Below are positions 1-64,000 of a stretch of DNA of 64,000 nucleotides, piece after piece. Both the position numbers and the translations under genes were made by a program. Source of the stretch: Pseudonocardia acidicola (GTDB lineage Bacteria; Actinomycetota; Actinomycetes; Mycobacteriales; Pseudonocardiaceae); NCBI RefSeq assembly GCF_012911935.1, contig NZ_JAAXLA010000003.1:62001-126000 (forward strand). Direction: 5' to 3'. Each line of letters starts with the position of its first letter. The stretch's first letter is position 1. The notes below the pieces were generated by a model. The model was not told the DNA's origin. It worked only from the letters and a program-made list of their open reading frames with translations, and made no database searches.

Positions 1-78
1 GATCGGTTCCTCCGGGCCCTGTTCCGGCCGCTGCGCGGGGCGACGGGCGGTCGAACGCGGGTCTGCGGTCTCGGTCAT
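1..78 (-). CDS. N-terminal fragment of an unidentified protein
   Basis: An ATG at 78 on the minus strand is preceded by a strong GAGGAGG ribosome binding site at about 84-90, and the frame stays open for 26 codons to the window edge. The visible residues begin MTETADPRSTARRP and are rich in Arg, Pro and Gln, as expected of a disordered or cytoplasmic N-terminus. No domain can be recognised from so short a stretch, so no function is proposed. The ribosome binding site is the main reason to believe the gene is real. Confidence 0.6.
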   Translation of the reverse strand, partial: MTETADPRSTARRPAQRPEQGPEEPI

Positions 79-269
79 CGGTACCTCCTCGCTCAGACCG
101 CGACTGTCGTCGTCTCCACCGGTCCTCGGCAGGGGCGAAGGTCACCGATGAACGGAGGATGAACGGATCGGGGCAACCCGGATCCCCGAACCGCGCCGTG
201 CCGACGGGAAGGGACTCACCCGGCCGGCAGCGGTCGCCTCTGCGCCGTCGAGCACCCGGGCGCCGGCCG

Positions 270-800
270 TCATGCGGGGCGGACCGCGACGATCGGCAGC
301 TCGCCGACGAGACGGAGCCGGGCCTCCGGCGTTCCGTCGTAGTCGAACCCGGCCAACCGGGACAGAATCGCCCGCAGCACGGGCGTGATCATCCGATTGC
401 GCCGCTCGTAGCCGGCGAGGGCTTCGGCCGCTTCCGCGACGTCGAGGACCCGGTGCACGGGCACGAACCGATCGTCACCGGCCCGCACCTCGAGGCCTCC
501 GCCGCGCCGGAGGTTGCGGAACCAGTCCGCGCGGGGCCCGAAGCCCACCAGTACCGTGGCCTCCCGCCGGAGCGGGTCCCATCCGATCACCTCCAGGACG
601 GTGCGGTGCACCAGCCCGGTCCGCCTGCCCCGATGGGTCAGCAAGAGGAACCGGTGCCCCAGCAAGCGGGCCGCGCCGATGTCGAACAGCAGCACCGGGG
701 CACGGAAGGCCGCCGCGCGCAGCCCGCCGCAGAGCGCCTGCGCCGCCGTCCGGGCCGAACTGGGCGGCCCGTCCCACCGCGACCACCGGCTTTCGTGCAC
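270..800 (-). CDS. Ddn-type (nitroreductase family) deazaflavin-dependent oxidoreductase
   Basis: The 176-residue protein matches the F420H2-dependent Ddn/FDOR family (PF04075). That family has a small split-barrel fold that passes hydride from reduced deazaflavin F420 to quinones, nitroaromatics or other acceptors. The recognisable stretch is LLTHRGRRTGLVHRTVLEVIG in the first half, where the Gly-Arg-Arg-Thr segment corresponds to the family's phosphate/F420-binding loop; GFGPRADWFRNLR follows. Length is normal. The GTG start at 800 has no strong ribosome binding site, so the start is uncertain. The upstream neighbour is a broken sco gene, and homology to Sco begins only about 60 bp away, so this gene lies at the edge of a rearrangement. 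The natural substrate is unknown. Confidence 0.72.
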   Translation of the reverse strand: MHESRWSRWDGPPSSARTAAQALCGGLRAAAFRAPVLLFDIGAARLLGHRFLLLTHRGRRTGLVHRTVLEVIGWDPLRREATVLVGFGPRADWFRNLRRGGGLEVRAGDDRFVPVHRVLDVAEAAEALAGYERRNRMITPVLRAILSRLAGFDYDGTPEARLRLVGELPIVAVRPA

Positions 801-849
801 GGGCGTAGCTTTGCATGCGGCAATTACTGCTGGCTACATCGATTTGTGA

Positions 850-1229
850 CGGCGCGGACGAACCGTGGCGCTCGCACAGGCCGTCCACTCGGTCGACGCC
901 GCCACCCGCGCCCGCACCAGATGATCATGGTGGCGCCCGACCCGGCCCGCGACACCCCGCAGCAGATGCGCACCTGGCTCGACCAGTTCGCTCCCGCCTT
1001 CATCGGCGCCACCGGCCCGATCGATCAGATCGTGGCCCGAGCCCGGGCCCCCGGCATCGGGATCACCCCGCCGGTCACCACCGACGGCGGCTACCAGGTC
1101 ACCCACGGCGCGCAGGTCCCGGCCTACGGGCGGGAGGCCCAGGCCCGCGAGATCGACGACAGCGGCGTCGCGCCGGCGGCCATCGCCCAGGACATCCCCC
1201 CGCTGCTCGCCGGGAGCGACGCCCGATGA
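850..1229 (+). pseudogene. Remnant of Sco1/SenC copper chaperone
   Basis: Two frames carry the C-terminal half of a Sco1/SenC protein, which delivers copper to cytochrome oxidase. Frame one gives VALAQAVHSVDAATRAR from 865. The frame then shifts near 920 and continues with MVAPDPARDTPQQMRTWLDQ, followed by the FIGATG, YQVTHGAQV and AQDIPPLL segments to the stop at 1227-1229. The first two thirds of the thioredoxin fold, including the copper-binding CxxxC, are missing, and the frame upstream of 865 is closed by a stop. The histidine of the Sco VDH-like motif survives. The next broken gene overlaps by ATGA, as in an intact operon. This is a 5'-truncated, frameshifted pseudogene. Confidence 0.8.
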
Positions 1230-1775
1230 CCCGTCGTCGAACCGCCGCAGCGGTACCCGCCGGATCGTCGCCCTGCTCGCGCGGGCCGGGTGCGGCGCAC
1301 CGACCGCCTCGGGCACCACGCCGCACGGCACACCGGCCACCACACCAGCGCGAGCTCCGCCGGCCGCCGCGACGGTCGGTGCGCCGAGCATCACCGACGG
1401 CTGGGTCCGCCAGCCCCCAGCCCGGACAGCACCGTCGCCTACCTCACGGTGCACAACGGCGGCACCGAGCCGGACGCCCTCACCGGGGTCCGCACCAGGC
1501 GGCCGACACGGCCGAGCTGCACACCAACCAGCCCGGCGCCCCGGGTGCCGAGGTGATGGTGTCGATCCCGCGCCTGGAGATTCCGGCGGGCGCGACCGTC
1601 GCGCTGCGCACCGGCGGGCCGCACATCATGCTCATGCAGCCACACCCGCAGGTGCAGCCCGGCCGGCGGATCGCCGTCGAGCTCGACGTCGACCGCGCCG
1701 GGCCGGTCACCGTGCAGCTGCCGGTGCTGGCCCGGGACCAGGAACCCACGGCCGCAGGCACAACCGGGCCAGGAA
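1226..1775 (+). pseudogene. Frameshifted PCu(A)C periplasmic copper chaperone
   Basis: The reading frame is broken at least three times. The start MTRRRTAA is in one frame. A lipoprotein signal (RRIVALLARAGC, Cys codon at 1291) and GAPSITDGWVRQP follow in a second. AYLTVHNGGTEPDALTGVRT from 1437 lies in a third. The remainder, from ADTAELHTNQPG at about 1499 through IPRLEIPAGATVALR, GPHIMLM and RIAVELDVDRAGPV, returns to the first. These are the conserved landmarks of PCu(A)C (DUF461) proteins, including the H-x-n-M copper ligands around GPHIMLM. Intact proteins of this kind hand copper to Sco and cytochrome oxidase. Start and order fit an old sco-pcuAC operon. It cannot give a functional product as it stands. 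Confidence 0.82.
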
Positions 1776-1796
1776 TGCCGGGATATCGGGAATGTG

Positions 1797-1858
1797 ATGA
1801 GCGAGGACGACACCCGACGGCACAGCCGTCCGCTGACCCGGCGCGGCTTCCTCGGCCG
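1797..1858 (+). pseudogene. Orphan twin-arginine signal peptide, probable stump of a secreted peroxidase gene
   Basis: An ATG at 1797 opens MSEDDTRRHSRPLTRRGFLG, a textbook Tat motif (R-R-G-F-L-G), but the hydrophobic core and mature domain never follow; the frame runs into the start region of the MarR gene. In Streptomyces the sco and PCu(A)C-type (ecuC) genes are followed by dtpA, a Tat-exported DyP peroxidase involved in copper-dependent maturation. The position just after the broken pcuAC gene makes a truncated dtpA homologue the simplest reading. The Tat motif is seen directly; the dtpA identity is inferred from gene order alone. Confidence 0.5.
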
Positions 1859-1917
1859 TGAACCCGCCGGCCGCGGGGCCGTGCGAAGCTGCAGGCGTGC
1901 AGGAGGCGGGGGGCCCG

Positions 1918-2397
1918 GTGCCGGCGGCGGACGCGGACCGCAGCGACGAGCTGGTCGACGCGGTGATGACCGCGAGCCGGGTGCTGGTGGCGATCGCGGC
2001 CCGCTCGCTGGCCGCCGCGGGTGAGGTGAGCCTGCCGCAGTACCGCGCGCTCGTGGTGCTCGCCTCCCGGGGGCCGCAGCGCGCCGTCGACCTCGCCGCC
2101 GCGCTCGGGGTGAATCCGTCGTCGGCCACCCGGCTGTGCGACCGGCTCTCCCGCGCCGGCCTGGTGCGCCGGCAGCGGCAGTCCGCCGACCGGCGGGCGG
2201 TCAAGGTCGCGCTGTCCCCCCGGGGCCGGGAGCTCGTCGTGGAGGTGACGCAGCGCCGGCGGGAGGAGTTCGAGCGGCTGCTGGGTGACCTGCCGGCCGA
2301 GCAGCACGAGCTGGTGATCTCCGCGTTGCGGGCCATCGCCGACGCCGCCGGCGAAGTGCCCGAGCGGGACATGGCCGTCGGGCTGGGCTGGTCCTAG
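1918..2397 (+). CDS. MarR-family transcriptional regulator
   Basis: The product is about 159 residues with a central winged helix. Landmarks are LPQYRALVVLASRGPQ, then AADLAAALG-like helix 3, NPSSATRLCDRLSRAGL (recognition helix) and a basic wing, RRQRQSADRRAVKVALS. The acidic C-terminal helices for dimerisation end in EVPERDM. MarR proteins act as ligand-responsive dimeric repressors of nearby operons. I chose GTG 1918 because AGGAGG at 1901-1906 lies 11 bases upstream; GTG codons at 1897 and 1858 would lengthen the protein in the same frame. The gene begins where the wrecked copper operon ends, so its original target may be gone. The next gene, on the other strand, is also a pseudogene. Confidence 0.85.
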   Translation: MPAADADRSDELVDAVMTASRVLVAIAARSLAAAGEVSLPQYRALVVLASRGPQRAVDLAAALGVNPSSATRLCDRLSRAGLVRRQRQSADRRAVKVALSPRGRELVVEVTQRRREEFERLLGDLPAEQHELVISALRAIADAAGEVPERDMAVGLGWS

Positions 2398-2402
2398 CCG
2401 CG

Positions 2403-2778
2403 TGTGATCCGCGACAGCGCGCGCCGGCCGGCGTCTCCGGATGGACCTGCTCGGCCGGCAGCCACGCATACGAACGCGGCGGCCGGTCCAGGCCCGGCGC
2501 CGACAGCGGCACCGGCGTGTCCAGCCGCTCGACCTCAGCGATCTCCGGTCGGCTCCTCGGAGCTCTCCAGGGCCGCCGGCTCCGGGCCGGTGCCGCTGCG
2601 GACGGCGCCCACCCGTGCGACGCCCGTGATCATCCCTACCGGCGCCGTCTCGTAGACGAGCACACATCACCGGGCCCGATGCGGACCGGGCCGCGACGGA
2701 ACTCCACGCACGTGCGGCCCGCGGGCAGCGCGCCCCGAACGGCGCCCGGAACGACAGCAGCGCGACGCGCGGGCGCAT
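2403..2778 (-). pseudogene. Shattered ASCH-domain protein gene
   Basis: Read on the minus strand from ATG 2778, consecutive pieces of one ASCH (PUA-like) protein appear in different frames: MRPRVALLSFRAPF, then TCVEFRRGPVRIGPGDV, then VYETAPVGMITGVARVG, then EVERLDTPVPLSAPGLDR and RPPRSYAWLPAEQ. The EFRR-x(5)-GPGD-x-V and VYETxPV elements are typical of ASCH proteins, which are proposed to bind RNA or modified nucleotides. At least three frameshifts and an in-frame stop after EEPTGDR separate the pieces. No single frame is translatable, so this is a clear pseudogene. The exact 3' end cannot be fixed. Confidence 0.75.
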
Positions 2779-2854
2779 GCACCGAGCATCGCACCGTGCG
2801 GCGGCGGGCACGGGCAGCCGCGCGCTGCGGCAGCGATCCGGGCGACCGGCGCGG

Positions 2855-4264
2855 TCAGGCCGCCGGGTCGCGGGGAGCGCGCACCGCGGTGGCCGCGGCG
2901 ACGACCGCGACGGCGGCCAGCACGGCTGCGGCGAGGCGGGGGCCCTCCCCCGCAGGGCCGAGGTGCAGTGCGAGGGTCACGAAGGCGACACCGAGGGCGG
3001 TGCCGAGGCTGCGGGTCATGTTGACCAGGCCTCCCCCGGTTCCGGCGGACCGCACCGGGATGGCCCCCATGACGATCGCGTTGTTGGCCGGCAGGAACGT
3101 GCCCAGCGCGAGCCCCAGGACGACGAGGACCGGGACGAGCCAGGCCGCGATGAACGGTACGAGAAGGAGCACGGCCAGCGCGACCGCGGCGCCGAGCGCA
3201 CCCAGCATCGCCCGCGCGCGGTCCGACCAGCAGGCCGGCAGCAGCCGCTCGCTCCCGGCCGCGGCCACGGCGAACCCGGCGGGCAGCGCGGTCAGCACCA
3301 GGCCGGCGTGCAGCGCCGAACTGCCGGCACCGGTGAGTACCACCGGCACCAGCACCAGCGGGCCGAAGAGCACCAGGTAGCCGCCGAGCCCGCCGAGCAG
3401 TCCACCGGCCACCGCCGGATTGCGCAGCAACGCCACGTTCAGCAGCGGCTGGGCGGCACGTTGCTGCCGGCGCCAGAACGCGGCGCCGGTTCCGGCGGCC
3501 AGCCCGAGCAGCGCCACGGTGGCCCACATCGGCAGGGCCAGCCCGGACGCCGCCGAGATGCCCAGCAGCAGGCTGGTGATGGCGACGCCGAGCAGGCCCA
3601 GCCCGATCCCGTCCCACCCGTTGACCGGGGTCCGGTGCCGGGTCCGGGGCAGCAGATAGATCCCGGCCAGCACGGCGACCACGCCGATCGGGACGTTCAC
3701 CCCGAACACCCAGCGCCAGCCCAGCGTGGACACCAGCAGACCGCCGACGGTCGGGCCGAGCGCGAGCCCGACGGCCTGGGCCGTGGCCTGCAGCCCGAGC
3801 GCGAACCGCATCCGCTCGGGCGGCGCGCTGGTCGTGACCAGCGCGACGCTGTTGGCCTGCAGCATGGCCGCGCCGACCGCCTGCACGACGCGGAACGCGA
3901 TCAGCGCACCCAGCGAGGGGGCCAGGGCGCATGCCGCAGAGGCGGCGGTGAACACCACGAAGCCGTAGAGGTAGAGCAGCTTGCGGCCGTGCGCGTCCGA
4001 GAGCCGGCCGATCGGGATGAGCAGCGTGGCCAGGGTGAGCAGGTAGGACAGTGACACCCACTGGGTCGCCGCCAGCGAGGTGTGGAACTGCGCCTGCAGC
4101 GGCTGGTAGGTCAGGGTGACGATGCTGGCGTCGAGCTGGCCCATGAAGGCCCCGAAGCACACCGTGCCCACCGCGAGCCACCAGGCATGCGGCCATTCGC
4201 GCAGCCGCGCCGGGCGGGCCCGCTCACGGCCCATCGCCGAGAGCCACCCGGCCGCGCCGGTCAT
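2855..4264 (-). CDS. MFS multidrug efflux transporter, DHA2-like
   Basis: This 469-residue integral membrane protein has about fourteen hydrophobic segments and the hallmarks of drug:H+ antiporters. The first helix holds GQLDASIVTLTYQPLQ (motif D1), the loop after helix two carries GRLSDAHGRK (motif A), and motif C appears as GLALGPTVGGLLVSTLGWRW. It probably pumps lipophilic compounds out of the cell; the substrate is unknown. It lies 72 bp downstream of a GntR repressor gene on the same strand. Its ATG at 4264 overlaps the stop of a 22-codon reading frame, and a hairpin sits where a ribosome binding site should be, which hints at translational control. No other ribosome binding site is visible. 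Confidence 0.85.
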   Translation of the reverse strand: MTGAAGWLSAMGRERARPARLREWPHAWWLAVGTVCFGAFMGQLDASIVTLTYQPLQAQFHTSLAATQWVSLSYLLTLATLLIPIGRLSDAHGRKLLYLYGFVVFTAASAACALAPSLGALIAFRVVQAVGAAMLQANSVALVTTSAPPERMRFALGLQATAQAVGLALGPTVGGLLVSTLGWRWVFGVNVPIGVVAVLAGIYLLPRTRHRTPVNGWDGIGLGLLGVAITSLLLGISAASGLALPMWATVALLGLAAGTGAAFWRRQQRAAQPLLNVALLRNPAVAGGLLGGLGGYLVLFGPLVLVPVVLTGAGSSALHAGLVLTALPAGFAVAAAGSERLLPACWSDRARAMLGALGAAVALAVLLLVPFIAAWLVPVLVVLGLALGTFLPANNAIVMGAIPVRSAGTGGGLVNMTRSLGTALGVAFVTLALHLGPAGEGPRLAAAVLAAVAVVAAATAVRAPRDPAA

Positions 4265-4329
4265 CGGCCGAGCCGCCCGCCGCTCGGCGACGGGCTCACG
4301 GGCAGCACCAGGGTCGTCAACGTGATCAT
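4261..4329 (-). CDS. Possible 22-residue leader peptide of the efflux gene
   Basis: Between the GntR gene and the transporter an ATG at 4329 opens 22 codons, beginning MITLTTLVLPVSP and ending GGRLGR. Its TGA (4261-4263) overlaps the transporter ATG as ATGA. The frame crosses the 4267-4288 hairpin that covers the transporter's initiation region, so translating it would melt that hairpin. This is the architecture of translational attenuators controlling resistance genes. The ribosome binding site is weak and the peptide is uncharacterised, so this remains a candidate. Confidence 0.35.
   Translation of the reverse strand: MITLTTLVLPVSPSPSGGRLGR
4267..4288 (-). promoter_or_regulatory. Hairpin masking the efflux transporter start
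   Basis: Perfect 7-base arms GCCGAGC and GCTCGGC with an 8-base loop end three bases before the transporter ATG. In RNA this GC-only stem would cover the place where the Shine-Dalgarno sequence should be. It also lies inside the short leader frame. Confidence 0.45.
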
Positions 4330-4336
4330 CACCGGC

Positions 4337-5125
4337 CTACGCGCCCGCCATCCGGGCGCGCGGCAGCCGGGTGGCCACGTCGAGGCGGTTGCCGCGGCGG
4401 CTGGAGAACGCCGCGGTGACGCTGAACCGGTCGCCGCGCACCAGTGTGTGCCGGCGTTCGACCGGCCGGCGGCCGGCGCGCCCGACCCGGGAGATGGAGA
4501 ACGCCGCGATCGACGGGTCGATCTCGAGGAGCGCGCGCTCGGCCGGACTGGGGACCACGGCGCGCACCTGCTCCTCGCCGGCGTCCACCCGCACGCCGGT
4601 GCGGGCGGCCAGTTCGGCGTAGAGGGAGGTGTGGCCGAAGTCGGCGTCGAGCAGCGGGCCGGCGATCGCGGCCGGCAGCCAGACCCGGTCCAGCGCGAGC
4701 GGTGCGTCGCCCGCGAGCCGCAGCCGCTCCAGGTAGAGCAGCGGCGTGGATCCGTCGAGGTCCAGATGGGCGGCGGCGACGCCGTCGGCCCGGATGTCGA
4801 GGACCCGCACGATGCTGCGCTGCTCGAGCCCGGCCGCCTGGACCGAGGCGAACAGGCTGTAGAGCGCCCCGAGCGGCTGCTCGATCTCCGTGCGGTCGGC
4901 GACGCGCGGGGCCCGGCCGCGTTCGGCGACGACCAGGCCCTCCTCACGCAGCGCCCGCAGCGCGGACCGGACGGTGTAACGACTGACGCCGTACGCCTCG
5001 ACGAGTGCCAGCTCGCCGGGGAACTCGGCGTCGAACTCGCCGGCTGTCAGCCGTTCCTGCAGGTCCGCCTGCAGTTGCGCCCACAGCGGCAACGGGCTCC
5101 TGCGATCCAGCTGCTGCGCCGACAT
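4337..5125 (-). CDS. GntR/HutC-family transcriptional repressor with UTRA domain
   Basis: The 262-residue regulator has an N-terminal winged helix: PLWAQLQADLQERLTAGEFD, then ELALVEAYGVSRYTVRSALR and EGLVVAERGRAPRVA, which are the GntR signature. A UTRA ligand-binding domain follows, with the typical YLERLRLAGDAPLALDRVWLP segment and the terminal FSISRVGRAG and FSSRRGNRLDV. HutC-type proteins bind small effectors such as sugars, amino acids or antibiotics and release DNA. I chose ATG 5125 because GAGGTCGG lies just upstream and the preceding 36 codons look non-coding. The gene leads a two-gene unit with the MFS exporter, suggesting it represses that exporter and itself. A palindrome at 5175-5186 in its own promoter is a likely operator. 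Confidence 0.85.
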   Translation of the reverse strand: MSAQQLDRRSPLPLWAQLQADLQERLTAGEFDAEFPGELALVEAYGVSRYTVRSALRALREEGLVVAERGRAPRVADRTEIEQPLGALYSLFASVQAAGLEQRSIVRVLDIRADGVAAAHLDLDGSTPLLYLERLRLAGDAPLALDRVWLPAAIAGPLLDADFGHTSLYAELAARTGVRVDAGEEQVRAVVPSPAERALLEIDPSIAAFSISRVGRAGRRPVERRHTLVRGDRFSVTAAFSSRRGNRLDVATRLPRARMAGA

Positions 5126-5174
5126 TCCGACCTCGTTCAACGGTGGTGTGCGTGGGAACCCTACCGCATTCCTA

Positions 5175-5186
5175 ATGTCTGGACAT
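5175..5186. promoter_or_regulatory. Palindromic candidate operator for the GntR regulator
   Basis: The sequence ATGTCTGGACAT has perfect 5-base arms around a 2-base centre and lies 50 bp upstream of the GntR start. HutC-subfamily operators are usually short GTCTAGAC-like palindromes, which this resembles. It would suit autoregulation of the GntR-MFS unit. Confidence 0.5.
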
Positions 5187-5189
5187 CCG

Positions 5190-5508
5190 ACGAGGGGCGT
5201 CCGGTCGGGGGCGGCCCGACCGCAGGAGTCCACGCTGCGCGATCCTGCCCGGGGGCCGCGCTCGGGGCGGTCATCCGGCCCGGCGCGGCGTCGACGCCGG
5301 GCCTGGAGGCCGGCACCCGGCCCGTCCCGCAGGCGTCGATCGTGGTGCGCGGTATCTGGTCGTCGATCAGCCAGGTGTTCGCCGTCGGGGCGCGCTCACT
5401 GCCGGTGATGCTCGGCACCCCGGCCGGGGCCCCGCGCCGAACGGGTCCCGGCGTCGCGGCCGCCCCCGGCATCACCCAGACTGGGGCTGCCGAGGGCGCG
5501 CGGCGCAC
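5190..5508. other. Intergenic region with no recognisable gene
   Basis: About 320 bp separate the GntR promoter from the ribosome binding site of the penicillin-binding protein gene. Both strands are open in several frames, but none has a convincing start, ribosome binding site or familiar motif. It presumably holds the promoter of the downstream gene. Confidence 0.5.
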
Positions 5509-5523
5509 AGGAGGGGTCCGGCG

Positions 5524-7464
5524 ATGGGAGAACAGGCGATGGTGGTCCTGATCGGTCTGGCGATCGGGGCCGGGGTCGTCCTGCTCCTGCTGGGGGCGCG
5601 GCGACGCGCGGCGCTGGGAACGGTGCTGGCGGCTGCGCTGCTCACCGCCACCGGGTGTTCCAGCACCGGCGACGCCCAGCAGCAGGCCGGGCAGGCGTTC
5701 CTGACGGCGTGGGCGCGGGGCGACCTCGCGGCCGCGGCGCAGGCCACCGACGACCCCGGTGCGGCCCAGCCCGTGCTGCAGGCCGTCCAGAAGTCGCTCA
5801 ACCCCACCGGCAGCCGGCTGACGCCGGGCGCGATCACCACGAAGGGCAGCACCACGACGATGGCGTTCACCGCGTCGTGGACGCTGGCCGGGCTGCCCGC
5901 GCCCTGGCGTTACGACGGCGGGCTCGCCCTGGCCCAGGGCGGCGACGGCCAGTGGCGCGTGCACTGGCAGCCGCAGGACCTGGTCCCGCAGCTCGCGGCC
6001 GGCGATTCCCTGGTGGTGAACCGCACGCTGCCGCAGCGGGCGCCGATCCTCGACGCCGCCGGCCGGCCGCTGGTCAGCGACGTCCCCACCGTCACCGTGG
6101 GCGTCCAGCCGCAGGGCGTGACCGACCTGAACGGCCTCGCCGCCACGCTCGCCTCGACCCTGAACATCAACGCGGGCGACATCGTCTCCGAGGTGCAGAA
6201 GGCCAAGCCGGGCGACTTCGTACCGGTGATCACCCTCCGCCAGCCCGACTACCAGGCCGTGCAGGCCCGGATCCACGACCTGCCCGGCACCGTGTTCCGG
6301 TCCGCGACACAGGTGATCGGCCCGAGCCCGCACTTCGGCCAGCCGCTGCTCGGACAGGTCGCCCAGCCCACCGCCGAGGCGCTCAAGCAGGCCGGGCCCG
6401 GTTACCTGCCCACCGACCAGATCGGGGTGTCAGGCCTGCAGCAGGTCTTCAACACCCAGCTCGCCGGCACGGCCGGCGCCACCATCGAGGTGCACAACCC
6501 CGGCGGGGGCACGGTGGCGCAGGTCGGGAAGATCAGCGGCAGCCCCGGGACCCCGCTCACGACGACGCTGGACCTGCGGGTCCAGCAGGCCGCGGAGTCC
6601 GCTCTGGCCGGGGTGGGCCTGAACGCCGCGATCGTCGCCGTCCGGCCGTCCACCGGCGCCATCCTCGCGGTCGCCAACAGTGCGAGCGCTCCGTTCGACA
6701 TCGCGTTGGCCGGGCACTATCCGCCCGGCTCGACCTTCAAGATGGTCACCGCCAGCGCGGTGGTGGACAGCGGAGTCGCCGGACCGGACACCCCGGTGCC
6801 CTGCCCGGGCACGGTGACGATCGACGGGCGCACCATCCCGAACGAGAACGCCTTCGACCTGGGCACCGTCAGCCTCACCGACGCCTTCGCGCACTCGTGC
6901 AACACGAGCTTCTCGCTGCTGTCCCAGAAGCTGCCGCCGGGCGCGCTCGACAAGGCCGCCGCCGAGTACGGGTTCGGCGCCGGCTGGCAACTGCCCGTCG
7001 ACTCCTTCAGCGGCTCCTACACCCCGGCGACCGACCCCGCCGGGCAGGCCGCGAACGCCTTCGGCCAGGGCACCGATCTGGTCAGCCCACTGTCCGAGGC
7101 GCTGATGGCCGCCACCGTGGTGCACGGCTCCACCCCGGCTCCGTCGTTGATCCCGGGCAAGCCCGCCGCGGCCAAGAACCCGCCGCCCGTGCTGCCGGCG
7201 ACGGTCCCGCCCGCGCTGTCCGGCTTCATGCGCGCGGTGGTCACCTCCGGGACGGCGACGAACCTGGCCGGGGTCCCGGGCGGCCCGGTGTCGGGCAAGA
7301 CCGGCACCGCGGAGCACGGCACCACGTCGCCGCCCCAGGCCGACTCGTGGTTCACCGGCTTCCAGGGCGACCTGGCGTTCACGGTGCTCGTCGAGAACGG
7401 GCAGACCGGCGGGGTGCCGTCCAACCCCATCGCGCAGAAGTTCCTCACCACGCTGAACGGCTGA
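5524..7464 (+). CDS. Penicillin-binding protein (D,D-transpeptidase) with MecA_N-type lipoprotein N-terminus
   Basis: This 646-residue protein has two N-terminal hydrophobic stretches, the second ending in a lipobox (LLTATGCSS), then an NTF2-like MecA_N domain (about 45-160), a PBP dimerisation domain (about 160-330) and the transpeptidase. Catalytic motifs are intact: S-T-F-K at Ser403-Lys406, S-C-N at 458-460 and K-T-G at 592-594. It should cross-link peptidoglycan at the outer membrane face. The ATG at 5524 follows an AGGAGGGG site. Actinobacterial PBPs of this class form a branch related to PBP2a and often tolerate beta-lactams; whether this one does is unknown. No adjacent gene of the mecI/blaI type is seen. 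Confidence 0.9.
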   Translation: MGEQAMVVLIGLAIGAGVVLLLLGARRRAALGTVLAAALLTATGCSSTGDAQQQAGQAFLTAWARGDLAAAAQATDDPGAAQPVLQAVQKSLNPTGSRLTPGAITTKGSTTTMAFTASWTLAGLPAPWRYDGGLALAQGGDGQWRVHWQPQDLVPQLAAGDSLVVNRTLPQRAPILDAAGRPLVSDVPTVTVGVQPQGVTDLNGLAATLASTLNINAGDIVSEVQKAKPGDFVPVITLRQPDYQAVQARIHDLPGTVFRSATQVIGPSPHFGQPLLGQVAQPTAEALKQAGPGYLPTDQIGVSGLQQVFNTQLAGTAGATIEVHNPGGGTVAQVGKISGSPGTPLTTTLDLRVQQAAESALAGVGLNAAIVAVRPSTGAILAVANSASAPFDIALAGHYPPGSTFKMVTASAVVDSGVAGPDTPVPCPGTVTIDGRTIPNENAFDLGTVSLTDAFAHSCNTSFSLLSQKLPPGALDKAAAEYGFGAGWQLPVDSFSGSYTPATDPAGQAANAFGQGTDLVSPLSEALMAATVVHGSTPAPSLIPGKPAAAKNPPPVLPATVPPALSGFMRAVVTSGTATNLAGVPGGPVSGKTGTAEHGTTSPPQADSWFTGFQGDLAFTVLVENGQTGGVPSNPIAQKFLTTLNG

Positions 7465-7611
7465 CCCCGCGACGCGCCGGGAACTGTTCACCGAGCGGTC
7501 ACCACGACGACCCGCAGGACACAGCTGCGACTCGCCCGATCGGGCGATGCTGCGGTCCCCGGCCGATGTGCCCATCCGCCGTCGGGCGAGTCCGAGAGGA
7601 TCGACACAACC

Positions 7612-9063
7612 ATGCTGCGCAACGCATTCGGGCGACGCGGACGGCGTCTCGCCGTCGCCGCGACGATGGCGGTGGCCACGATCGTGGCGACGCTGACCGC
7701 CACCTCCGGCACGGCTCTGGCGGGCGACGGGCGACCGGCCGCGCCCCGGATCGGACACGTCTGGACGATCATCCTGGAGAACAAGTCGTACGAGTCGACG
7801 TTCACCGGGCTGAACCAGAACGACTACCTCTGGAAGACCCTGCCCAGCTACGGCCTGCTCCTGCGCCAGTACTACGGGACCGGGCACTACAGCCTCGACA
7901 ACTACATCAGCCTCGTTTCCGGCCAGTCGCCCGCACCCGACAACCAGAACGACTGCCCGCAGTACAAGGACGTACAGCCCGGCTCCCCCGCGGTCGACGG
8001 CCAGGTCCACGTCTCGAGCGGCTGCGTCTATCCCGCCTCGGTGCCGACACTGTTCAACCAGCTGGACGAGAAGAAGGTCAGCTGGAAGATCTACGCCCAG
8101 GACATGGGCAAGACCCCGTCCCGGGAGAACGCCTACCAGTGCGGCATCCCGGGCTCCCCCACCGGCGCCGGCGTGCCCGATCCCAGCGGGGCGACCGCCG
8201 AGGACCAGTACGTCGCCAAGCACAACCCGGCGCCGTGGTTCCACTCGCTGATCGACAAGCCGGCGGACTGCGCGCGGGTCGTGCCGCTGGACGGCCTGCC
8301 CGCGACCGCCGGCCACCCGGCGGCGAGCGGCCTCGCCCAGGACCTGGCCAGCGAGGCCACCACCCCACGCTTCTCCTGGATCACCCCGGACAACTGCTCG
8401 GACGCCCACGACGCGACCTGCAAGGGCGACAACCTCTCCGGCGACCCGAACAACCACCAGGGCGGGCTGTACGCGGCCGACCTGTTCCTGCAGCGGGTGA
8501 TCCCGCAGATCATGAAGTCGCCGGCGTTCCAGCACGACGGCATGATCCAGATCCTGTTCGACGAGGCCTTCCCGCCGTACAAGATGTACGGCAACTCGAT
8601 CGCCGACTTCACCGGCAACGGCACCGCGAGCCTCAACACCCCGACCGACACCGCCCAGTCGGTCGTTGCCTGCTGCAACGAGCTGCCCGGCCCGAACACC
8701 GCCCAGCCCGGGTTCCAGGCGTTCGGCCAGGACACCACCCCGGGCGGCGGGATCACCGGCGCGGTGTTCATCAGCCGCTTCATCCGCCCGGGATCGGTCA
8801 CCGACCAGCCGTACAACCACTACAGCTGGCTGCGCAGCATGGAGGACCTCTACGGGATCAGCCATGGTGGCTCCGACGGCGACGGACACCTGGGTTACGC
8901 GGCCGCCCAGGGGCTGCGTCCCTTCGGCCCCGACGTCTACAACAACCCGGACGGCAGGGCCTTGCGGCCCGCCGCCTCGGGGACGGCCGTCTACCCGGCC
9001 ACCGCGAGCTCGCAGGACGCGGAGAACCCGGTCGTCACCGCGCCGGCGGTGCCGGTGAAGTGA
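7612..9063 (+). CDS. Secreted phosphoesterase (phospholipase C/acid phosphatase family)
   Basis: The 483-residue protein begins with a signal peptide (RRGRRLAVAATMAVATIVATL...ALA) and continues with HVWTIILENKSYESTF, the opening motif of PF04185 phosphoesterases. The family covers bacterial non-haemolytic phospholipase C and AcpA-like acid phosphatases. The SLDNYISLVSGQSPAP, FSWITPDNCSD and FDEAFPP segments supply the usual metal and phosphate ligands, including the Glu-Asn pair near the N-terminus. The many Cys residues suggest disulfides after export. It likely hydrolyses phosphate esters outside the cell; substrate is unknown. A lipoprotein gene overlaps its stop codon, so the two are co-transcribed and possibly coupled. 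No PHO-type box was identified upstream. Confidence 0.85.
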   Translation: MLRNAFGRRGRRLAVAATMAVATIVATLTATSGTALAGDGRPAAPRIGHVWTIILENKSYESTFTGLNQNDYLWKTLPSYGLLLRQYYGTGHYSLDNYISLVSGQSPAPDNQNDCPQYKDVQPGSPAVDGQVHVSSGCVYPASVPTLFNQLDEKKVSWKIYAQDMGKTPSRENAYQCGIPGSPTGAGVPDPSGATAEDQYVAKHNPAPWFHSLIDKPADCARVVPLDGLPATAGHPAASGLAQDLASEATTPRFSWITPDNCSDAHDATCKGDNLSGDPNNHQGGLYAADLFLQRVIPQIMKSPAFQHDGMIQILFDEAFPPYKMYGNSIADFTGNGTASLNTPTDTAQSVVACCNELPGPNTAQPGFQAFGQDTTPGGGITGAVFISRFIRPGSVTDQPYNHYSWLRSMEDLYGISHGGSDGDGHLGYAAAQGLRPFGPDVYNNPDGRALRPAASGTAVYPATASSQDAENPVVTAPAVPVK

Positions 9064-9629
9064 ACCGGTCCCGGTCCGCCCGCCGCGCCGGGCTGCTCGT
9101 CCCCGTCGCCGCGGCCTGCCTGCTCGCGGCGAGCGGCTGCGCGTCGGCGGCCGGCCCGACCGCCGACGAGGTGGTCGCCCGGCTCGGCGCCGTGCCGATC
9201 CCCACTGCGGCCGCCCCGGCCACCCCGGTGCCGGCGGCTCCCGGCCACCCGCAGATCATGGCGATGGGCGGCGCGGTCGCGGCGACCCTGCCGGGCACGG
9301 GCACCGGCACCGTCACCGCGCTCGGACCGCAGATCGACCTGCCTGCGGGCGCCCGGCTCCCGGTCGAGCAGGCCCGGGCCGCCATCCGCGTCGAGGCGAG
9401 GACGGATACCGGCACCGTTGCGCTGCAGGCCGGCGACTTCACCTCCCGCGACGACCACGGCAGGGACATCCCGCTCGACGTCGTCGGGCCGGCCGCGGCC
9501 ACCTCGGACCCCACGCGGCCGGCCACCCTGCAACTGGCCGGCACCTTCCACTCGGGCGCCGCCCAGATCACCTGGCGCTACCGAGGTGCGGTCGTGGCCG
9601 TCTGGACGTTCACGGTCGAACTCGACTGA
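9060..9629 (+). CDS. Putative lipoprotein of unknown function
   Basis: The GTG start at 9060 overlaps the TGA of the phosphoesterase gene, so translation is probably coupled. The 189-residue product opens with an Arg-rich n-region and a lipobox, LLAASGCAS, then a Pro/Ala-rich linker. A compact beta-rich domain follows, with segments such as ARLPVEQARAAIRVEARTDTG, FTSRDDHGRDIPLDVVGP and HSGAAQITWRYRGAVVAVWTF. The end resembles an immunoglobulin-like or CopC/cupredoxin-like sandwich, but I cannot assign a family. It should be anchored on the outer face of the membrane and may assist the secreted phosphoesterase. That partnership is inferred only from overlap. Confidence 0.75.
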   Translation: MNRSRSARRAGLLVPVAAACLLAASGCASAAGPTADEVVARLGAVPIPTAAAPATPVPAAPGHPQIMAMGGAVAATLPGTGTGTVTALGPQIDLPAGARLPVEQARAAIRVEARTDTGTVALQAGDFTSRDDHGRDIPLDVVGPAAATSDPTRPATLQLAGTFHSGAAQITWRYRGAVVAVWTFTVELD

Positions 9630-9787
9630 CAGCGGTTCGCGCATTTTCACCGGCAATCCGAACAGGCCGATCCGGAGGATTCCCGGCAGTGATCACCGGT
9701 TCCGGGACATGGCGGCCACGTATGACCGAAATGTCCCGAACCTGCTGATCAAGGCCCGTGCGTCGGCCGGCGGCCATCGACGTGCGA

Positions 9788-9813
9788 GACAGTGGCACAC
9801 GACAGTGGCACAC
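9788..9813. repeat. Perfect tandem 13-bp repeat upstream of the iron-uptake operon
   Basis: GACAGTGGCACAC occurs twice head to tail with no spacer, about 90 bp upstream of the efeUO start. Tandem motifs in a promoter of this kind are often regulator half-sites; the binding protein is unknown. Confidence 0.7.
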
Positions 9814-9841
9814 ACCACTACCCCCCTTCGAGGCCACTTTG

Positions 9842-9861
9842 TAAGGTGACCCTCGAAATAA
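9842..9861 (+). promoter_or_regulatory. Weak DtxR/IdeR-like iron box candidate
   Basis: TAAGGTGACCCT at 9842-9853 matches 10 of 12 positions of the first half of the actinobacterial iron-box consensus (TTAGGTGAGCCT). The second half, CGAAATAA, is poor. Its place 30-50 bp before the ferrous iron importer makes iron control plausible. The match was made by eye and is weak. Confidence 0.3.
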
Positions 9862-9890
9862 CTTTGGGTTGCCTATCTGAAGGTCTGGTC

Positions 9891-11975
9891 GTGTGGGCTG
9901 ATGCAGTTCCGAACCTGCTGATCGGTTTGCGGGAGGGCCTCGAGGGCGGCCTGGTCGTGAGCATTCTGCTCGCGGCCGTTCACAAACGTGAGCAACGCAC
10001 GTCCACCACGCCCGTCTGGCTGGGCGTGCTCGCAGCGGTGACGCTCGCGCTGAGCTTCGGCGCGGTGCTCACCTTCTCCGAGTCCTCGCTGCCCGCGCAG
10101 GCCCAGGAGATCCTCGGCGGAACGCTGAGCCTGCTCGCGGTCGGACTCGTCACGGCGATGATCTTCTGGATGCGCCGGACCGCCCGGCACCTGTCCGGTG
10201 AGCTGCGGACGAAGGTGGGCCACGCCCTGGAGATCGGCCCGCAGGCTCTCGCCGCCACCGCGTTCCTGGCCGTCGGCCGCGAGGGCCTGGAGACCGCTCT
10301 GTTCCTGTGGACGACCGTGCAGGCCTCCGGCAGCACCCTCGCCCCCCTGGTCGGCGCGGCGGTCGGGCTCGGGGCGGCGATCGGGCTGTGCCGGCTGCTG
10401 TTCCGCCGGGCGGTCCGGATCAACCTGGGCACCTTCTTCTCCCGGACCGGGGTCGCCCTGGTCGTCATCGCCGCGGGCGTGCTCGCCTACGGCCTCGGCG
10501 AACTGCAGAACGCCGGGGTGCTGCCCGGCCACTCCTGGCTGGCGTTCGACCTGTCGGCGCGGATCTCAGCCGACGCCTGGTGGGTCACCCTCGTCAGCGG
10601 CGTCACCAACCTGGCGCCGGCCATGACCTGGCTCCAGGTCGTGGCCTACCTGACCTACGTGGGCGTCGTGACGACGTTGCTGCTGCACCATGCGCGGCGC
10701 CCGGCGCCGGTACCCGCCGAGCAGCCCGCCACCGCCCAGCCTACCGGCGACGAACCCGCCACCGCCCCGTCGTCCAGGCCCGCCACCGCGGCGCCGGCCC
10801 GGCCGCGCCACCGACCGGTTCGCTGGATCGCGGTGACCGCGGTCGTCCTGGTGCCGCTGCTGGCGGCCGCAGGGTTCGCGATGTTCCACGGTTCGACGAG
10901 CACCACGGCGAACCAGCAGGTGACGATCAGCGACTCGGCCTGCGCCGCCGGCTGGACGACGACACCGGCCGGCCCGCAGACCTTCACGGTCGCCAACAAG
11001 TCGGGCAGCAGCGGCGAGATCTACCTCGTCCGGGCCGGCGACGGCGGAATCCTCGGTGAGATCGAGGGGCTCGGCCCGGGCACGCAGCGCTCGATGGCGG
11101 TGACGTTGCCCGTGGGGGACTACGCCTGGCGCTGCGCCATGGCCGGGCAGCCGGTGCGCCTGTCCGCCACCGCCCACGCCGCCGGAGCCGCCGATCAGGC
11201 CGCACCGCCGGTGGTGCTGGCGGTCTCGGAGAACGACCTGCAGGCACCCACCGCCGCCTACCGCGGCTACGCCGCCACGCAACTGGCGACGCTGGCCGCC
11301 CAGGTCGCCACCCTGCGCTCGGACCTCGCGACCGGGCAGCTCGATCGCGCCCGTGCCGACTGGCTGCCCGCCCAGCTCACCTGGGAGCGCCTCGGCGCCG
11401 CTTACGGCAGCTTCGGGGACTCCGCCGACGCCATCGACGGTTCCCCGCGCGGCCTGCCCGCCGGTACCCGGGATCCCGGCTTCACCGGGCTGCGCCGGCT
11501 GGAGTTCGGTCTGTGGCACGGGCAGCCCGCCGCTGCGCTGGCCCCCGTCGCGGACCAACTGGTGGCCGACGTCGACACACTGCGCCAGAAGCTCCCGACC
11601 GTCACCGACGACCCGACCCAGCTTCCGGTCCGCGCGCACGAGATCCTGGAGGACGCGCTGCGCGACCACTTGTCCGGGATGAGCGACCAGGGCGCCGGGG
11701 CCGCATATCCCGAGACCCTGGCCGACCTGGAGGCCACCCAGGTCGTGCTCGCCGACCTCGCGCCCCTGATCGACGCCCGGCGCCCCGGCCTGCTGCCGGC
11801 CGCACGGCAACAGATGTCCGTGCTGCAGCAGGCGCTGCAGGCCACGCAGACCGGCTCGGGATGGCTCTCCCCCGCCACCGCCCCGCTGGCCACCCGGCAG
11901 AAGGTGAACGCCGCGACCGGGCAACTGCTCGAGACCCTCTCCCCGGTTCCCGACCTGCTTGAGGTCCGACAGTGA
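9891..11975 (+). CDS. efeUO: EfeU-EfeO fusion: ferrous iron permease joined to its periplasmic iron-binding protein
   Basis: This 694-residue protein joins two normally separate subunits. Residues 1-265 form an FTR1/EfeU permease with both REGLE iron motifs (REGLEGG at 14-20 and a second GREGLET about 120 residues later). A Pro/Ala-rich linker (about 270-310) leads to an extra transmembrane helix (VRWIAVTAVVLVPLLAAAG). The rest is EfeO: a cupredoxin-like part (SACAAGWTTTPAGPQTFTV) and an M75 imelysin-like domain with GLRRLEFGLWHG and RAHEILEDALRD. The helix would keep the EfeO part outside the membrane beside the permease. GTG 9891 follows GAAGG; the upstream in-frame codons look non-coding. 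efeB lies 55 bp downstream, completing the EfeUOB system for Fe(II) uptake at low pH or low iron. Confidence 0.9.
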   Translation: MWADAVPNLLIGLREGLEGGLVVSILLAAVHKREQRTSTTPVWLGVLAAVTLALSFGAVLTFSESSLPAQAQEILGGTLSLLAVGLVTAMIFWMRRTARHLSGELRTKVGHALEIGPQALAATAFLAVGREGLETALFLWTTVQASGSTLAPLVGAAVGLGAAIGLCRLLFRRAVRINLGTFFSRTGVALVVIAAGVLAYGLGELQNAGVLPGHSWLAFDLSARISADAWWVTLVSGVTNLAPAMTWLQVVAYLTYVGVVTTLLLHHARRPAPVPAEQPATAQPTGDEPATAPSSRPATAAPARPRHRPVRWIAVTAVVLVPLLAAAGFAMFHGSTSTTANQQVTISDSACAAGWTTTPAGPQTFTVANKSGSSGEIYLVRAGDGGILGEIEGLGPGTQRSMAVTLPVGDYAWRCAMAGQPVRLSATAHAAGAADQAAPPVVLAVSENDLQAPTAAYRGYAATQLATLAAQVATLRSDLATGQLDRARADWLPAQLTWERLGAAYGSFGDSADAIDGSPRGLPAGTRDPGFTGLRRLEFGLWHGQPAAALAPVADQLVADVDTLRQKLPTVTDDPTQLPVRAHEILEDALRDHLSGMSDQGAGAAYPETLADLEATQVVLADLAPLIDARRPGLLPAARQQMSVLQQALQATQTGSGWLSPATAPLATRQKVNAATGQLLETLSPVPDLLEVRQ

Positions 11976-12030
11976 CCGACCATCCACCCCACCGGCACAG
12001 CCGTGACCATCGAGAGGAGCACGACCCGCA

Positions 12031-13248
12031 GTGGAGCTGAACAGGCGCAGGTTCCTGCAGGGGGCCGGAGCCGGAGTGGCCGGCACCGCACTGACCGGGG
12101 GCTTGCTCGCCGCCGGAGCGCGGGCCGACGGGCAGACCGCGCCGCACGCCACCGCGGCCCCCGACGTGGTGGCGTTCCACGGGCCCAACCAGGCCGGGGT
12201 GTTCACCCCACCGCAGGCCGCGGCGATCTTCGCCGCGTTCGACGTCACGACCGCCGACCGGGCCGATCTGGTGGCCCTGTTCCGCACCCTCACCGAGCGG
12301 GCCCGCTTCCTCACCGCGGGCGGCACCCCGCCGGACCTCGGCGTCGGCTCCCCGCCGTCGGACAGTGCCGTGCTCGGCCCGGCCGTGCCGGCCGACGGGC
12401 TCACCCTGACCCTCTCCGCCGGCTCCACGCTGTTCGACGACCGCTTCGGGCTGGCCGCGCAGCGGCCCGCCAAGCTGACCCCGATGCGGACGTTCCCGAA
12501 CGACGCGCTCGATCCCGCCTGGTGCCACGGCGACCTCCTGCTGCAGATCTGCGCGAACAACACCGACACCGTCCACCACGCCCTGCGCGACATCGCCAAG
12601 CACACCCGGGGCGGGATGCAGCTGCGCTACCGGATGGACGGGTTCGTCTCGCCCCCGCGGCCGTCGGGGACCCCGCGCAACCTGCTGGGCTTCAAGGACG
12701 GCATCGCGAACCCGACCCAGACCGACGATCTCGTCTGGGTGCGGCCCGGCGCCGGCGAGCCGGCCTGGGCGACCGGCGGTACCTACCAGGTCGTCCGGAT
12801 CATCCGCATGCTCATCGAGTTCTGGGACCGGGTGTCGATCAACGAGCAGGAGAAGATGTTCGGACGGCGCCGCGACACCGGTGCCCCGCTGGACGGCTCC
12901 GCCGAGTTCGACACCCCGAACTACGCGGGCGACCCCGACGGCAAGGTCATCCCGACCACCGCGCACATCAGGCTGGCCAACCCCCGGACCTCGCAGAGCA
13001 ACGCGAGCCGGCTGCTGCGCCGCGGGTACAACTACGACCGCGGCGTCGACGCCAACGGCAACCTCGACGCCGGGCTCGTGTTCTGCTGCTACCAGCAGGA
13101 CCTGGCCGCCCAGTTCGAGACCGTCCAGACCCGGCTGATCAACGAACCGCTGGTCGACTACATCCAGCCCTACGGCGGCGGGTACTTCTTCGCGCTGCCC
13201 GGGGTCGCCGACACCCGTGACTGGTACGGCCGCACCCTTCTCGGCTGA
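12031..13248 (+). CDS. efeB: EfeB, Tat-exported DyP-type haem peroxidase
   Basis: The 405-residue enzyme opens with a Tat signal ([12 protein letters not shown]). It contains the DyP fingerprint G-F-K-D-G at 220-224, with catalytic Asp223, and the probable proximal haem ligand His312 in [10 protein letters not shown]. Length and domain order are normal for EfeB. EfeB works in the periplasmic space with EfeUO: it is thought to oxidise ferrous iron or to release iron from haem for import. The start is GTG 12031, with a weak purine-rich site. It is the third function of the efe operon, directly downstream of the fused permease. An unrelated lipoprotein gene converges 10 bp after its stop. Confidence 0.92.
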
Positions 13249-13258
13249 CCGGCCGCAC

Positions 13259-13816
13259 TCACGGGGAGCCGGCCTCGAGCTGCCCCACGATCGCGGTGGC
13301 GATCTTGTCGGCCTCCGGGCAGGGATCCGCCGAACCGGGTTGCCCGGTCCCGGCTTCGTCGGCGGTCACGGTGACCGTCGCGGTGTCGGCCACGGCCACG
13401 TGCGCCGTGCAGGCGCCCGGTGCGGCCTGCCCGCCGCCGGTGGTGTTCACAGCCGGGTAGCCGGCGATGTCGATCGGCCCGAAGGTGGCGAACTCCGGCC
13501 GCCTGCGATAGAGGTCTTCCAGGGTGCGCTTGCGGTCCACCCCGGCCGAGAGCGACGTGTGCGCGGGCGCCTGGGCGGTCCAGCCGCAGACCGTGCCGTC
13601 GGCGGTGTGCTCCACGGCGCCCGGCGCGGCCAGGCGGAGCTGCGCCAACCGCTCGGGCGTCAGCAGGTCGCAGGGCCTGTCGGCGTACCGCGCCGCGTCG
13701 AGCTGGTCGAGGGTGATGGGCGGTGCCAGCGGTGCGGGGGCTGTCGTCGCGGTGGCGCACCCGGCGACGGTCATCAGCACCACCACGGTCCACGACACCG
13801 GTAACGATGCACGCAC
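13259..13816 (-). CDS. DUF3558-family lipoprotein
   Basis: The 185-residue product carries a lipoprotein signal (VVLMTVAGCAT). Its mature domain has the DUF3558 (PF12079) layout: CDLLTPERLAQL near the start, a conserved Trp in VCGWTAQ, then IAGYPAVNTTGGG and paired cysteines (CTAHVAVAD, DPCPEADKIA). These mycobacterial and pseudonocardial surface lipoproteins have no known reaction. The GTG start at 13816 follows GGGGAAGG. Its fifth codon is TTA, the rare leucine codon read by bldA-type tRNA, which can delay expression in developing actinomycetes. The gene converges on efeB with a 10-bp gap and no obvious hairpin. Confidence 0.82.
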   Translation of the reverse strand: MRASLPVSWTVVVLMTVAGCATATTAPAPLAPPITLDQLDAARYADRPCDLLTPERLAQLRLAAPGAVEHTADGTVCGWTAQAPAHTSLSAGVDRKRTLEDLYRRRPEFATFGPIDIAGYPAVNTTGGGQAAPGACTAHVAVADTATVTVTADEAGTGQPGSADPCPEADKIATAIVGQLEAGSP

Positions 13817-14011
13817 GACGTCGTCCTTCCCCTGGCGGGTTGCGCTCCGTGCGCGATGAGCGGGGCTGCCCCGGGAGAACGCTCCGGTACCGGCCGGCCC
13901 TGTTCCAGTGTGGGTGCGGACGCCGCGCCGGGCCAGGCCGGCGCCGCGGGATGTTCGGCTCGTACTGCGCGGACCACCCGTGCGAACCCGGCCGGCGTCG
14001 TCCGGCCCGGC

Positions 14012-14350
14012 TCAGCTCAGGAAGTCCCGCTCGAGTTCGGGCCGCCGGCCCAGCGCGGCGGGCCGGCGGACCGGATCGAGGGTCTGGAAGTGGTCGTGGA
14101 CCCATGCGCGCCGGCAGCGCAGGTGTCCGTCGCCGGTGGCCGCCTGGTCCGCACCCCGCCGGCCGCATTCACAGGCCGGGGCGTAGGCGAGGAACGTTCC
14201 CGCAGGCCGGTCGGTGACGTCGGTCCAGATGTCGCTGTACGTGCCGTCGGGGAATCCGCCGGCGACGTGCCGCTCGTGCGCGTCGGTCGCCTCGTCAGCC
14301 CACGGGCCGATGAAGAACATCTGATGAGGGTGGACCCGGATGATGAACAC
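14012..14350 (-). CDS. Hypothetical protein
   Basis: A 112-codon frame starts with GTG at 14350. I do not recognise a family. The sequence is protein-like rather than a frame shadow: VFIIRVHPHQMFFIGPWADEA, GTYSDIWTDVTDRPAGTF, then a Cys-containing central part (ACECGRRG, HLRCRRAWVHDHF). Three cysteines and several histidines could bind metal. No good ribosome binding site is visible and there is no signal peptide. It lies alone between a DUF3558 lipoprotein gene and the cation exchanger, all on the minus strand. Confidence 0.5.
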   Translation of the reverse strand: MFIIRVHPHQMFFIGPWADEATDAHERHVAGGFPDGTYSDIWTDVTDRPAGTFLAYAPACECGRRGADQAATGDGHLRCRRAWVHDHFQTLDPVRRPAALGRRPELERDFLS

Positions 14351-14401
14351 GTTGTCGACCCGGCCGACGGTTCACCGATTCGGATCACGGATGTGCACGG
14401 A

Positions 14402-15457
14402 TCAGGCGGCGAGGCCCAGGGCGACGGCGAACGCGCTGTAGAACACCGCCGCGGCCGTGAGCCGCCCGGCGGTGAGCCGGCCCGTGCGGAGCAGCCAGAG
14501 CAGACAGCCGACGGCGGCGATCGTGGCGATCCCGGCGAGCAGAAGCGGGGCGCCGAACCGCCACGGGGTGAGCATCAGGCCGAGACCTGACGGGATGGTG
14601 GCCTGGATCATCATCGCCCCCGAGATGTTGGCCAGCGCCAGCTGGGTCTTGCCCTGCCGCACCCAGATGAGGGCGTTCATGATCTCGGGCAGCTCGGTCG
14701 CGATCGGCGACAGCAGCAGGGCCACGACCACCGGGGCGAGCCCGAGCGCAGGGCCGGCCCACTCGAGCTGGCCGACGAACAGCTGCGACGCCGCGAAGAT
14801 CACGCCGAGGGCGACCAGGGTCTGGGCCAGCACGGCGATCCGGGACGGGACGGCCCGCCGGGACTGGAGTTTGAGCGGCTCCAGCGCCTCGGAGGCCGAC
14901 GCGGAGTCCCCGCGCATCTCACGCCAGAAGTACAGGCCGTATACGGCGAAGAAGACGATCCCCAGCCAGGGCTTGATCGCGAACGCGACGAGCCCGAGCC
15001 CGAGCTTGACCGCGAAGATCGCCAGGAACCAGGTCTGGTCGCGAGCGAGCCGGCGGGTGTCGACTCCGGCGAAGTCGGCGGTCTCGGCAGCGCCGCCACC
15101 CGGACCGGCGTCCGAGCGGCCGGTGCGCGCCGTGACCTCCCGGGCGCGACGCGCCGTCCGGCGGCGGGCGATGAGCGTCGCGCCGACCACGGCGTACGCG
15201 ATCGTCCCGACCACCAGCGGGCCACCCATCGCCGCGCCGACGCCGATGTCGGCGCCGTGGTCGCCGCGGCCGATGGTGACCGCGACCAGGGTCACGACGC
15301 TCTCGGGCAGCGCGGTGCCGACCGCGGCCAGGACGGTGCCGACGGCCATCGGGCCGACGTCGAGCTGGAGGCCGAGCCATTCGACGGCGTTGACGAACCA
15401 CTCGCAGGCCAGATAGATGACCACTGCGCAGCCGAGCAGCAGCAGGACGTGAACCAC
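14402..15457 (-). CDS. CaCA-family cation antiporter, probable manganese/calcium exporter
   Basis: The 351-residue membrane protein has the inverted repeat topology of Ca2+:cation antiporters. The first alpha-repeat is VGTVLAAVGTALPESVVTLVA and the second is SPIATELPEIMNALIWVRQGK followed by LALANISGAMMIQAT. A charged cytoplasmic loop (about 120-170) separates the halves. The start GTG 15457 lies six bases after GGGAGG; longer reading frames would begin inside the riboswitch. That upstream element (15548-15650) looks like a yybP-ykoY manganese riboswitch, known to control Mn exporters, including some of this superfamily. I therefore infer Mn2+ export, perhaps with Ca2+. The small gene at 15661-15900 just precedes the riboswitch. 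Confidence 0.85.
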   Translation of the reverse strand: MVHVLLLLGCAVVIYLACEWFVNAVEWLGLQLDVGPMAVGTVLAAVGTALPESVVTLVAVTIGRGDHGADIGVGAAMGGPLVVGTIAYAVVGATLIARRRTARRAREVTARTGRSDAGPGGGAAETADFAGVDTRRLARDQTWFLAIFAVKLGLGLVAFAIKPWLGIVFFAVYGLYFWREMRGDSASASEALEPLKLQSRRAVPSRIAVLAQTLVALGVIFAASQLFVGQLEWAGPALGLAPVVVALLLSPIATELPEIMNALIWVRQGKTQLALANISGAMMIQATIPSGLGLMLTPWRFGAPLLLAGIATIAAVGCLLWLLRTGRLTAGRLTAAAVFYSAFAVALGLAA

Positions 15458-15547
15458 TTCCACCCTCCCGCGCCGCGGGAGGAGGTCGGCTGGGGCGGTG
15501 GAGCCGGCGAACCTCGACCCACGACGACAAGCACATCTGTCACGGAT

Positions 15548-15650
15548 CGAAGGTCTCGCCCACCCACAGCCTGGAGGGTGCGGGCCCAGGGACCGGGGAA
15601 AGGATCTTCCCAGTGTGTCGACCACCTGGTTGGGGGGCTACTCCCCTTCG
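15548..15650 (-). promoter_or_regulatory. yybP-ykoY-type manganese riboswitch
   Basis: The minus-strand leader of the cation exchanger begins GAAGGGGAGTAGCCCCCC at about 15650, which contains the invariant GGGGAGTAGC of yybP-ykoY RNAs. It continues with GGTGGTCGACACAC and closes with GGGTGGGCGAGACCTTCG at about 15548, matching the family's GCGAGACC closing segment. The span of about 100 nt and the position 90 nt before the exporter start are also typical. These RNAs sense Mn2+ and turn on efflux genes. Identification is by consensus memory, not by a covariance search. Confidence 0.75.
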
Positions 15651-15660
15651 TTTTTCGAGC

Positions 15661-15900
15661 TTAGCTCGCCGGTCCGCGACCGCGCGGGCGAGGGTGCATC
15701 GACGTCCCCCGCGCGAGGTCGGCGGGGTGCGGCGGGTCGAGGGGGTCGCCGGCGACCATCAGCCGGACCGAGCGGGCGACGCAGCGCGCCCGGGGCAGGC
15801 CACCGCGGCCGATGCGATCACGGCACGCGGCCAGGGCCAGCGCCAGCGCGTACAGCACGACAGGGAGCAGCACCAGACCTACTACGACGGCGAAACCCAT
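15661..15900 (-). CDS. Small single-span membrane protein
   Basis: A 79-residue frame starts at ATG 15900 behind GGGGAG. Residues 4-25 (AVVVGLVLLPVVLYALALALAA) form one hydrophobic helix; a basic tail with several Pro residues follows. I recognise no family. The stop at 15661-15663 is only about ten bases from the start of the manganese riboswitch, so it could be transcribed with the exchanger or share its promoter region. A palindrome, CGAGCTTAGCTCG, surrounds the stop. Confidence 0.5.
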   Translation of the reverse strand: MGFAVVVGLVLLPVVLYALALALAACRDRIGRGGLPRARCVARSVRLMVAGDPLDPPHPADLARGTSMHPRPRGRGPAS

Positions 15901-15977
15901 CGCGCTCCCCGGCTCCCGACGACTCGCCCGACGAGACTAACGCGGAGTTGTGGCGCCGGCCACAGCGGATCGGCCGC

Positions 15978-16622
15978 TCACCGCTCCCGCGCAGCCCGGC
16001 CCCGCTGCGGCATCGGCTCCGGCGCATACCGGTAGGGGTTGCCGATGACCTGGCCGTCCAGCCAGACCTTGGAGTGGCACTTGGTCAGCGCCATCAGCGC
16101 ATCCCCGCCGAGGGACCCCATCTCGTACAGGCAGACGGCGATCAGGGAATGCCCGGCGAGCCACGTGGTCACCTCGGCCTCGTAGCGCAGCAGCTCGGCC
16201 AGGAACGACGGGCGGATCAGCGGGCGGATCCACGTCATGTCCCCGGCGATCCTGGCCCGGCGGTCGTCGTCGCCGGCGAAGACCCGGACCGACCAGGCGT
16301 CGAGCAACTCCAGCATGCGATCCGACTGGAACGATCCGGAGAGGAGGTGGGTCTCGCTCGGCTCCACCGCCGCGAGCCGTCCGACGTCGGTCCCGGAGTC
16401 GGCGACCCGTTGCACCAGCTGCGCGCTCTGCCCCTCGGCCGTGAGGCACAGACAGGTCTCGCCGGCGCGGAGCCCGTCGGTGAGGAAAGGCAACAGCAGC
16501 CGGTCGCGCTCGTCATCGCCGCGGAAGAACGCGCACACGTGGTCGTGGACGGAGAGCGGCGCCCCGCCGAACCGAGGGTCCCACGTCGCTGAGTCGGCCT
16601 CGGCCCCGTTGCGGCTGCTCAC
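15978..16622 (-). CDS. MEDS-domain sensory protein
   Basis: The 214-residue protein matches the MEDS domain (PF14417; methanogen/methylotroph DcmR sensory domain). Landmarks are SVHDHVCAFFRGDDERDRLLLPFLTDGLRAGETCLCLT split across the first strand-helix pair, then LLSGSFQSDRMLELLDAW and the terminal LIAVCLYEMGSLGGDALM and GNPYRYAPEP. The fold is RecA/KaiC-like without an obvious Walker A motif. In actinomycetes such proteins are usually linked to anti-sigma kinase or HTH signalling, but no kinase domain is attached here. The ATG is at 16622. The signal and partner are not evident from the neighbourhood, although the next gene is also a signalling protease. Confidence 0.8.
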   Translation of the reverse strand: MSSRNGAEADSATWDPRFGGAPLSVHDHVCAFFRGDDERDRLLLPFLTDGLRAGETCLCLTAEGQSAQLVQRVADSGTDVGRLAAVEPSETHLLSGSFQSDRMLELLDAWSVRVFAGDDDRRARIAGDMTWIRPLIRPSFLAELLRYEAEVTTWLAGHSLIAVCLYEMGSLGGDALMALTKCHSKVWLDGQVIGNPYRYAPEPMPQRGRAARER

Positions 16623-16787
16623 CCGGCCCCCCTGTCATGATGTCGACCCGGCCCGCGCATCCTCCGACCGTCCGGAGTATCGATGCTCCTGCGCGCGCGG
16701 CGTACCCGTCTCACAGCGCGAAGGCGAATGATCGATTCGCTCCACCAGGCCGGACCTGCGCGAGGCGTTCGGCTTCCTCGTGCCGCC

Positions 16788-17672
16788 TCAGCGGCCGTCC
16801 GCGCCGGGGGCCGGCCGCTCGGGAGAGCCGACGGACCGGACCGCCGGGCCAGGACCGGCGGTGAGGACGTCACGGTGGGTCTGCCGCACGAGCAGGGCGA
16901 GGCTGATGCCGCCGACGATCACGAAGGTGGGCAGCGAGGGCACGGTGTCCCAGATCGCGTGGAAGACCACGACGAGCACGAAGGTCCCCACCAGCACGGC
17001 CACCGCGCGGGGGCGCCACCGCTGCGCGTGCGCATGCCACAGGGCCGCGGCGGCCAGGCCGGTCCACGCGATGTGCGCGGCCGGGCTGAGGATCCCGCGC
17101 AGCAGCAGCAGGCCTTCGGCGGCGCCCAGGTCCCCGCCGGTGGCGAGCAGGGTCACGAACCCGTAGCCGAGGGTCTCCAACACCGCGAACCCGGTGCCGA
17201 CCGCCACCCCGATCAGCAGCCCGTCGGCAGGATTGGAACGGTATCGGGTGAACACCAGGACCCCGATGGGCACCAGCAGCTTGGCGCCCTCCTCGATCAG
17301 GCCGATCAGCACGGTGGGCAGGCCACCGAGGCGGTGGGCGGTATCGGCCTCCAGCACGCTGGCCGCCACGGTGCCGATCACCCCGCCCAGCAGTCCGCAG
17401 ATCAGCAGCACGCTCATCGGGACGTCGTAGGCCGGGTTCCGGCCGTCGACCCAGACCACGAACGTCACCGGCACCAGCAGCGCACCGAACAACAGCAACG
17501 AGGGCACCAGGTTCAGGTTGCCGGTCGCGACGACGGCCTGCTGGTCGGCCAGGAACAACAGGGCGCCCACCACCAGCACCGGCACCCATCTCCAGCGCCG
17601 CCCACGCGGCGGGCGGGGCGCAGCCGTGGCCGGTCCGTTGCGGTGCCGCCGCGGCCGCTCGAAGGCTGCCAT
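16788..17672 (-). CDS. PrsW-family intramembrane metalloprotease
   Basis: The 294-residue polytopic protein carries all four PrsW motifs: IEEGAKLL, then GTGFAVLETLGYGF, then SPAAHIAWTGL and FHAIWDTVP. The two Glu and the His residues form the membrane-embedded zinc site. In Bacillus subtilis PrsW cleaves the anti-sigma factor RsiW; the substrate here is unknown, though intramembrane proteolysis of a regulator is likely. I chose ATG 17672 because AGGAGG lies nine bases upstream, inside the longer frame. Eight or so hydrophobic helices precede a Pro-rich cytoplasmic tail. The gene sits between a MEDS sensor gene and a GAF/HTH regulator gene on the same strand, with gaps over 100 bp. Confidence 0.88.
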   Translation of the reverse strand: MAAFERPRRHRNGPATAAPRPPRGRRWRWVPVLVVGALLFLADQQAVVATGNLNLVPSLLLFGALLVPVTFVVWVDGRNPAYDVPMSVLLICGLLGGVIGTVAASVLEADTAHRLGGLPTVLIGLIEEGAKLLVPIGVLVFTRYRSNPADGLLIGVAVGTGFAVLETLGYGFVTLLATGGDLGAAEGLLLLRGILSPAAHIAWTGLAAAALWHAHAQRWRPRAVAVLVGTFVLVVVFHAIWDTVPSLPTFVIVGGISLALLVRQTHRDVLTAGPGPAVRSVGSPERPAPGADGR

Positions 17673-17810
17673 GCGCTTCGACCTCCTCATGCCGGGCCCG
17701 TACCCGCTGCCGGGCGGCATCCGGTAGCCCCGGCGGGCCTATTCGCCGAACGTGATCGGTCCTGGCGGGCCCACCGGCGGCCACCGCGCCGGGCACCTCG
17801 CAGCGCGGTC

Positions 17811-19304
17811 TCATCCTGGGTGCTCGACCGCGGCCATGTCATCCCACCCGGTCTCGGTGGGGACAGGATGGGACAGCCAGGCGAGCGGCTGCGGGGCCGG
17901 GGAGCCGGTCCCGGGCGCCGGCCCGGCACCCGGGGCGGCGCGCAGCGTCTCCGACGGCGGGACCCCGTAGTTGGCCCGGTAGACGGCGGCGAACCGGCCG
18001 AGATGGGGGAAACCGTTGCGGACGGCGATACGGCTGACGGTCTCGGTGGCCGGGTCCGCGCGACGCAGGTCGTCGTGCGCGTGGCGCAGCCGGACCGTCT
18101 CGAGGTAGCGCATCGGGGACGTCCCCGTCCGGTGCCGGAACATGTCCTGCAGGCGCCGCACGCTGAGGTGGGCGATCTCCGCGAGCTCGGCGAGCGTGTA
18201 GCGACGCTCGGGATGGGCGTGGATGGCGTCGAGCGTCCGGTCGACCGGATGCGAACGCGGGATCTCCGGGGGCGGCGACTGCAGCCCGTTCGCCTCCCGG
18301 CGACCGGTGACGAGCCGGCGGGGGACGTAGAGGCCCTCACGGTTGGCGCGCAGGACGGCCAGGGCGACGTTCCCGGTGCCGAGCCGGGCCACGATGTGCT
18401 CGATGTTGGCGGCGACGACGAATTCGGCGACGCCGAGCGCCGCGGCGATCCGCCGCCGCGGCCAGCTCTCCACGAGCAGCCCGAGGATGTCGAGGGCGCC
18501 CGGGCTCAGACCGTGCAGGTCCCCCGCCGGGGAGACGAGCACCGCAGCGATGAGGTGATACGGAGCCTGGTCGGGGCAGGCCAGCGCGGTGACGCGGACG
18601 TGCCCGGCCGGTACGGGACAGAGGAACGTCGTGTACGCCGCCCCGCGGGCCACCCGGGCGGCGACGACATCCAGCACGGGCGACCCGCTCCGCAGCACCG
18701 CATGCGTCGGCAGGTTCGGCAGCGGCAGGGCGGAGCCACCGCGGGTGAGCACGGCCCCGGCCCGAGCGTTGCACACGATCCGCGCCGACGTGGAGATCTG
18801 CCGCATCGGGTCGACCGCCCGGGCGATGGCCGGGGCGAGCAGTTCGATCAGGCCGCGTTCGGCCGGGGAGGGATGGGCCGCGGTGTCGGTGAGCATGGTG
18901 AGCAGGCCGAGGTAGCGGCTGTCCGGGGTGAAGAGGCCGATCCCCACCCCCTCCACGAACCCCGCCGGCCCGAAGTGGTCGGTCCAGACCGGGACCTCCT
19001 CCTTCGGGACCGGGGTGTCGTTCACCGTGATCGACCTGCCCGAACAGTTCAGCTGCACCGCCTCGATGTCGGTGAGCATCGCCGGGCTGGCCATGTAGCG
19101 GAGAGTGGCCTCGTTGTGCCCGCGGGTGGCCAGCTGCGCGTGCTCATGGCGCTCGGGGTCGAGCAGCGCAATCCAGATCGCCTCGAAGGGCACCACCCGG
19201 CGCAGCGGTTCGATCAGCGCCTCGGCGCGCTCCTCGATCGTCCCCGGCAGGGCGGCGATCTCGGCGACTTCGACCGCGACGGCCAGCCCGGTTCGCTCGT
19301 CCAC
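17811..19304 (-). CDS. GAF-domain regulator with LuxR-like and AraC-type DNA-binding regions
   Basis: The 497-residue protein has three parts. Residues about 10-165 look like a GAF sensor (VVPFEAIWIALLDPERHE; FGPAGFVEGVGIGLF; HPSPAERGLIELLAPAIARAV). Residues about 255-310 resemble a LuxR-type helix-turn-helix (GLSPGALDILGLLVESWPRRR...GVAEFVVAANIEHIVARLG). Residues about 345-440 are a clear AraC/XylS double HTH (YTLAELAEIAHLSVRRLQDMF and VSRIAVRNGFPHLGRFAAVYR). A Pro/Gly-rich tail ends it. Two different DNA-binding modules on one chain is uncommon. The GTG start at 19304 has only a weak ribosome binding site. It presumably senses a small molecule through GAF and controls catabolic genes, possibly the nearby maleate genes. 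Confidence 0.8.
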   Translation of the reverse strand: MDERTGLAVAVEVAEIAALPGTIEERAEALIEPLRRVVPFEAIWIALLDPERHEHAQLATRGHNEATLRYMASPAMLTDIEAVQLNCSGRSITVNDTPVPKEEVPVWTDHFGPAGFVEGVGIGLFTPDSRYLGLLTMLTDTAAHPSPAERGLIELLAPAIARAVDPMRQISTSARIVCNARAGAVLTRGGSALPLPNLPTHAVLRSGSPVLDVVAARVARGAAYTTFLCPVPAGHVRVTALACPDQAPYHLIAAVLVSPAGDLHGLSPGALDILGLLVESWPRRRIAAALGVAEFVVAANIEHIVARLGTGNVALAVLRANREGLYVPRRLVTGRREANGLQSPPPEIPRSHPVDRTLDAIHAHPERRYTLAELAEIAHLSVRRLQDMFRHRTGTSPMRYLETVRLRHAHDDLRRADPATETVSRIAVRNGFPHLGRFAAVYRANYGVPPSETLRAAPGAGPAPGTGSPAPQPLAWLSHPVPTETGWDDMAAVEHPG

Positions 19305-19488
19305 GTCACACGTCTAGGTCCACCGGACACGTTCCATCGTGCGCACCCCCTGCAACCGGGCTCCGCGATGTCACTCTCAGCGACCGCGACGGCTCACGCC
19401 ACGGCCTGGCAGGTCGATTCCCCTGGCTACGTTGGTCCCTGCGGGTCAACCGCACCCGACCCGCACCCGGGACTGGGCACAGTGCGTC

Positions 19489-19524
19489 GCAGGCGCCGGA
19501 TCCGTGCGGCATCCCGGCGCCTGC
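19489..19524 (-). terminator. Hairpin downstream of the MatC transporter gene
   Basis: Perfect 11-base arms, GCAGGCGCCGG and CCGGCGCCTGC, flank a 14-base loop 53 bp after the stop of the minus-strand transporter gene. There is no U tract, as is common in actinomycetes. Confidence 0.5.
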
Positions 19525-19576
19525 GCCGGCGGCGAGACGTGCGGCCCCGGGGACGTCCGCGGCCCCGGGCCCTGCC

Positions 19577-20881
19577 TCAGCCGACCCCGAGGTGCACGAA
19601 CACGAGCCAGGCCACCAGCGGCACCACCGCGATCATGAGAATCGCCCACAGCAGCAGCGCCCGGAAGAACATCCGCTCCTCCGCCGGCCGGGCGCTCGCC
19701 ATGAGCAGCGCGCCGCTGGTGGACATCGGGCTGACGTCGACCACCGAGGAACTGATCGCGATCGCCGTGACGACCCCGATCGGGGTCAGCAGCGGGTCGG
19801 TGGCCAGCGGCACCACGACGGGGCTGATCGCGCCCAGGGTGCCTGTGGTCGAGGCGAACGCCGAGACGAGGCCGACGATGTAACTCGTCACCAGTGCTGC
19901 GACCGAACTGTTGCCCAGATCGTTGATGCCCTGCTCCAGCTCGGCGATCGCGCCCATCTCCTCCAGCACGCCGACATAGGTGACGATGCCGGTGACGAGC
20001 AGGATCGCCGACCAGGGCATCGCCTCCAGCGCGGGCTTCTGCACCCCGGGCCGGACCGCGATGAGGACGAGCGAGACGACGAGCGCCGCGACGCCGACGT
20101 CCACCCCGAACCCGAGCGTCAACACCAGCAGCGACCCGATCCCGACGAGGGTGAGGACCCGCATCGGGGTGACCGCGACGGGAGTGACCGTGCGCTCCGC
20201 GGTGGCGGTCCGGGCCGGGGCACCGCCGCCGGTCGTGACGCCCGGTGCCTCGTCCGGTGCGGCGGCCGGACCGCGCCGCCGCACCACCCACCACTGGACC
20301 GCCGCGTACGCCGCGGCGGCGAGCACGGCGTTGAAGGCGAAGCAGTAGAGGTAGAGCTGCAGCGTGTCGCCGGATGCGCCCGCCTGGTCGAGCATCGTGT
20401 TGGCGACGACACCGAACGGATTGACCGGGGAGAACGCGCCCGCGTTCGCCCCCTGCACGATGACCAGGCCCATGGCCAGGGCGCTGATGCCGAACCGGGC
20501 GCCGAGCGCGATGGCCACGGGCGCGACGATCGCGACGGCGGCCGGGGTGAAGGCGCCGGCCGTCGCCAGTGCTGCGGTCAGGGCGAACATCAGCACGGGG
20601 ACGAGGGCGCGGCGGCCGCCGGCGAGCCGCTCGGCCCAGGCCGCGAGCAGGTCGATCGTGCCGGTCACCCGGACGATGGAGAACAGCAGGGTGGCCCCGA
20701 CCAGGATGAAGAACAGGCCGGCAGGGAACTGGTCGATCACGTCGGCGGCGGGCAGGCCGGCCAGCAGGACGCCGACGCCGAACGCGGCGACGATGGCGGC
20801 GAGCCCGGCGTTGACGGCGGTGAGCGAGCCCCAGGCGAACGCGACCACCAGGATGAGGAAAGCGATGACCGACAAGGACAT
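19577..20881 (-). CDS. matC: MatC-family dicarboxylate transporter
   Basis: This 434-residue membrane protein has an N-terminal MatC half (PF07158) and the inner repeats of the ion transporter superfamily. Recognisable segments are FAWGSLTAVNAGLAAIVAAFG, AFTPAAVAIVAPVAIALGARFG and VIVQGANAGAFSPVNPFGVV in the first half. The second half has TGIVTYVGVLEEMGAI and ASTTGTLGAISPVVVPLA. A charged loop (about 195-225) splits the two. MatC proteins import malonate or related dicarboxylates. The gene starts at ATG 20881 behind GGAGG, 28 bp after a maleate isomerase gene, so uptake of maleate or a maleate precursor is likely. A hairpin at 19489-19524 probably ends the unit. Confidence 0.82.
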   Translation of the reverse strand: MSLSVIAFLILVVAFAWGSLTAVNAGLAAIVAAFGVGVLLAGLPAADVIDQFPAGLFFILVGATLLFSIVRVTGTIDLLAAWAERLAGGRRALVPVLMFALTAALATAGAFTPAAVAIVAPVAIALGARFGISALAMGLVIVQGANAGAFSPVNPFGVVANTMLDQAGASGDTLQLYLYCFAFNAVLAAAAYAAVQWWVVRRRGPAAAPDEAPGVTTGGGAPARTATAERTVTPVAVTPMRVLTLVGIGSLLVLTLGFGVDVGVAALVVSLVLIAVRPGVQKPALEAMPWSAILLVTGIVTYVGVLEEMGAIAELEQGINDLGNSSVAALVTSYIVGLVSAFASTTGTLGAISPVVVPLATDPLLTPIGVVTAIAISSSVVDVSPMSTSGALLMASARPAEERMFFRALLLWAILMIAVVPLVAWLVFVHLGVG

Positions 20882-20909
20882 CCTTGGCCTCCGGTGTCAG
20901 AGTCGCGCG

Positions 20910-21695
20910 TCAGCGCGCGGTGGTCAGGGGTCCGGCGAGCAGGCGGCCGGCGTCGGGGATCGCGGGCTGGTGCCCCAGCGCGGTGAGGATCTCGTAGGTC
21001 GTCGCCGTCGCGGCGGTCACGACGGGCAGGCCGAGCTCGTCCTCGACGCGCTGGACCGCGGCGAGGGAGGGCATCTGCACGCACGCCGACAGCACGACCG
21101 CGTCCGCACCCTCTCGGCGCAGGCCGCGCGCGATCCCGGGCAGCGCGGCCGGGTCGAGCCTGCCGACGGCGAGATTGTCGTCGACCTCCAGGCTGACGGC
21201 GTCGAGCACCTCGATGCCCTCGGCCTCGATGTACTCGCGCACCATCGCGGTCAGCGGCGCCATGTACGGCGTCACGATGGCGACCCGGCGGGCGCCGAGG
21301 GCGGGCAGCGTCCGCACCAGGGCGCCCGCGCTGCTGACCACGGCCGCGGGGTGGCCGTTGCCCTCGGCGGCCTCGGCGATCACCTTCTCCGAGCCGGTGT
21401 GAGCACCCGCGCCCTGCGCCATCACCGCGACGAGGCACGCGTAGGCGATCACGTCGACCTGGGCGTCGGACACCGAGCGGGCGCAGTCGGCCGCCTTGCC
21501 GACCATCGCGGCCAGTTCCTCGCGGTTGACCGTCCGCATGGCCGCGCGGGCCGCGTGGAACGTGTAGACGTGCCCGGTCGCGGCGCTCTGGCGCCGGAAC
21601 AGCTCGGGCAGCTCGGTCTCCATGGTCGTGTTCGAGCTGGGCACGATCAGCCCGATCCGGGTGGATCCGGTGTTCCCGGTCGTGTCGTTCTGCAC
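20910..21695 (-). CDS. maiA: Maleate cis-trans isomerase (Asp/Glu racemase superfamily)
   Basis: The 261-residue enzyme should convert maleate to fumarate, the last step of nicotinate and related aromatic pathways. The N-terminal RIGLIVPSSNTTMETELPEL is characteristic of maleate isomerases and arylmalonate decarboxylase relatives. Both catalytic cysteines are present, Cys87 in AYACLV and Cys205 in LSACVQMPS. I chose GTG 21695 because GAAGGAGC lies three to four bases upstream and the preceding frame is a shadow of the divergent iclR gene. It forms an operon with the matC transporter gene and is divergent from an IclR regulator gene, a standard catabolic layout. Relatives act on other maleate-like diacids, so the substrate is likely rather than certain. 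Confidence 0.85.
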   Translation of the reverse strand: MQNDTTGNTGSTRIGLIVPSSNTTMETELPELFRRQSAATGHVYTFHAARAAMRTVNREELAAMVGKAADCARSVSDAQVDVIAYACLVAVMAQGAGAHTGSEKVIAEAAEGNGHPAAVVSSAGALVRTLPALGARRVAIVTPYMAPLTAMVREYIEAEGIEVLDAVSLEVDDNLAVGRLDPAALPGIARGLRREGADAVVLSACVQMPSLAAVQRVEDELGLPVVTAATATTYEILTALGHQPAIPDAGRLLAGPLTTAR

Positions 21696-21713
21696 GACGC
21701 TCCTTCGTCTCGT

Positions 21714-21748
21714 TCTCACTTGGTGGGTCGGGCGCTTACGATGTGAGA
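21714..21748. promoter_or_regulatory. Inverted repeat in the maiA-iclR divergent promoter
   Basis: Six-base arms TCTCAC (21714-21719) and GTGAGA (21743-21748) face each other across 23 bp in the short gap between the divergent genes. The site is well placed for IclR control of both. The arms are short, so chance is possible. Confidence 0.4.
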
Positions 21749-21785
21749 TCGGATGAATCGTGTCAACGAGAGGAAGATGACACCG

Positions 21786-22568
21786 ATGACGGAACGGGCC
21801 TCCGGGACGCCGCCGCTGCTCGTGCTGGGAAAGGTGCGCCAGATCCTCGAGTGCTTCTCCGTCGAGGAACCCGATCCGACGCTGCAGCAGATCACCCGGT
21901 CCACCGGCCTGCCGGCGAGCACCTGTCAGCGGCTGGTGCACAACCTCGTCCGCGAGGGCTTCCTCGACCGCGACGGCGACCGGTACCGGATCGGCATGGC
22001 GTTCGTGCGGTGGGCCGCGCCCGGCACGGTCGGCCGCGATCTGGTGCGGCTCGTCCGGCCGGTGCTGCAGCGGCTGCGCGACGAGACCGGCGAGACGGCG
22101 TGCCTCTACGTCCGCGACGGGGCGTTCCGGACCGTCGTCGCCGTCGCGGAGACCCGCCACGTCGTGATGCGGCTGTTCAAGGTCGGCATGGTGATGCCGA
22201 TGCACGCGGGCGCGCCGGGCAAGGTCTTCCTCGCCCACGATCCGACGGCCCGCGCGGACGTCCTCGCGGAGGGGCTGCGGCGGTTCACCCCGCACACCCC
22301 GGTCGACGTCGCGGTGCTCGACGCCCAGGTCGAGCAGGCCGGCAACGACGGCTACAGCGCCACGTTCTCCGAGCGGCACGAGGGGGTCGGCTCGATCAGC
22401 GCGCCGGTGTTCGACCAGGCCGGCGAGCTGGTGGCGGTCCTGGGGATCGGTGCGCCGACGCAGCGGGTCGGGCCCGCCGACGTCGACCGGCTCGCCCCCG
22501 CGGTCGTCGCCGCGGGGGCCGCGGCGAGCCGGGCGCTCGGCTTCCGCTCCGCCACGGAGCTCGGCTAG
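21786..22568 (+). CDS. IclR-family transcriptional regulator
   Basis: The product is about 260 residues. An N-terminal winged helix (LVLGKVRQILECFSVEEPDPT; ITRSTGLPASTCQRLVHNLV; GFLDRDGDRYRIG) precedes the IclR effector domain, with the typical MPMHAGAPGKVFLAH, SATFSERHEGVGSISAPVF and VLGIGAPTQR segments. IclR proteins bind aromatic or carboxylic acid metabolites and act as repressors or activators of catabolic operons. It is divergent from the maleate isomerase-transporter operon and presumably controls it. The start is uncertain: ATG codons occur at 21753, 21777 and 21786. I chose 21786 because GAGAGG at 21768 is best spaced for it. Confidence 0.88.
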   Translation: MTERASGTPPLLVLGKVRQILECFSVEEPDPTLQQITRSTGLPASTCQRLVHNLVREGFLDRDGDRYRIGMAFVRWAAPGTVGRDLVRLVRPVLQRLRDETGETACLYVRDGAFRTVVAVAETRHVVMRLFKVGMVMPMHAGAPGKVFLAHDPTARADVLAEGLRRFTPHTPVDVAVLDAQVEQAGNDGYSATFSERHEGVGSISAPVFDQAGELVAVLGIGAPTQRVGPADVDRLAPAVVAAGAAASRALGFRSATELG

Positions 22569-22606
22569 GCCGCCTGCGAGCCGCCGGAGCCGCCGGAGTG
22601 GGCGGC

Positions 22607-22625
22607 CCCGGCGGCCGGCGCCGGG
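22607..22625. terminator. Shared hairpin between iclR and the gas-vesicle operon
   Basis: CCCGGCG and CGCCGGG pair around a 5-base loop in the 88-bp gap between the convergent iclR and gvpK genes. It could stop transcription from both sides. Confidence 0.45.
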
Positions 22626-22656
22626 AAGTGGGCGCCGACCCTCTGCGCGTCGTAGC

Positions 22657-22950
22657 TCACGGGCCGTCCCGCTCCGGCAGCAGCATGCCCAGCGGGCCGA
22701 GGTCGATGTTCAGGTCGGCCGGGCTCAGCCCGAAGTGCTCCCGGAGGTCGGTCATCGCCTCCTCCAGCCGCATCAGCCCCAGCCCGAGCCGCTCGATCGT
22801 CTCGTCCGGGAGGGTCCCCGCCTCCACCCGCCGGATGGCCTGGCGCTCCATCAGCTGCCGGACCAGTTCGATGATCGTGAGCACCAGGCGACCGAGGTCG
22901 CGGCCCACCGACTCGGCGTCGGTCTCGATCCGGGTGGGCAGCTGCGTCAT
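22657..22950 (-). CDS. gvpK: Gas vesicle protein GvpK
   Basis: The 97-residue protein matches GvpK: ESVGRDLGRLVLTIIELVRQLMERQAIRR across positions 13-41, then ERLGLGLMRLEEAMTDLREHFG and the closing LNIDLGPLGMLL. GvpK is a minor component required for gas vesicle assembly, thought to assist nucleation or envelope formation. Its ATG at 22950 overlaps the TGA of gvpS as ATGA. It is the last gene of the operon, and a hairpin follows. Length and motifs are standard, so the protein should be functional. Confidence 0.93.
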   Translation of the reverse strand: MTQLPTRIETDAESVGRDLGRLVLTIIELVRQLMERQAIRRVEAGTLPDETIERLGLGLMRLEEAMTDLREHFGLSPADLNIDLGPLGMLLPERDGP

Positions 22951-23123
22951 GGTTGCTCCATCAAGGTCTCCACCGAGCTGATCAGCGCGCGCAGCGAGAC
23001 GTGCACGAGGTCCACCCCGGCCAGCGAGATGGTGACGTCGCCGGTCAGCACGACGCCCCCGGTCAGCAGCCGGTCGAGCAGGTCGACCAGGGTGACCTGG
23101 TCGCTGCGTTGCACGGCGGTCAC
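22947..23123 (-). CDS. gvpS: Small GvpA/J-family gas vesicle protein, GvpS
   Basis: The 58-residue protein has a single GvpA-type fold: VTLVDLLDRLLTGGVVLTGD followed by VTISLAGVDLVHVSLRALIS. The helix-strand-strand-helix pattern is that of GvpA but shorter, as in streptomycete GvpS. It is likely a minor shell or tip component. The GTG start at 23123 overlaps the gvpL stop, and its own stop overlaps gvpK. The name follows operon position between gvpL and gvpK; GvpM is the alternative label in other bacteria. Confidence 0.85.
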   Translation of the reverse strand: MTAVQRSDQVTLVDLLDRLLTGGVVLTGDVTISLAGVDLVHVSLRALISSVETLMEQP

Positions 23124-23875
23124 GTGTCGTCCAGGCCGGCGAAGGAGTACGGCGCCCACGGGCCGGTGAGCTCGAGCCGCAGCGCCGGTGCGTCGCAGGA
23201 GTCCACCAGCCCGCGCACCGCGTCGCCGTCACCGCCGGGCACGAGGTAGGCGGCGTTGAGCACCATCTCGTCGCGCCGCCCGGACAGACGCGGGTCCTGC
23301 GGCGGGTACACCCGGCTGGCCACGGCCAGCCCGGCGAGCCGCTCGTGCACTCGTCCGGCCTGGTCGCGGGCCGCCTGCAGGCTTCGGGCGGCGCGGTCGC
23401 GTTCGGCGCGACGGCGCATCAGGTAGTTCGTCCCGGGCCCGGCACCCGGCGCCGTCACGGTCGGCTCGTCGGCCTGTGGCCGGCCGTAGGCCTTGACCCC
23501 CCACTCGGCCCGGCCGCGGATGCGGTCGAGCGCCGCGGCGAACCGGGCCCGGTGCTCGCCGAGCAGCGCACGGACGTTGTCGTCACCGAAGTAGACCGTG
23601 GCCAGCCGCAGCGGCGCCGCCGGACCCTGCCGGGCGACGGCGCCGACGACGCCGTGGTGGGCCCGCGCCACCTGCTCGAGCCAGGTCAGGTCCTCCAGGT
23701 TGCGGCGCAGCGCCTCCTCACCGAACTCGGTGCCGTCGACCGTGCTGACCACGGCCGTCAGCCCGTCGGCGGTGATCCTCCGCACCGGTGCGCCGGTGAC
23801 GCCGGGCACGGCTGCGAGCTCACCGGACCGTCCCGCGTCGGTGACCGCGTAGACGTACACCGCGGATCCCGTCAC
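23120..23875 (-). CDS. gvpL: Gas vesicle protein GvpL/GvpF family, second copy
   Basis: The 251-residue protein opens with VYVYAVTDAG, has the conserved LEDLTWLEQVARAHHGVVGAV and AAPLRLATVYFGDDNVRALL segments, and ends with RLELTGPWAPYSFAGL, the standard signature of GvpL/F proteins. These proteins bind GvpA and are essential for vesicle formation. The GTG start at 23875 overlaps the gvpJ stop (GTGA). It differs markedly from the first family member at 24861-25592, so the two are ancient paralogues, not a recent duplication. The name L follows its place between gvpJ and gvpS. Confidence 0.92.
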   Translation of the reverse strand: MTGSAVYVYAVTDAGRSGELAAVPGVTGAPVRRITADGLTAVVSTVDGTEFGEEALRRNLEDLTWLEQVARAHHGVVGAVARQGPAAPLRLATVYFGDDNVRALLGEHRARFAAALDRIRGRAEWGVKAYGRPQADEPTVTAPGAGPGTNYLMRRRAERDRAARSLQAARDQAGRVHERLAGLAVASRVYPPQDPRLSGRRDEMVLNAAYLVPGGDGDAVRGLVDSCDAPALRLELTGPWAPYSFAGLDDT

Positions 23876-24210
23876 TCGATCTCACCGTCCCGCTCGCCGT
23901 CCGCCTCCAGTTCGCCGATCCGCTCGCGCAGCATCCGGTTCTCCTCCGCCAGGCCGCGTTGCCCCGAACTCAGCGTCGGGTCGTGCTCCCACCAGTCGAT
24001 GCCCATCTCCCGTGCCCGGTCGACCGACGCGACCAGCAGCCGGATCTTGATCGTCAGCAGCTCCACGTCGAGCAGGTTCACCCGGATGTCACCGGCGATG
24101 ACGATCCCCTTGTCGAGGACCCGTTCGAGGATGTCGGCCAGGTTGGCCGACTCGTGCCGTGCCGGCACGCGCGCGGCACCCGTGGACGGCAGTCCGCCGC
24201 TCAACGTCAT
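23872..24210 (-). CDS. gvpJ: GvpA-family minor gas vesicle protein GvpJ
   Basis: The 112-residue protein contains a complete GvpA-type domain (NLADILERVLDKGIVIAGDIR, then VNLLDVELLTIKIRLLVASVD). A predicted coiled-coil-like acidic tail, rich in Glu and Arg, follows. The shell protein GvpA has [21 protein letters not shown] at the equivalent place; the differences and the extended tail point to GvpJ, which shapes the conical tips. The ATG at 24210 follows GGGGGAG. The stop overlaps gvpL, and gvpO ends 2 bp upstream of its start. Confidence 0.9.
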   Translation of the reverse strand: MTLSGGLPSTGAARVPARHESANLADILERVLDKGIVIAGDIRVNLLDVELLTIKIRLLVASVDRAREMGIDWWEHDPTLSSGQRGLAEENRMLRERIGELEADGERDGEIE

Positions 24211-24212
24211 GA

Positions 24213-24596
24213 TCACTCCCCCCGGACCTGCCCGCGCGAGTACCGCCGGGTGCGGCGGTAAGAGAGCAACTCGCCGTGCGGGTCCAGTTCGGCTTCGTAG
24301 GTGGCGAGGATGTCGGCGGAGTCGGGGATGCGGCGGGTCTCGACGACCTCGATGCCGACCACCCACCCGTCCTCGCTGCGCTGGATCGAGACGATGCCCT
24401 CGGGGGTGCGCCCGGTCAGGTCGGCCACCTCGCGGGCGGCCAGGCGGGCGGCGGCCCCCGCCGAACGGATCCGTCCGTTGCGACGGGGGCCGTCGCCGTC
24501 GCCGCGGTCCTGCGGGTCGTCCCGCTCGGCCCGCGGACGGCGTCGCCGGCGCGGTGTCTGCGCATCGTCCTCGTCACGGGCGTTGTCGGTCACCAC
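24213..24596 (-). CDS. gvpO: Gas vesicle protein GvpO
   Basis: The 127-residue protein has a long basic, disordered N-terminal half (TPRRRRRPRAERDD...) and a C-terminal GvpO domain: AARLAAREVADLTGRTPEGIVSI, GWVVGIEVVETRRIPDS, then LATYEAELDPHGELLSYRRTR. GvpO is needed for vesicle production and may have a regulatory role. The start is GTG 24596 or 24593, behind GAGGAGG. In the Streptomyces operon I remember, gvpO is first; here it lies between gvpG and gvpJ. The charged N-terminal tail is a common actinobacterial variation. Confidence 0.9.
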   Translation of the reverse strand: MVTDNARDEDDAQTPRRRRRPRAERDDPQDRGDGDGPRRNGRIRSAGAAARLAAREVADLTGRTPEGIVSIQRSEDGWVVGIEVVETRRIPDSADILATYEAELDPHGELLSYRRTRRYSRGQVRGE

Positions 24597-24607
24597 GCCA
24601 GGCCTCC

Positions 24608-24856
24608 TCAGCCGCTGCCGGGCCGGCGCATCATCCGCTCCAGCAGGGCGTTCTCCAGTTCGGCACACTCCTGTTCGGACATCTCACCGGTGCGCCGCGC
24701 CTCGTCGATCGCCTCGAGCTGCGCCCGGATGCGGGCCGGGTCGTAGTACTGCTCCTCGGCTTGTTCGTGGATCTGCCCGGCCAGCCACATCACGCCGCGC
24801 ACCGGCCCGGTGACCGGCAGGAGCGGCAGGCCGAGCAGGCCCGTCAGCAGGCCCAC
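24608..24856 (-). CDS. gvpG: Gas vesicle protein GvpG
   Basis: The 82-residue protein opens with VGLLTGLLGLPLLPVTGPVRG, followed by VMWLAGQIHEQAEEQYYDP and a helical C-terminal part, IRAQLEAIDEARRTGEMSEQE. This is the standard GvpG layout: a hydrophobic start, then a charged helix. GvpG is a minor but essential assembly factor, thought to work with GvpF and GvpL. GTG 24856 starts it, overlapping the gvpF frame's end by a few bases of spacing only. It lies directly downstream of gvpF, as in other actinomycetes. Confidence 0.9.
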   Translation of the reverse strand: MGLLTGLLGLPLLPVTGPVRGVMWLAGQIHEQAEEQYYDPARIRAQLEAIDEARRTGEMSEQECAELENALLERMMRRPGSG

Positions 24857-24860
24857 GGAG

Positions 24861-25592
24861 TCATTCCGCCGGGACGAAGTCGTAGGGCGCCAGCGGTCCC
24901 AGCAGCCGCAGCCGCAGCCGACCGGCCAGCTCGGCACCCAGTTTCTCCACCGCGTCCTCGAACCGCTGCTGGTGCTTGCGTTCGACGAGGAACGCGGCGT
25001 TGACGACGTCCTCGGGCGCGGCCGGTTGGTGGGAGACGACCGCGACCGCCTCCGGGGCCAGCCGCTCCACGATCGCCGCCCCCTCCCCGTCCCGGCGCGC
25101 CTCCAACTCCTCGACGATGAGCTGGCCGAGGAAGACCCGGTCGTAGTACGAGGCATCCTCCGGTAGCCCACGGACCCGCTCGTGCAGCTCCCGGATCTCA
25201 GGATCGTCGGCGAGCACCTCGCGCAGGACCACCTCCTGCTCGTAGCGAGCCTTGAGCGTGAACTGCGTCCGCCCGTCCAGGTCGTCGAGCACCTCGAGGA
25301 AGTGGTCGTGATGCGGGACCAGCAGCTCGTCGACGACGCCGTCCCGCTCGACGACGGCCGGGAAGCGCATGGGCAGCACCGCCGTGGCGGCAGCCACCGT
25401 GTCCACCACGCGTTCGTGCGTGAACAGGTCGTCCCGGGTGCCCAGCGGGCGGTCCGCCGGGACGTCGCTGACGAGCGCGGCGAGGTCGCCGTGGACGACC
25501 GTCTCCACCTGGCCGGACTCCCCGAGGCCCACGAGGTCCTCGGGTACGGCCGCGTCCGATCTGATCAGGCCGTAGACGTAGGTCGGGTTCAC
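24861..25592 (-). CDS. gvpF: Gas vesicle protein GvpF
   Basis: The 243-residue protein is a typical GvpF/L: it starts [17 protein letters not shown], has [23 protein letters not shown], then [21 protein letters not shown] and the C-terminal [12 protein letters not shown]. GvpF binds GvpA at the interface of the growing vesicle. Its GTG start at 25592 overlaps the gvpA stop as GTGA. The position directly after gvpA and before gvpG identifies it as GvpF rather than GvpL. The second, divergent family member is at 23120-23875. Confidence 0.92.
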
Positions 25593-26029
25593 TCGTCACG
25601 CTCCCTCGCACGCTCCCGCTGTCGAGGACGGCGCCGTGGGCGCTCCTCGTAGTCCTCCTCGTCGCGGGAGCCACCGAGCAACTCCCCGACCTTGTCCACA
25701 GCGGCGTCGAGCATCCCATTGGTCTTGCCGCGTGCTCCGCTCTCCACGACCCCCTCGGTCAGGTCGGTGAGCCCCTTGGGGGCGTTCTCCCCCTGCAGGT
25801 CCAGCCGGTTCGTCGCCTCGGCGAACCGCAGGTAGGTGTCGACACTGGCGACGACGATCCGCGCGTCGATGGTCAGGATCTCGATACCGACCAGCGCCAC
25901 CCGGACGAACACGTCGATGACCAGGCCCTTGTCCAGGATCAGTTCGACGACGTCGGCGAGGCCGCTCGGGCCACCGCCACCGCCGGACCGCTCGACGTTC
26001 CCGCCACCTCGCTGGGTCGCAACCGTCAT
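25589..26029 (-). CDS. gvpA: Gas vesicle shell protein GvpA
   Basis: The 146-residue protein contains the near-invariant GvpA core: [20 protein letters not shown], then [20 protein letters not shown] and [15 protein letters not shown]. GvpA monomers polymerise into the vesicle wall. The protein is about twice the length of cyanobacterial GvpA because of a tail of about 65 residues, which begins after NRLDL, includes a helical stretch ([10 protein letters not shown]) and ends in an acidic-basic run of Arg and Glu. Streptomycete GvpA proteins are similarly extended. ATG 26029 starts it 3 bp after gvpZ. As the main shell protein it should be strongly expressed. Confidence 0.93.
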
Positions 26030-26032
26030 ACG

Positions 26033-27226
26033 TCATCGCCTCCGTCCGGAGCCGGCACCGGCCCGCTCCCGGGTACGCCGTTGCGGGCCTCCGTCGGCGC
26101 CGGGTTCCTCGTCCTCGTAGTCCTCGTCGCCGTAGTCCGCCTCGTCCTCGTAGTCCTCGTCCTCGTAGTCCGCCTCGTCCTCGTCGGCGTCGGCGTCGTA
26201 CTCGTCGGCGTCGGGCTCGTACTCGTCCTCGGCGCCGTCGGATTCCTCCTCGTCCTCGGCGGCGGCGCCTTCGACCTCGGCGCCCTCCTCGGCGCCTTCG
26301 GCCTCGGCCCGCTCGGGCCCGCCCGCGTCCTCCTGCCCGTTCTCGAACTCGTGCTGCGCCTCGCGTTCCTGCTCCTCCTTGAGTGCTTCCTCGTGGGTCT
26401 TCACGACCTCGCCGTCACGGATCTCGCCGCGCCAGCCCTCGACGTCCTCCTGGTGCAGGATCACATTGGTCATGGCGTGCCGGCGGAAGTGCTTGAACTC
26501 CAGCCGGGCGCGCCGGCCCTGGGCCCGCCAGAGGTTGCCGGTGTGCTCGAACAGGCCCTGCGGCCAGTACTCCATGACCAGCGCCACGCGGGTCAGGTTC
26601 GGACCCAGCTCGGTGAAGGTGACGGCCCCGTCGACGTGCCCCTTCGCGCCCTTGGAGCGCCACACGATGTGCGAGTCGGGCACCTGCTCGACGGTCGTCG
26701 CCTCCCAACTGCGGTGCGACAGGAAGATCTGCGCCTTCCAGTTCGACGTCTCATCGGCCGGGCGGTCGACGTTCTCCACCTTCTTCATGAAGCTGGGGAA
26801 GTCCTGGTACTGCGACCAGAGGTTGTAGGTGGTCCGCAGTGGGAGCCCGACGTCGATGGTCTCGACGATGTTGGTGACCTTCAGCTTCTTGCCGCCGCCG
26901 GGTTTCCGGCCGGCGCCGAAGAGGCCCTTCACCTTCTCCTTCAGCCCGCTGAGCAGGCCTCCGCCGTCCGAGTCCTCCTCGGACGACGCGCCGTCCCCGG
27001 AGGCTCGGCCCTCGTCGGGGGCCCGGCCGGTCAGTGCGGCCCGCAGGCCCTGCCCGCCGTCCTCGGCGTAGTCGGTCAGTCGTTCGGAGAGGTCCCCGAC
27101 GCGTTCGGTCGCGACCTGGGCGGCACGCTGCACGAGCAGGCCGAGGAGCCTGCTCCCCGCATCACGCAGCGCGTCGGTGGGAAGCGCGTCGGCGAGGCCG
27201 CCGGCCTTCCTGTTCGCCTCAGTCAT
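26033..27226 (-). CDS. gvpZ: SRPBCC-domain gas vesicle operon protein, GvpZ-like, with acidic repeat tail
   Basis: The 397-residue protein has an N-terminal helical region and a Gly/Ser/Asp-rich linker, then a polyketide-cyclase/SRPBCC fold (about 120-265). The fold is marked by VTNIVETIDVGLPLRTTYNLW, SFMKKVENVDRPADE, WEATTVEQVPDSHIVWRS and VALVMEYWPQGLFEHTG. The last 130 residues are extremely acidic, with repeated YEDED/DYEDE units (Asp/Glu/Tyr) and then a basic end. Such domains bind hydrophobic ligands; the role in vesicles is unknown. ATG 27226 overlaps the gvpY stop. In Streptomyces gvpZ sits mid-operon, whereas here it precedes gvpA. The name rests on fold and context. Confidence 0.75.
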   Translation of the reverse strand: MTEANRKAGGLADALPTDALRDAGSRLLGLLVQRAAQVATERVGDLSERLTDYAEDGGQGLRAALTGRAPDEGRASGDGASSEEDSDGGGLLSGLKEKVKGLFGAGRKPGGGKKLKVTNIVETIDVGLPLRTTYNLWSQYQDFPSFMKKVENVDRPADETSNWKAQIFLSHRSWEATTVEQVPDSHIVWRSKGAKGHVDGAVTFTELGPNLTRVALVMEYWPQGLFEHTGNLWRAQGRRARLEFKHFRRHAMTNVILHQEDVEGWRGEIRDGEVVKTHEEALKEEQEREAQHEFENGQEDAGGPERAEAEGAEEGAEVEGAAAEDEEESDGAEDEYEPDADEYDADADEDEADYEDEDYEDEADYGDEDYEDEEPGADGGPQRRTRERAGAGSGRRR

Positions 27227-27962
27227 CGCCCTCACCTCGGCGGCCGCGCGCCGACCGGCCGGTGCGGGCGGCCGTTCCGGCTGCTGCGCTCACCCGGCTC
27301 CCCACGGCATCCGCCTTCGCCGCGGTGCGCTTGCGGCCGTCCTTCGGCGCGCCCGAACGGGCGGCCCTGGACGGCGGGCTCGCGGCCTCCCGCCGACGAC
27401 TCGCGGGGGGTTCCCGATCGGGTTCGTCGCTGCCGGCCCGGTCCGCAGCGGAGCGCCGGCGCGTGGCGCGCGCGGGCTCCTCGTCCTCCTCGCGCTCGTC
27501 CTCATGCTCCTCGAGGTCTCCCGTGTCCTCGTCGGCGTCGGAGCGGTCGACGTCCTCGTCGAAGCCGCCCTCGACCTCGTCGGACTCCTCGGTCTCGCCG
27601 GCAGGCTCCCGGTCCTCGTCGTCCCGGCGCCGGCGGCCCTTGGGACCCGGCGCTCCGACGTCGCCGAGCGACTCGACCCGCTTACCCACGCGGTCGGTCA
27701 ACGCCTCGACCTGGCGGGCCGCCACGGCCATCGCGGCTCCCTTGCCCGCGTCGAGGAGCCGGCCGCGGACCTCGTCGGCGAGCCGTTGCAGTTCCGGCGA
27801 CCTCTCGAGGAGCTTCGTGCCCTGCGCGAGGAGCTCAGCCGGGCCGCCGTTGCGGCGCCCCGCCGCCATGCCCCCCAGCATGAGGGCCAGCTTCATCTTC
27901 TTCGTGCGGCCCAGGAAGTAGCCCCCCGCGACGCCGAGAGCTACTCGTGCTCCACATTTCAC
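27219..27962 (-). CDS. gvpY: Gas vesicle operon leader gene, GvpY-like
   Basis: The 247-residue protein begins with a short glycine-rich hydrophobic segment, ALGVAGGYFLGRTKKMKLAL, then an Ala-rich helical part (LLERSPELQRLADEVRGRLLD; MAVAARQVEALTDRV). The second half is low-complexity: acidic (DEDVDRSDADEDTGDLEEHED) then very basic and Ala/Arg-rich. GTG 27962 follows GGAGGA by five bases. The stop overlaps gvpZ. The N-terminal GYxLGRxKKxK element occurs in actinobacterial proteins next to gvp genes. I assign the Y name from pairing with the SRPBCC gene, so the symbol is tentative. It is first in the operon. Confidence 0.65.
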   Translation of the reverse strand: MKCGARVALGVAGGYFLGRTKKMKLALMLGGMAAGRRNGGPAELLAQGTKLLERSPELQRLADEVRGRLLDAGKGAAMAVAARQVEALTDRVGKRVESLGDVGAPGPKGRRRRDDEDREPAGETEESDEVEGGFDEDVDRSDADEDTGDLEEHEDEREEDEEPARATRRRSAADRAGSDEPDREPPASRRREAASPPSRAARSGAPKDGRKRTAAKADAVGSRVSAAAGTAARTGRSARGRRGEGDD

Positions 27963-28662
27963 TGATTTCCTCCAGTCGGTTTCCGGGCCCCGCCGGCGGG
28001 TGACGCAAACCGGACGGAATCGATCACGGCACCGACCTCGCCGGACCAATCGACCTCACGGCGCCTACCCGGGCCCAAGATCGTCCACTCCCGGGTACCG
28101 ACACCGTTCCAGAATTTGGTCCGAATGGCGCAGTCCGTGCCGGTCAAACGGATCTGCACGCGTCATCAAATGGAGTCACAACGATTCATGAACAATGCGA
28201 AGGGTGAGCGGCCCGCCGAATTCATCTGGGGCCGAACAATGCTCCCAGCTGCGGGGCCGCCGATTCAGGCAGGCGTGGCGCGTCCGGTCCACGGCGACCG
28301 CGGCAACCGTCCGCCCTGCTCGTCGGGACAACTGTGCGAGCACCTGCCGGCGCCGCCGAACCACCCGGCGACGATATCGGTCGATCAGCGGAATTCCCGA
28401 CCGGATACGGTGGCGATTATCGTCCCGGGAGCAGGATTTTGCGGTGCGCTCCGTCGCGATCCCCGCCGCTTTCCCAGCAGGTCGACCGCCTCGAAACGAG
28501 AACGCGCCCGACGTCGCAGATCCACTGTCGACGACCGATGACCTCTGCCCGCACGCCCGGTGTTCACCGGGGGCCGGAGGCACCGCCGTCACGGCCGGTC
28601 CCGAACGATCGGAGCCCGATTCGTCCACATCGACGGTTGGCCGCCGCCGCGGCGGGGAAGAC
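27963..28662. other. Intergenic region between the divergent gas-vesicle and methyltransferase operons
   Basis: About 700 bp separate gvpY (minus) from the methyltransferase gene (plus). Several stretches are unusually AT-rich for this genome, for example 28110-28200 and 28370-28450, as expected of promoters. I could not find a confident sigma-factor motif. Open frames here on both strands lack ribosome binding sites and recognisable motifs, so I call no gene. Both operons should be driven from this segment. Confidence 0.55.
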
Positions 28663-29328
28663 ATGATCGTGCTCTTGCTGCTGCGTCCGCCCGGGGTGTA
28701 CCGGGCCCAAGGTGACACCGCTCTGTTGACCGACGTGCTCCAGCGCGGTGGCTACGCCACCGGCCGGCACGTCCTGGACATCGGCACCGGAACCGGTGCC
28801 CTCGCACTGGCCGCGTCGCGGGCAGGGGCCGCGTCGGTCACCGCCGTCGACCTGTCGATGCGTTCGGTCGCGGCCACCTGGCTGAACAGCCGGCTGCACC
28901 GCGCGCCGGTCGCGGTGCGCCGTGGCGACCTGTTCGCCCCGGTCGCCGACCGGAAATTCGATCTCATCATGGCCAATCCGCCCTACGTCCCCGCTGCGAC
29001 CGCCGTGCTGCCGCGCTACCGGATGGCCCGCTGCTGGGACGCCGGCCCCGACGGCCGAGCGATCCTGGATCGGATCTGCGCCGGCGCCGCCGGGCGGCTC
29101 ACCGACGACGGCGTCGTCCTGCTCGTGCACTCCGCGGTCTGCGACGCCGAACACACGATCGCGCGGCTGGCCGAGGCCGGACTGGCCGGCGAGGTGATCG
29201 AGCGCGGCCAGGTCCCCTTCGGCCCGGTCATGCGGGCACGGGCCGCGATGCTCGAGGCGCGCGGCCTGGTCGAGCCCGGGCAGACCGTCGAGGAACTGGT
29301 CGTGGTGGGGGCGCGCCGTGCCGCCTGA
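28663..29328 (+). CDS. HemK/PrmC-like small methyltransferase
   Basis: The 221-residue enzyme has a class I SAM-binding core, VLDIGTGTGALALAASRAGA, followed by VTAVDLSMRSV. It also has the N-P-P-Y motif in LIMANPPYVPA, used by N-methyltransferases acting on Gln, Asn or nucleobases. It is shorter than PrmC and lacks its N-terminal helical domain, resembling HemK2/MTQ2-type enzymes. ATG 28663 follows GGGGAAG. It opens a five-gene operon; the CDGSH gene starts 11 bases before its stop. Association with Fe-S and diiron proteins suggests a small-molecule or protein modification pathway rather than release-factor methylation. The substrate is unknown. Confidence 0.8.
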   Translation: MIVLLLLRPPGVYRAQGDTALLTDVLQRGGYATGRHVLDIGTGTGALALAASRAGAASVTAVDLSMRSVAATWLNSRLHRAPVAVRRGDLFAPVADRKFDLIMANPPYVPAATAVLPRYRMARCWDAGPDGRAILDRICAGAAGRLTDDGVVLLVHSAVCDAEHTIARLAEAGLAGEVIERGQVPFGPVMRARAAMLEARGLVEPGQTVEELVVVGARRAA

Positions 29329-29533
29329 CCGCCGCCAGGTCGTCCTGACCGACGAGGGGCCCGTGCTGCTGTCCGGACCGGTCGACCTGGTGCTCCCCGA
29401 TGGGCGCCGGGTGACCTCGCAGCGGCCGGTGACCGCGCTGTGCATGTGCCGGCGCAGCCGCCGCTACCCGTTCTGCGACACCAGCCACCGCGCCAAGGTG
29501 CGGGCCACCCGCGAGGAGGGTGACCGGTGCTGA
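29318..29533 (+). CDS. CDGSH iron-sulfur domain protein
   Basis: The 71-residue protein contains one CDGSH cluster site: L-C-M-C-R-R-S-R-R-Y-P-F-C-D-T-S-H, where three Cys and one His bind a [2Fe-2S] cluster (C-x-C...C-D-x-S-H). A short beta region, VLLSGPVDLVLPDGRRV, precedes it. Such proteins pass electrons or clusters. The GTG start overlaps the upstream methyltransferase gene, and its stop overlaps the downstream redox enzyme gene, so the three are translationally coupled. It could be the electron donor to the diiron enzyme that follows; this is inference from gene order. Confidence 0.88.
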   Translation: MPPDRRQVVLTDEGPVLLSGPVDLVLPDGRRVTSQRPVTALCMCRRSRRYPFCDTSHRAKVRATREEGDRC

Positions 29534-30543
29534 GCGCCGCTCCGGTCCGGGCCGAGCAGGCCCCGGCGCCGCCCCCGCCGCGCGGCCCCCTCTCCACCGC
29601 GGTGCTCGCCCAGCTGCGCGGCGAGCCGGTCGCCAGACCCGACGTCCGGGCCGCCGACCCGTACGGCGACGACCTGCAGCTCGCGCTGTACTGCTGCTAC
29701 GAGCTGCACTACCGCGGGTTCGCCGGCGTCGACGACGACCGGGAGTGGGACCCGGCACTGCTGACGCTACGCCGCGAACTCGAGCAGGCGTTCCTCGCCG
29801 CGCTGCGGGCCGACGTCGCGCCCGGCACGGACGTCGCGGGAGAGGTGGAGGCGCTGCTCGTCGAGCCCGTGGACGCCGTCGGGGTGTCGCACCATCTGCG
29901 TCGCGACGGCGAGCGGTGGCAGCTGCGCGAGTACGTCGCGCACCGCTCGATCTACCACCTCAAGGAGGCGGACCCGCAGGCCTGGGTGATCCCGCGGCTG
30001 TCCGGGCCGGCCAAGGCCGCGCTCGTCACCGTCGAACACGACGAGTACGGCGGCGGTGATCCCGATCGGATGCACTCCCGACTCTTCGCCGACATGATGG
30101 CCGAGCTGGGGCTGTCCGACTCCTACGGCGCCTATCTCGACGCGGTACCCGCCGCCACCCTGGCCGAGGTCAACTTCATGTCGCTGTGCGGGCTGCACCG
30201 CAGCCTGCGCGGGGCCCTTGTCGGCCAGGTCGCCGTCGTCGAGCTGACGTCCTCACCCGGCTCGGACCGGCTGGTCCGGGCGATGCGCAGGCTGGGCTGC
30301 GGGCCGGCCGCGATCGGGTTCTACGCCGAGCACGTCGAGGCCGACGCGGTGCACGAGCAGATCATCCGCCGCGGCGTGCTCGATCCGCTGCTGGCCGCCG
30401 AGCCGGCGCTCGCCGCCGACGTCGTGTTCGGCATCCGGGCCAGCCTGCTGCTCGCCGACCGGCTCTCCGACCTGCTGCTGGACCACTGGGGCCGGGGCGA
30501 GTCCACCCTCCGGGCACCGCTGCCCGCGGCGGCGGACCGGTAG
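29527..30543 (+). CDS. Iron-containing haem-oxygenase-like redox enzyme (HDO family)
   Basis: The 338-residue protein matches the haem-oxygenase-like fold family PF14518. Likely metal ligands appear in the usual order: Glu and His in YELHYRGF, Glu/His/Glu in VTVEHDEYGGG, and FYAEHVEADAVHE later. Such enzymes use a non-haem diiron centre and O2 for N-oxygenation, C-C cleavage or decarboxylation. The N-terminal 40 residues are Pro/Ala-rich and disordered. GTG 29527 overlaps the CDGSH stop. Hemerythrin and EgtD-like genes follow, suggesting an oxygen-dependent amino-acid-modifying pathway. The substrate is not predictable from the sequence. Confidence 0.85.
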   Translation: MLSAAPVRAEQAPAPPPPRGPLSTAVLAQLRGEPVARPDVRAADPYGDDLQLALYCCYELHYRGFAGVDDDREWDPALLTLRRELEQAFLAALRADVAPGTDVAGEVEALLVEPVDAVGVSHHLRRDGERWQLREYVAHRSIYHLKEADPQAWVIPRLSGPAKAALVTVEHDEYGGGDPDRMHSRLFADMMAELGLSDSYGAYLDAVPAATLAEVNFMSLCGLHRSLRGALVGQVAVVELTSSPGSDRLVRAMRRLGCGPAAIGFYAEHVEADAVHEQIIRRGVLDPLLAAEPALAADVVFGIRASLLLADRLSDLLLDHWGRGESTLRAPLPAAADR

Positions 30544-30619
30544 GCCGTCCGTTTCGTCCAAGATCCCCCCGGGTATCTCGGCCGCGAAACCGTCCCGGCC
30601 GCCACTGAGAGGAAACCCG

Positions 30620-31120
30620 ATGTCGACCGACGCGATCGTGCTGCTCAAGCAGGACCACAAGGAGATCCGCAAGCTGTTCCGCGACTTCCAGGCCGCCGGG
30701 GAGAACGCGACCAAGCGCAAGGCGAAGATCGTCGACAAGATCCTCGAGGCGCTGACCGTGCACACCTACGTCGAGAACGAGTGCATGTACCCGGCCGTCC
30801 GCAAGCTGCTGCCCGAGGTCACCGACGACGTGCTGGAGTCCTACGAGGAGCATCACGTGGCCGACGTGCTGTGCATGGAGCTGGCGGCCTTGAAGCCCGA
30901 CGACGAACGCTTCGACGCCAAGACCACCGTGCTCATCGAGAACGTCACGCACCACATCGAGGAGGAGGAGCAGGAGTGGTTCCCGAAGGTGCGTGAGGCC
31001 CTGGGCCGCAAGAAACTCCAGGAGATCGGCGCCGAGATGCTGGAGGTCAGGAAGAAGGCCCCGCGCCGGCCCGAGCAACCGGGGGCGCTGAAGAAGGCGG
31101 TCGACGCCGTCCTGGCCTGA
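30620..31120 (+). CDS. Hemerythrin HHE-domain protein
   Basis: The 166-residue protein has the four-helix hemerythrin layout with the expected diiron ligands: LLKQDHKEI, then HTYVENE, YEEHHVAD and THHIEEEEQEWFP. It ends in a Lys/Pro/Ala-rich tail. These proteins bind O2, NO or iron and can protect from peroxide or nitrosative stress. ATG 30620 follows GAGAGGAAA. It lies 76 bp after the diiron redox enzyme and 3 bp before the EgtD-like gene, so it probably serves as oxygen or iron supplier for this operon. That role is inferred. Confidence 0.88.
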   Translation: MSTDAIVLLKQDHKEIRKLFRDFQAAGENATKRKAKIVDKILEALTVHTYVENECMYPAVRKLLPEVTDDVLESYEEHHVADVLCMELAALKPDDERFDAKTTVLIENVTHHIEEEEQEWFPKVREALGRKKLQEIGAEMLEVRKKAPRRPEQPGALKKAVDAVLA

Positions 31121-31123
31121 CCG

Positions 31124-32110
31124 GTGCCGGACGCCGGGCCCGCGGAGATCGTGGCCGTCGACGAGGAGGCGGCGTTCTGGGACGACCGTGCCGCCGTACT
31201 GGCCTGTCTGCGGGAACCGACACCACGGATCCCGCCCTGGTTCGGCTACGACGCGCGCGGCTCGCAGCTGTTCGAGTCGATCACCGAGCTGCCCACGTAC
31301 TACCTGACCCGGGTGGAGCGGGACCTGCTGGGCCGGCACGCCGCGCAGATGGCCGAGCTGATCGACTGTCGCCGGGTCGCCGAGCTGGGCAGCGGCAGCG
31401 CAAAGAAGACCCGGCTGCTGCTGGCGGCGTGCCTCGAACAGCGCCCGACCACCTATCTGCCGATCGACGTCAGCCGGGAGATGCTGGAGGCCAGTGGCGC
31501 GGCGCTGCGGGCCGAGCTGCCCGGCCTGGATGTCCAGGGCCTGTGGGGGCGTTACGAGGCCGGGCTCGGCTGGCTCCGCGACGGCCCGGCCGAGCCGGTC
31601 GTCGTGGCGTTCCTCGGCAGCAACCTGGGCAACACGACACCCGCCGAGCGGGCCGCGCTACTGTCCGAGATCACCGCGACGCTGCGCCCCGGCGACGGGT
31701 TCCTGGTCTCGGTCGACCTGCAGAAGCCCACGGACGTGCTCGAGACCTGCTACAACGACCCGCTCGACCGGTCGGCCTTCGCCGAGTTCCGGCTCAACCA
31801 CCTGACGCACCTGAACCGGCGCTTCGACGCCGACTTCGTGCTCGACTACTTCTACCCGCGCGCGCACTACGACCCGGCCGCCGCCGTGGTGGAGGGCCAC
31901 CTGTGGGCCACCGAGAAGCAGTCCGTCTCGCTGCCCGGGCTCGGCCTCGTGCTGCACCTGCGGCACGGCGACTCGATCAACGTGGGGTTCTCGGCGAAGT
32001 TCCACCGCCCACGGTTCGTGGCCGAGGTCGCCGGGCGCGGGTTCACCCTGCAGGCCCAGTGGATCGACGCCGTGTGGCAGTACGGGATCTTCCTGTTCCG
32101 GCGGATCTGA
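31124..32110 (+). CDS. EgtD-like SAM-dependent amino-acid methyltransferase
   Basis: The 328-residue protein belongs to the EgtD family (PF10017). Landmarks are PPWFGYDARGSQLFESITEL, then PTYYLTRVERDLL, the SAM loop ELGSGSAKKTRLLL, and YLPIDVSREML. It continues with FLGSNLGN and YNDPLDRSAFAEFRLNHL. EgtD trimethylates histidine in ergothioneine synthesis, but no egtB, egtC or egtA gene is near, so another amine may be the substrate. GTG 31124 begins 3 bp after the hemerythrin stop. It is the last gene of the operon. Substrate-binding residues would need alignment to decide between histidine and another amino acid. Confidence 0.82.
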   Translation: MPDAGPAEIVAVDEEAAFWDDRAAVLACLREPTPRIPPWFGYDARGSQLFESITELPTYYLTRVERDLLGRHAAQMAELIDCRRVAELGSGSAKKTRLLLAACLEQRPTTYLPIDVSREMLEASGAALRAELPGLDVQGLWGRYEAGLGWLRDGPAEPVVVAFLGSNLGNTTPAERAALLSEITATLRPGDGFLVSVDLQKPTDVLETCYNDPLDRSAFAEFRLNHLTHLNRRFDADFVLDYFYPRAHYDPAAAVVEGHLWATEKQSVSLPGLGLVLHLRHGDSINVGFSAKFHRPRFVAEVAGRGFTLQAQWIDAVWQYGIFLFRRI

Positions 32111-32138
32111 TCACGCATGTGTGTCCGGGGACGCGGAA

Positions 32139-32156
32139 CAGCCGCCGATCCGGCTG
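32139..32156 (+). terminator. Weak hairpin after the EgtD-like gene
   Basis: CAGCCG and CGGCTG pair around six bases, and outer arms GATCACGC (32109-32116) and GCGTGATC (32159-32166) enclose it. It may end the five-gene operon; no U tract follows. Confidence 0.35.
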
Positions 32157-32352
32157 AGGCGTGATCGACGGCGACGCCGGCCGGCGACGGCACCGCCGGG
32201 CACCGGCGCGCGGCACCTCCCGGGCCCGTCCTGCTCTGCGTGCTGCGGCAGTGATCGGACGACGGATCCCGGCTGATCATCCGGCCCACTGCCCCGCTGC
32301 GACGCCACCGAACGGATCCGGTCCGCGGCCGTCCCACGCCTGAGGACACCCC

Positions 32353-32847
32353 TTGCGTCTGCGCGCACTCCCCGCCCTGGCCCTCGGCGGCCTGCTCGTC
32401 CTGACCGGCTGCGCCGGTTCCGACGCCCCCGTGCCGGCGCCGGCACCGGCGTCGGCCCCCGGCGATGACCCCGGTTTCGGCCACGTGCACGACCTCGACG
32501 TCAACCCGGCCGACCCGCGCCGCGTCCTCGCCACCAGCGCGGACGGGTTGCTGGAGAGCCGTGACGGCGGGCGCACGTTCGCGCCCGCAGCGGCGCAGCC
32601 GAAGCGCCCCCTGCTGCTCGTCGACCAGGCCGGCCCGGCCGGGGGTGGCGGCACGCCGACCGTGGCCGGAGCCGGCGCCGACGGCACCGTCTGGTCGCCG
32701 GAGGGCGCCGAGTGGGTCGCCACGGGGTCGCTCGGGGCCCCGCCGGAGGCGTTCGCGGTGGCGGGGGCCGACCGCTACCTCGCCGCGACGGCCCACGGCG
32801 TGCGGTCCTCGGAGGACGGCGGCCGGACCTGGACACCGCTCGACTGA
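32353..32847 (+). CDS. BNR-repeat-like lipoprotein, possibly short F510_1955-type protein
   Basis: The 164-residue lipoprotein (signal with lipobox LVLTGCAGS) has beta-propeller repeat signatures: HVHDLDVNPADPRRVLATSADGL split by a turn, ESRDGGRTFAPAA, then VRSSEDGGRTWTPLD with the Asp-Gly-Gly-x-Thr BNR/Asp-box. The sequence resembles sortilin-like F510_1955 proteins found beside copper genes, but those are longer, so this may be a shortened copy. It starts with TTG 32353 after GAGGAC. It lies just upstream of the CsoR boxes and csoR. The biochemical role is unknown. Confidence 0.6.
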   Translation: MRLRALPALALGGLLVLTGCAGSDAPVPAPAPASAPGDDPGFGHVHDLDVNPADPRRVLATSADGLLESRDGGRTFAPAAAQPKRPLLLVDQAGPAGGGGTPTVAGAGADGTVWSPEGAEWVATGSLGAPPEAFAVAGADRYLAATAHGVRSSEDGGRTWTPLD

Positions 32848-32864
32848 GCGACCCGACTTGCGAG

Positions 32865-32882
32865 ATACCCCCCAGGGGTGTA
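32865..32882. promoter_or_regulatory. CsoR operator 1
   Basis: ATACCCCCCAGGGGTGTA is a GC-rich pseudo-palindrome matching the TACCC-n-GGGTA pattern of copper-sensing CsoR repressors. It lies 60-80 bp upstream of csoR in the presumed promoter. Confidence 0.75.
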
Positions 32883-32897
32883 AAACCGGGTCCGTCA

Positions 32898-32916
32898 GGT
32901 ACCCCTGCCGGGTATC
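32898..32916. promoter_or_regulatory. CsoR operator 2
   Basis: GGTACCCCTGCCGGGTATC repeats the same pattern about 34 bp downstream of the first box and 26 bp before the csoR start. Two boxes on roughly the same face of the helix suggest cooperative repression. Confidence 0.7.
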
Positions 32917-32941
32917 GAGTCCGAGCGACGAGAAGGACGGC

Positions 32942-33223
32942 ATGAACGGCTACGCCCAGGACAAGGACGCGTACCTCAAGCGCATGCGCCGCATCGAGGG
33001 TCAGGTCCGCGGCATCGCGAAGATGATCGAGAACGACGAGTACTGCATCGACGTGCTCACCCAGGTCTCGGCGGCCACCAAGGCTCTGGAGGCCGTGGCG
33101 CTGGGCCTGCTGGACGAGCACCTCAAGCACTGCGTCACCGAGGCCGCGGCCGAGGGCGGCCAGGTCGCCGAGGACAAGGTCGCCGAAGCCAGCGCGGCCA
33201 TCGCGCGCCTGGTCAAGTCCTGA
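32942..33223 (+). CDS. csoR: Copper-sensing transcriptional repressor CsoR
   Basis: The 93-residue helical protein has the RRIEGQVRGIAKMIENDEYC signature of the CsoR/RcnR family. Its Cu(I) ligands Cys35, His60 and Cys64 are in YCIDVL and EHLKHC, the W-x-Y-z arrangement of copper sensors rather than formaldehyde or nickel types. It should repress this operon until Cu(I) binds. ATG 32942 follows AGAAGGA. It is followed by copZ, a decayed gene and copA. Two operator candidates lie immediately upstream, consistent with autoregulation of the whole copper-resistance unit. Confidence 0.93.
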   Translation: MNGYAQDKDAYLKRMRRIEGQVRGIAKMIENDEYCIDVLTQVSAATKALEAVALGLLDEHLKHCVTEAAAEGGQVAEDKVAEASAAIARLVKS

Positions 33224-33265
33224 TCACCCACCACCTGATCGGCACAACGAGGAGAGCACCCGCAC

Positions 33266-33472
33266 ATGAGCGAGACCACCTACACCGTCACCGGCATGAC
33301 CTGCGCGCACTGCGTCGCCTCGGTCACCGAGGAGATCAGCGAGATCGAGGGCGTCACCGCGGTCGTGGTGGACCTGCCCACCGGAGCAGTCACCGTCACC
33401 AGCGACCAGCAGGTCGACCGCGCGCAGATCAACGCAGCCGTCGAGGAAGCCGGCTACCGGCTCGCCGGCTGA
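33266..33472 (+). CDS. copZ: Copper chaperone CopZ
   Basis: The 68-residue protein is a single heavy-metal-associated domain. The copper site is G-M-T-C-A-H-C at residues 10-16, with the usual beta-alpha-beta-beta-alpha-beta order, ending EEAGYRLAG. It carries Cu(I) in the cytoplasm to the CopA ATPase. The ribosome binding site ACGAGGAGAG is strong. It is the second gene of the csoR unit. Its Cys-x-x-Cys is MTCAHC, whereas CopA's own domain has MTCASC. Confidence 0.93.
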   Translation: MSETTYTVTGMTCAHCVASVTEEISEIEGVTAVVVDLPTGAVTVTSDQQVDRAQINAAVEEAGYRLAG

Positions 33473-33511
33473 GTCCCGCCGCCCACGGCGGCCCCACATC
33501 CGGAATGTGAG

Positions 33512-33953
33512 ATGAACACCGCTGCGGAGCTCTCCGCCTACGGTGCCCCCGGAGAGGGACGCCGCCAGCACCTACCGCATGTTCGCCGACGTCACCCGAC
33601 CGGCGGGGCGGCCACCACGCTGGGCGTCGACGTCTTCGCGCCCGGGCCGTTCGAGCCGGTCACGCACGCGCCGTCGCGCACCGCGCAGGTCGACGGCTGT
33701 CGGGTCGACATCACCGGTGACCCGGTGCCGGGCCCGGCCCCGCCGCTGACGCTGCCCGTCCGGTTCGTCGCCGAGGTGCCCGGCGCGGGCAGCTACCGGC
33801 TGTTCCTGGACTTCCGGCACAACGGCGTCGTGCACACGGCGGAGTTCACGGTGCCCACCGGACCGGCCACGCCACCCGCCGACGGCCCGGCGCCCGCGCC
33901 CGCTCCCACCCAGCCACAACGATCACCGATCGCACAGAACAGGACTGGAGACG
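33512..33953 (+). pseudogene. Decayed secreted metal-associated protein gene
   Basis: The frame starts MNTAAELSAYGAPGEG, recalling the start of actinobacterial secreted proteins (MNTAARLGAYG...) encoded next to copper ATPases, but the hydrophobic signal is replaced by an Arg/His-rich stretch. Later a recognisable C-terminal domain appears: TTLGVDVFAPGPFEPV, then [19 protein letters not shown] and [14 protein letters not shown]. The frame has lost its stop and runs on as a shadow through copA. A deletion or frameshift after the first ten codons is the simplest explanation. It lies between copZ and copA, where intact copies occur in relatives; this placement is from memory. Confidence 0.6.
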
Positions 33954-36227
33954 ATGAGCACCACCGCGGCGCCCCCGAGCGCCACCGTCACCGACATCGA
34001 ACTGGCGATCGGTGGGATGACCTGCGCGTCCTGCGCCAACCGCGTCGAGCGCAAGCTGAACAAACTCGACGGCGTCACCGCGACCGTCAACTACGCGACC
34101 GAGAAGGCCCGGGTCAACGCCCCCGAGGGCATCGACCCCGCGCTGCTCGTGGCGCAGGTCGAGGCGGCCGGTTACACCGCCGAGCTGCCGCGGCCCGCGG
34201 CCGCCGAACCCACCGCCGGCGCCGGCGGGGAGCCGGACCCCACCCGTCCGCTGCGCGACCGGCTGCTCACCAGCGTGGCGCTGTCCGTCCCCGTCATCGC
34301 GATGGCGATGATCCCGGCGTTGCAGTTCACCCACTGGCAGTGGATCTCGCTGACGCTGGCTGCGCCCGTCGTGGTGTGGGCGGCCTGGCCGTTCCACCGG
34401 GCGGCCTGGACGAACCTGCGGCACGGGGCGGCCACGATGGACACGCTCATCTCGATGGGCACCCTCGCCGCGTTCGCCTGGTCGCTCTACGCGCTGCTGT
34501 TCGGCACCGCCGGCGTCCCCGGCATGACCCACCCCTTCGAACTGACCGTCGCCCCCGGCGACGGCGCCGCCAACATCTACCTGGAGGTCGCCGCCGGGGT
34601 GACCACGTTCATCCTGGCCGGGCGCTACTTCGAGGCCCGGTCCAAGCGCCGGGCCGGTGCCGCGCTGCGCGCGCTGCTGGAGCTGGGCGCCAAGGACGTC
34701 GCGGTACTGCGGAACGGGACGGAGACCCGGATCCCGACCGACCAGCTGGTCATCGGCGACCGGTTCGTGGTCCGGCCCGGCGAGAAGATCGCCACCGACG
34801 GCGTGGTCGAGGACGGCGCCTCCGCGGTCGACGCGTCGATGCTCACCGGCGAGTCGGTCCCGGTGGAGGTGCGATCCGGCGACACCGTGGTCGGCGCGAC
34901 GGTCAACGCGGGCGGGCGGCTCGTCGTCCGGGCCACCCGGATCGGTGCCGACACCCAGCTCGCCCAGATGGCCAGGCTCGTCGAGGACGCCCAGAACGGC
35001 AAGGCGGCCGTACAGCGGCTGGCCGACCGGATCTCCGGGGTGTTCGTGCCGATCGTCATCGCGCTGGCCGCGGCGACACTGGGCTTCTGGCTGGGTGCGG
35101 GCGCCGGCGCGGCCGCGGCGTTCACCGCCGCCGTCGCGGTCCTGATCATCGCCTGCCCGTGCGCGCTCGGGCTGGCCACCCCGACCGCGCTGCTCGTGGG
35201 CACCGGCCGCGGCGCCCAGCTCGGCATCCTGATCAAGGGACCCGAGGTGCTGGAGTCCACCCGCCGGATCGACACCGTCGTGCTGGACAAGACCGGCACC
35301 ATCACCACCGGCCGGATGGAACTGGTCGAGGTGCACACGACCGAGGGCACCGACGAGGCCGAGGCGCTGCGCCTGGCCGGCGCGCTGGAGAACGCCTCCG
35401 AGCACCCCGTCGCGGCGGCCATCGCCCGCGGGGCCACCGAGCGGGTCGGCGACCTGCCCGCGGTCGAGGACTTCGTCAACGTCGAAGGCCTGGGGGTGCA
35501 GGGCGTCGTCGACGGGCACGCGGTGCTCGCCGGCCGCACCGCCCTGCTGGAGCAGTGGAGCCGGCCGCTCCCGGCCGGCCTCGCGACCGCCAAGGTTGCC
35601 GCCGAGGAACGCGGCCGCACCGCGATCGCGGTCGCCTGGGACGGCGCCGCCCGCGCCGTGCTGGTGGTCGCCGACTCCGTCAAGCCGACCTCGGCACAGG
35701 CCATCGCCCAGCTGCGGGGGCTCGGCCTGACCCCGGTCCTGCTCACCGGCGACAACGCCGCGGTGGCCGCGACGGTGGCCGCCGAGGTCGGCATCGACCC
35801 CGGCCCCGACACCGTCATCGCCGAGGTGCTTCCCGCCGGCAAGGTCGACGTCGTCAAGCGCCTCCAGTCCGAGGGGAAGGTCGTCGCCGTGGTCGGCGAC
35901 GGCGTGAACGACGCCGCCGCACTGGCCCAGGCCGACCTCGGCCTCGCCATGGGCACCGGCACCGACGTCGCGATCGAGGCCGGCGACATCACCCTGGTCC
36001 GCGGCGACCTCCGGGCCGCCGCCGACGCCATCCGGCTGTCCCGGCGGACGTTGCGCACCATCAGGGGCAACCTGTTCTGGGCGTTCGCCTACAACGTGGC
36101 CGCCCTGCCGCTGGCCGCGGCCGGCCTGCTCAACCCGATGATCGCCGGCGCCGCCATGGCGTTCAGCTCGGTGTTCGTGGTCAGCAACAGCCTGCGGCTG
36201 CGCGGGTTCCACAGCATCAACCGTTAG
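33954..36227 (+). CDS. copA: Cu(I)-exporting P1B-type ATPase CopA
   Basis: The 757-residue pump has an N-terminal metal domain (GGMTCASC, Cys24 and Cys27), eight membrane helices, the A-domain TGES, and the intramembrane C-P-C at 401-403. Asp445 in DKTGT is phosphorylated, and [11 protein letters not shown] closes the P-domain. The helix-6 CPC with downstream Asn/Tyr and Met-Ser helices is typical of Cu(I)-specific pumps. It exports copper from the cytoplasm. ATG 33954 follows GGAGACG. It is the last gene of the csoR-copZ unit and ends 8 bp before the convergent GMC oxidoreductase gene. It is complete and normal in length. Confidence 0.95.
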
Positions 36228-36235
36228 CCGACGGC

Positions 36236-37876
36236 CTACCGGACGACGAGCTCGGCGACCCGGTCGGCGATCCGGCAGGCCAGCGCCACGATCGCGAGGG
36301 TGGGCCCCACCGCGCCCGCGGTCGGGAACACCGCGCTGCTCGCGACGTAGAGGTTGGCACAGCCGTGGACCCGGCACTGCGGGTCGACGACGCCGGCGCG
36401 CGGCGAGTGCGACATGCGCAGCAGCCCCATCTGGTGGGTGCCGTCGGTGAACGCCATGTCGCCGATGCGGTCGACGTCGTCCAGCGCGACCGTGCCCAGC
36501 CCCAGCCGGGCGAACTCCTCGCCGATCAGCGTCATGCCGGTGCGGATCCGCTCCCGGTCGGACTCGGAGACGGAGTACGCGACGCGTAGCCGGCGCTGGC
36601 CCAGCGCGTCGCGTTCGGAGTCCAGGGTGACCCGGTTGGCGCTGCTCGGAGACTGCTCGGCGTCGAAACGCAGCCGGCAGAACGCGCCGTCGAGCGGCAT
36701 GAACGACGGCAGCACCCGCCGCCCGGTCAGCCGCGGCGCCGCCCAGGACCGGGCGAACCGGCCGACCCGGCGCCAGTCGGCGGCGACGTTGCGGACGTGC
36801 CGGCCGATCCCGGTGGTCCCGGTGTACGCGGCGTGCGTGCCCGCGGACTTGAAGCCGAGCCGGGCCTTGCCGAGGCCCCAGTAGGTCAGCGCGAAGGTCG
36901 ACAGCAGCCCGTCGTGGTGGTCCGGGGTCATCGGGTCCGGGAACCAGAGCGCGGCCTTGAGGTTGCCGAGCCGGTGCTCGCGCTGGACCTGGGGGGTCAG
37001 CCCGAGCATCCGGCGGGAGTAGATCCCGTCGCTCGTCGTGACGTAGCCCAGCGCGAGGGCCCGCCCCGCGTCGCTGAGCGCGACCGTGCCGACCTCGCCG
37101 ACCGGGTGGGTCATGTAGTGCCGCCCGACCTGGTCGTACTCGTTGCCGATGCCGGCGGGGGACTGCCGGTCGGAGGCGAGCAGGATGCGGGTCGACTCCA
37201 GCCCGCCCGCCGCCAGCACGTACGCCGGCGCGCGAACGGTGATCTCCACGCCCGGCCGCGGTGCCGCCACGGCCTCGACCACCGCGCCGCTGACCGGGTC
37301 GCGTTCGAGCCGGACCACGGTCGCCTCGACGAGCAGCCTGACGTTGCCGCCCTGCGCCAACCGCCGCATGCGCGCCGCGAACTTCGTCGGCGGGCTCCAC
37401 CGCCAGGTGTGGTCCCAGTCCAGGATCGTCGACTCCGCGGCCGGGGCGGGCGGGAAGCCCGAGCGCGCCGCGGAGTACTCGTACTCCCCCGCGTCGAGGT
37501 GGCGCTGGGCGCGGGGATAGAACGGCTGCAGGTCCTCGGGCGTGATCGGCCAGCCGCTGCCCGGGATCCAGTCCCGCTCGGCGAAATCGATGTCGTCCAG
37601 GGGCGCGCAGCGCCCACCCCACTGGGCGCTGGTCCCGCCGACGCGCTTCTGCCGGACCACCTCGAGCGGATCGTGCGCGCCGCCGCCGACCACCCCGCGG
37701 TAGGTGTCGGAGTGCAGCCGGCTGCTGCGCAGCCCTCCACCCTCCAGCACGACGACGTTCATCCCGCGACCGGCGAGCTCCTCGGCCAGCGAGCCGCCCG
37801 CCGGCCCGGAACCGATCACGCAGACGTCCGCGTCGAGGACGCTGCCGGCTGCCAGTTTGCGTGCATCGATCAGCAC
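36236..37876 (-). CDS. GMC-family FAD-dependent oxidoreductase
   Basis: The 546-residue flavoenzyme starts with the FAD-binding ADVCVIGSGPAGGSLAEEL, followed by VVVLEGGG and the R-V-G-G-T-S-x-x-W-G-G-R motif. The C-terminal GMC_oxred_C domain has TDGTHQMGLLRMS and GCANLYVASSAVFPTAGAVGP; the catalytic His lies in THQMG. Such enzymes oxidise alcohols, sugars or sterols. Substrate is unknown. The GTG start at 37876 follows GGAGG by ten bases. It is divergent from a DegT aminotransferase gene and convergent with copA. The position beside sugar aminotransferase and glycosyltransferase genes suggests sugar oxidation, as inference. Confidence 0.85.
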   Translation of the reverse strand: MLIDARKLAAGSVLDADVCVIGSGPAGGSLAEELAGRGMNVVVLEGGGLRSSRLHSDTYRGVVGGGAHDPLEVVRQKRVGGTSAQWGGRCAPLDDIDFAERDWIPGSGWPITPEDLQPFYPRAQRHLDAGEYEYSAARSGFPPAPAAESTILDWDHTWRWSPPTKFAARMRRLAQGGNVRLLVEATVVRLERDPVSGAVVEAVAAPRPGVEITVRAPAYVLAAGGLESTRILLASDRQSPAGIGNEYDQVGRHYMTHPVGEVGTVALSDAGRALALGYVTTSDGIYSRRMLGLTPQVQREHRLGNLKAALWFPDPMTPDHHDGLLSTFALTYWGLGKARLGFKSAGTHAAYTGTTGIGRHVRNVAADWRRVGRFARSWAAPRLTGRRVLPSFMPLDGAFCRLRFDAEQSPSSANRVTLDSERDALGQRRLRVAYSVSESDRERIRTGMTLIGEEFARLGLGTVALDDVDRIGDMAFTDGTHQMGLLRMSHSPRAGVVDPQCRVHGCANLYVASSAVFPTAGAVGPTLAIVALACRIADRVAELVVR

Positions 37877-37980
37877 GTGGATCCATCCTCCCCGGTGTCA
37901 CGAAGCGACGACGGCACCGGATCCGCGCAGACGCCCATTCGACGGCGAGCAGGCTAGCCCAGGCGCCGACGGGGTATTCG

Positions 37981-38045
37981 AGTGGTTCGAGCGTTGCGAA
38001 CGTTACGTCATATTGATCACTAATCGTTCGTTTGACCGCTACATC
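37981..38045 (+). promoter_or_regulatory. AT-rich divergent promoter with palindrome
   Basis: A conspicuously AT-rich run (CATATTGATCACTAATCG...) separates the GMC and DegT genes. The odd palindrome CGTTGCGAACG lies at 37992-38002, beside TTACGT and CGTTCG repeats. It probably contains the DegT promoter and a regulator site. Confidence 0.45.
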
Positions 38046-38069
38046 CGCGGTCGCACAGACTCTGTCGCG

Positions 38070-39212
38070 ATGTTCTCATCGGGAATGCGCGAGATGGCCG
38101 CCGCGGTGCGCGTGCTGGCGAAGGGCGACCTGGCCCGGTACGGAAACCAGGGCGTATCGGAGGTCCAGCGGTTCGAGGACGCATTGCGTGCCACCATCGG
38201 CGTGGAGCACGCCCTCGCCGTGAACAGCGGCACGAGCGCGCTGATCTGCGCCCTGGTCGGGGCGGGCGTCGGGCCGGGCGACGAGGTCCTCGTCCCCGCC
38301 TACACCTGGGTGTCGACGGCGGCGGCTCCGCTCGCCGTCGGCGCGGTCCCGGTGCTCGTCGAGATCGATTCGAGCCTCACGATCGATCCCGCCGACATCA
38401 CACGCAAGATCACCCCGCACACCAAGGCGATCATCCCGGTACACATGCTCAATCTGGTGTGCGACATGGGCCCGATCATGGCGATCGCCGAGGAGCACGG
38501 GCTCGTGGTGATCGAGGACGCGTGCCAGGCCGTCGGGCTGACCTACCGCGGACGACGGGTCGGGTCGATCGGGCACGCCGGCGCCTTCAGCTTCAACCAG
38601 CACAAGAACATCCGCAGCGGCGAGGGCGGCGCGTTGCTGACCAACGACCGGCGGCTGTACGCCCGGGCGTCGATGTACCACGACGTGGGCAGCTACGAGC
38701 GCACCGGCTGGGCCCAGGGTGACGTGCCGCTCGTGGTCGGCGTCAACTACCGGATGCCCGAGCTCTCCGCGGCGATCCTGCGCCCGCAGCTCGCCCGCCT
38801 GGACGCCCAGCTCGCCCGGCGCCGGGCCCGGCGCCGGCTCGTCATCGACGAGCTCGGCAAGGGTCCGTACTCCCGGGCCGCGCTGAACCCGCACCACGAC
38901 CCGGACGCGGCCGCCGGCCTCGCCATCTCGTTTCCCGACCCCGAACAGGCCGCCGCGTTCGGGGGCCGCCGCGGCGCCCGCCGGTTGATCGACACCGGCC
39001 GGCACGTCTACACGAACTGGCAGTCGGTCCTGGCCCGGAACCCGCACCACCCCCGCCTCGACCCGTACGCGTGGGCGCACCGCGAGTTCGACCACGGCCC
39101 GCGCAGCTGCCCGGAGACCCTCGGCATCCTGGCGCGCACGTGCACGGTGGAGCTCGCGCCGGAGCTCCCCACCCCCGCGTTCCGGATGCTGGCCCGGGGC
39201 CTGGCCCGCTGA
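38070..39212 (+). CDS. DegT/DnrJ/EryC1/StrS-type PLP aminotransferase
   Basis: The 380-residue protein has the family layout: KGDLARYGNQGVSEVQRFED, then VNSGTSALICALVGAGVGPG and DEVLVPAYTWVSTAAA. VIEDACQAVGLTYRGRRVG holds the PLP-binding Asp, and FSFNQHKNIRSGEGGAL holds the Schiff-base Lys179. Members transaminate nucleotide-linked keto-sugars or similar ketones for polysaccharide and antibiotic sugars. The start ATG 38070 has no strong ribosome binding site. No dehydratase or nucleotidyltransferase gene lies nearby, which leaves it an orphan sugar-modifying enzyme. The C-terminal part departs from the usual and may have a different substrate. Confidence 0.85.
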   Translation: MFSSGMREMAAAVRVLAKGDLARYGNQGVSEVQRFEDALRATIGVEHALAVNSGTSALICALVGAGVGPGDEVLVPAYTWVSTAAAPLAVGAVPVLVEIDSSLTIDPADITRKITPHTKAIIPVHMLNLVCDMGPIMAIAEEHGLVVIEDACQAVGLTYRGRRVGSIGHAGAFSFNQHKNIRSGEGGALLTNDRRLYARASMYHDVGSYERTGWAQGDVPLVVGVNYRMPELSAAILRPQLARLDAQLARRRARRRLVIDELGKGPYSRAALNPHHDPDAAAGLAISFPDPEQAAAFGGRRGARRLIDTGRHVYTNWQSVLARNPHHPRLDPYAWAHREFDHGPRSCPETLGILARTCTVELAPELPTPAFRMLARGLAR

Positions 39213-39220
39213 CCACGAGC

Positions 39221-39234
39221 GCCCGGCGCCGGGC
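39221..39234. terminator. Palindrome between convergent DegT and glycosyltransferase genes
   Basis: GCCCGGCGCCGGGC is a perfect 14-bp palindrome in the 25-bp gap between the two stops. It may act as a bidirectional terminator. Confidence 0.4.
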
Positions 39235-39237
39235 CGG

Positions 39238-40491
39238 TCACCGCGGGGACGTGTCGGTCCGGTCGGAGCGCGCGGCCCGGTCCGTCAACGGTGGCACCCT
39301 TCCCCCGGCCCGGCGCACCGCGCGGCGCTCCCACACGTAGACCCAGGGGCCGACGGCCATCCCCCGCAGCCGCTCGAGGCCCGCGCCGGCGGGCATCCCG
39401 GGCCCGGCATCGACCTCACGTTGCGCGATGTGGCGCAACTGCGCGAGCGCGGCGGGGAGCCGGCGTAGCGCGACGGCCCGTCCGTGGCGGTCCAGTGCGA
39501 TCTTCGTGAGGAACCCGGCCAGCCCCATCGCGTAGCCGCGCATCTGCGCCGCCAACGCGTCCTGGTCGGGCCGGTGGTGATGCCAGACGTATGCACTGGG
39601 CTCGTAGCCCAGCACGTGCCCGGCCAGCACCACCCGCACCAGCAGCTCGCAGTCCTCGCCACCGTGGGTGGCCGAGCCGGGGCCGAGCGCCTCGTCGAAC
39701 CCGCCGAGCTCGCGGACGACGTCGGTGCGCACCGCGAGGTTGGCGCCGATGCCGAACAGGCCCGGGGAGAACGGGAAGATCGACGAGTCGTCGGGCGGCT
39801 CGGCCAGCGAGAACCGGCGGGCCACGAAGCCCTTGTTCCAGGCCAACGCGGTGTCGGCGGCCTGTTCCTCCCGGGTCTCGAGGCGAGCGGCGAGCACCGG
39901 CCCGCTCACGCACGCCAGGTCCGGGTCCGCGGCGAAGGCCCCGGCCAGCCGGCGGACCCAGCCCCGGTCGGGTTCGGTGTCGTCGTCGGTGAAGGCGACG
40001 ATCGCGGTGCCGGCCTCGTGCAGGCCGCGGTTGCGGCCGACCGAGGCGCCGCGGCGCGGTTCGCGCAGGTAGCGGACCCGGGGATCGCCGATCCGGTGCA
40101 CGGCCTCGGCGGTGCGGTCGTCGTCCGGGTCGTTGTCCACGACCAGCACCGTGAGGGCCCGGTGGTCCCCGCGGAGCACGGCGCGGACGCACCGCTCGAG
40201 GCTGCACGGCCGGCCCCGGGTGGCGATCACGACGGTGACCGGCTCGTCCGGGGACGGCGGGGCCGGCGGGACGGGCGGGTCGGGCAGCGCCCCCAACTGC
40301 TCGTCGACCGCGCGGCGGACCTCGGCGGCCGTGGCCCGGCCCGCGTCCAGCGCGACGGTGACCTGGCCGAGGGGCGACCCGCCCGCGGTCACCAGGATCC
40401 GCGCCGCGGTGAACCGCCGGTCGACGACGAGATCGGCGAACCCCGCGCGGCGGTCGAGCTCACCGACCCAGGTGGGCTCGGACAGCGACAT
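39238..40491 (-). CDS. Family 2 glycosyltransferase
   Basis: The 417-residue enzyme has a 75-residue N-terminal extension of unknown fold and then a GT-A core: VTVVIATRGRPCSLERCVRAVL, LTVLVVDNDPDDDRT and AIVAFTDDDTEPDRGWVRRL, where the D-D-D binds the metal and nucleotide-sugar. GSATHGGEDCELLVRV supplies the catalytic ED motif. The C-terminal part has hydrophobic segments and a basic end but no clear membrane helix. It transfers sugars to a polysaccharide, lipid or protein acceptor. ATG 40491 starts it. It converges on the DegT aminotransferase gene and may belong to the same glycan function. Confidence 0.87.
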   Translation of the reverse strand: MSLSEPTWVGELDRRAGFADLVVDRRFTAARILVTAGGSPLGQVTVALDAGRATAAEVRRAVDEQLGALPDPPVPPAPPSPDEPVTVVIATRGRPCSLERCVRAVLRGDHRALTVLVVDNDPDDDRTAEAVHRIGDPRVRYLREPRRGASVGRNRGLHEAGTAIVAFTDDDTEPDRGWVRRLAGAFAADPDLACVSGPVLAARLETREEQAADTALAWNKGFVARRFSLAEPPDDSSIFPFSPGLFGIGANLAVRTDVVRELGGFDEALGPGSATHGGEDCELLVRVVLAGHVLGYEPSAYVWHHHRPDQDALAAQMRGYAMGLAGFLTKIALDRHGRAVALRRLPAALAQLRHIAQREVDAGPGMPAGAGLERLRGMAVGPWVYVWERRAVRRAGGRVPPLTDRAARSDRTDTSPR

Positions 40492-40722
40492 GGCAGTTCC
40501 CTCCCAGGTCCGGACGGCGGCCGCACCCCCTGCTGCAACGAGGGAAGCTAGTAGATCGAAACGGGGGCTGTTCCGGCGGGAGTCATCTGCGGGTCACCCG
40601 GGCGTCGCCCGGACGGGGTGATGCGCCCCGGACGGTCCGGTGCGAGGTTCGCCGTCCGGCACCGGGTGGTCGGCGTGGAGGTCGACACGGGCGTCGCAGG
40701 ATCCCGTCGACGGAGGACTGCC

Positions 40723-42087
40723 GTGACGACACGCACACAACCCAGCCGTCCCGCGGAGGTGACCCCGGCGCAGCGCTGGCTGGCCCGGCTCGCGTTCGTC
40801 GCGGCGTTCGCGGCGATCGCGGTGCTCATCGCGGGTGCCGGCCTGCGCAGCATCGCCCTCGTCGTACTGGGAGTGGTCGGGATCGCCGTCGCGCTCGCCG
40901 CCACCTGGTCGTTCCTGGCGCACCGGGGGGCGTTGCGGTGGCTGTCCGCGGTCGTGGCGGTGGCCGCGCCGCTCGTCGTCCTCGGGCTCGACGTCTGGGC
41001 CGGTCTGCTGTGGGTCGTGGTCGCGTCGCTCGCCCTGGCCGGTGTGGCCGGCGCTGCGGGCCGGGCGGCGCTGAGCCGGGACCGCCCAGCCCGGCCGGGG
41101 CCGGTGGAGTACCCGGCCGCACCGGTGCGGCACCCGTTCTTCGTGATGAACCCGCGGTCCGGCGGCGGCAAGGTGAAGACCTTCGGACTCGACGAGAAGG
41201 CCGCGGCGCTGGGCGCCGAGGTCGCGCTCCTGGAGGGCCCGGGGGTCGTCGACGTCGTCGAGCTCGCCCGCGACGCCGTGGCCCGCGGCGCGGATCTGCT
41301 CGGGGTGGCCGGCGGCGACGGCACGCAGGCGCTCGTGGCGGGTGTCGCCGCCGAGCACGGCGTCCCGTTCGTGGTGCTCTCGGCCGGCACCCGCAACCAC
41401 TTCGCGCTCGACCTCGGGCTGGACCGCGACGATCCCCCGACCGGGCTGGGCGCGCTGACCGACGGCGTCGAACTGCACGTGGATCTGGGCGTGATCAACG
41501 ACCGGATCTTCGTCAACAACGCCTCCTTCGGCGCCTACGCCGAGATCGTGCAGAGCCCCGACTACCGCGACGACAAGGTGGGCACCACCCTGCAGCTGCT
41601 GCCCGACCTGCTGACCGGCCACCGGGGACCTCACCTGACCGCGCGGGCCGACGGCCGGGTGACGATCGAGGCCCCGCAGGCGGTACTCGTGAGCAACAAC
41701 CCTTACGGAACCGGTGACGTCGCGGGACTGGGCCGGCGGGGGCGGCTGGACCAGGGTGTTCTCGGGGTGGTCGGGATCACGGTGTCCAACGCCGCGCAGG
41801 CGGCGGGGCTGCTGCGCCGCCAGCACACGAACGGCCTGGTCGCGACGACGGCCCGGCAGGTGATCGTGGACGCCGACAGCGCCGAGATCCCGGTCGGGAT
41901 CGACGGCGAGTCCGTGTCACTGCCGACGCCGGTGCACTGCACGATCCGGCCGGGCGCGCTGCGGGTGCGGGTCCCCCGCGAGCGCCCCGGGGTGCCGGTG
42001 GCGAAGCCACCCATGAACTGGGCCCGGTTGCGCGAACAGGCGCTCCCGACGGCCGGCCCCGCCGTCGTCCACCGCTCGACCGGATAG
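40723..42087 (+). CDS. Diacylglycerol/lipid kinase-like protein with N-terminal membrane helices
   Basis: The 454-residue protein begins with three or four hydrophobic helices (about 20-115), then a DAGK catalytic domain: RHPFFVMNPRSGGGKVKTFG with the SGGGK nucleotide loop, LGVAGGDGTQALVAGVA with the family GGDGT, and FVVLSAGTRNHFALDLGLD. It ends with a region containing GIDGESVSLPTPV. It may phosphorylate diacylglycerol or a related lipid, such as a polyprenol or sphingosine-like alcohol. GTG 40723 follows GGAGGA by five bases. A small membrane-protein gene follows 41 bp downstream, probably in the same unit. Confidence 0.83.
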   Translation: MTTRTQPSRPAEVTPAQRWLARLAFVAAFAAIAVLIAGAGLRSIALVVLGVVGIAVALAATWSFLAHRGALRWLSAVVAVAAPLVVLGLDVWAGLLWVVVASLALAGVAGAAGRAALSRDRPARPGPVEYPAAPVRHPFFVMNPRSGGGKVKTFGLDEKAAALGAEVALLEGPGVVDVVELARDAVARGADLLGVAGGDGTQALVAGVAAEHGVPFVVLSAGTRNHFALDLGLDRDDPPTGLGALTDGVELHVDLGVINDRIFVNNASFGAYAEIVQSPDYRDDKVGTTLQLLPDLLTGHRGPHLTARADGRVTIEAPQAVLVSNNPYGTGDVAGLGRRGRLDQGVLGVVGITVSNAAQAAGLLRRQHTNGLVATTARQVIVDADSAEIPVGIDGESVSLPTPVHCTIRPGALRVRVPRERPGVPVAKPPMNWARLREQALPTAGPAVVHRSTG

Positions 42088-42128
42088 CGCTCACCTCCAC
42101 GGGACACCGTCGTCACCACGGGAGCGAC

Positions 42129-42296
42129 ATGCTGGGACTGATCATCGCGGCCGCCGGCCCCCCGCTCGGCATGGCGTTCATGCTGAGCCTGGAATGGGTC
42201 GAGAGCCATCTGCTGCGCGACCGGCCCTCCGAACCGGGCGGTGCTGCCGCCGACCCGCTCACGAACCGGGTGGCGGTGATGGACAGACAGCGCTGA
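42129..42296 (+). CDS. Small single-span membrane protein
   Basis: A 55-residue frame starts at ATG 42129 behind GGGAGCGAC, with one hydrophobic helix (LGLIIAAAGPPLGMAFMLSLE) and a charged C-terminal tail ending MDRQR. No family is recognised. It is 41 bp after the lipid-kinase gene and 123 bp before the MFS gene on the same strand. Real ribosome binding site spacing and a membrane helix support coding. Confidence 0.5.
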   Translation: MLGLIIAAAGPPLGMAFMLSLEWVESHLLRDRPSEPGGAAADPLTNRVAVMDRQR

Positions 42297-42419
42297 CCGC
42301 GTCCGGCAGCTGGGCGAGCGTGGTCTGCAACGAGGCCGGCGGCTGCCACGTCCACCGGCCCCGGGCCTGCGGGGAACACTGTTGACCTGCACCAGGGTCG
42401 AGGTAGCAGGCTGGACGCC

Positions 42420-43805
42420 ATGAGCGCCCCGCCCGGCACCGGGCCCACCGGCCGCGTCCGCTCGGAACTCTTCGGGCCGAACCGGCGCGCCACGACGATC
42501 GGGCTGGTCCTGCTGATCAGTCTGGTCGCGTTCGAGGCCATGGGGGTCGGCACGGCGATGCCCGCGCTGGTGGCCGACCTCGGCGCGGTCTCGATGTACT
42601 CGTGGCCGTTCGTCGCGTTCATGGCGGCCGCCGTGTTCGGCACCGTGCTCGGCGGGCGGTGGTGCGACGTGTCCGGCCCCCGCGTCCCGCTCGTCGCGGC
42701 GCCGGTGCTGTTCGGGGTCGGGCTGGTGGTGGCGGGGACCGCGGGGAGCATGACCCAGCTGCTGGCCGGGCGCGTGCTGCAGGGCCTCGGCGCCGGGACC
42801 CAGGCCGTCGCCGTCTACGTGCTGATCGCCGCGGTGTACCCGCAACGGGCCCGGCCCGCGGTGTTCGGGCTGATCTCCTCGGCGTGGGTGCTGCCGGCGC
42901 TGATCGGTCCGCCCGTCGCCGGTGTCGTCACCGAGCGGCTGTCCTGGCACTGGGTGTTCCTGGGGCTGGTGCCGGTCGTCCTGCTCGCCGTCTCGCTGGT
43001 GCTGCCCGCGGTACGCCGGCTGGGTCCGCCCGACCCGGGACGGGTGGCCACCCCGGCGCGGCGCGGCCTGGCCGCTGCGGCGCTCGGCGCGGCCACGGGT
43101 GTGTCGGCGCTGAGCTGGGCCTCGCAGCACGCGACGGTCACCGCGGCCGTCGCCGCGGTGGCGGCCGTCGTGCTGCTCGTCCCGTCGATGCGCCGGCTGT
43201 TGCCGTCCGGGGTGTTCCGGGGCGGGCGCGGCATCCCCACCGTGGTCGCCGGTCGCGGGCTGCTGGCCGGGGCGTTCTTCACCGTCAACGCCTACCTGCC
43301 GCTGATGCTGACCAGCACGCACCGCTGGTCACTGGCCATCGCCGGGGTCCCGCTCATCGTGGGGTCGCTGGGCTGGTCGGCGGCGTCGGCGTGGCAGGGC
43401 CGGCACCCCGACCTGCCCCGGCCGACGCTGCTGCGGGTCGGCTTCAGCTGCGTCGCCGCGGGAATCGCCGGGCTGCTGCTGGTGGCACCGGCCTGGGGGG
43501 TGCCGTGGTTGGCGCTGCCGGTGTGGGGCGTCGCCGGCGTCGGCATGGGGCTGGGCTATTCGTCGCTGTCCTACCTGCTGCTGCAGCAGTCCGGTGCGGG
43601 CGACGTCGGGTTCCACACCTCCGCCGCGCAGATGTCCGACCAGCTCAGCACCGCCACCATGATCGGCGCGGGCGGCGCACTGCTGGCGCTGCTCGGCTCC
43701 CCGGCGGTGGCGCTGCCGGTGTTGCTCGGGCTGCTCGTGGGCCTGGCCGTGCTGGGCGCTGTCATCGCCGGCCGGACCGCACGGCCGCAGCCGGCCGCGG
43801 GATAG
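42420..43805 (+). CDS. MFS transporter
   Basis: The 461-residue protein has about fourteen hydrophobic segments. Motifs include FEAMGVGTAMPALVADLGA (helix one), GTVLGGRWCDVSGPR (motif A variant) and GRVLQGLGAGTQAVAVYVLIA, then SSAWVLPALIGPPVAGVV (motif C region). The series resembles DHA2-type exporters such as the mycobacterial Tap or Stp group, which pump drugs or cell-envelope compounds. The ATG at 42420 lacks a strong ribosome binding site. It converges with the NADH dehydrogenase gene 11 bp after its stop. Substrate is unknown. Confidence 0.82.
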   Translation: MSAPPGTGPTGRVRSELFGPNRRATTIGLVLLISLVAFEAMGVGTAMPALVADLGAVSMYSWPFVAFMAAAVFGTVLGGRWCDVSGPRVPLVAAPVLFGVGLVVAGTAGSMTQLLAGRVLQGLGAGTQAVAVYVLIAAVYPQRARPAVFGLISSAWVLPALIGPPVAGVVTERLSWHWVFLGLVPVVLLAVSLVLPAVRRLGPPDPGRVATPARRGLAAAALGAATGVSALSWASQHATVTAAVAAVAAVVLLVPSMRRLLPSGVFRGGRGIPTVVAGRGLLAGAFFTVNAYLPLMLTSTHRWSLAIAGVPLIVGSLGWSAASAWQGRHPDLPRPTLLRVGFSCVAAGIAGLLLVAPAWGVPWLALPVWGVAGVGMGLGYSSLSYLLLQQSGAGDVGFHTSAAQMSDQLSTATMIGAGGALLALLGSPAVALPVLLGLLVGLAVLGAVIAGRTARPQPAAG

Positions 43806-43816
43806 CCCGCGGGCCG

Positions 43817-45157
43817 TCACGGCTTCCCCGGGCGCCGGGCCGCACCGGGCAGCGCGTACACGTCGCGCCGGGTGTCGATCATGTGGGTGGTGAACGCGCG
43901 TTCCCGCCGGATCCCGCGGGTGAAGGCCAGCGACCAGGTCAGCACCGCGCCCAGCCGGTTGCGGAAACCGGTGAGGAAGGCGATGTGGACGAACAGCCAC
44001 ACCACCCACGCCACCGGGCCGGACAGGTGCAGCCGCCCGGCGGAGACGACGGCCCGGCCGCGCGCGATGTAGGCCGCCGAGCCCAGGTCGACGTAGTGGA
44101 ACGCCCGGGCGGCCCTGCGGCCGGCGACCTGCTGGCGGATCCGCCGCCCGGCGTAGTGGCCCGCCTGCATGGCCACCTCGGCGACCCCGGGCAGACCGGT
44201 GCGGCTCATCAGGTCCCCGGCCACGAGGATCTCGGGGTGGCCGGGGACCGTGAGATCGGCTCCGACCCGGATCCGGCCGGCCCGGTCACGGCAGGCACCG
44301 GTGGCCTTCGCGACAGCCGCGGCCAGCGGCGGCGCCTCCACACCCGCGGTCCAGAGCACGGTGGCGGCCGGGTACTCCGTCGTGACCCCGGACGGGCCGC
44401 GGACCAGCAGCCCTTCCTGGTCGACGTGGGTGACGACCGACCCCAGGTGCAGTTCGACGCCCAGCGCCGTCAGCGCCTGCGCCGCCTTCGCCGACAGGTC
44501 CGGGCCGAACGCCACCAGCGGTGCCCGGCCACCGTCGAACAGCAGTACCCGGGCGTCCTCGGGCCGGATCCGGCGGAACTCCGCGCGCAGCGTCCGGTCC
44601 GCGAGCTCGCGGATCTGCCCGGCCAGCTCGACCCCGGTGGGGCCGGCCCCGACGAGGGCGAAGGTCAGCCAGCGGCGGCGCTCGGCGGAGTCGGTCGCGC
44701 TCTCGGCACGCTCGAACGCGCCGAACACCCTGGCCCGGACGTCCAGCGCGTCGGCCAGCGTCTTCAGCCCCGGAGCCCACGCGGCGAACTCGTCGTGGCC
44801 GAAGTAGGACTGGCGCACCCCGGCGGCGAGCACCACGTAGTCGTAGGGCAGCTCGACGAGTTCGCCGCCGGGCCGCTCGGCGACGACGCACCGGCGGGGC
44901 GGGTCGAGATCGACGACCTCGGCGAGCAGGTATTCGGTGTTCCGGTGACGCTTGAGGACGTCGCGCAGCGGTGCGGCGATCTGCCCCTCGGACAGGATCC
45001 CGGTCGCGCACTGGTACAGCAGCGGAACGAACAGGTGGTGCTCGGCACGGTCCACCAGCGTCACCTCGACCGGGCTGCGGCGCAGGGCGCGAGCTGCGAA
45101 GAGCCCGGCGAACCCGCCGCCGACGATGACGACACGCGGCCTCTTGATCCGGTCCAT
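43817..45157 (-). CDS. ndh: Type II NADH:quinone oxidoreductase
   Basis: The 446-residue flavoprotein has two Rossmann sites, VVIVGGGFAGLFAARALRR at the N-terminus for FAD and LTFALVGAGPTGVELAGQIRE midway for NADH. Family landmarks LYQCATGILSEGQIAAPLR, VLAAGVRQSYFGHDEF and VAMQAGHYAGRRI are present. A C-terminal amphipathic/hydrophobic stretch (VAWVVWLFVHIAFLTGF) anchors it to the membrane. NDH-2 passes electrons from NADH to quinone without proton pumping. The ATG is at 45157. The neighbours give no operon; it is convergent with an MFS gene and divergent from a small membrane-protein gene. Confidence 0.9.
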   Translation of the reverse strand: MDRIKRPRVVIVGGGFAGLFAARALRRSPVEVTLVDRAEHHLFVPLLYQCATGILSEGQIAAPLRDVLKRHRNTEYLLAEVVDLDPPRRCVVAERPGGELVELPYDYVVLAAGVRQSYFGHDEFAAWAPGLKTLADALDVRARVFGAFERAESATDSAERRRWLTFALVGAGPTGVELAGQIRELADRTLRAEFRRIRPEDARVLLFDGGRAPLVAFGPDLSAKAAQALTALGVELHLGSVVTHVDQEGLLVRGPSGVTTEYPAATVLWTAGVEAPPLAAAVAKATGACRDRAGRIRVGADLTVPGHPEILVAGDLMSRTGLPGVAEVAMQAGHYAGRRIRQQVAGRRAARAFHYVDLGSAAYIARGRAVVSAGRLHLSGPVAWVVWLFVHIAFLTGFRNRLGAVLTWSLAFTRGIRRERAFTTHMIDTRRDVYALPGAARRPGKP

Positions 45158-45508
45158 CGGGTCACCCCGGTCCCCATCACATCGAGCTCACCGCGGGCCG
45201 TCCGGCCGGGGATCCGGCCCGCATCTGCGCGGCTCACGGTCCTCTGCGCGGCGGCGCGACACGCCACCCGGAAAGGACGATGGGCCCGGGAACCGAGGCG
45301 CTTCGGCCCGCGCGCGCCCGCTGGACCGGCCCGGTGCGTCACCGACGTGGACCACGGGCGTGGGGCTGTCCTCGTCCGGTGCGGTGATGCCGCCCGGCCG
45401 GGCCCTGCGGACGCTGCAGGACATACGCCCGCCTCACTCGGGCCGGGTGATGCCCGGCGTCCGCACCGCGCGGCAGAGTCCGCAACAGCGACGACGAGGG
45501 AGGACGGC
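45158..45508. other. Intergenic region between ndh and a small membrane-protein gene
   Basis: About 350 bp holds the divergent promoters. A 78-codon frame on the minus strand (45188-45424) lacks a ribosome binding site and family motifs, so I do not call it. No other structure stands out. Confidence 0.5.
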
Positions 45509-45787
45509 ATGGCGAACAGGGGCAGCCGCGCCGCACGGCACGAGCTCGACCGCGCCATCGTCAGCGGGGTGACCCTGCTCGGCGTGGCCGGCATCGTCGG
45601 GCTCTCCGGGCTCGCGGTGGGCATCGCCGTGGCGCTGCGCTTCTTCCGGCAGTGGGTGCGGCACGCCGAGGTACCACCGACCGAGGTGGTGCGGCACCGG
45701 TGGGAGCAGGCCCGGTCGGCGGCCACCGCCGGGATCGACGCCTGGCGCGACGCGCACGCCGAGCAGCGAGCCCCGTCCCGGGACTGA
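45509..45787 (+). CDS. Small membrane protein
   Basis: The 92-residue protein has one strong hydrophobic helix (IVSGVTLLGVAGIVGLSGLA then VGIAVALRFF) followed by a basic and acidic C-terminal half ending RDAHAEQRAPSRD. ATG 45509 follows GGGAGGACGGC. I recognise no family. It is flanked by a long intergenic region upstream and a convergent dehydrogenase gene downstream. The clear ribosome binding site and helix make a genuine gene likely. Confidence 0.65.
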   Translation: MANRGSRAARHELDRAIVSGVTLLGVAGIVGLSGLAVGIAVALRFFRQWVRHAEVPPTEVVRHRWEQARSAATAGIDAWRDAHAEQRAPSRD

Positions 45788-45877
45788 CGGGGCGCGGCCT
45801 GCTCCGGTGTCGTGGGCTTCCCGGCCCCGCCGGGCGGCCCTCGCCGGCCCTCCGGCCGGGACGACCGGCGCCGGGGA

Positions 45878-46648
45878 TCAGAACAGCGAGCCGTAGGTGC
45901 CGCCGTCGACCCGGACGGTCGCGCCGGTCGTGAAGCTCGCCGACGGGGACGCCAGGTAGACCGCTGCGCCGACGATCTCCTCGGGCCGGCCCGCTCGCTG
46001 CAGCGCCATCGAGCGCTGCAGTCCCGCCTGCACCGCATCCATGTCCCACGCATCACTGATGTCGGTGAGGAACGGGCCCGCCGTGATCGTGTTGACCCGC
46101 ACCGCGGGTGCGTAGGCGCGGGCCAGGCCGCGGGTGAGGGTCTCCAGCCCGGACTTCGCCGCCGCATAGGGCAGCGCGGTGGGCGACGGGATCGCCGACT
46201 CCACCGACGAGATGTTGATGATGCAGCCGGACCCGGCGGCGGCCATCCGGGCGCCGACCAGGCTGCCCAGCCGGAACGGCCCCTTCAGGTTGACCGCGAA
46301 CACCTTGTCGTAGAGAGCCTCGGAGACGTCCTCGAGCGACGGGTACAGCGGTGAGAGGCCGGCGTTGTTCACCAGGACGTCGACGTGCCCGGCGGCCGCG
46401 TAGGCCCGTTTCACGAGGTCGTCGCACTGGTCCCAGTGGCTCACATTGGCGGCCAGCGCCCACGCCCGGACCCCGAATGCGGCCTCCGCCTCGGCGGCCA
46501 CCTTCTCGCAGGCGTCCTGTTTACGGCTCACGACGATGACGTCGGCACCTCGTTCGGCGAAGCCGAGAACCATCTGCCGGCCCAGTCCGCGGCTCCCCCC
46601 GGTGACGAGGGCGACACTTCCGGAGAGGTCGAAGAGGCGATCGGTCAT
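45878..46648 (-). CDS. Short-chain dehydrogenase/reductase
   Basis: The 256-residue enzyme is a classical SDR: VALVTGGSRGLGRQMVLGFA (cofactor loop TGGSRGLG), VNNAGLSP, the catalytic Ser in INISSVES and the catalytic Tyr-x-x-x-Lys in LPYAAAKSGLE. Cofactor selection by Arg in GADVIVVSRKQ after strand two suggests NADP(H). Many such enzymes reduce 3-ketoacyl or other ketones. ATG 46648 has a poor ribosome binding site. The upstream region has AT-rich promoter elements and direct repeats GTGAGA. Substrate is unknown and no operon partner is visible. Confidence 0.9.
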   Translation of the reverse strand: MTDRLFDLSGSVALVTGGSRGLGRQMVLGFAERGADVIVVSRKQDACEKVAAEAEAAFGVRAWALAANVSHWDQCDDLVKRAYAAAGHVDVLVNNAGLSPLYPSLEDVSEALYDKVFAVNLKGPFRLGSLVGARMAAAGSGCIINISSVESAIPSPTALPYAAAKSGLETLTRGLARAYAPAVRVNTITAGPFLTDISDAWDMDAVQAGLQRSMALQRAGRPEEIVGAAVYLASPSASFTTGATVRVDGGTYGSLF

Positions 46649-46797
46649 GGACGGACCCGCTTTCTCGTGGGTTGGCACACGGATGACGATGCGATGAGGA
46701 TGATGCCTGCGAACACCGGCGGCGGTCGCACCGCCGGGTCGGTGCCCCGCACACCGCGACTCACCCATTCGACGGGCAGCACTGCTCTGTGAATATC

Positions 46798-46824
46798 GTG
46801 AGATCTATTATGAGTCGCGTGAGA
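46798..46824. promoter_or_regulatory. GTGAGA direct repeats in the SDR/TAP divergent region
   Basis: GTGAGA at 46798-46803 is repeated at 46819-46824, exactly 21 bp (two helix turns) apart. The sequence between is AT-rich, with TATTATG resembling a -10 element. This looks like an operator array. Confidence 0.4.
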
Positions 46825-46863
46825 ATGTGTTCCGCGCATTGCGCGGCGCAGGCACACCACTAG
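46810..46863 (+). CDS. Possible 17-residue Cys/His-containing leader peptide
   Basis: An ATG at 46810 opens 17 codons, MSRVRMCSAHCAAQAHH, ending at TAG 46861-46863. It is followed after 77 bases by a very strong hairpin. Cys and His clusters would suit ribosome-mediated attenuation. The ATG overlaps a -10-like TATTAT and lacks a ribosome binding site, so this is only a candidate. Confidence 0.2.
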   Translation: MSRVRMCSAHCAAQAHH

Positions 46864-46940
46864 TGTTCTCGTGGCGTCCGCCGCGCCGACTACCTGCACG
46901 ACCGCGCCGGCGGGCCGCCGGCAACCAGGCGGAGCGGGGG

Positions 46941-46982
46941 GTGCGGGCAGCGGCCGCGGGGGCGTGCGGCCGCTGCCCGCAC
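46941..46982. terminator. Perfect 17-bp hairpin in a divergent intergenic region
   Basis: Arms 46941-46957 and 46966-46982 are fully complementary (GTGCGGGCAGCGGCCGC and its reverse complement) with an 8-base loop. It is terminator-grade, yet lies between two divergent genes, so it must end or attenuate some unannotated transcript or act on DNA. Confidence 0.6.
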
Positions 46983-47310
46983 TATGTCTCAATCACGTTC
47001 GAAAGGGTGATCGTGCCAGCTTTCCAGCAGGCTTGCCGAGACGCTCCGGAATTCCCGGTTTCCGGCCCGGGGAGCGCTTTCGCCGAGAGGGAGCCACTGC
47101 CCGGGACGTCCGGTTGGGGGTCCCGGCACGGTATGCCGACGAGCCGATCGGCGGCGCCGGCTGCGTCGGCGGACAGGACCTTCGCCATCTCGACGCCGCC
47201 CTCGCGGGCGGAACAATGAGGGTCGTGCTGCAGCAGACGCCCACCAGGGCCGCCACCGACCCGGGCCGTCCCGATCCGGTGATCAGCCGGACCGGAACGG
47301 GGCCGTCATC
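46983..47310. other. Intergenic stretch before the TAP-like peptidase gene
   Basis: About 330 bp with open frames on both strands, none with a ribosome binding site or recognisable motif. One plus frame (GVPARYADEPIGGAG) looks slightly protein-like but matches nothing I know. The peptidase promoter should be here. Confidence 0.45.
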
Positions 47311-48933
47311 GTGCTGAGCGGATCGGCCCGGAAGCGCCACCGGGGCACGCGGACCGTCTTGCTCGCCATCTTCGCGCTCGTCGCCGCGCTCAGTCTCGCC
47401 TGCGGGCCGGCCGTCGCGGCCACGCCACCCGTTCCGGCCGACGGACAGCCGCCGTCCGGCGCGCCGGCCCCGGGGCTCGCCCGGTTCTACGACCAGCACC
47501 TGTCCTGGGGCAGCTGCGCGCCGTTCGCGACCACACCGGCGGACAAGCAGGCCTACACCGCGCCGCGACTGCAGTGCGCCTACCTCGAGGTACCGGAGAA
47601 CTACGCGAACCCCGGCGGGGCCACGGTGCGCATCGGGCTGCTCCGCGTGCCGGCCAGCGACCCCGCCCACCGCATCGGCTCCCTGGTCATGAACCCGGGA
47701 GGACCGGGGGCCTCCGGGATGAGCACCGCGGCCAGCTTCGCCGCTCAGGTCGCCGCCACCGACCTCGGCCGACGCTTCGACTTCGTCGGGTTCGACCCCC
47801 GTAGCGTCGCGTCCAGCCAGCCTGCGGTCCTCTGCGAGACGCCTGCCGAGCAGGACGCCGAGCGTGCGGCCGACCTCTCCGCGGACACCTCACCCAGCGG
47901 GGTGGCCAAGCTCGAGGCCCAGGAGAAGACCGACAACGCCGAGTGCGTCGCCCGCACGGGCACCGGAACCGGCCTGCTGGCCAACATCGGCACCCGTGAC
48001 GTCGCCCGCGATCTCGACGTCATGCGCGCGGCCCTCGGTGACCAGAAGCTGACCTTCCTGGGCTACTCGTACGGCACCCGGCTCGGCACCGCATACGCCG
48101 AGGCCTTCCCGCACAATGTGCGCGCGATGATCCTCGACGGCGCGATCGACCCCGCGCAGAACCCGATCGACCGCAACGTCGACCAGGTCGCCGGGTTCCA
48201 GAAGGCCTTCGACGCCTTCGCCGCGTTCTGCACGAGGCGCAGCGACTGCGCGCTCGGCACCGACCCGGCGCGAGCCGTCGCCGCCTACCAGGCCCTCACC
48301 CGGCCCCTGCTCGACCACCCGGCACCCACCGCCGACGGCCGCACGCTGACCTATGACGACGCGACCATCGGGACGATCACCGCGCTCTACCAGCCGGCGG
48401 GCTGGCAGACCCTCAACACCGGGCTCGCCGAGCTCGCCCGCGGCCGCGGGGACACGCTGATGAAACTCGCTGACGCCTACGACAACCGGTCCCCGGACGG
48501 CAGCTACGGCAACGACACGGCCGCGTTCACCGCGATCAGCTGCGTCGACGACCCGCCGGTCACCGACCGGGCGACCGCCCGCGCCCTCGACGCGCGTGAC
48601 CGCGCTGCCGCCCCGTTCGAGGACAGTGGGCGCCCGCCCTCGGACGCCCTCGGCCAGTGCGCGTTCTGGCCGGTGCCGCCGACGACCCAGCCGCACGTGC
48701 CGAATGTCAGCGGGCTGCCCCCGGTGGTGGTCATCTCCACCACCGGTGACCCCGCGACCCCCTACCGGTCCGGCGTGAACCTCGCCAAGGACCTCGGCGC
48801 CCGGCTGCTCACCGTGCAGGGCACCCAGCACACCGCGTTCCTGCAGGGCATCACCTGCGTGGACAGCGCCGGGGTCGCCTACCTGACCTCGCTGACGCTG
48901 CCCGCGAAGGGGATGGTCTGTGCGGCGAGCTGA
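47311..48933 (+). CDS. Secreted alpha/beta hydrolase, TAP-like (S33) peptidase
   Basis: The 540-residue protein has a signal peptide (TVLLAIFALVAALSLACGPAVA), then an alpha/beta hydrolase fold with nucleophile elbow GYSYGT, oxyanion-side SLVMNPGGPGASG, acid Asp in ISTTGDPATPY and His in GTQHTAFLQG. The C-terminal TAP-like domain confirms the tripeptidyl aminopeptidase family, which clips short peptides or esters outside the cell. GTG 47311 begins it, with no strong ribosome binding site. Several cysteines imply disulfides. It converges with an M24 peptidase gene. The upstream intergenic hairpin may affect its expression. Confidence 0.85.
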   Translation: MLSGSARKRHRGTRTVLLAIFALVAALSLACGPAVAATPPVPADGQPPSGAPAPGLARFYDQHLSWGSCAPFATTPADKQAYTAPRLQCAYLEVPENYANPGGATVRIGLLRVPASDPAHRIGSLVMNPGGPGASGMSTAASFAAQVAATDLGRRFDFVGFDPRSVASSQPAVLCETPAEQDAERAADLSADTSPSGVAKLEAQEKTDNAECVARTGTGTGLLANIGTRDVARDLDVMRAALGDQKLTFLGYSYGTRLGTAYAEAFPHNVRAMILDGAIDPAQNPIDRNVDQVAGFQKAFDAFAAFCTRRSDCALGTDPARAVAAYQALTRPLLDHPAPTADGRTLTYDDATIGTITALYQPAGWQTLNTGLAELARGRGDTLMKLADAYDNRSPDGSYGNDTAAFTAISCVDDPPVTDRATARALDARDRAAAPFEDSGRPPSDALGQCAFWPVPPTTQPHVPNVSGLPPVVVISTTGDPATPYRSGVNLAKDLGARLLTVQGTQHTAFLQGITCVDSAGVAYLTSLTLPAKGMVCAAS

Positions 48934-48950
48934 CCCCTGGCGGGGTCCGC

Positions 48951-49667
48951 TCACGGACCGAGGGTGAGCAGTTCCTCGTAGAACCCGCCGATCCGCCGCT
49001 GCCGGTCGACGAGATGCACCTCGAGGATCCAGTGGCACCGCCGGCCGGCCTTGTCGGTGCCGCGCATGACGGTGCCGTTGCCGGGCGCGATGTAGCTCTC
49101 GATCCGCTCACCGTCGATCAGCTCGTGCGGGAACTCCCCCACCAGGTGTCCGGAGTGCGCGCCGCCGAACTCCCAGCCGGCGGCCCCGGCCAGGGCGGTC
49201 ATGTGCGCGTAGAGCTCCCGGCCGGTGATGCCGGGGTGGGTCTCGAAGTGCCGGCGGCCGGCGTCGAAGATCCGCGGCAGGTCGTCGCGGAGCCGGTGCT
49301 TGACCGGGTCGTCACCGAGCACGAAGGTGCGCCCGAAGTCGGCCTCCCACTCGGCGAAGATCGGCCCGAAGTCGAGGAAGACGATGTCGTCCGCCGCGAT
49401 GACCCGGTCCGGCGGATTCTCCTTGTAGGGCTGCAGCGTGTTCGGCCCGGAGCGGACGACCCGCTTGTGCCAGTGCCGGTTCGTGCCGAACAGCTCCGCG
49501 CCGAGGTCGCGCACCTCGTCGCTGACGACGGACTCGGGCACGCCGGGGCGGACCAGGCCCCGCCGGCCGACTTCGGCGAACAGCTCGGCCGCGCAGCCCT
49601 GGGCCTGGAGCAGCCCACGGGCCCGGGCGTCCTCGTCGATCGCGGCCTCGTCCCTGGGCGCAGCCAT
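48951..49667 (-). CDS. M24-family metallopeptidase-like protein
   Basis: The 238-residue protein has the pita-bread fold of Xaa-Pro aminopeptidases: IVFLDFGPIFAEWEADFGRTF supplies the two Asp ligands, GGAHSGHLVGEFPHE the His, and RCHWILEVHLVDR the Glu. It lacks the N-terminal creatinase domain, so it is a minimal M24 enzyme, as in small aminopeptidase P-like or ergothionase-related proteins. ATG 49667 follows AAGGTG. It is divergent from yigZ and convergent with the secreted peptidase gene. Substrate cannot be inferred. Confidence 0.82.
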   Translation of the reverse strand: MAAPRDEAAIDEDARARGLLQAQGCAAELFAEVGRRGLVRPGVPESVVSDEVRDLGAELFGTNRHWHKRVVRSGPNTLQPYKENPPDRVIAADDIVFLDFGPIFAEWEADFGRTFVLGDDPVKHRLRDDLPRIFDAGRRHFETHPGITGRELYAHMTALAGAAGWEFGGAHSGHLVGEFPHELIDGERIESYIAPGNGTVMRGTDKAGRRCHWILEVHLVDRQRRIGGFYEELLTLGP

Positions 49668-49699
49668 GACGGTCACCTTAATCACGGATACTGGACGTC

Positions 49700-50320
49700 G
49701 TGCGCGTGATCGCCCGGGACGGCGTCCACGAATTCGAGCTCCAGCGCTCGCGGTTCCTCTGCAGCCTCGCCCGGGTCGCCGACGACGAGGAGGCGGCCGC
49801 GTTCATCGCCGCCGTCCGCCGGGAGCACTGGTCGGCCACGCACCACTGCTCGGCGTTCCGGGTCGGCCCCGACGGCGGGTCACAACGATCCAGCGACGAC
49901 GGCGAGCCCGCCGGGACGGCCGGGGTGCCGATGCTCGAGGTGCTGGTCCGCCGCGAGCTCACCGACACCGTGGCCGTGGTGACCCGCTACTTCGGCGGGA
50001 TCAAGCTGGGCGCAGGCGGGCTGGTCCGCGCCTACGGCCGCGCGGTGTCCGAGGCCGTCGACGCGGTCGGCACGCTGCGCCGGGCCCGGTTCGCCACGCT
50101 GGAGATCCCGGCCGAGCACGCCGAGGCGGGCCGGCTGGAGAACGCGCTGCGCGCCGCCGGGCACCGCATCGCCGGCGTCGACTACGGCCGGCGCGCCACG
50201 TTCACCGTGCAGGTACCGCAGGACGACACGGACGCCTTCCATGCCTGGCTGGCCGAGCAGACCGGTGGTGCGGTGACCGCGACGGTCGGGCCACCCGTCG
50301 ATCTCGACGTGCCCGACTGA
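49700..50320 (+). CDS. yigZ: YigZ/IMPACT-family protein
   Basis: The 206-residue protein has the UPF0029/IMPACT N-domain: FELQRSRFLCSLARV, HWSATHHCSAFRVG, the signature SSDDGEPAGTAGVPML and TRYFGGIKLGAGGLVRAYGRA. A ferredoxin-like C-terminal domain ends it. The family is linked to translation and stress responses in eukaryotes (IMPACT) and is of unclear function in bacteria. The GTG start at 49700 lies 33 bp from the divergent M24 gene. A decayed gene remnant follows directly. Length is standard. Confidence 0.9.
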   Translation: MRVIARDGVHEFELQRSRFLCSLARVADDEEAAAFIAAVRREHWSATHHCSAFRVGPDGGSQRSSDDGEPAGTAGVPMLEVLVRRELTDTVAVVTRYFGGIKLGAGGLVRAYGRAVSEAVDAVGTLRRARFATLEIPAEHAEAGRLENALRAAGHRIAGVDYGRRATFTVQVPQDDTDAFHAWLAEQTGGAVTATVGPPVDLDVPD

Positions 50321-50326
50321 GCCCGG

Positions 50327-50490
50327 TCAGGCGGCACCCGGGCAGGGGCGGGTCGCCCGGCCGGTGCGCAGGGCGGCCGCCCACCAGGTGAGCTGGTCGA
50401 GCGGCACACCGGCCGTGGGGTCCACCGGGGGGTACAGGCGCGCCCGCGACCGCGGGTGCAGCCCGGGCGCCAGGAGCTGGACGAATTCAG
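50327..50490 (-). pseudogene. C-terminal remnant of an unidentified gene
   Basis: Downstream of the pabB-pabC fusion, one minus frame reads EFVQLLAPGLHPRSRARLYP, then PVDPTAGVPLDQLTWWAAALRTG and RATRPCPGAA, ending at TGA 50327-50329. Composition and codon use look like real protein, but the frame has no start codon and begins right after an in-frame stop. It appears to be the tail of a gene whose body was deleted. I do not recognise the family. Confidence 0.4.
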
Positions 50491-52535
50491 GTCACGATCT
50501 TCGCGATCCGGCTGGTCACCCGGTCGGGCGCCGGCCAGCAGGCCACCCCGCCGACCGCGCGGACCCACTGCACGCCACGGATCGCGTTGGTGACGAACGC
50601 GCCGTGGGCCCCGGCCAGGTCGCGCAGGGTCAGCTCGCCGATGTCGTAGCGGGCGCCCGGCTCGTCGAGCGCGTCGAGCGCGTCGAGCACGGCCTGCCGG
50701 GCGGTCCCGGGCAGGATCCGGCCGTCCAGCGGCGGGGTCGCGACGACGCCGGCGCGCACCACGAACAGGTTCGACCGGGTGGTCTCCAGCACCCGGTCCG
50801 CGTCGTCGACGAGCAACGGCGTCTCGTCCGGTGCGAGACCGCGCTCCCGCGCGTCGAGCCTGCGGCGGTCGGCGAACTTGTGCGGCGCCCCGCCCGCCGT
50901 CCGCGCCACCCGCAGCACCAGGCCGGGCTGGCCACCGAGCGGCACCGGGGGCGGGCACGGCCGGACGAGAACCCGGACCCGGTCCGGCTCGGCCGGGTCC
51001 GCATCGACCCGGACCCGGTGGTGTCCGGGCCGGTCCCGGACCGCCGCGGCGATCGCCCCCGCCACGTCGGCGGTCAGCGGGCGCCGGTAGCACTCCCAGA
51101 AGGAGCGGCGCAGCCGCCGCACGTGATCGGCCAGTCGGCGGGGCCGACCGTCGACCACGAGCAGCGTCTCGAACAGGCCCTGCCCGGGATCCGGGCATCC
51201 GGGAGCGGAGGCGGGCGTGCCGGCGGACGCCCAGGGCACCCCGTCGCCGAGCACGCGCAGCAGCGGCGCGGCCTTGGTGAGGCACTCGGCCCACTCCTGC
51301 GCAGGCGTGGAGTCGACCGTCACCCCGCCGCCGACGCCCAGCCGCGCCCGGCCCGACGCATCGACCTCAAGCGTCCGGATCGCGACGGCCAGCTCCAGGC
51401 CGGCCAGCGGGCTCGCGTACCCCAGCGCCCCGGTGAACAGCCCCCGGGGCCGGTCCTCCAGCTCCTCGATGATCTCCACGGCGCGCACCTTCGGGGCACC
51501 GGTGACCGAGCCGGGCGGGAACGTGGCCGCCAGCAGGTCCGCGTCGTCGCGGCCCTGGGCCGGCTCGCCACGCACCTCCGAGACCAGATGCCACACCCCG
51601 GGGTGCGGCTCGACGGCCAGCAGCCGGGGCACCGTCACCGAACCCGGCGCGCAGACCCGGGACAGGTCGTTGCGCATCAGGTCGACGATCATGATGTTCT
51701 CCGCGGCGTCCTTCTCCGAGCCGCGCAGCAGGTCCCGCTCGCCGGCATCCGCGGTGGTGCCGGTGCGGGGGCGGGTGCCCTTGATGGGTTCGGTGCGCAC
51801 GACCGGCCCGTCGCGGTGCAGGAACAGCTCGGGGCTGGCGCCGACCGCCGTCCCGGCCGGGTCGGCGACGAACCCGGCGCGGGCCGGGCCGAGCGCCTCG
51901 ACGAGCCGCGCCCACGCGTCGTGCGCCGAGCCGGTGAGCCGCAGGTCCAGCGACGTGGCGATGTTCGCCTGATAGATCTCGCCGCGGCGGACGGCCTGCA
52001 CGCACCGCTCGACGGCGACGACGTGCGCGGCGCCGTCGGGCGGCGTCACCAGTTCCAGCCGGGCCGGCGGCACCGCGGCCGGCGTGCGCAGCGCACGGGC
52101 CAGCGCCTCGCGGCGGCGGGCCGCGTCGGCCGGGCCGAACGGCTCCCCGCCGTCGTCCCCGCCGCCCCCGGTGAGCAGCGCCTCGTACCACCAGCGCCGC
52201 CCGTCGTGGCGCAGCACGTCGCGGTACCAGCCCAGCGACGCCCGCGGGAATCCGGCGGCCCCGGAGGCCGGGAACGACAGGTAGCCGAACCAGCCGCCGC
52301 CGACGGCGTGCGGGTGCGCGGGGTCGGCCGGCACCGCGGGCAGGGTCGCGAGCAGCACGAACGGGTCCTCCCCCGCCGCGGCCACCCGGACCGGGTCGCA
52401 AGTGATCAGTCCGCCGCGCGACCAGGCGCCGGACCAGGCGGTCACCCGGTCCCGGCCGGCGAGGCGGCGCACCGCCTCGGCGAGCGTGACGTCGGCGTCG
52501 AGCGGCTCGACGTGGAGCCGGGCCGTGCGGCGCAT
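50487..52535 (-). CDS. pabBC: Aminodeoxychorismate synthase component I fused to aminodeoxychorismate lyase
   Basis: The 682-residue protein joins two folate enzymes. Residues 1-430 are PabB, with chorismate-binding motifs RGEIYQANIATSLDLRL, PIKGTRPRTG, SEKDAAENIMIVDLMRNDL and SVTGAPKVRAVEIIEELE; this converts chorismate with ammonia to aminodeoxychorismate. Residues about 460-682 are a PLP class IV lyase (PabC-like), with GLFETLLVVDGRPRRL, VLETTRSNLFVV and GRILPGTARQAVLDAL, releasing p-aminobenzoate. ATG 52535 follows GGGGAGGAGCC. A separate PabA glutaminase must come from elsewhere. Fusions of this type are known in actinobacteria. The upstream 326 bp is shared with the divergent transpeptidase gene. 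Confidence 0.9.
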   Translation of the reverse strand: MRRTARLHVEPLDADVTLAEAVRRLAGRDRVTAWSGAWSRGGLITCDPVRVAAAGEDPFVLLATLPAVPADPAHPHAVGGGWFGYLSFPASGAAGFPRASLGWYRDVLRHDGRRWWYEALLTGGGGDDGGEPFGPADAARRREALARALRTPAAVPPARLELVTPPDGAAHVVAVERCVQAVRRGEIYQANIATSLDLRLTGSAHDAWARLVEALGPARAGFVADPAGTAVGASPELFLHRDGPVVRTEPIKGTRPRTGTTADAGERDLLRGSEKDAAENIMIVDLMRNDLSRVCAPGSVTVPRLLAVEPHPGVWHLVSEVRGEPAQGRDDADLLAATFPPGSVTGAPKVRAVEIIEELEDRPRGLFTGALGYASPLAGLELAVAIRTLEVDASGRARLGVGGGVTVDSTPAQEWAECLTKAAPLLRVLGDGVPWASAGTPASAPGCPDPGQGLFETLLVVDGRPRRLADHVRRLRRSFWECYRRPLTADVAGAIAAAVRDRPGHHRVRVDADPAEPDRVRVLVRPCPPPVPLGGQPGLVLRVARTAGGAPHKFADRRRLDARERGLAPDETPLLVDDADRVLETTRSNLFVVRAGVVATPPLDGRILPGTARQAVLDALDALDEPGARYDIGELTLRDLAGAHGAFVTNAIRGVQWVRAVGGVACWPAPDRVTSRIAKIVT

Positions 52536-52767
52536 CGGCTCCTCCCCTCGACTTCGCGGTGGCGGCCCCGGCGCGGCCGGGCGGTCCGGATCATCATCGT
52601 CTGCCGCCGGATGGGCGACGCAAGCGGGCCGCACGCCCCTCACGGTCAGTGATCGGCGGTCGCGGCGAAGCGCCGATTCCGGACGATCCGCGGGGCCCCC
52701 CGCTGGGCCACCCGGGTGATCTTCGATTGCTGACCGAATTGCAACCCGGCTTGCCCGGCATGTCCGG

Positions 52768-52781
52768 GATCTCTTGAGATC
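52768..52781. promoter_or_regulatory. Palindrome in the pabBC-transpeptidase divergent region
   Basis: GATCTCTTGAGATC has perfect 6-base arms around TT, 81 bp before the transpeptidase start. It is a plausible dimeric regulator site; the regulator is unknown. Confidence 0.35.
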
Positions 52782-52799
52782 ATCCTCCGGGAGAGGGAA

Positions 52800-52839
52800 T
52801 CGACGGACCGGCAAGTGGACGTATCCGCAGGTCCGTCGA
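52800..52839 (+). promoter_or_regulatory. Long inverted repeat in the leader of the transpeptidase gene
   Basis: TCGACGGACC and GGTCCGTCGA are perfect 10-base arms separated by 20 bases, ending 22 bases before the GTG start. In RNA it makes a stem just upstream of the ribosome binding site (GAGGGGGAC). It could be an mRNA control element or an operator. Confidence 0.45.
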
Positions 52840-52861
52840 CGCGATACGAGGGGGACCGGCC

Positions 52862-54103
52862 GTGGCCGAGCGCGCACGAACGGGGACGACCGGGACACGG
52901 AGCGGACGGGGGCCGGTCGCGCTCGCGCTGTCCGGCCTCGTCGCGCTGGCACTCCTCGCCGGATGCTCGGCCGCCGCAGCGGGCCCCACGCGCCCGGACG
53001 CTCCCACCACCGCACCCGCCGCCACACCGGCCGCCGTCGACCCGCGCCCGGTCCTGCAACCGGCCGACGGCAGCACCGGGGTCAACCCGCTCGCGGTCGT
53101 CCGGGCCGCCGCCGGCGGGACCCTGCGCGACGTCACCCTGACCGACACCAGGGGCACCACCGTGCCCGGCGCGCTGTCCCCCGACCGGCGGCAGTGGACC
53201 GCGACCGCGCCGCTCGGCTATGCCCGCACCTACCACTGGGCCGGGACCGCCGTCGCCGCGGACGGCACCACCACACCGCTCACCGGGTCGTTCCGGACGG
53301 TCGCGCCGCGCCGGCTGGTCCGCGCGTCGACGAACATCGGCGACGGGCAGACCGTCGGCGTCGCCGCGCCCATCGAGGTCCGGTTCAACCGGCATCTCGA
53401 CGACGCCGCCAAGGCCACGGCCGAGCGCGCGCTCAGCGTGCACACCTCGGTGCCGGTCGAGGGCGGCTGGGCCTGGCTGCCCGATGACGCCCAGGGTTCG
53501 CGCGTGCACTGGCGCCCGGCCGCGTACTGGCCGTCCGGGACGACCGTGACCATGGCGGCCCGGCTCTTCGGCCGCGACCTGGGCGGCGCCGGGTTCGGCG
53601 CGAGCGATCTGACCAGCACGTTCACCATCGGCCGTAGCCAGATCGTCAAGGCCGACGTGAACAGCCACCGGATGCTCGTGGTGCGCGACGGGCAGGTGGT
53701 CATGGACCTGCCGGCGAGCTACGGGCTGGGCAGTGACCCGAACCGGGTGACCCGCAGCGGGACACACGTCGTGATGGGCAAGTCCGAGACGGTGCTGATG
53801 TCGAACCCGGCCTACGGCTACCAGGACGTGCCCGAGCACTGGGCCGTGCGGATCTCCAACAACGGCGAGTTCATCCACGCGAACCCGGCCTCGGCGGGCG
53901 CACAGGGCTCGCGCAACGTCACCCACGGCTGCATCAACCTGTCGACACAGAACGCCCGGGACTATTTCGGCACCGCGCTGTACGGCGACCCGGTCGAGGT
54001 CACCGGGAGCACCGTCGCCTTGTCGGCCGCCGACGGCGACATCTACGACTGGACCATCCCGTGGGCCACGTGGCGGACGATGTCCGCACTCGCCACGCCG
54101 TAA
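52862..54103 (+). CDS. L,D-transpeptidase lipoprotein (YkuD family)
   Basis: The 413-residue lipoprotein (lipobox LALLAGCSA) has two immunoglobulin-like domains (about 55-235). The YkuD catalytic domain follows, with MLVVRDGQVVMDLPASYGLG, then IHANPASAGAQGS and the active-site THGCINLS with Cys357. It should form 3-3 peptidoglycan cross-links outside the membrane and, like mycobacterial LdtMt2, might be bypassed by penicillins but hit by carbapenems. GTG 52862 follows GAGGGGGAC. The leader has a palindrome and a long inverted repeat. The PBP at 5524 is the partner activity elsewhere in the window. Confidence 0.92.
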   Translation: MAERARTGTTGTRSGRGPVALALSGLVALALLAGCSAAAAGPTRPDAPTTAPAATPAAVDPRPVLQPADGSTGVNPLAVVRAAAGGTLRDVTLTDTRGTTVPGALSPDRRQWTATAPLGYARTYHWAGTAVAADGTTTPLTGSFRTVAPRRLVRASTNIGDGQTVGVAAPIEVRFNRHLDDAAKATAERALSVHTSVPVEGGWAWLPDDAQGSRVHWRPAAYWPSGTTVTMAARLFGRDLGGAGFGASDLTSTFTIGRSQIVKADVNSHRMLVVRDGQVVMDLPASYGLGSDPNRVTRSGTHVVMGKSETVLMSNPAYGYQDVPEHWAVRISNNGEFIHANPASAGAQGSRNVTHGCINLSTQNARDYFGTALYGDPVEVTGSTVALSAADGDIYDWTIPWATWRTMSALATP

Positions 54104-54217
54104 CCCGTTGTCGACCGGCCCGTCGTTTCACCACGATTGGCGCGACCACCATTCCACGTCGAATCCGGCAGAAACACCTATTCCCTCCCGGATCCGGACG
54201 CGGATCGCGGGCATGAC

Positions 54218-55234
54218 ATGTTCTTGTGCGTGCTCGGCTTCAACGCCTCCGGCTTCCGGTTGAACACAATCTGGTTCGTCCTCGGCGCCGTGATCGTCGC
54301 GGCGATGCTGGTCGTACTCGTACCGATGGCGTGGAACCGCTGGCGGCACCGCCGCCTCGGGCGTACGACGAGCGTGGTGTTCGCCGTGCTGGCGACCGTG
54401 CTGGCGAGCGGGGCGGCGATCAACCGGTTGGGCAGCTTCTACCCCACCCTGGGCACGCTCGTCGGCACAGCGGTCGACAACGGCACCGACCCCCCGCCCG
54501 CCGGCGGCGGCCCCGCACGGAGCGGACCCGGCACCCGGGTGCGGTTGAGCATGCACGACACCTCCACGGGCCGAGAGCGCCCCGTGGAGGTGTACCTACC
54601 GACCGGCTACGACGACCCGACCCTGGCCGGTGTGCGCTATCCCGCGGTGGAGTGGCTGGGCGGCGGCGGGCTCGACGCGACGGGACTACCCGGCCTGCTC
54701 GACGACGCCATCACCGCGCAGCGGATGCCGCCTACCGTGGTGGTCATGCCGGACATGATCAGCGGCAACGACGACACCCTCACCGACGACGTGCGCACCT
54801 GGGCACTCGGGGCGCTGCGGGTCCGCGCCGACCGCGCCGGGTGGGCCCTGGCCGGTCCGGGGGCCGCCGGGTTGTGCCCGCTCGACGTCGCACTGCGCCA
54901 TGCCCGCACCTACGCCGCAGCGGCCGGCACGGCCACCTGCGGCGCCACCGCCCCGCCTGTGGCCGCGTCCGGGCCGCCGCAACCGCTCGCACTGCTGGCC
55001 ATCGCCGGAGCCGACCAGAGCGGCCGGGTGGCCGCACTGAGCCGGATCCAGGCCGCCGCCGCGCCCCCGGTGCAGCTGTCCACCTACGTGTTCCCGGCCG
55101 AGGTACCGGCGGATGGCCCTCGCGCTCGGCTTCCGGCGATGCTCGACTGGTTGGGTAGGCAACTGCCGGGGCCGGTCGTCCTGCCCGGGCAGCTGCCCGC
55201 GGGTTCGACGGGAGGCGACCGTGGCGCGGCCTGA
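54218..55234 (+). CDS. Membrane-anchored alpha/beta-hydrolase-type esterase
   Basis: The product is about 338 residues. It begins with two hydrophobic segments (FVLGAVIVAAMLVVLVPM; VVFAVLATVLASGAAINRLG) and then has an esterase-D/antigen-85-like fold: RVRLSMHDTSTGRERPVEVY, LPTGYDDPTLAGVRYPAVEWL and PPTVVVMPDMISGND. The usual nucleophile serine elbow is replaced by WALAGPGAAGLCP, where Gly-Pro-Gly stands in place of Gly-x-Ser-x-Gly. It may thus be catalytically dead or use another residue. The MprF-like gene overlaps its stop by 14 bp, so the pair is coupled. Start ATG 54218 is uncertain; longer forms are possible. Confidence 0.68.
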   Translation: MFLCVLGFNASGFRLNTIWFVLGAVIVAAMLVVLVPMAWNRWRHRRLGRTTSVVFAVLATVLASGAAINRLGSFYPTLGTLVGTAVDNGTDPPPAGGGPARSGPGTRVRLSMHDTSTGRERPVEVYLPTGYDDPTLAGVRYPAVEWLGGGGLDATGLPGLLDDAITAQRMPPTVVVMPDMISGNDDTLTDDVRTWALGALRVRADRAGWALAGPGAAGLCPLDVALRHARTYAAAAGTATCGATAPPVAASGPPQPLALLAIAGADQSGRVAALSRIQAAAAPPVQLSTYVFPAEVPADGPRARLPAMLDWLGRQLPGPVVLPGQLPAGSTGGDRGAA

Positions 55235-57008
55235 CCTCTCCCAGCCCGAGACCCCCGGCAGACAACGTCCCCGGACCCCGGCCCGGCCGGATCCGGCGGC
55301 GCGCCGCCGTCGGCTCGCCGGTGCGGCCGTCGTCCGGACCGTCGTGTGGTCCACCCGGCTGGTCGCGCTGCTGGCCATCCTGTCGGCCCTGTTCCCCGCC
55401 CCGCGCCGGGTCCTGGGCGGCGAGCTGCGCAGCTCGCTGAGCCTGCCGCCGGCGGTCGGGCTGGCGGGCATCGTGCTCGTGCTGGTCGCCGGAGTGGGGC
55501 TGTTGCTGCTGGCCACCGGTCTGCGCCGACGCAAACGGCGGGCCTGGACGCTGGCGCTCGGGCTGGCCGTGCTGCTCACGGTGACGAACCTGCTGCACGT
55601 CGTCACGTCCCGGCACGGAATCGTGGCGGTGCTGACCACCGGCGCGCTGCTGGTCGCGCTGATCATCTGCCGGCGCTGGTTCATCGCCCGGCCCGATCCG
55701 GGCGGGCTGGCCCGGGCGCTGACGGTGCTGCTGCAGCTGGCCGTGGCCGGGTTCGGCCTGGTGTGGCTGCTGCTGGTGGCCAACCCCCGCCGGATCGCCG
55801 GGCACCCCGGCCGCTCCGGCGAGGCGCTGCACGCGGCGCTGTCGCTGGTCGGGGTATCCGGACCGGTGCAGTTCCGGGTGGGCTGGCTCGACGACCTCAC
55901 CGCGACCGTGGGGCTCACCTTCGGCATCGCCGCGGCGGTCGCCGCCGGCTACTTCCTGCTCCGCTCACCCGAGCCGCGGCCCCGGCTGACCGGTGATGAC
56001 GAGACCCGGTTGCGGGCGCTGCTGGCCCGGCACGGTGGCCGGGACTCACTGGGCTACTTCGCGCTGCGCCGCGACAAGGGCGCGGTGTTCTCCCCCAGCG
56101 GCAAGTCCGCGGTGTCCTACCGGGCGCTGGCCGGCGTGGCGCTGGCCTCAGGGGACCCGGTCGGCGATCCCGAGGCCTGGCCTGGTGCGATCGAGGCGTT
56201 CCTCGCCGAATGCGTGGTGCACGGGTGGGTCCCGGCGGTGCTGGGCTGCTCCGAGCGCGGCGCCACGGCCTGGGCCCGCGCCGGGCTCGACGCCCTGGAG
56301 CTGGGTGACGAGGCGGTGCTCAAGGTCGGCGAGTTCAGCCTGGACGGGCGGCCGATGCGCGGCATCCGCCAGGCCGCCGCCCGTGTGCAACGCGCCGGTT
56401 ACACCGTGCGGGTGCGCCGGCTCTCCGAGCTCGACACCGCCGAGTGCGCCCGGCTCGACGCGCTGGCCTCGTCGTGGCGCGGCGACGAGGTCGAACGCGG
56501 CTACTCGATGGCACTGTCGCGGGTCTGCGACCCGGCCGACCCCGACGCGGTGATCGTCACCGCCGAGCTCGACGGACGTGTCCGGGGGCTGCTGCAGTTC
56601 GTCCCGTGGGGCTCCGACGGGCTCTCCCTGGACCTGATGCGCCGCGACCCCGGCGCGGACAACGGGCTCAACGAGCTGATGATCGTCGAGCTGATGTCCG
56701 CGGCCCGGGGGCTCGATGTCGCGAACGTGTCGCTGAACTTCGCGGTCTTCCGGGCGGCCCTGGAACGCGGCGAGCGGATCGGTGCCGGGCCGGTGGCCCG
56801 GTTGTGGGCCCGGCTGTTGCGGATCGCGTCGCGCTGGTGGCAGATCGACAGCCTGTACCGGTTCAACGAGAAGTTCCGGCCCAACTGGGTGCCCCGGTTC
56901 GTCGCCTTCCCGACCGTGCGCGACCTGCCCCGGATCCTCGTCGCCGCGCTCGAGGCGGAGGGTTTCGGCGGGCGCCCGCCTGCCGTTCTGCGGCTGCTGC
57001 GACGGTGA
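55221..57008 (+). CDS. MprF/LysX-type phosphatidylglycerol aminoacyltransferase, DUF2156 C-domain
   Basis: The 595-residue membrane protein has about six or seven N-terminal helices (about 40-250), then a DUF2156 GNAT-like domain: LRALLARHGGRDSLGYFALRR, FSPSGKSAVSYRALAGVALAS and DPVGDPEAWPGAIEAFLAEC. RSLYRFNEKFRP-like ending DSLYRFNEKFRPNWVPRFV is characteristic of lysyl-phosphatidylglycerol synthases. Such enzymes move an amino acid from aminoacyl-tRNA to phosphatidylglycerol, giving resistance to cationic peptides. Unlike mycobacterial LysX, no lysyl-tRNA synthetase domain is fused. GTG 55221 follows GGGAGG and overlaps the esterase gene. Confidence 0.85.
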   Translation: MARPDLSQPETPGRQRPRTPARPDPAARRRRLAGAAVVRTVVWSTRLVALLAILSALFPAPRRVLGGELRSSLSLPPAVGLAGIVLVLVAGVGLLLLATGLRRRKRRAWTLALGLAVLLTVTNLLHVVTSRHGIVAVLTTGALLVALIICRRWFIARPDPGGLARALTVLLQLAVAGFGLVWLLLVANPRRIAGHPGRSGEALHAALSLVGVSGPVQFRVGWLDDLTATVGLTFGIAAAVAAGYFLLRSPEPRPRLTGDDETRLRALLARHGGRDSLGYFALRRDKGAVFSPSGKSAVSYRALAGVALASGDPVGDPEAWPGAIEAFLAECVVHGWVPAVLGCSERGATAWARAGLDALELGDEAVLKVGEFSLDGRPMRGIRQAAARVQRAGYTVRVRRLSELDTAECARLDALASSWRGDEVERGYSMALSRVCDPADPDAVIVTAELDGRVRGLLQFVPWGSDGLSLDLMRRDPGADNGLNELMIVELMSAARGLDVANVSLNFAVFRAALERGERIGAGPVARLWARLLRIASRWWQIDSLYRFNEKFRPNWVPRFVAFPTVRDLPRILVAALEAEGFGGRPPAVLRLLRR

Positions 57009-57066
57009 GCTGACCGCTCGCCGAGACCGAGTGGCGGAACCCCCGAAACCGCGCCACGCTTCTCTC

Positions 57067-57753
57067 ATGAACAACGCTCGAAGCGATCTGGGGCGGGTTG
57101 CCGCAGACGCTCGTGTGACGGAGCCCCGGTGGTTGGACCGCGTGCATCGGGGTGGGGCGATCCTGCTCGGCCTCGGCCTGTGGGTCTTCGGCATCCTCGG
57201 TCTGGTCCACCGGCTGGACTTCTTCTCGACCAACGGGGTGCCCGTGCTGGGCCTGTCGACGAACGGGCTGCTCGCAGCGGTCTCGCTCGTCGTCGGCGCG
57301 CTGCTCATCGGCGCGGCGGTACGCGGCGGCCGGACGGCGTCGACGGTGACGGTGGTCATCGGCGCGTTGTTCGTGCTGTCCGGCGTGCTCAACGTGCTGG
57401 TGCTGGGCACCGCCTACAACCTGCTCGCGTTCCGCATGCCCAACGTCGTGTTCAGCCTGATCGCGGGCGCACTGTTGCTGGTACTGGGTGGCTACGGACG
57501 ATTCGCCGGACACCTGCCCACCGACAACCCGTACTACCGGGCCCGGCACGCCGACGACCCACTGCCCACCGGCCAGGCGGTGCTGCACGACCCGGACGAC
57601 ATCGCGGCCGCTCGCGAGCTCGCCGACGTCGAGCGGGCCGTCGCGCAGGGCGGCGGCACGCCGGAGCAGGTGCGGCGGCTGGCGGGGTTGGGGCAGTTGC
57701 GCCGTCCGGAGGACCGGTTGCAGGCCTGGCGGGCGGGCCGCCGACCCGTCTGA
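57067..57753 (+). CDS. DUF4383 membrane protein
   Basis: The 228-residue protein has four hydrophobic helices: GAILLGLGLWVFGILGLVHR, LSTNGLLAAVSLVVGALLI, TVTVVIGALFVLSGVLNVLV and NVVFSLIAGALLLVLGGYGR, in the order of DUF4383 (PF14325). A hydrophilic C-terminal tail with DNPYYRARHADDP and a short helical repeat region follows. Function is unknown. ATG 57067 has no strong ribosome binding site. It is 58 bp after the MprF-like gene on the same strand. A long hairpin follows its stop. Confidence 0.83.
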   Translation: MNNARSDLGRVAADARVTEPRWLDRVHRGGAILLGLGLWVFGILGLVHRLDFFSTNGVPVLGLSTNGLLAAVSLVVGALLIGAAVRGGRTASTVTVVIGALFVLSGVLNVLVLGTAYNLLAFRMPNVVFSLIAGALLLVLGGYGRFAGHLPTDNPYYRARHADDPLPTGQAVLHDPDDIAAARELADVERAVAQGGGTPEQVRRLAGLGQLRRPEDRLQAWRAGRRPV

Positions 57754-57762
57754 TCATCGGCT

Positions 57763-57800
57763 CCGGCCCGGCGCGCTGCCTGCCCCGCGCGCCGGGCCGG
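57763..57800. terminator. Strong bidirectional terminator hairpin
   Basis: Perfect 14-bp arms (CCGGCCCGGCGCGC and its complement) with a 10-base loop lie between the convergent DUF4383 and acetoacetate-decarboxylase-like genes. Position and strength fit termination from both sides. Confidence 0.75.
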
Positions 57801-57809
57801 TCACCGGGC

Positions 57810-58595
57810 TCACGCTTCCTGCAGGTAGTCCCGGATGACCCGGCCCATCGAGTAGGTGAACGTGACGTCGGCCCACAGCACCGACGGCACGGACAGCGGG
57901 GAGACCGGGGCCAGTCGCTGCGCAGGATGGCCTTCGGGGAAGTCGAAGCCGATGTCCTCGACGGCCGCCTCGTAGGCGTCGGCCACGAACGGCAGCGGCA
58001 GTTCGATGAGCTCGCTGATCGCGGCCCGGCCCCCCTCGGGGCGCGGGATCTGCCGGTGGGCGTAGTAGTTGAGGTGCCCGCCCAGGGTGCCGGCCGGGTT
58101 CTCGGTGACCGAGGCCCGCGCGGTGATCACGTCACGGCCGTCGACCTGCAGTGTGGAGGTCAGCGTCTTGCCCTCGATCTCACCGCGGCGCACCCCGTGC
58201 ATCGCCGGGATCCCGGCGGCCTCGCGGGCGTAGGCCAGCACCCGCGGGGAGCTGTTCCAGTAGTAGGCGAAGTACCGGCCCGGGATGGACATCGCGCCCT
58301 CCGCGGCCGCGGAGTCGTGCCCCTCGACCTCCACCGTCAGGTAGGTGATCGAGAACGCGCCGAAGCCGCTGGTCTGCTCCGCGGTGACCTCGTACATGTT
58401 CATCTGCACGAGGTTGTTCGGGTGCGGGGTCAGACCCGGCGGGAGCACCTCGGCCAGCGCCTCGGGATCGGCCTGGTACCCGACGATCAGCATCCGGGCA
58501 TCCCGGATCAGCTGCGGCGGCGGTGGTGACCACAACTGGGGTGGCATCCCCCGGTAGACGGTGGGATCGGAAGAACGCGCACTGGTCCCGGTCAT
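57810..58595 (-). CDS. Acetoacetate decarboxylase-like protein lacking the catalytic lysines
   Basis: The 261-residue protein matches the acetoacetate decarboxylase fold (PF06314): MLIVGYQADPEALAEVLPPGL, VQMNMYEVTAEQTSGFG, FAYYWNSSPRVLAYAREAAG and GHLNYYAHRQIPRPEGGRAA. In true decarboxylases a Lys-Lys pair forms the Schiff base, in a G-x-P-K-K context; here the equivalent is H-G-V-R136-R137-G. The protein may have another reaction, as in ADC-like aldolase-dehydratases, or bind ketoacids. The ATG is at 58595. An inverted repeat GTCTC-n5-GAGAC lies at 58630-58644, 35 bp upstream. The acyl-CoA synthetase gene precedes it on the same strand. Confidence 0.8.
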   Translation of the reverse strand: MTGTSARSSDPTVYRGMPPQLWSPPPPQLIRDARMLIVGYQADPEALAEVLPPGLTPHPNNLVQMNMYEVTAEQTSGFGAFSITYLTVEVEGHDSAAAEGAMSIPGRYFAYYWNSSPRVLAYAREAAGIPAMHGVRRGEIEGKTLTSTLQVDGRDVITARASVTENPAGTLGGHLNYYAHRQIPRPEGGRAAISELIELPLPFVADAYEAAVEDIGFDFPEGHPAQRLAPVSPLSVPSVLWADVTFTYSMGRVIRDYLQEA

Positions 58596-58629
58596 GGCGG
58601 CGACGCTAGAACCGTTCGCGGCGCCCGCC

Positions 58630-58644
58630 CCGTCTCATATCGAG
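58630..58644. promoter_or_regulatory. Candidate operator before the acetoacetate-decarboxylase-like gene
   Basis: GTCTCATATCGAGAC has perfect 5-base arms around an AT-rich centre, 35 bp before the start, within the 64-bp gap after the acyl-CoA synthetase gene. It resembles TetR-type dimer sites; the regulator is unknown. Confidence 0.4.
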
Positions 58645-58659
58645 ACAGGGTCCGCGGCC

Positions 58660-60252
58660 TCAGCGGATGCGCCGTTCGGAGCCCTCCCAGGCCTTGTCGC
58701 GGAGCACGAACTTCTGGATCTTCCCGGTGGAGGTCTTGGGCAGCTCGCCGAACACCACCGATTTCGGCGCCTTGAACCGGGCCAGCCGCTCCCGGACGTG
58801 GGAGATGATCTCGGCCTCGGTCGCCTCCGCGCCCTCGTGCAGGGTCACGTACGCCGCGGGCACCTCGCCCCACCGCTCGTCCGGGACCGCGATCACCGCG
58901 ACCTCCAGCACCGCCGGGTGCTCGGCGATGGCCTGCTCCACCTCCACCGAGGCGATGTTCTCCCCACCGGAGATGATCACGTCCTTGCTGCGGTCGCGCA
59001 GCTCCACATAGCCGTCCGGGTGCACCACGCCCAGATCCCCGGTGCGGAACCAGCCGTCCGGAGCGGCCTCCCGGGTCGCCTCCGGGTCCTTCAGGTAGCC
59101 GAGCATGACGTTGTTGCCGCGCAGCGCGATCTGACCGATGCTCTGCCCGTCCGCCGGCACGTCCGAGCCGTCCTCGGCGATCACCCGGGCCTGGCAGGCG
59201 ATCATGTTGCCCACCCCCTGGCGGGACTTCAGCCGGGCCCGGGCCTCGGCGTCGAAGGCGTTCCACTCCGGGCGCCAGTCACAAATCATCGCCGGGCCGA
59301 AGGTCTCGGTCAGCCCGTAGAGGTGGGTCACCTCGATCCCCAGCTCCCCCATCCGGCGCAGGATCGCCGGGCTGGGCGGTGCGCCACCGGTGGCGATCCG
59401 GATCGGCGGCGCCGCGGGATCGGGCCGGTAGTCCCCGGCCTCGGGGGCGTAGGCGAGCATCGACAGCACCGTCGGCGCGCCGTTGAGGTGCGTGACGCCC
59501 TCCTCCCGGATCAGCCGCCACACCTGCGCCGGGTCGACCTTGGGCAGGCACACGTGCGTCGCGGCGGCCGCAGTCACCGCCCACGGGAAGCACCAGCCGT
59601 TGCAGTGGAACATCGGCAGCGTCCACAGGTGCACCGCCGACGGCGACAGCCCGGTGTGCCCGACCATCGCCAGGGACTGCAGGTAGGCGCCGCGGTGGTG
59701 GTACATCACGCCCTTCGGGCGGCCGGTCGTGCCGGACGTGTAGTTGATGGACAGCAGCGAGCGCTCGTCGTCCGGGGTGAGCGCCTGCGGGGTCGCCCCG
59801 GCCAGCAGCGACTCGTACTCCCCGTCGTCGCCGTCCCCGGCCCGGATCACCCGCGGCGGGGCGTCGAGCCGCCCGACGACCGCCCCCACGAGGTCGTCGA
59901 ACACCGGGTCGTGCACCAGCACCGACGCCTCGGAGTGATCCAGGATGTAGGCCACCTCGCCCGCGGACAGCCGGGTGTTCACCGCGACCAGCGGCACCCC
60001 CGCCCACGGCACCCCGAAGTTCGCCTCCAGCAGCACGTGCGTGTTCGGTGCCAGCACCGCCACCGGGCGAGCGTCCGCGAGCAGGGCCAGCGCCCCGGCC
60101 AGGCGCCGGCACCGGTCGTGCACCTCGGCGTAGGTCCAGCGCCGGTCCCCGTCGATCACCCCGATCCGGTCCCCATGGGCCGCCGCCGCCCGATCCAGGT
60201 AGGAGACCGGCGTCAGTGGCTCGAACGACAACGCGGTGAGATCAGGCAGCAT
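58660..60252 (-). CDS. Acyl-CoA synthetase (AMP-dependent ligase)
   Basis: The 530-residue enzyme is a complete ANL-superfamily ligase: INYTSGTTGRPKGVMYHHRG (P-loop), LPMFHCNGWCFPWAV, HLYGLTETFGPAMI, RTGDLGVVHPDGYVELRDRSKD and the C-terminal catalytic Lys in PKTSTGKIQKF. It should activate a medium-chain or other carboxylic acid as an adenylate and form the CoA thioester. The ATG is at 60252. The decarboxylase-like gene lies 64 bp downstream. Across the divergent region are a small peptide gene and an acyl-CoA dehydrogenase gene, forming a fatty- or keto-acid catabolic locus. Confidence 0.9.
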   Translation of the reverse strand: MLPDLTALSFEPLTPVSYLDRAAAAHGDRIGVIDGDRRWTYAEVHDRCRRLAGALALLADARPVAVLAPNTHVLLEANFGVPWAGVPLVAVNTRLSAGEVAYILDHSEASVLVHDPVFDDLVGAVVGRLDAPPRVIRAGDGDDGEYESLLAGATPQALTPDDERSLLSINYTSGTTGRPKGVMYHHRGAYLQSLAMVGHTGLSPSAVHLWTLPMFHCNGWCFPWAVTAAAATHVCLPKVDPAQVWRLIREEGVTHLNGAPTVLSMLAYAPEAGDYRPDPAAPPIRIATGGAPPSPAILRRMGELGIEVTHLYGLTETFGPAMICDWRPEWNAFDAEARARLKSRQGVGNMIACQARVIAEDGSDVPADGQSIGQIALRGNNVMLGYLKDPEATREAAPDGWFRTGDLGVVHPDGYVELRDRSKDVIISGGENIASVEVEQAIAEHPAVLEVAVIAVPDERWGEVPAAYVTLHEGAEATEAEIISHVRERLARFKAPKSVVFGELPKTSTGKIQKFVLRDKAWEGSERRIR

Positions 60253-60335
60253 CCCCGGACCTTCTCACCCCGTGCGGCCCCCGCACCAGCGTTCGTCCGC
60301 CGAGTTCCTCAGCGGCGCAACAACCCCCCGGATCC

Positions 60336-60359
60336 GGTCAGCCGGTCAGCGGGTCACGC
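60336..60359. repeat. Three tandem GGTCA repeats with 8-bp period
   Basis: GGTCAGCC, GGTCAGCG and GGTCACGC lie head to tail in the divergent region between the acyl-CoA synthetase gene and the small Cys-rich protein gene. The regular spacing resembles tandem regulator half-sites. Confidence 0.5.
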
Positions 60360-60510
60360 CTGGTAACTCACATGGGCGTAACGCCGGATGAGCCGCAACG
60401 CCGCCGGATGCCCCGCTGTCGCACCCGCACGGACCTCGACGCCCCGCCCGGGCGCCTCGACACTGGCGGGATCGCGCACACCCTCACCTCCAGAACGGGG
60501 GGCCACGACG

Positions 60511-60717
60511 ATGACGCGCAGCCACGGCCACGTGCACGGCAAGAGCTGCTACTGGGACATGTACCGGTGCGGCTGGGTCTGCGGCGCTTCGGAGACGGCG
60601 CCGACGGCCCCGTTCCCGGAGGAGCCGGGCTCCCGGCTCGCCTCCCCCGCCGGCGGGACGGACGAGAAGGCGGCCGTGCTGATCGCAGAAGCGCCGGCGG
60701 CCACGTCACAGGGTTAA
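60511..60717 (+). CDS. Tiny Cys/His/Trp-rich protein of unknown function
   Basis: The 68-residue protein opens with a striking motif: HGHVHGKSCYWDMYRC then GWVCG, having three Cys, three His and two Trp within the first 25 residues. A low-complexity Pro/Ala/Glu-rich tail follows. It has no signal peptide and no known domain. ATG 60511 follows GGGGGG by about ten bases. It lies 88 bp before the acyl-CoA dehydrogenase gene. The motif could bind metal or be the modified part of a peptide. It is a candidate for a new small-protein family. Confidence 0.6.
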   Translation: MTRSHGHVHGKSCYWDMYRCGWVCGASETAPTAPFPEEPGSRLASPAGGTDEKAAVLIAEAPAATSQG

Positions 60718-60805
60718 TGCAGCTGCACCACTATCCGGTGGGGCCGACGCCGGGCACGATGCGGGAGCGACGCGCGAGCCGACAACCTGCGGAGGGCAGA
60801 TCACG

Positions 60806-62092
60806 ATGGCGTGGGACTTCTCCACCGAACCCGAGTTCGAGGCACAGCTGGAATGGATGCGCGGATTCGTCCGCGAGGAGATCATCCCGCTGGAGACCCT
60901 CGATCTCGACCGCGAGACCTTCGCCCGGATCACCGCACCGCTGAAGGAGCAGGTGATCGAGCGCGGGCTGTGGGCCGCGCACCTCCCGCCGGAGCTCGGT
61001 GGCGGCGGGTTCGGGCAGGTCAGGCTCGGCCTGATGCACGAGATCCTCGGCCAGTGCCGCTACGCACCGGGCATCTTCGGCAACCAGGCGCCCGACTCCG
61101 GCAATGCCGAGCTGCTGGCCATCGGCGGCTCCCCGGAGCAGAAGGAGCGCTGGATGCACCCGCTGCTGCGCGGTGAACTGCGCAGCTGCTTCTCGATGAC
61201 CGAACCGGGCGCGGGCGCCGACCCGACCATGCTGACCACCAGGGCCGTCCTGGACGGCGACGAGTACGTCATCAACGGCCACAAGTGGTTCTCCTCGAAC
61301 GCCTCCATCGCCGACTTCCTCATCGTGATGGCGGTGACCGACCCCGACGTCTCGCCGTACCAGGGCTCGTCGATGATCGTCGTCCCGGTGGACACGCCCG
61401 GGGTGAACATCCTGCGGGACATCCCCGTCATGGACCACCCGACGGTCGGCGGCGAGCTCTACGGCGGCCACGCCGAGATCATCTACACCGACGTGCGGGT
61501 GCCCAGGGAGAACCTGGTCGGCAACCCCGGCGACGGGTTCCGGCTCGCCCAGCAGCGCCTGGGCCCCGGCCGGATCCACCACGCGATGCGCTGGCTCGGC
61601 CAGTCCAAGCGGGCCTTCGACATGCTGTGCGAGCGAGCGGTCAGCCGACGCACCCACGGCTCGGTGCTGGCCGACAAGCAGATGGTGCAGGACTGGGTGG
61701 CCACCTCGGCGGCGGAGATGCAGGCCGCCCGGCTGCTCACCCTGCATGCGGCGTGGACGATGGACCAGGTCGGCGCCTCGAACGCCCGCGTCGAGATCGG
61801 CATGATCAAGTACTGGGGCGCGAAGGTGCTGCACGACGTGATCGATCGCGCGATCCAGGTGCACGGGTCGCTGGGCTTCTCCGGCGACCTGCCGCTGGAG
61901 CAGATGTACCGCGCCGCCCGCGCCGCGCGGATCTACGACGGCCCGGACGAGGTGCACAAGGCGGCCGTCGCCCGCCGGCTGCTGCGCGGCTACACGCCCA
62001 CCGAGGTGCCGACCGAGCACATCCCGACCCGCACGGAGGCGGCCCGCACGAAGTTCGCCGACTACCTCACGGCCGCCACCGCGAACCTCTAG
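60806..62092 (+). CDS. Acyl-CoA dehydrogenase, ACAD10/11-like group
   Basis: The 428-residue flavoenzyme has the three ACAD domains: the N-terminal helical domain (EIIPLETLDLDRETFARITAP), the FAD-binding beta domain (CFSMTEPGAGADPTMLTTRA; GHKWFSSNASIADFLIVMAV) and the C-terminal helical domain (QVHGSLGFSGDLPLEQMYRA). Near the end ARIYDGPDEVHK has Asp where medium-chain enzymes have the catalytic Glu of YEG, as in ACAD10/11-type proteins. It should oxidise an acyl-CoA in a catabolic pathway with the neighbouring acyl-CoA synthetase. The ATG at 60806 follows GGAGGGCAG. Its last bases overlap the stop of the convergent small gene. Confidence 0.88.
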   Translation: MAWDFSTEPEFEAQLEWMRGFVREEIIPLETLDLDRETFARITAPLKEQVIERGLWAAHLPPELGGGGFGQVRLGLMHEILGQCRYAPGIFGNQAPDSGNAELLAIGGSPEQKERWMHPLLRGELRSCFSMTEPGAGADPTMLTTRAVLDGDEYVINGHKWFSSNASIADFLIVMAVTDPDVSPYQGSSMIVVPVDTPGVNILRDIPVMDHPTVGGELYGGHAEIIYTDVRVPRENLVGNPGDGFRLAQQRLGPGRIHHAMRWLGQSKRAFDMLCERAVSRRTHGSVLADKQMVQDWVATSAAEMQAARLLTLHAAWTMDQVGASNARVEIGMIKYWGAKVLHDVIDRAIQVHGSLGFSGDLPLEQMYRAARAARIYDGPDEVHKAAVARRLLRGYTPTEVPTEHIPTRTEAARTKFADYLTAATANL

Positions 62093-62295
62093 TCCGCCGA
62101 TCCGGCACCGGAACGGCCGGTCGGCGGCTGTTCCGGTGCCGCCGCGGCGACCCGCGCATGCAGCCGGGACCGGATCTCGTCCGGGGTGTACGCGCGGCGG
62201 CGCCGCTCGGCGCGTGCGGCGACCACCCCGGTCGCCGCGACCCCCGCCAGACCCGCCAGGCCGAGCAGCTTCCACCAGCGCCCCGAATCAGCCAC
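62089..62295 (-). CDS. Small single-span membrane protein
   Basis: The 68-residue protein starts with GTG 62295 and has one helix, WKLLGLAGLAGVAATGVVAA, followed by an Arg-rich segment and RAYTPDEIRSRLHARVAA, which resembles a short coiled coil. No family is recognised. It overlaps the convergent acyl-CoA dehydrogenase stop by four bases and is divergent from the cysteine-peptidase-like gene 17 bp away. The helix and codon use support a real gene. Confidence 0.6.
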   Translation of the reverse strand: MADSGRWWKLLGLAGLAGVAATGVVAARAERRRRAYTPDEIRSRLHARVAAAAPEQPPTGRSGAGSAD

Positions 62296-62312
62296 GCCCT
62301 AGGGTACCGAGC

Positions 62313-63089
62313 GTGACCGGCACGATGATCACCCTCGACGAGGCCCTGAAGCTGACCCGGACCGGCGACATCTGGGTGTTCCGCGGCCGCAGCGGGGCGG
62401 ACCGGGCGATCCGCAGCCTGACCAACTCGCCGGTCAACCACGTCGGCATGGCGCTGGTGGTCGACGACCTGCCACCGCTCATGTGGCACGCCGAGCTGGG
62501 CCGCTCGCTGCCCGACCTGTGGTCGGGCACCCACCAGCGGGGCGTGCAACTGCACGACCTGCACGACGCCGTCCTGACCTGGGGACGCCGCTACGGCCAG
62601 CGCGGCTGGCTGCGCCAGCTGCACGGTCCGGTCACCCGGGAGATGGAGGACGCCGCGCTGCGCACCGTCGCACGCCTGGACGGCACCCCGTTCCCCTCGA
62701 CCGCCCGGCTGGCGACGCGCTGGCTGCGCGGCCGCGCACCGCAGGCCCAGCACGTGCTGCGCCGGCTCCGCTACGCGGCGAGCCGTGACGCGCGAGAGCC
62801 GACACCGGAGTCGATGGGGCTGGAGACGGCGTACTGCGCGGAGGTCGTCGCCGTGACCTACGAGGAGATGGGCCTGCTCGCCGACCGGCGCCGGCCCAAC
62901 TGGTACGACCCCGGCCGCTTCTGGAGCGGTGACGAACTGAACCTGGTCGACGGGTACCGGCTCGGCGGGGAGATCGCGGTGAGCCTGCCGGAACCGGCCG
63001 GGGCAGCGCCCGGGACAGAGCCCGGTGCAGCGCGGCCCCGGACGCTGCGGGACCGGTTGCCCCTGCCCGGCCGGCTGTGCCGCCCGTGA
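62313..63089 (+). CDS. Permuted NlpC/P60-like cysteine hydrolase
   Basis: The 258-residue protein resembles YiiX/YebB-type permuted papain-fold enzymes. The N-terminal TGDIWVFRGRSGADRAIRSL and SPVNHVGMALVVDDLP hold the conserved Gly-Asp and His. The nucleophile Cys comes late, in LETAYCAEVVAVTYEEMGLL. Such enzymes cleave peptides or acyl groups in the cell wall or lipids. No signal peptide is visible, so cytoplasmic or membrane-associated action is likely. GTG 62313 starts it; the ribosome binding site is weak. A Pro/Arg-rich tail ends the protein. Confidence 0.68.
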   Translation: MTGTMITLDEALKLTRTGDIWVFRGRSGADRAIRSLTNSPVNHVGMALVVDDLPPLMWHAELGRSLPDLWSGTHQRGVQLHDLHDAVLTWGRRYGQRGWLRQLHGPVTREMEDAALRTVARLDGTPFPSTARLATRWLRGRAPQAQHVLRRLRYAASRDAREPTPESMGLETAYCAEVVAVTYEEMGLLADRRRPNWYDPGRFWSGDELNLVDGYRLGGEIAVSLPEPAGAAPGTEPGAARPRTLRDRLPLPGRLCRP

Positions 63090-63163
63090 CCAACCGCCGT
63101 CCGGGCCCGCCGTGACGTCCCGGCAGCGTAACCGGATGATCGGGAATGCCGGCCGGACCGGGC

Positions 63164-63913
63164 CTAGTGCCCGGTCCAGCGGGGCGGGCGCTTCTCCAGG
63201 AACGCCGCCACCCCCTCCTCCCGATCCGTCGAGGCCATGATCGTCTCGGTGGCCTGCGCCGTCGCCGCCCAGCCGCGCTCGTCCGGCTCGGCGACGACCG
63301 CCTCCATCGCCCGCAGGGTCGCGCTCACCGCCACCGGCGCGTTGGCCACGATCCTCTCGGCGAGCGCGAGCGCCGCGGCCTCCGCGTCACCCGGCTCGGT
63401 CAGCTCGTTCACCAGGCCCAGCGACCAGGCCCGCTCTGCTCCCAGCGGCTGCCCGGTCAGCAGCATCTCCCGGGCGACGTTCAGTGGTAGCGGCCGGTGC
63501 GCCCGGAACAGGGCGCCGCAGTTCGCGATCAGCCCGCGGGCCACCTCCGGCAGCGCGAACCGAGCGGTCCGGGCGGCCACGACCAGGTCGCAGGACAGCA
63601 CGATCTCGAACCCACCGCCGTACGCGACGCCCTCGACCGCGGCGACCAGCGGCGTCGACCGGTCCCGGCGCACCACGCCGTAGTTGCCGCCACGCGGGGT
63701 CGGCTCCCCCGCACCCGAGGCCAGATCCGTCCCGGCGCAGAACGCCTCGGGCGTGCCGGCCAGCACGCCGGCCCACAGCTCCGGGTCGTCGTCGAGGTCG
63801 TTGAGCGCCGCGTCGAGGCCGCGGGTCATCTCCGCGTCGACCGCGTTGCGCTTGGCCGGCCGATCCATCCGGATCAGCAGGACCCGGCCCCGGCGTTCCG
63901 TGTGCACCACCAT
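63164..63913 (-). CDS. Enoyl-CoA hydratase/isomerase family protein
   Basis: The 249-residue protein is a crotonase-fold enzyme: LLIRMDRPAKRNAVDAEMTRG, then LAGTPEAFCAGTDLASGAG (oxyanion loop) and VEGVAYGGGFEIVLSCDLVVA with the family G-G-G-F-E segment. FALPEVARGLIANCGALFR carries the second acidic position. It likely hydrates or isomerises an enoyl-CoA next to the acyl-CoA dehydrogenase and synthetase steps. ATG 63913 lacks a good ribosome binding site. It is divergent from the F420-dependent oxidoreductase gene 22 bp away. Confidence 0.86.
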   Translation of the reverse strand: MVVHTERRGRVLLIRMDRPAKRNAVDAEMTRGLDAALNDLDDDPELWAGVLAGTPEAFCAGTDLASGAGEPTPRGGNYGVVRRDRSTPLVAAVEGVAYGGGFEIVLSCDLVVAARTARFALPEVARGLIANCGALFRAHRPLPLNVAREMLLTGQPLGAERAWSLGLVNELTEPGDAEAAALALAERIVANAPVAVSATLRAMEAVVAEPDERGWAATAQATETIMASTDREEGVAAFLEKRPPRWTGH

Positions 63914-63935
63914 GAGATCAACGTAGGTTCTGCAC

Positions 63936-64000
63936 ATGACCGAGAACCAGAGCTTCGCCCTGCCGCGGATCGGCCTGTGGACCGGCGCCCTGGACGCCGT
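63936..64000 (+). CDS. N-terminus of an LLM-class F420-dependent oxidoreductase
   Basis: ATG 63936 opens 21 codons before the window ends: MTENQSFALPRIGLWTGALDA. The I-G-L-W-T-G-A-L-D motif is typical of the TIGR03620-type luciferase-like family, which uses reduced F420. It is truncated by the window edge, so function and length are unknown. It diverges from the enoyl-CoA hydratase gene, with a 22-bp gap. Confidence 0.65.
   Translation, partial: MTENQSFALPRIGLWTGALDA

Follow-up and report, generated by a model that had tools for sequence, protein, structure and literature searches.

Related systems

Among the haem-oxygenase-like diiron oxygenases (HDOs) are the N-oxygenases HrmI, whose substrate is lysine, SznF, whose substrate is methyl-arginine, and RohS, which acts on a small molecule. 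In streptozotocin synthesis N-methylation comes before N-hydroxylation, as SznF acts on methyl-arginine. About a dozen HDOs among more than 10,000 have established reactions, by the count given in PMC13108848. What is their source of electrons? SznF, UndA and BesC are described in PMC11363339 as needing added reductant for repeated turnover, and the mangotoxin enzymes MboA and MboB are presented in PMC13185094 as perhaps the first dedicated pair of an HDO and its redox partner.

The locus

The window, a stretch of 64,000 nucleotides from Pseudonocardia acidicola, carries five genes in a string on its forward strand, the first three of which overlap. These are a HemK2/MTQ2-like NPPY N-methyltransferase (MT) at 28663-29328; a CDGSH [2Fe-2S] protein at 29318-29533, overlapping MT by 11 bases; an N-oxygenase-like HDO at 29527-30543, overlapping the CDGSH gene by 7 bases; a hemerythrin-domain protein at 30620-31120, 76 bases after the HDO; and an EgtD-like amino-acid N-methyltransferase at 31124-32110, 3 bases after the hemerythrin. 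A first-pass annotation, made from the letters of the sequence, had described this string with the same five families. Its open reading frames were confirmed, and its family calls were borne out by profile scores: 98.5 bits for MT on TIGR00537 (HemK2/MTQ2; cut-off 87), 59.3 for the CDGSH protein on PF09360 (29.5), 204.2 for the HDO on PF14518 (28.9), 63.7 for the hemerythrin on PF01814 (25.3) and 294.6 for the EgtD-like protein on PF10017 (23).

The annotation knew of no described pathway with such a set, and no description of the MT-CDGSH-HDO set was found in the open-licence PMC literature, nor any open-licence PMC paper naming both ‘iron-containing redox enzyme’ and ‘CDGSH’. The multi-enzyme unit is apparently undescribed.

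Conservation of the core

Relatives were compared in two samples: a named set, the closest 80 of 316 confirmed HDO loci, and a phylum sample of 59 regions, which covers 60 of the 78 matches listed (the window's own included) from 72 of 396 genomes and leaves out weak and partial matches, G325 and G385. Neighbour genes in relatives were called with a codon-usage caller; CDGSH neighbours were scored by motif scan, as the CDGSH profile was contaminated by HDO fusions. Of the closest 80 of 316 loci, 69 have MT and 74 have CDGSH no more than 2.5 kb from the HDO. In the phylum sample CDGSH accompanies the HDO in at least 38 of 59 loci, a lower bound because variant CDGSH motifs escape the scan; with some contigs cut, 39 of 59 gave no MT match in the 2.5 kb range, and in 15 of 59 the HDO has none of the searched partners within 4 kb. 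The three genes stay next to one another in seven different orders, which amounts to at least eight changes on a quick HDO tree by a fewest-changes count, and in some species CDGSH and HDO are fused into one gene.

The grouping of MT, CDGSH and HDO is beyond chance, and so is that of the EgtD-like gene with HDO loci. The first-pass annotation had taken all five genes as a single set; when co-conservation was checked across genomes, this held for the trio and, in some lineages, for the EgtD-like gene as an add-on, and failed for the hemerythrin. The trio very likely functions as one unit, and this recurring, much rearranged core of several actinobacterial groups looks like an unstudied stress-response pathway.

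The oxygenase and its probable electron donor

All of 138 relatives compared have residues E147, E173, H183, E239, H269, D273 and H276 of the HDO unchanged, and these align with the seven metal-ligand positions of SznF. The protein has the haem-oxygenase-like fold and the six-residue metal motif, given for the family as E-H-E-H-(D/E)-H in PMC11363339, plus a seventh Glu as in SznF. For the AF2 model (pLDDT 91.1), HrmI, SznF and RohS came first when the 1000 best Foldseek chains were re-examined, and AetD was not among the best 50 entries of this structural ranking. The closest solved kin are N-oxygenases, by structure and also by sequence, at about 20% identity. The earlier view of an amino-acid-type diiron enzyme is supported. 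There are differences, however: near-invariant R140, K146, D149, R157, K163, R225, S242 and R255 are not common to SznF, the C-terminal cupin of SznF is missing in the 338-residue HDO, and partnership with CDGSH and MT sets it apart from HrmI, SznF and RohS. HDOs that have the same ligands can still differ in the reaction they catalyse, as described in PMC13108848, and structural kinship is therefore weak proof of N-oxygenation. By analogy with its kin, the balance leans slightly towards N-oxygenation as the reaction of this enzyme.

The genome has no PF09360 match other than this CDGSH gene. Among 58 relatives, at least 95% keep its ligand set of three Cys and one His (Cys42, Cys44, Cys53 and His57), though the loop reads CDTSH rather than CDGSH. 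The suggestion that this protein donates electrons gains support from the CDGSH-HDO fusions, and it is reasonably probable that it serves as reductant of the HDO. MboA/MboB likewise joins an HDO to a gene-linked [2Fe-2S] electron partner, but MboB is a flavin/Fe2S2 reductase, whereas here that place is taken by a flavin-free CDGSH domain, either on its own or fused to the HDO; an upstream reductase is therefore still missing.

Promoters

The promoter scan was run with three successive patterns, the target type being GTTT-N14-17-GGG[TA]A. The first, broader pattern gave a weaker excess, 8 of 84 core leaders against 29 of 756 others in the named loci and 6 of 58 against 32 of 472 in the phylum loci. 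The second, also broader, was found before MT in 8 of 49 named cases against 30 of 823 for other genes, with 0 of 39 before the HDO; in the phylum sample it preceded the HDO in 12 of 52 cases against 43 of 506 others, and MT in 0 of 12. With the third, several groups of relatives show an excess of SigF/SigB-type motifs ahead of the core, by a binomial test that treats loci as independent, which related genomes are not. This excess is confined to some lineages. A SigF/SigB-type motif precedes the HDO in 0 of 79 cases in the named loci. In 62 of these 80 loci the HDO comes after MT or CDGSH; in the other 18 it is first or alone, and the motif is absent before it there too. Before MT the motif occurs in 1 of 13 mycobacterial loci and in 0 of 11 other phylum loci.

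The Mycobacterium smegmatis genes MSMEG_1771-1773, apparent counterparts of the core, are SigF-dependent according to PMC4694148, Table 1 of which lists GGTT-N16-GGGTA and GTTT-N16-GGGAA as variants for SigF genes. As in the mycobacterial loci here, an annotated methylase comes first, the second gene lies about 667 bases later and the third has its own SigF-type motif; it is this likeness of layout and motif, not protein sequence, that suggests orthology. Searches with the promoter as published did not bring up the locus (none in 201 and none in 396 genomes), and M. smegmatis is absent among the 120 matches listed in a protein-name search. The window's own candidate, GGTT-N16-GGGAA at 28635-28659 on the forward strand, is weak and doubtful and overlaps the likely ribosome-binding region, and the nearest relative (L004) has GTTT-N16-GGGAA at about the same place. 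Because the core is linked to SigF/SigB-type promoters in several lineages, a stress function is favoured over an ordinary antibiotic cluster.

A possible pathway

What might the unit do? Tentatively, and with somewhat less than even confidence, we propose a general-stress pathway in which a small nitrogen compound is N-methylated and N-oxygenated, with CDGSH as dedicated donor. The MT/CDGSH/HDO unit would be made under SigF/SigB-type general stress, at least in several lineages. The diiron centre of the HDO would, with O2, oxidise one nitrogen atom of a small substrate resembling an amino acid, as HrmI, SznF and RohS do. The NPPY methyltransferase would act on a planar nitrogen, such as that of an amide or guanidine, in the HDO's compound, much as methylation comes first in streptozotocin synthesis. 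Once the centre is diferric, the [2Fe-2S] protein would supply it with electrons again. The EgtD-like enzyme of Pseudonocardia, Nocardiopsis and relatives might N-methylate an alpha-amino acid substrate or a side product. Several elements of this picture are inferred: that the three enzymes share one series of reactions, that the HDO N-oxygenates, that CDGSH donates electrons, that the substrate is a small molecule and that the role is in stress. A more speculative version is a stress pathway of several Actinomycetota lineages whose CDGSH-fed, N-oxygenating HDO would lead to an N-methylated, N-oxygenated amino-acid compound, a protectant or signal, with a non-histidine betaine added in some lineages.

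The core might instead modify a macromolecule under stress, with MT acting on Gln or Lys, the HDO hydroxylating a side chain with electrons from CDGSH, and no diffusible product. MTQ2 relatives methylate protein glutamine, and a protein substrate would therefore fit MT. The enzyme passes the TIGR00537 cut-off and falls below that for the PrmC release-factor family (81.2 bits on TIGR03534, against 199.1), has the NPPY motif in 85 of 88 cluster members, and finds its nearest solved structures in protein methyltransferases, human N6AMT1/HemK2 and, further off, HemK. MT shares family and motif with HemK2/MTQ2 (N6AMT1), but is bacterial and gene-linked to an oxygenase. The SigF/SigB-type setting would also suit this reading, and HDO action on a peptide or protein is described for MboA, on a tripeptide, and CADD, on itself (PMC13185094, PMC13108848). 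Against it, the best HDO kin act on small molecules, and the EgtD-like partner, together with a 2OG-Fe dioxygenase gene beside the EgtD-like gene elsewhere, points to free amino acids. Modification of a macromolecule appears rather unlikely, and a small molecule is the fairly probable substrate of the core.

The set offers a large HDO family under evolutionary constraint, together with a candidate for the natural electron donor (fused to the HDO in some species), a linked methyltransferase and a clue to stress regulation backed by published M. smegmatis data. The electron source of HDOs and the role of some SigF-dependent ‘conserved hypothetical’ genes would become testable.

The EgtD-like enzyme

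The EgtD-like protein scores 259.3 bits on the EgtD equivalog TIGR03438, below the cut-off of 290.9, whereas the genome's other copy scores 370. It shares the PF10017 family with EgtD and keeps Y39, N166, Y206 and S284, but has Gly in place of both M252 and E282, the histidine-reading residues. The first-pass annotation saw no ergothioneine genes nearby, which is right locally and wrong for the genome, where egtA, egtB and egtC lie beside the true EgtD gene on another contig (C114). In view of the residue losses and this second locus, the idea that the EgtD-like gene supplies this genome's ergothioneine enzyme was rejected. The earlier placing of the enzyme outside ergothioneine synthesis is upheld; it very probably does not serve ergothioneine, and a substrate other than histidine is likely.

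Could the locus be a betaine pathway along the lines of the first-pass annotation, where the EgtD-like enzyme trimethylates a non-histidine (e.g. aromatic) amino acid, the HDO oxidises the product and the hemerythrin gives O2 or iron? The two Gly resemble, with smaller residues, the Val and Ala at positions 252 and 282 of structure entry 4pip, an enzyme that presumably accepts aromatic amino acids, and 16 of 20 genomes have the EgtD-like gene next to MT or the HDO. This gene is an add-on of Pseudonocardia, Nocardiopsis, Saccharopolyspora and relatives, however, within 2.5 kb of the HDO in 26 of the closest 80 of 316 loci and found in none of the other 54, nor in any of the 59 phylum loci (some contigs cut). 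The HDO is therefore hardly betaine-dependent in most hosts, and the hemerythrin is not conserved; such a pathway is improbable, while a betaine-type product of the unit is possible. EgtD relatives with an altered pocket are a family open to immediate assay.

Hemerythrin and downstream genes

A hemerythrin gene lies within 2.5 kb of the HDO in 1 of the 80 named loci (closest 80 of 316) and in 3 of the 59 phylum loci. On these counts it was rejected as a pathway member, and with it the earlier idea of an O2 or iron supplier. Genes for a CsoR-type repressor, an HMA protein and a P-type ATPase follow from 32942, and might tie the core to a metal-binding or antibiotic metabolite cluster of the fluopsin kind. 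Yet CsoR is found near the HDO in 0 of the closest 80 of 316 loci and 1 of 139 overall, and a link between the core and the copper genes was rejected on these counts; no assembly-line gene recurs among the neighbouring clusters examined; and the HDO keeps the full diiron motif, which FlcD lacks as described in PMC11363339. A fluopsin-like cluster is very improbable.

That MT, CDGSH, HDO and the others are chance neighbours without joint function, as the 15 of 59 solitary HDOs might suggest, is the least credible reading, already contradicted for the trio by the seven orders with adjacency kept, by the fusions and by the rarity of the window's remaining neighbours in relatives (SRPBCC in 5 and CsoR in 1 of 139 loci); for the hemerythrin it stands.

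Conservation of the gene set

Five close-packed genes on the plus strand had been proposed by the first-pass annotation as one pathway, and the ORF check places them exactly where it had put them: a methyltransferase (MT, 28663-29328), a [2Fe-2S] CDGSH protein (29318-29533), a haem-oxygenase-like diiron oxygenase (HDO, 29527-30543), a hemerythrin (30620-31120) and an EgtD-like gene (31124-32110). Family scans also bear out the assignments (HemK2/MTQ2-type methyltransferase, CDGSH, PF14518 haem-oxygenase-like, hemerythrin-domain and PF10017 EgtD relative). Apart from the CDGSH gene, this 7.16 Mb genome has no PF09360 match, and the closest named relatives of the HDO are in Pseudonocardiaceae.

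Are the five genes conserved together? Neighbours of HDO were counted in the closest 80 of 316 loci (the named loci) and in 59 regions of the phylum, drawn from an evenly spread sample of 396 genomes, 72 of which have HDO matches; since contig ends can hide neighbours, every count is a minimum. Within 2.5 kb of HDO, CDGSH is found in at least 74 of the 80 named loci (four of them in-frame HDO fusions) and at least 38 of the 59 phylum regions, and MT in at least 69 and 20, respectively. The EgtD-like gene is present in at least 26 of the same 80 and in none of the 59, and is a true but lineage-limited partner. Hemerythrin, at 1/80 and 3/59, falls outside the set. Within 4 kb, 15 of the 59 phylum regions, some of them cut by contig ends, show none of MT, CDGSH, EgtD-like gene, hemerythrin or GT2-type glycosyltransferase.

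MT, CDGSH and HDO occur in seven orders or orientations, two of them seen once each, among the 86 loci (window included) that have exactly one of each. The HDO tree implies at least eight changes of gene order by fewest changes, an approximate count, as the tree is a quick one with good support on 53 of 134 inner branches. Because adjacency survives rearrangement, and because CDGSH-HDO fusions exist (three among the 120 proteins listed), there is strong comparative evidence for the well-supported prediction that the three act jointly. Overall, MT, CDGSH and HDO make up a conserved unit that has stress-type promoters in several lineages, to which a lineage-specific EgtD-like tailoring enzyme is added. 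Searches of open-licence papers found no description of the unit.

Predicted chemistry

The chemistry of the unit is a prediction. Several characterised HDOs end diferric, so that an outside reductant must reduce the centre, as stated in an excerpt of PMC11363339; MboAB is described in part of PMC13185094 as perhaps the first pair in which an HDO has a dedicated redox partner. Being fused and adjacent to HDO, CDGSH is a natural candidate for a second redox partner, of a different kind from that of MboAB. Its loop, C-x-C-x2-S-x3-P-x-C-D-T-S-H, has all four cluster ligands.

What does the MT methylate? The core MT, METHYLTRANSFERASE, scores over the HemK2/MTQ2 cut-off and under that for PrmC, and the main rival reading is that its substrate is a protein. 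Of the 88 members of the MT cluster, 85 carry NPPY; the related NPPF motif is, according to the part of PMC10978996 consulted, confined to N-methyltransferases that act on planar conjugated nitrogens, with PsiM as the exception. The SznF substrate is methyl-arginine (PMC13108848, in excerpt). By analogy, such a planar nitrogen (amide or guanidine) could also be the target of the HDO.

The EgtD-like paralogue

A role other than ordinary ergothioneine synthesis had been proposed for the EgtD-like gene, and the alignment of substrate residues favours it. Compared with Mycobacterium smegmatis EgtD (4uy6, 4pim), Y39, N166, Y206 and S284 are kept and both M252 and E282 are Gly. Neighbouring paralogues have Gly282 in 24 of 24 cases and Gly (22) or Ala (2) at 252; five further EgtD-like copies have Gly/Gly (four) or Val/Ser (one). 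On another contig of the same genome are egtA (428.9 bits), egtB (444), egtC (277.4) and egtD (370), each over its NCBIfam cut-off, and this true EgtD retains Met252 and Glu282. Entry 4pip carries Val252 and Ala282, a double mutant that accepts aromatic amino acids. Given the replacements, the true EgtD elsewhere and the 4pip comparison, it is very probable that this paralogue has no part in ergothioneine synthesis and that its pocket is wider.

Among 200 genomes of the family Pseudonocardiaceae, the HDO query matched in 153, a few weakly. The paralogue is in at least 20 (19 over 330 bits and one partial at 65% identity; low-scoring fragments may escape), and HDO is present in all 20 listed (hypergeometric P 0.003, kinship ignored). 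It lies within 4 kb of HDO in 15, beside MT at a contig end in one and apart in four; in the named loci it is 3' of HDO or 5' of MT, on either strand. In two of the four genomes where it is apart (G1129, G1141), the paralogue is paired with a PF10014 2OG-Fe dioxygenase in a unit of two genes. Such units with Gly252/Gly282 are at L175:5995-7775 and L176:5237-6960; PF10014 includes free-amino-acid hydroxylases, and the units are candidate betaine-hydroxylating pairs. The Val252/Ser282 copy follows a class I/II aminotransferase (L181:3620-5972) and represents another specificity variant.

Regulation

The loci were scanned for the motif GTTT-N14-17-GGG[TA]A, and expected counts were taken from random windows within them. 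It precedes MT in 10 of 68 named loci (0.23 expected), and HDO in 9 of 15 mycobacterial rows (0.5 expected; L099 and L129 are one locus) and 4 of 47 other phylum loci (0.21 expected). There is no excess before MT in mycobacteria (1/13) or other phylum loci (0/11), and no motif before HDO in 79 named loci. HDO comes after MT or CDGSH in 62 of the 80, where absence is expected since a promoter would precede the first gene; this does not cover the remaining 18, also without the motif. The window's own motif is weak.

In M. smegmatis, sigF mutant/wild type fold-changes (exponential/stationary) are -6.17/-5.69 for MSMEG_1771 ('methylase'), -5.91/-6.43 for 1772 and -5.98/-4.09 for 1773, with the motifs GTTT-N15-GGGTA, GTTT-N15-GGGTA and GTTT-N15-GGGAA 29, 696 and 11 bases from the start codons (excerpts of PMC4694148; promoter letters, PMC5445863). 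This layout (a methylase, a second gene about 667 bases on and a third with its own motif) is that of the mycobacterial loci in this set: HDO is a separate gene, with MT and CDGSH facing it (in L132, MT starts at 7099 and CDGSH at 7791). By eye, locus L102 has motifs similar to those published, down to the rarer GGGAA form in front of HDO. From layout and motif likeness, we infer that MSMEG_1771-1773 are orthologues of the core genes; neither the published promoter, sought in sets of 201 and 396 genomes, nor the names of the 120 listed proteins led to the M. smegmatis genome.

Directly before one mycobacterial HDO, STAS, STAS, HATPase and SpoIIE-phosphatase genes stand in a row (L123:3396-7933, the first four genes scanned), read as a stressosome cascade. 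A similar row is seen in L125 (family scan in L123 only), and L129 has manganese catalase and hemerythrin among its neighbours.

Other neighbours

A GT2-type glycosyltransferase lies within 2.5 kb of HDO in at least 11 of the 59 phylum regions (L136, L138, L141, L143, L149, L150, L152, L153, L155, L156 and L157), and no MT was found up to 4 kb away. HDO is near a Ku gene (PF02735; the scan covered L168) or LigD-polymerase-like genes (by eye) in L165, L166 and L168, with no MT or CDGSH found nearby. An uncharacterised protein of about 323 aa occurs in 18 loci (L035:2576-3547 and 17 others; 13 copies within 3 kb of HDO), the one copy scanned having no Pfam match.

In the window, a gas vesicle cluster on the minus strand (22657-26029; GvpK, two GvpL/F and two PF00741 proteins) points away from the module, with an SRPBCC gene (26033-27235). 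Gas vesicle genes in Streptomyces are under SigB-type control. Immediately 3' of the module is a plus-strand metal island (32942-36227) of a CsoR-type repressor (PF02583), an HMA-domain protein and a P-type ATPase, probably with a role in copper. SRPBCC and CsoR genes are rare anywhere in the compared loci (5/139 and 1/139). A short plus-strand ORF (32353-32847) has a partial F510_1955 glycosylhydrolase match (53.9 bits against a cut-off of 175) and is probably a fragment.
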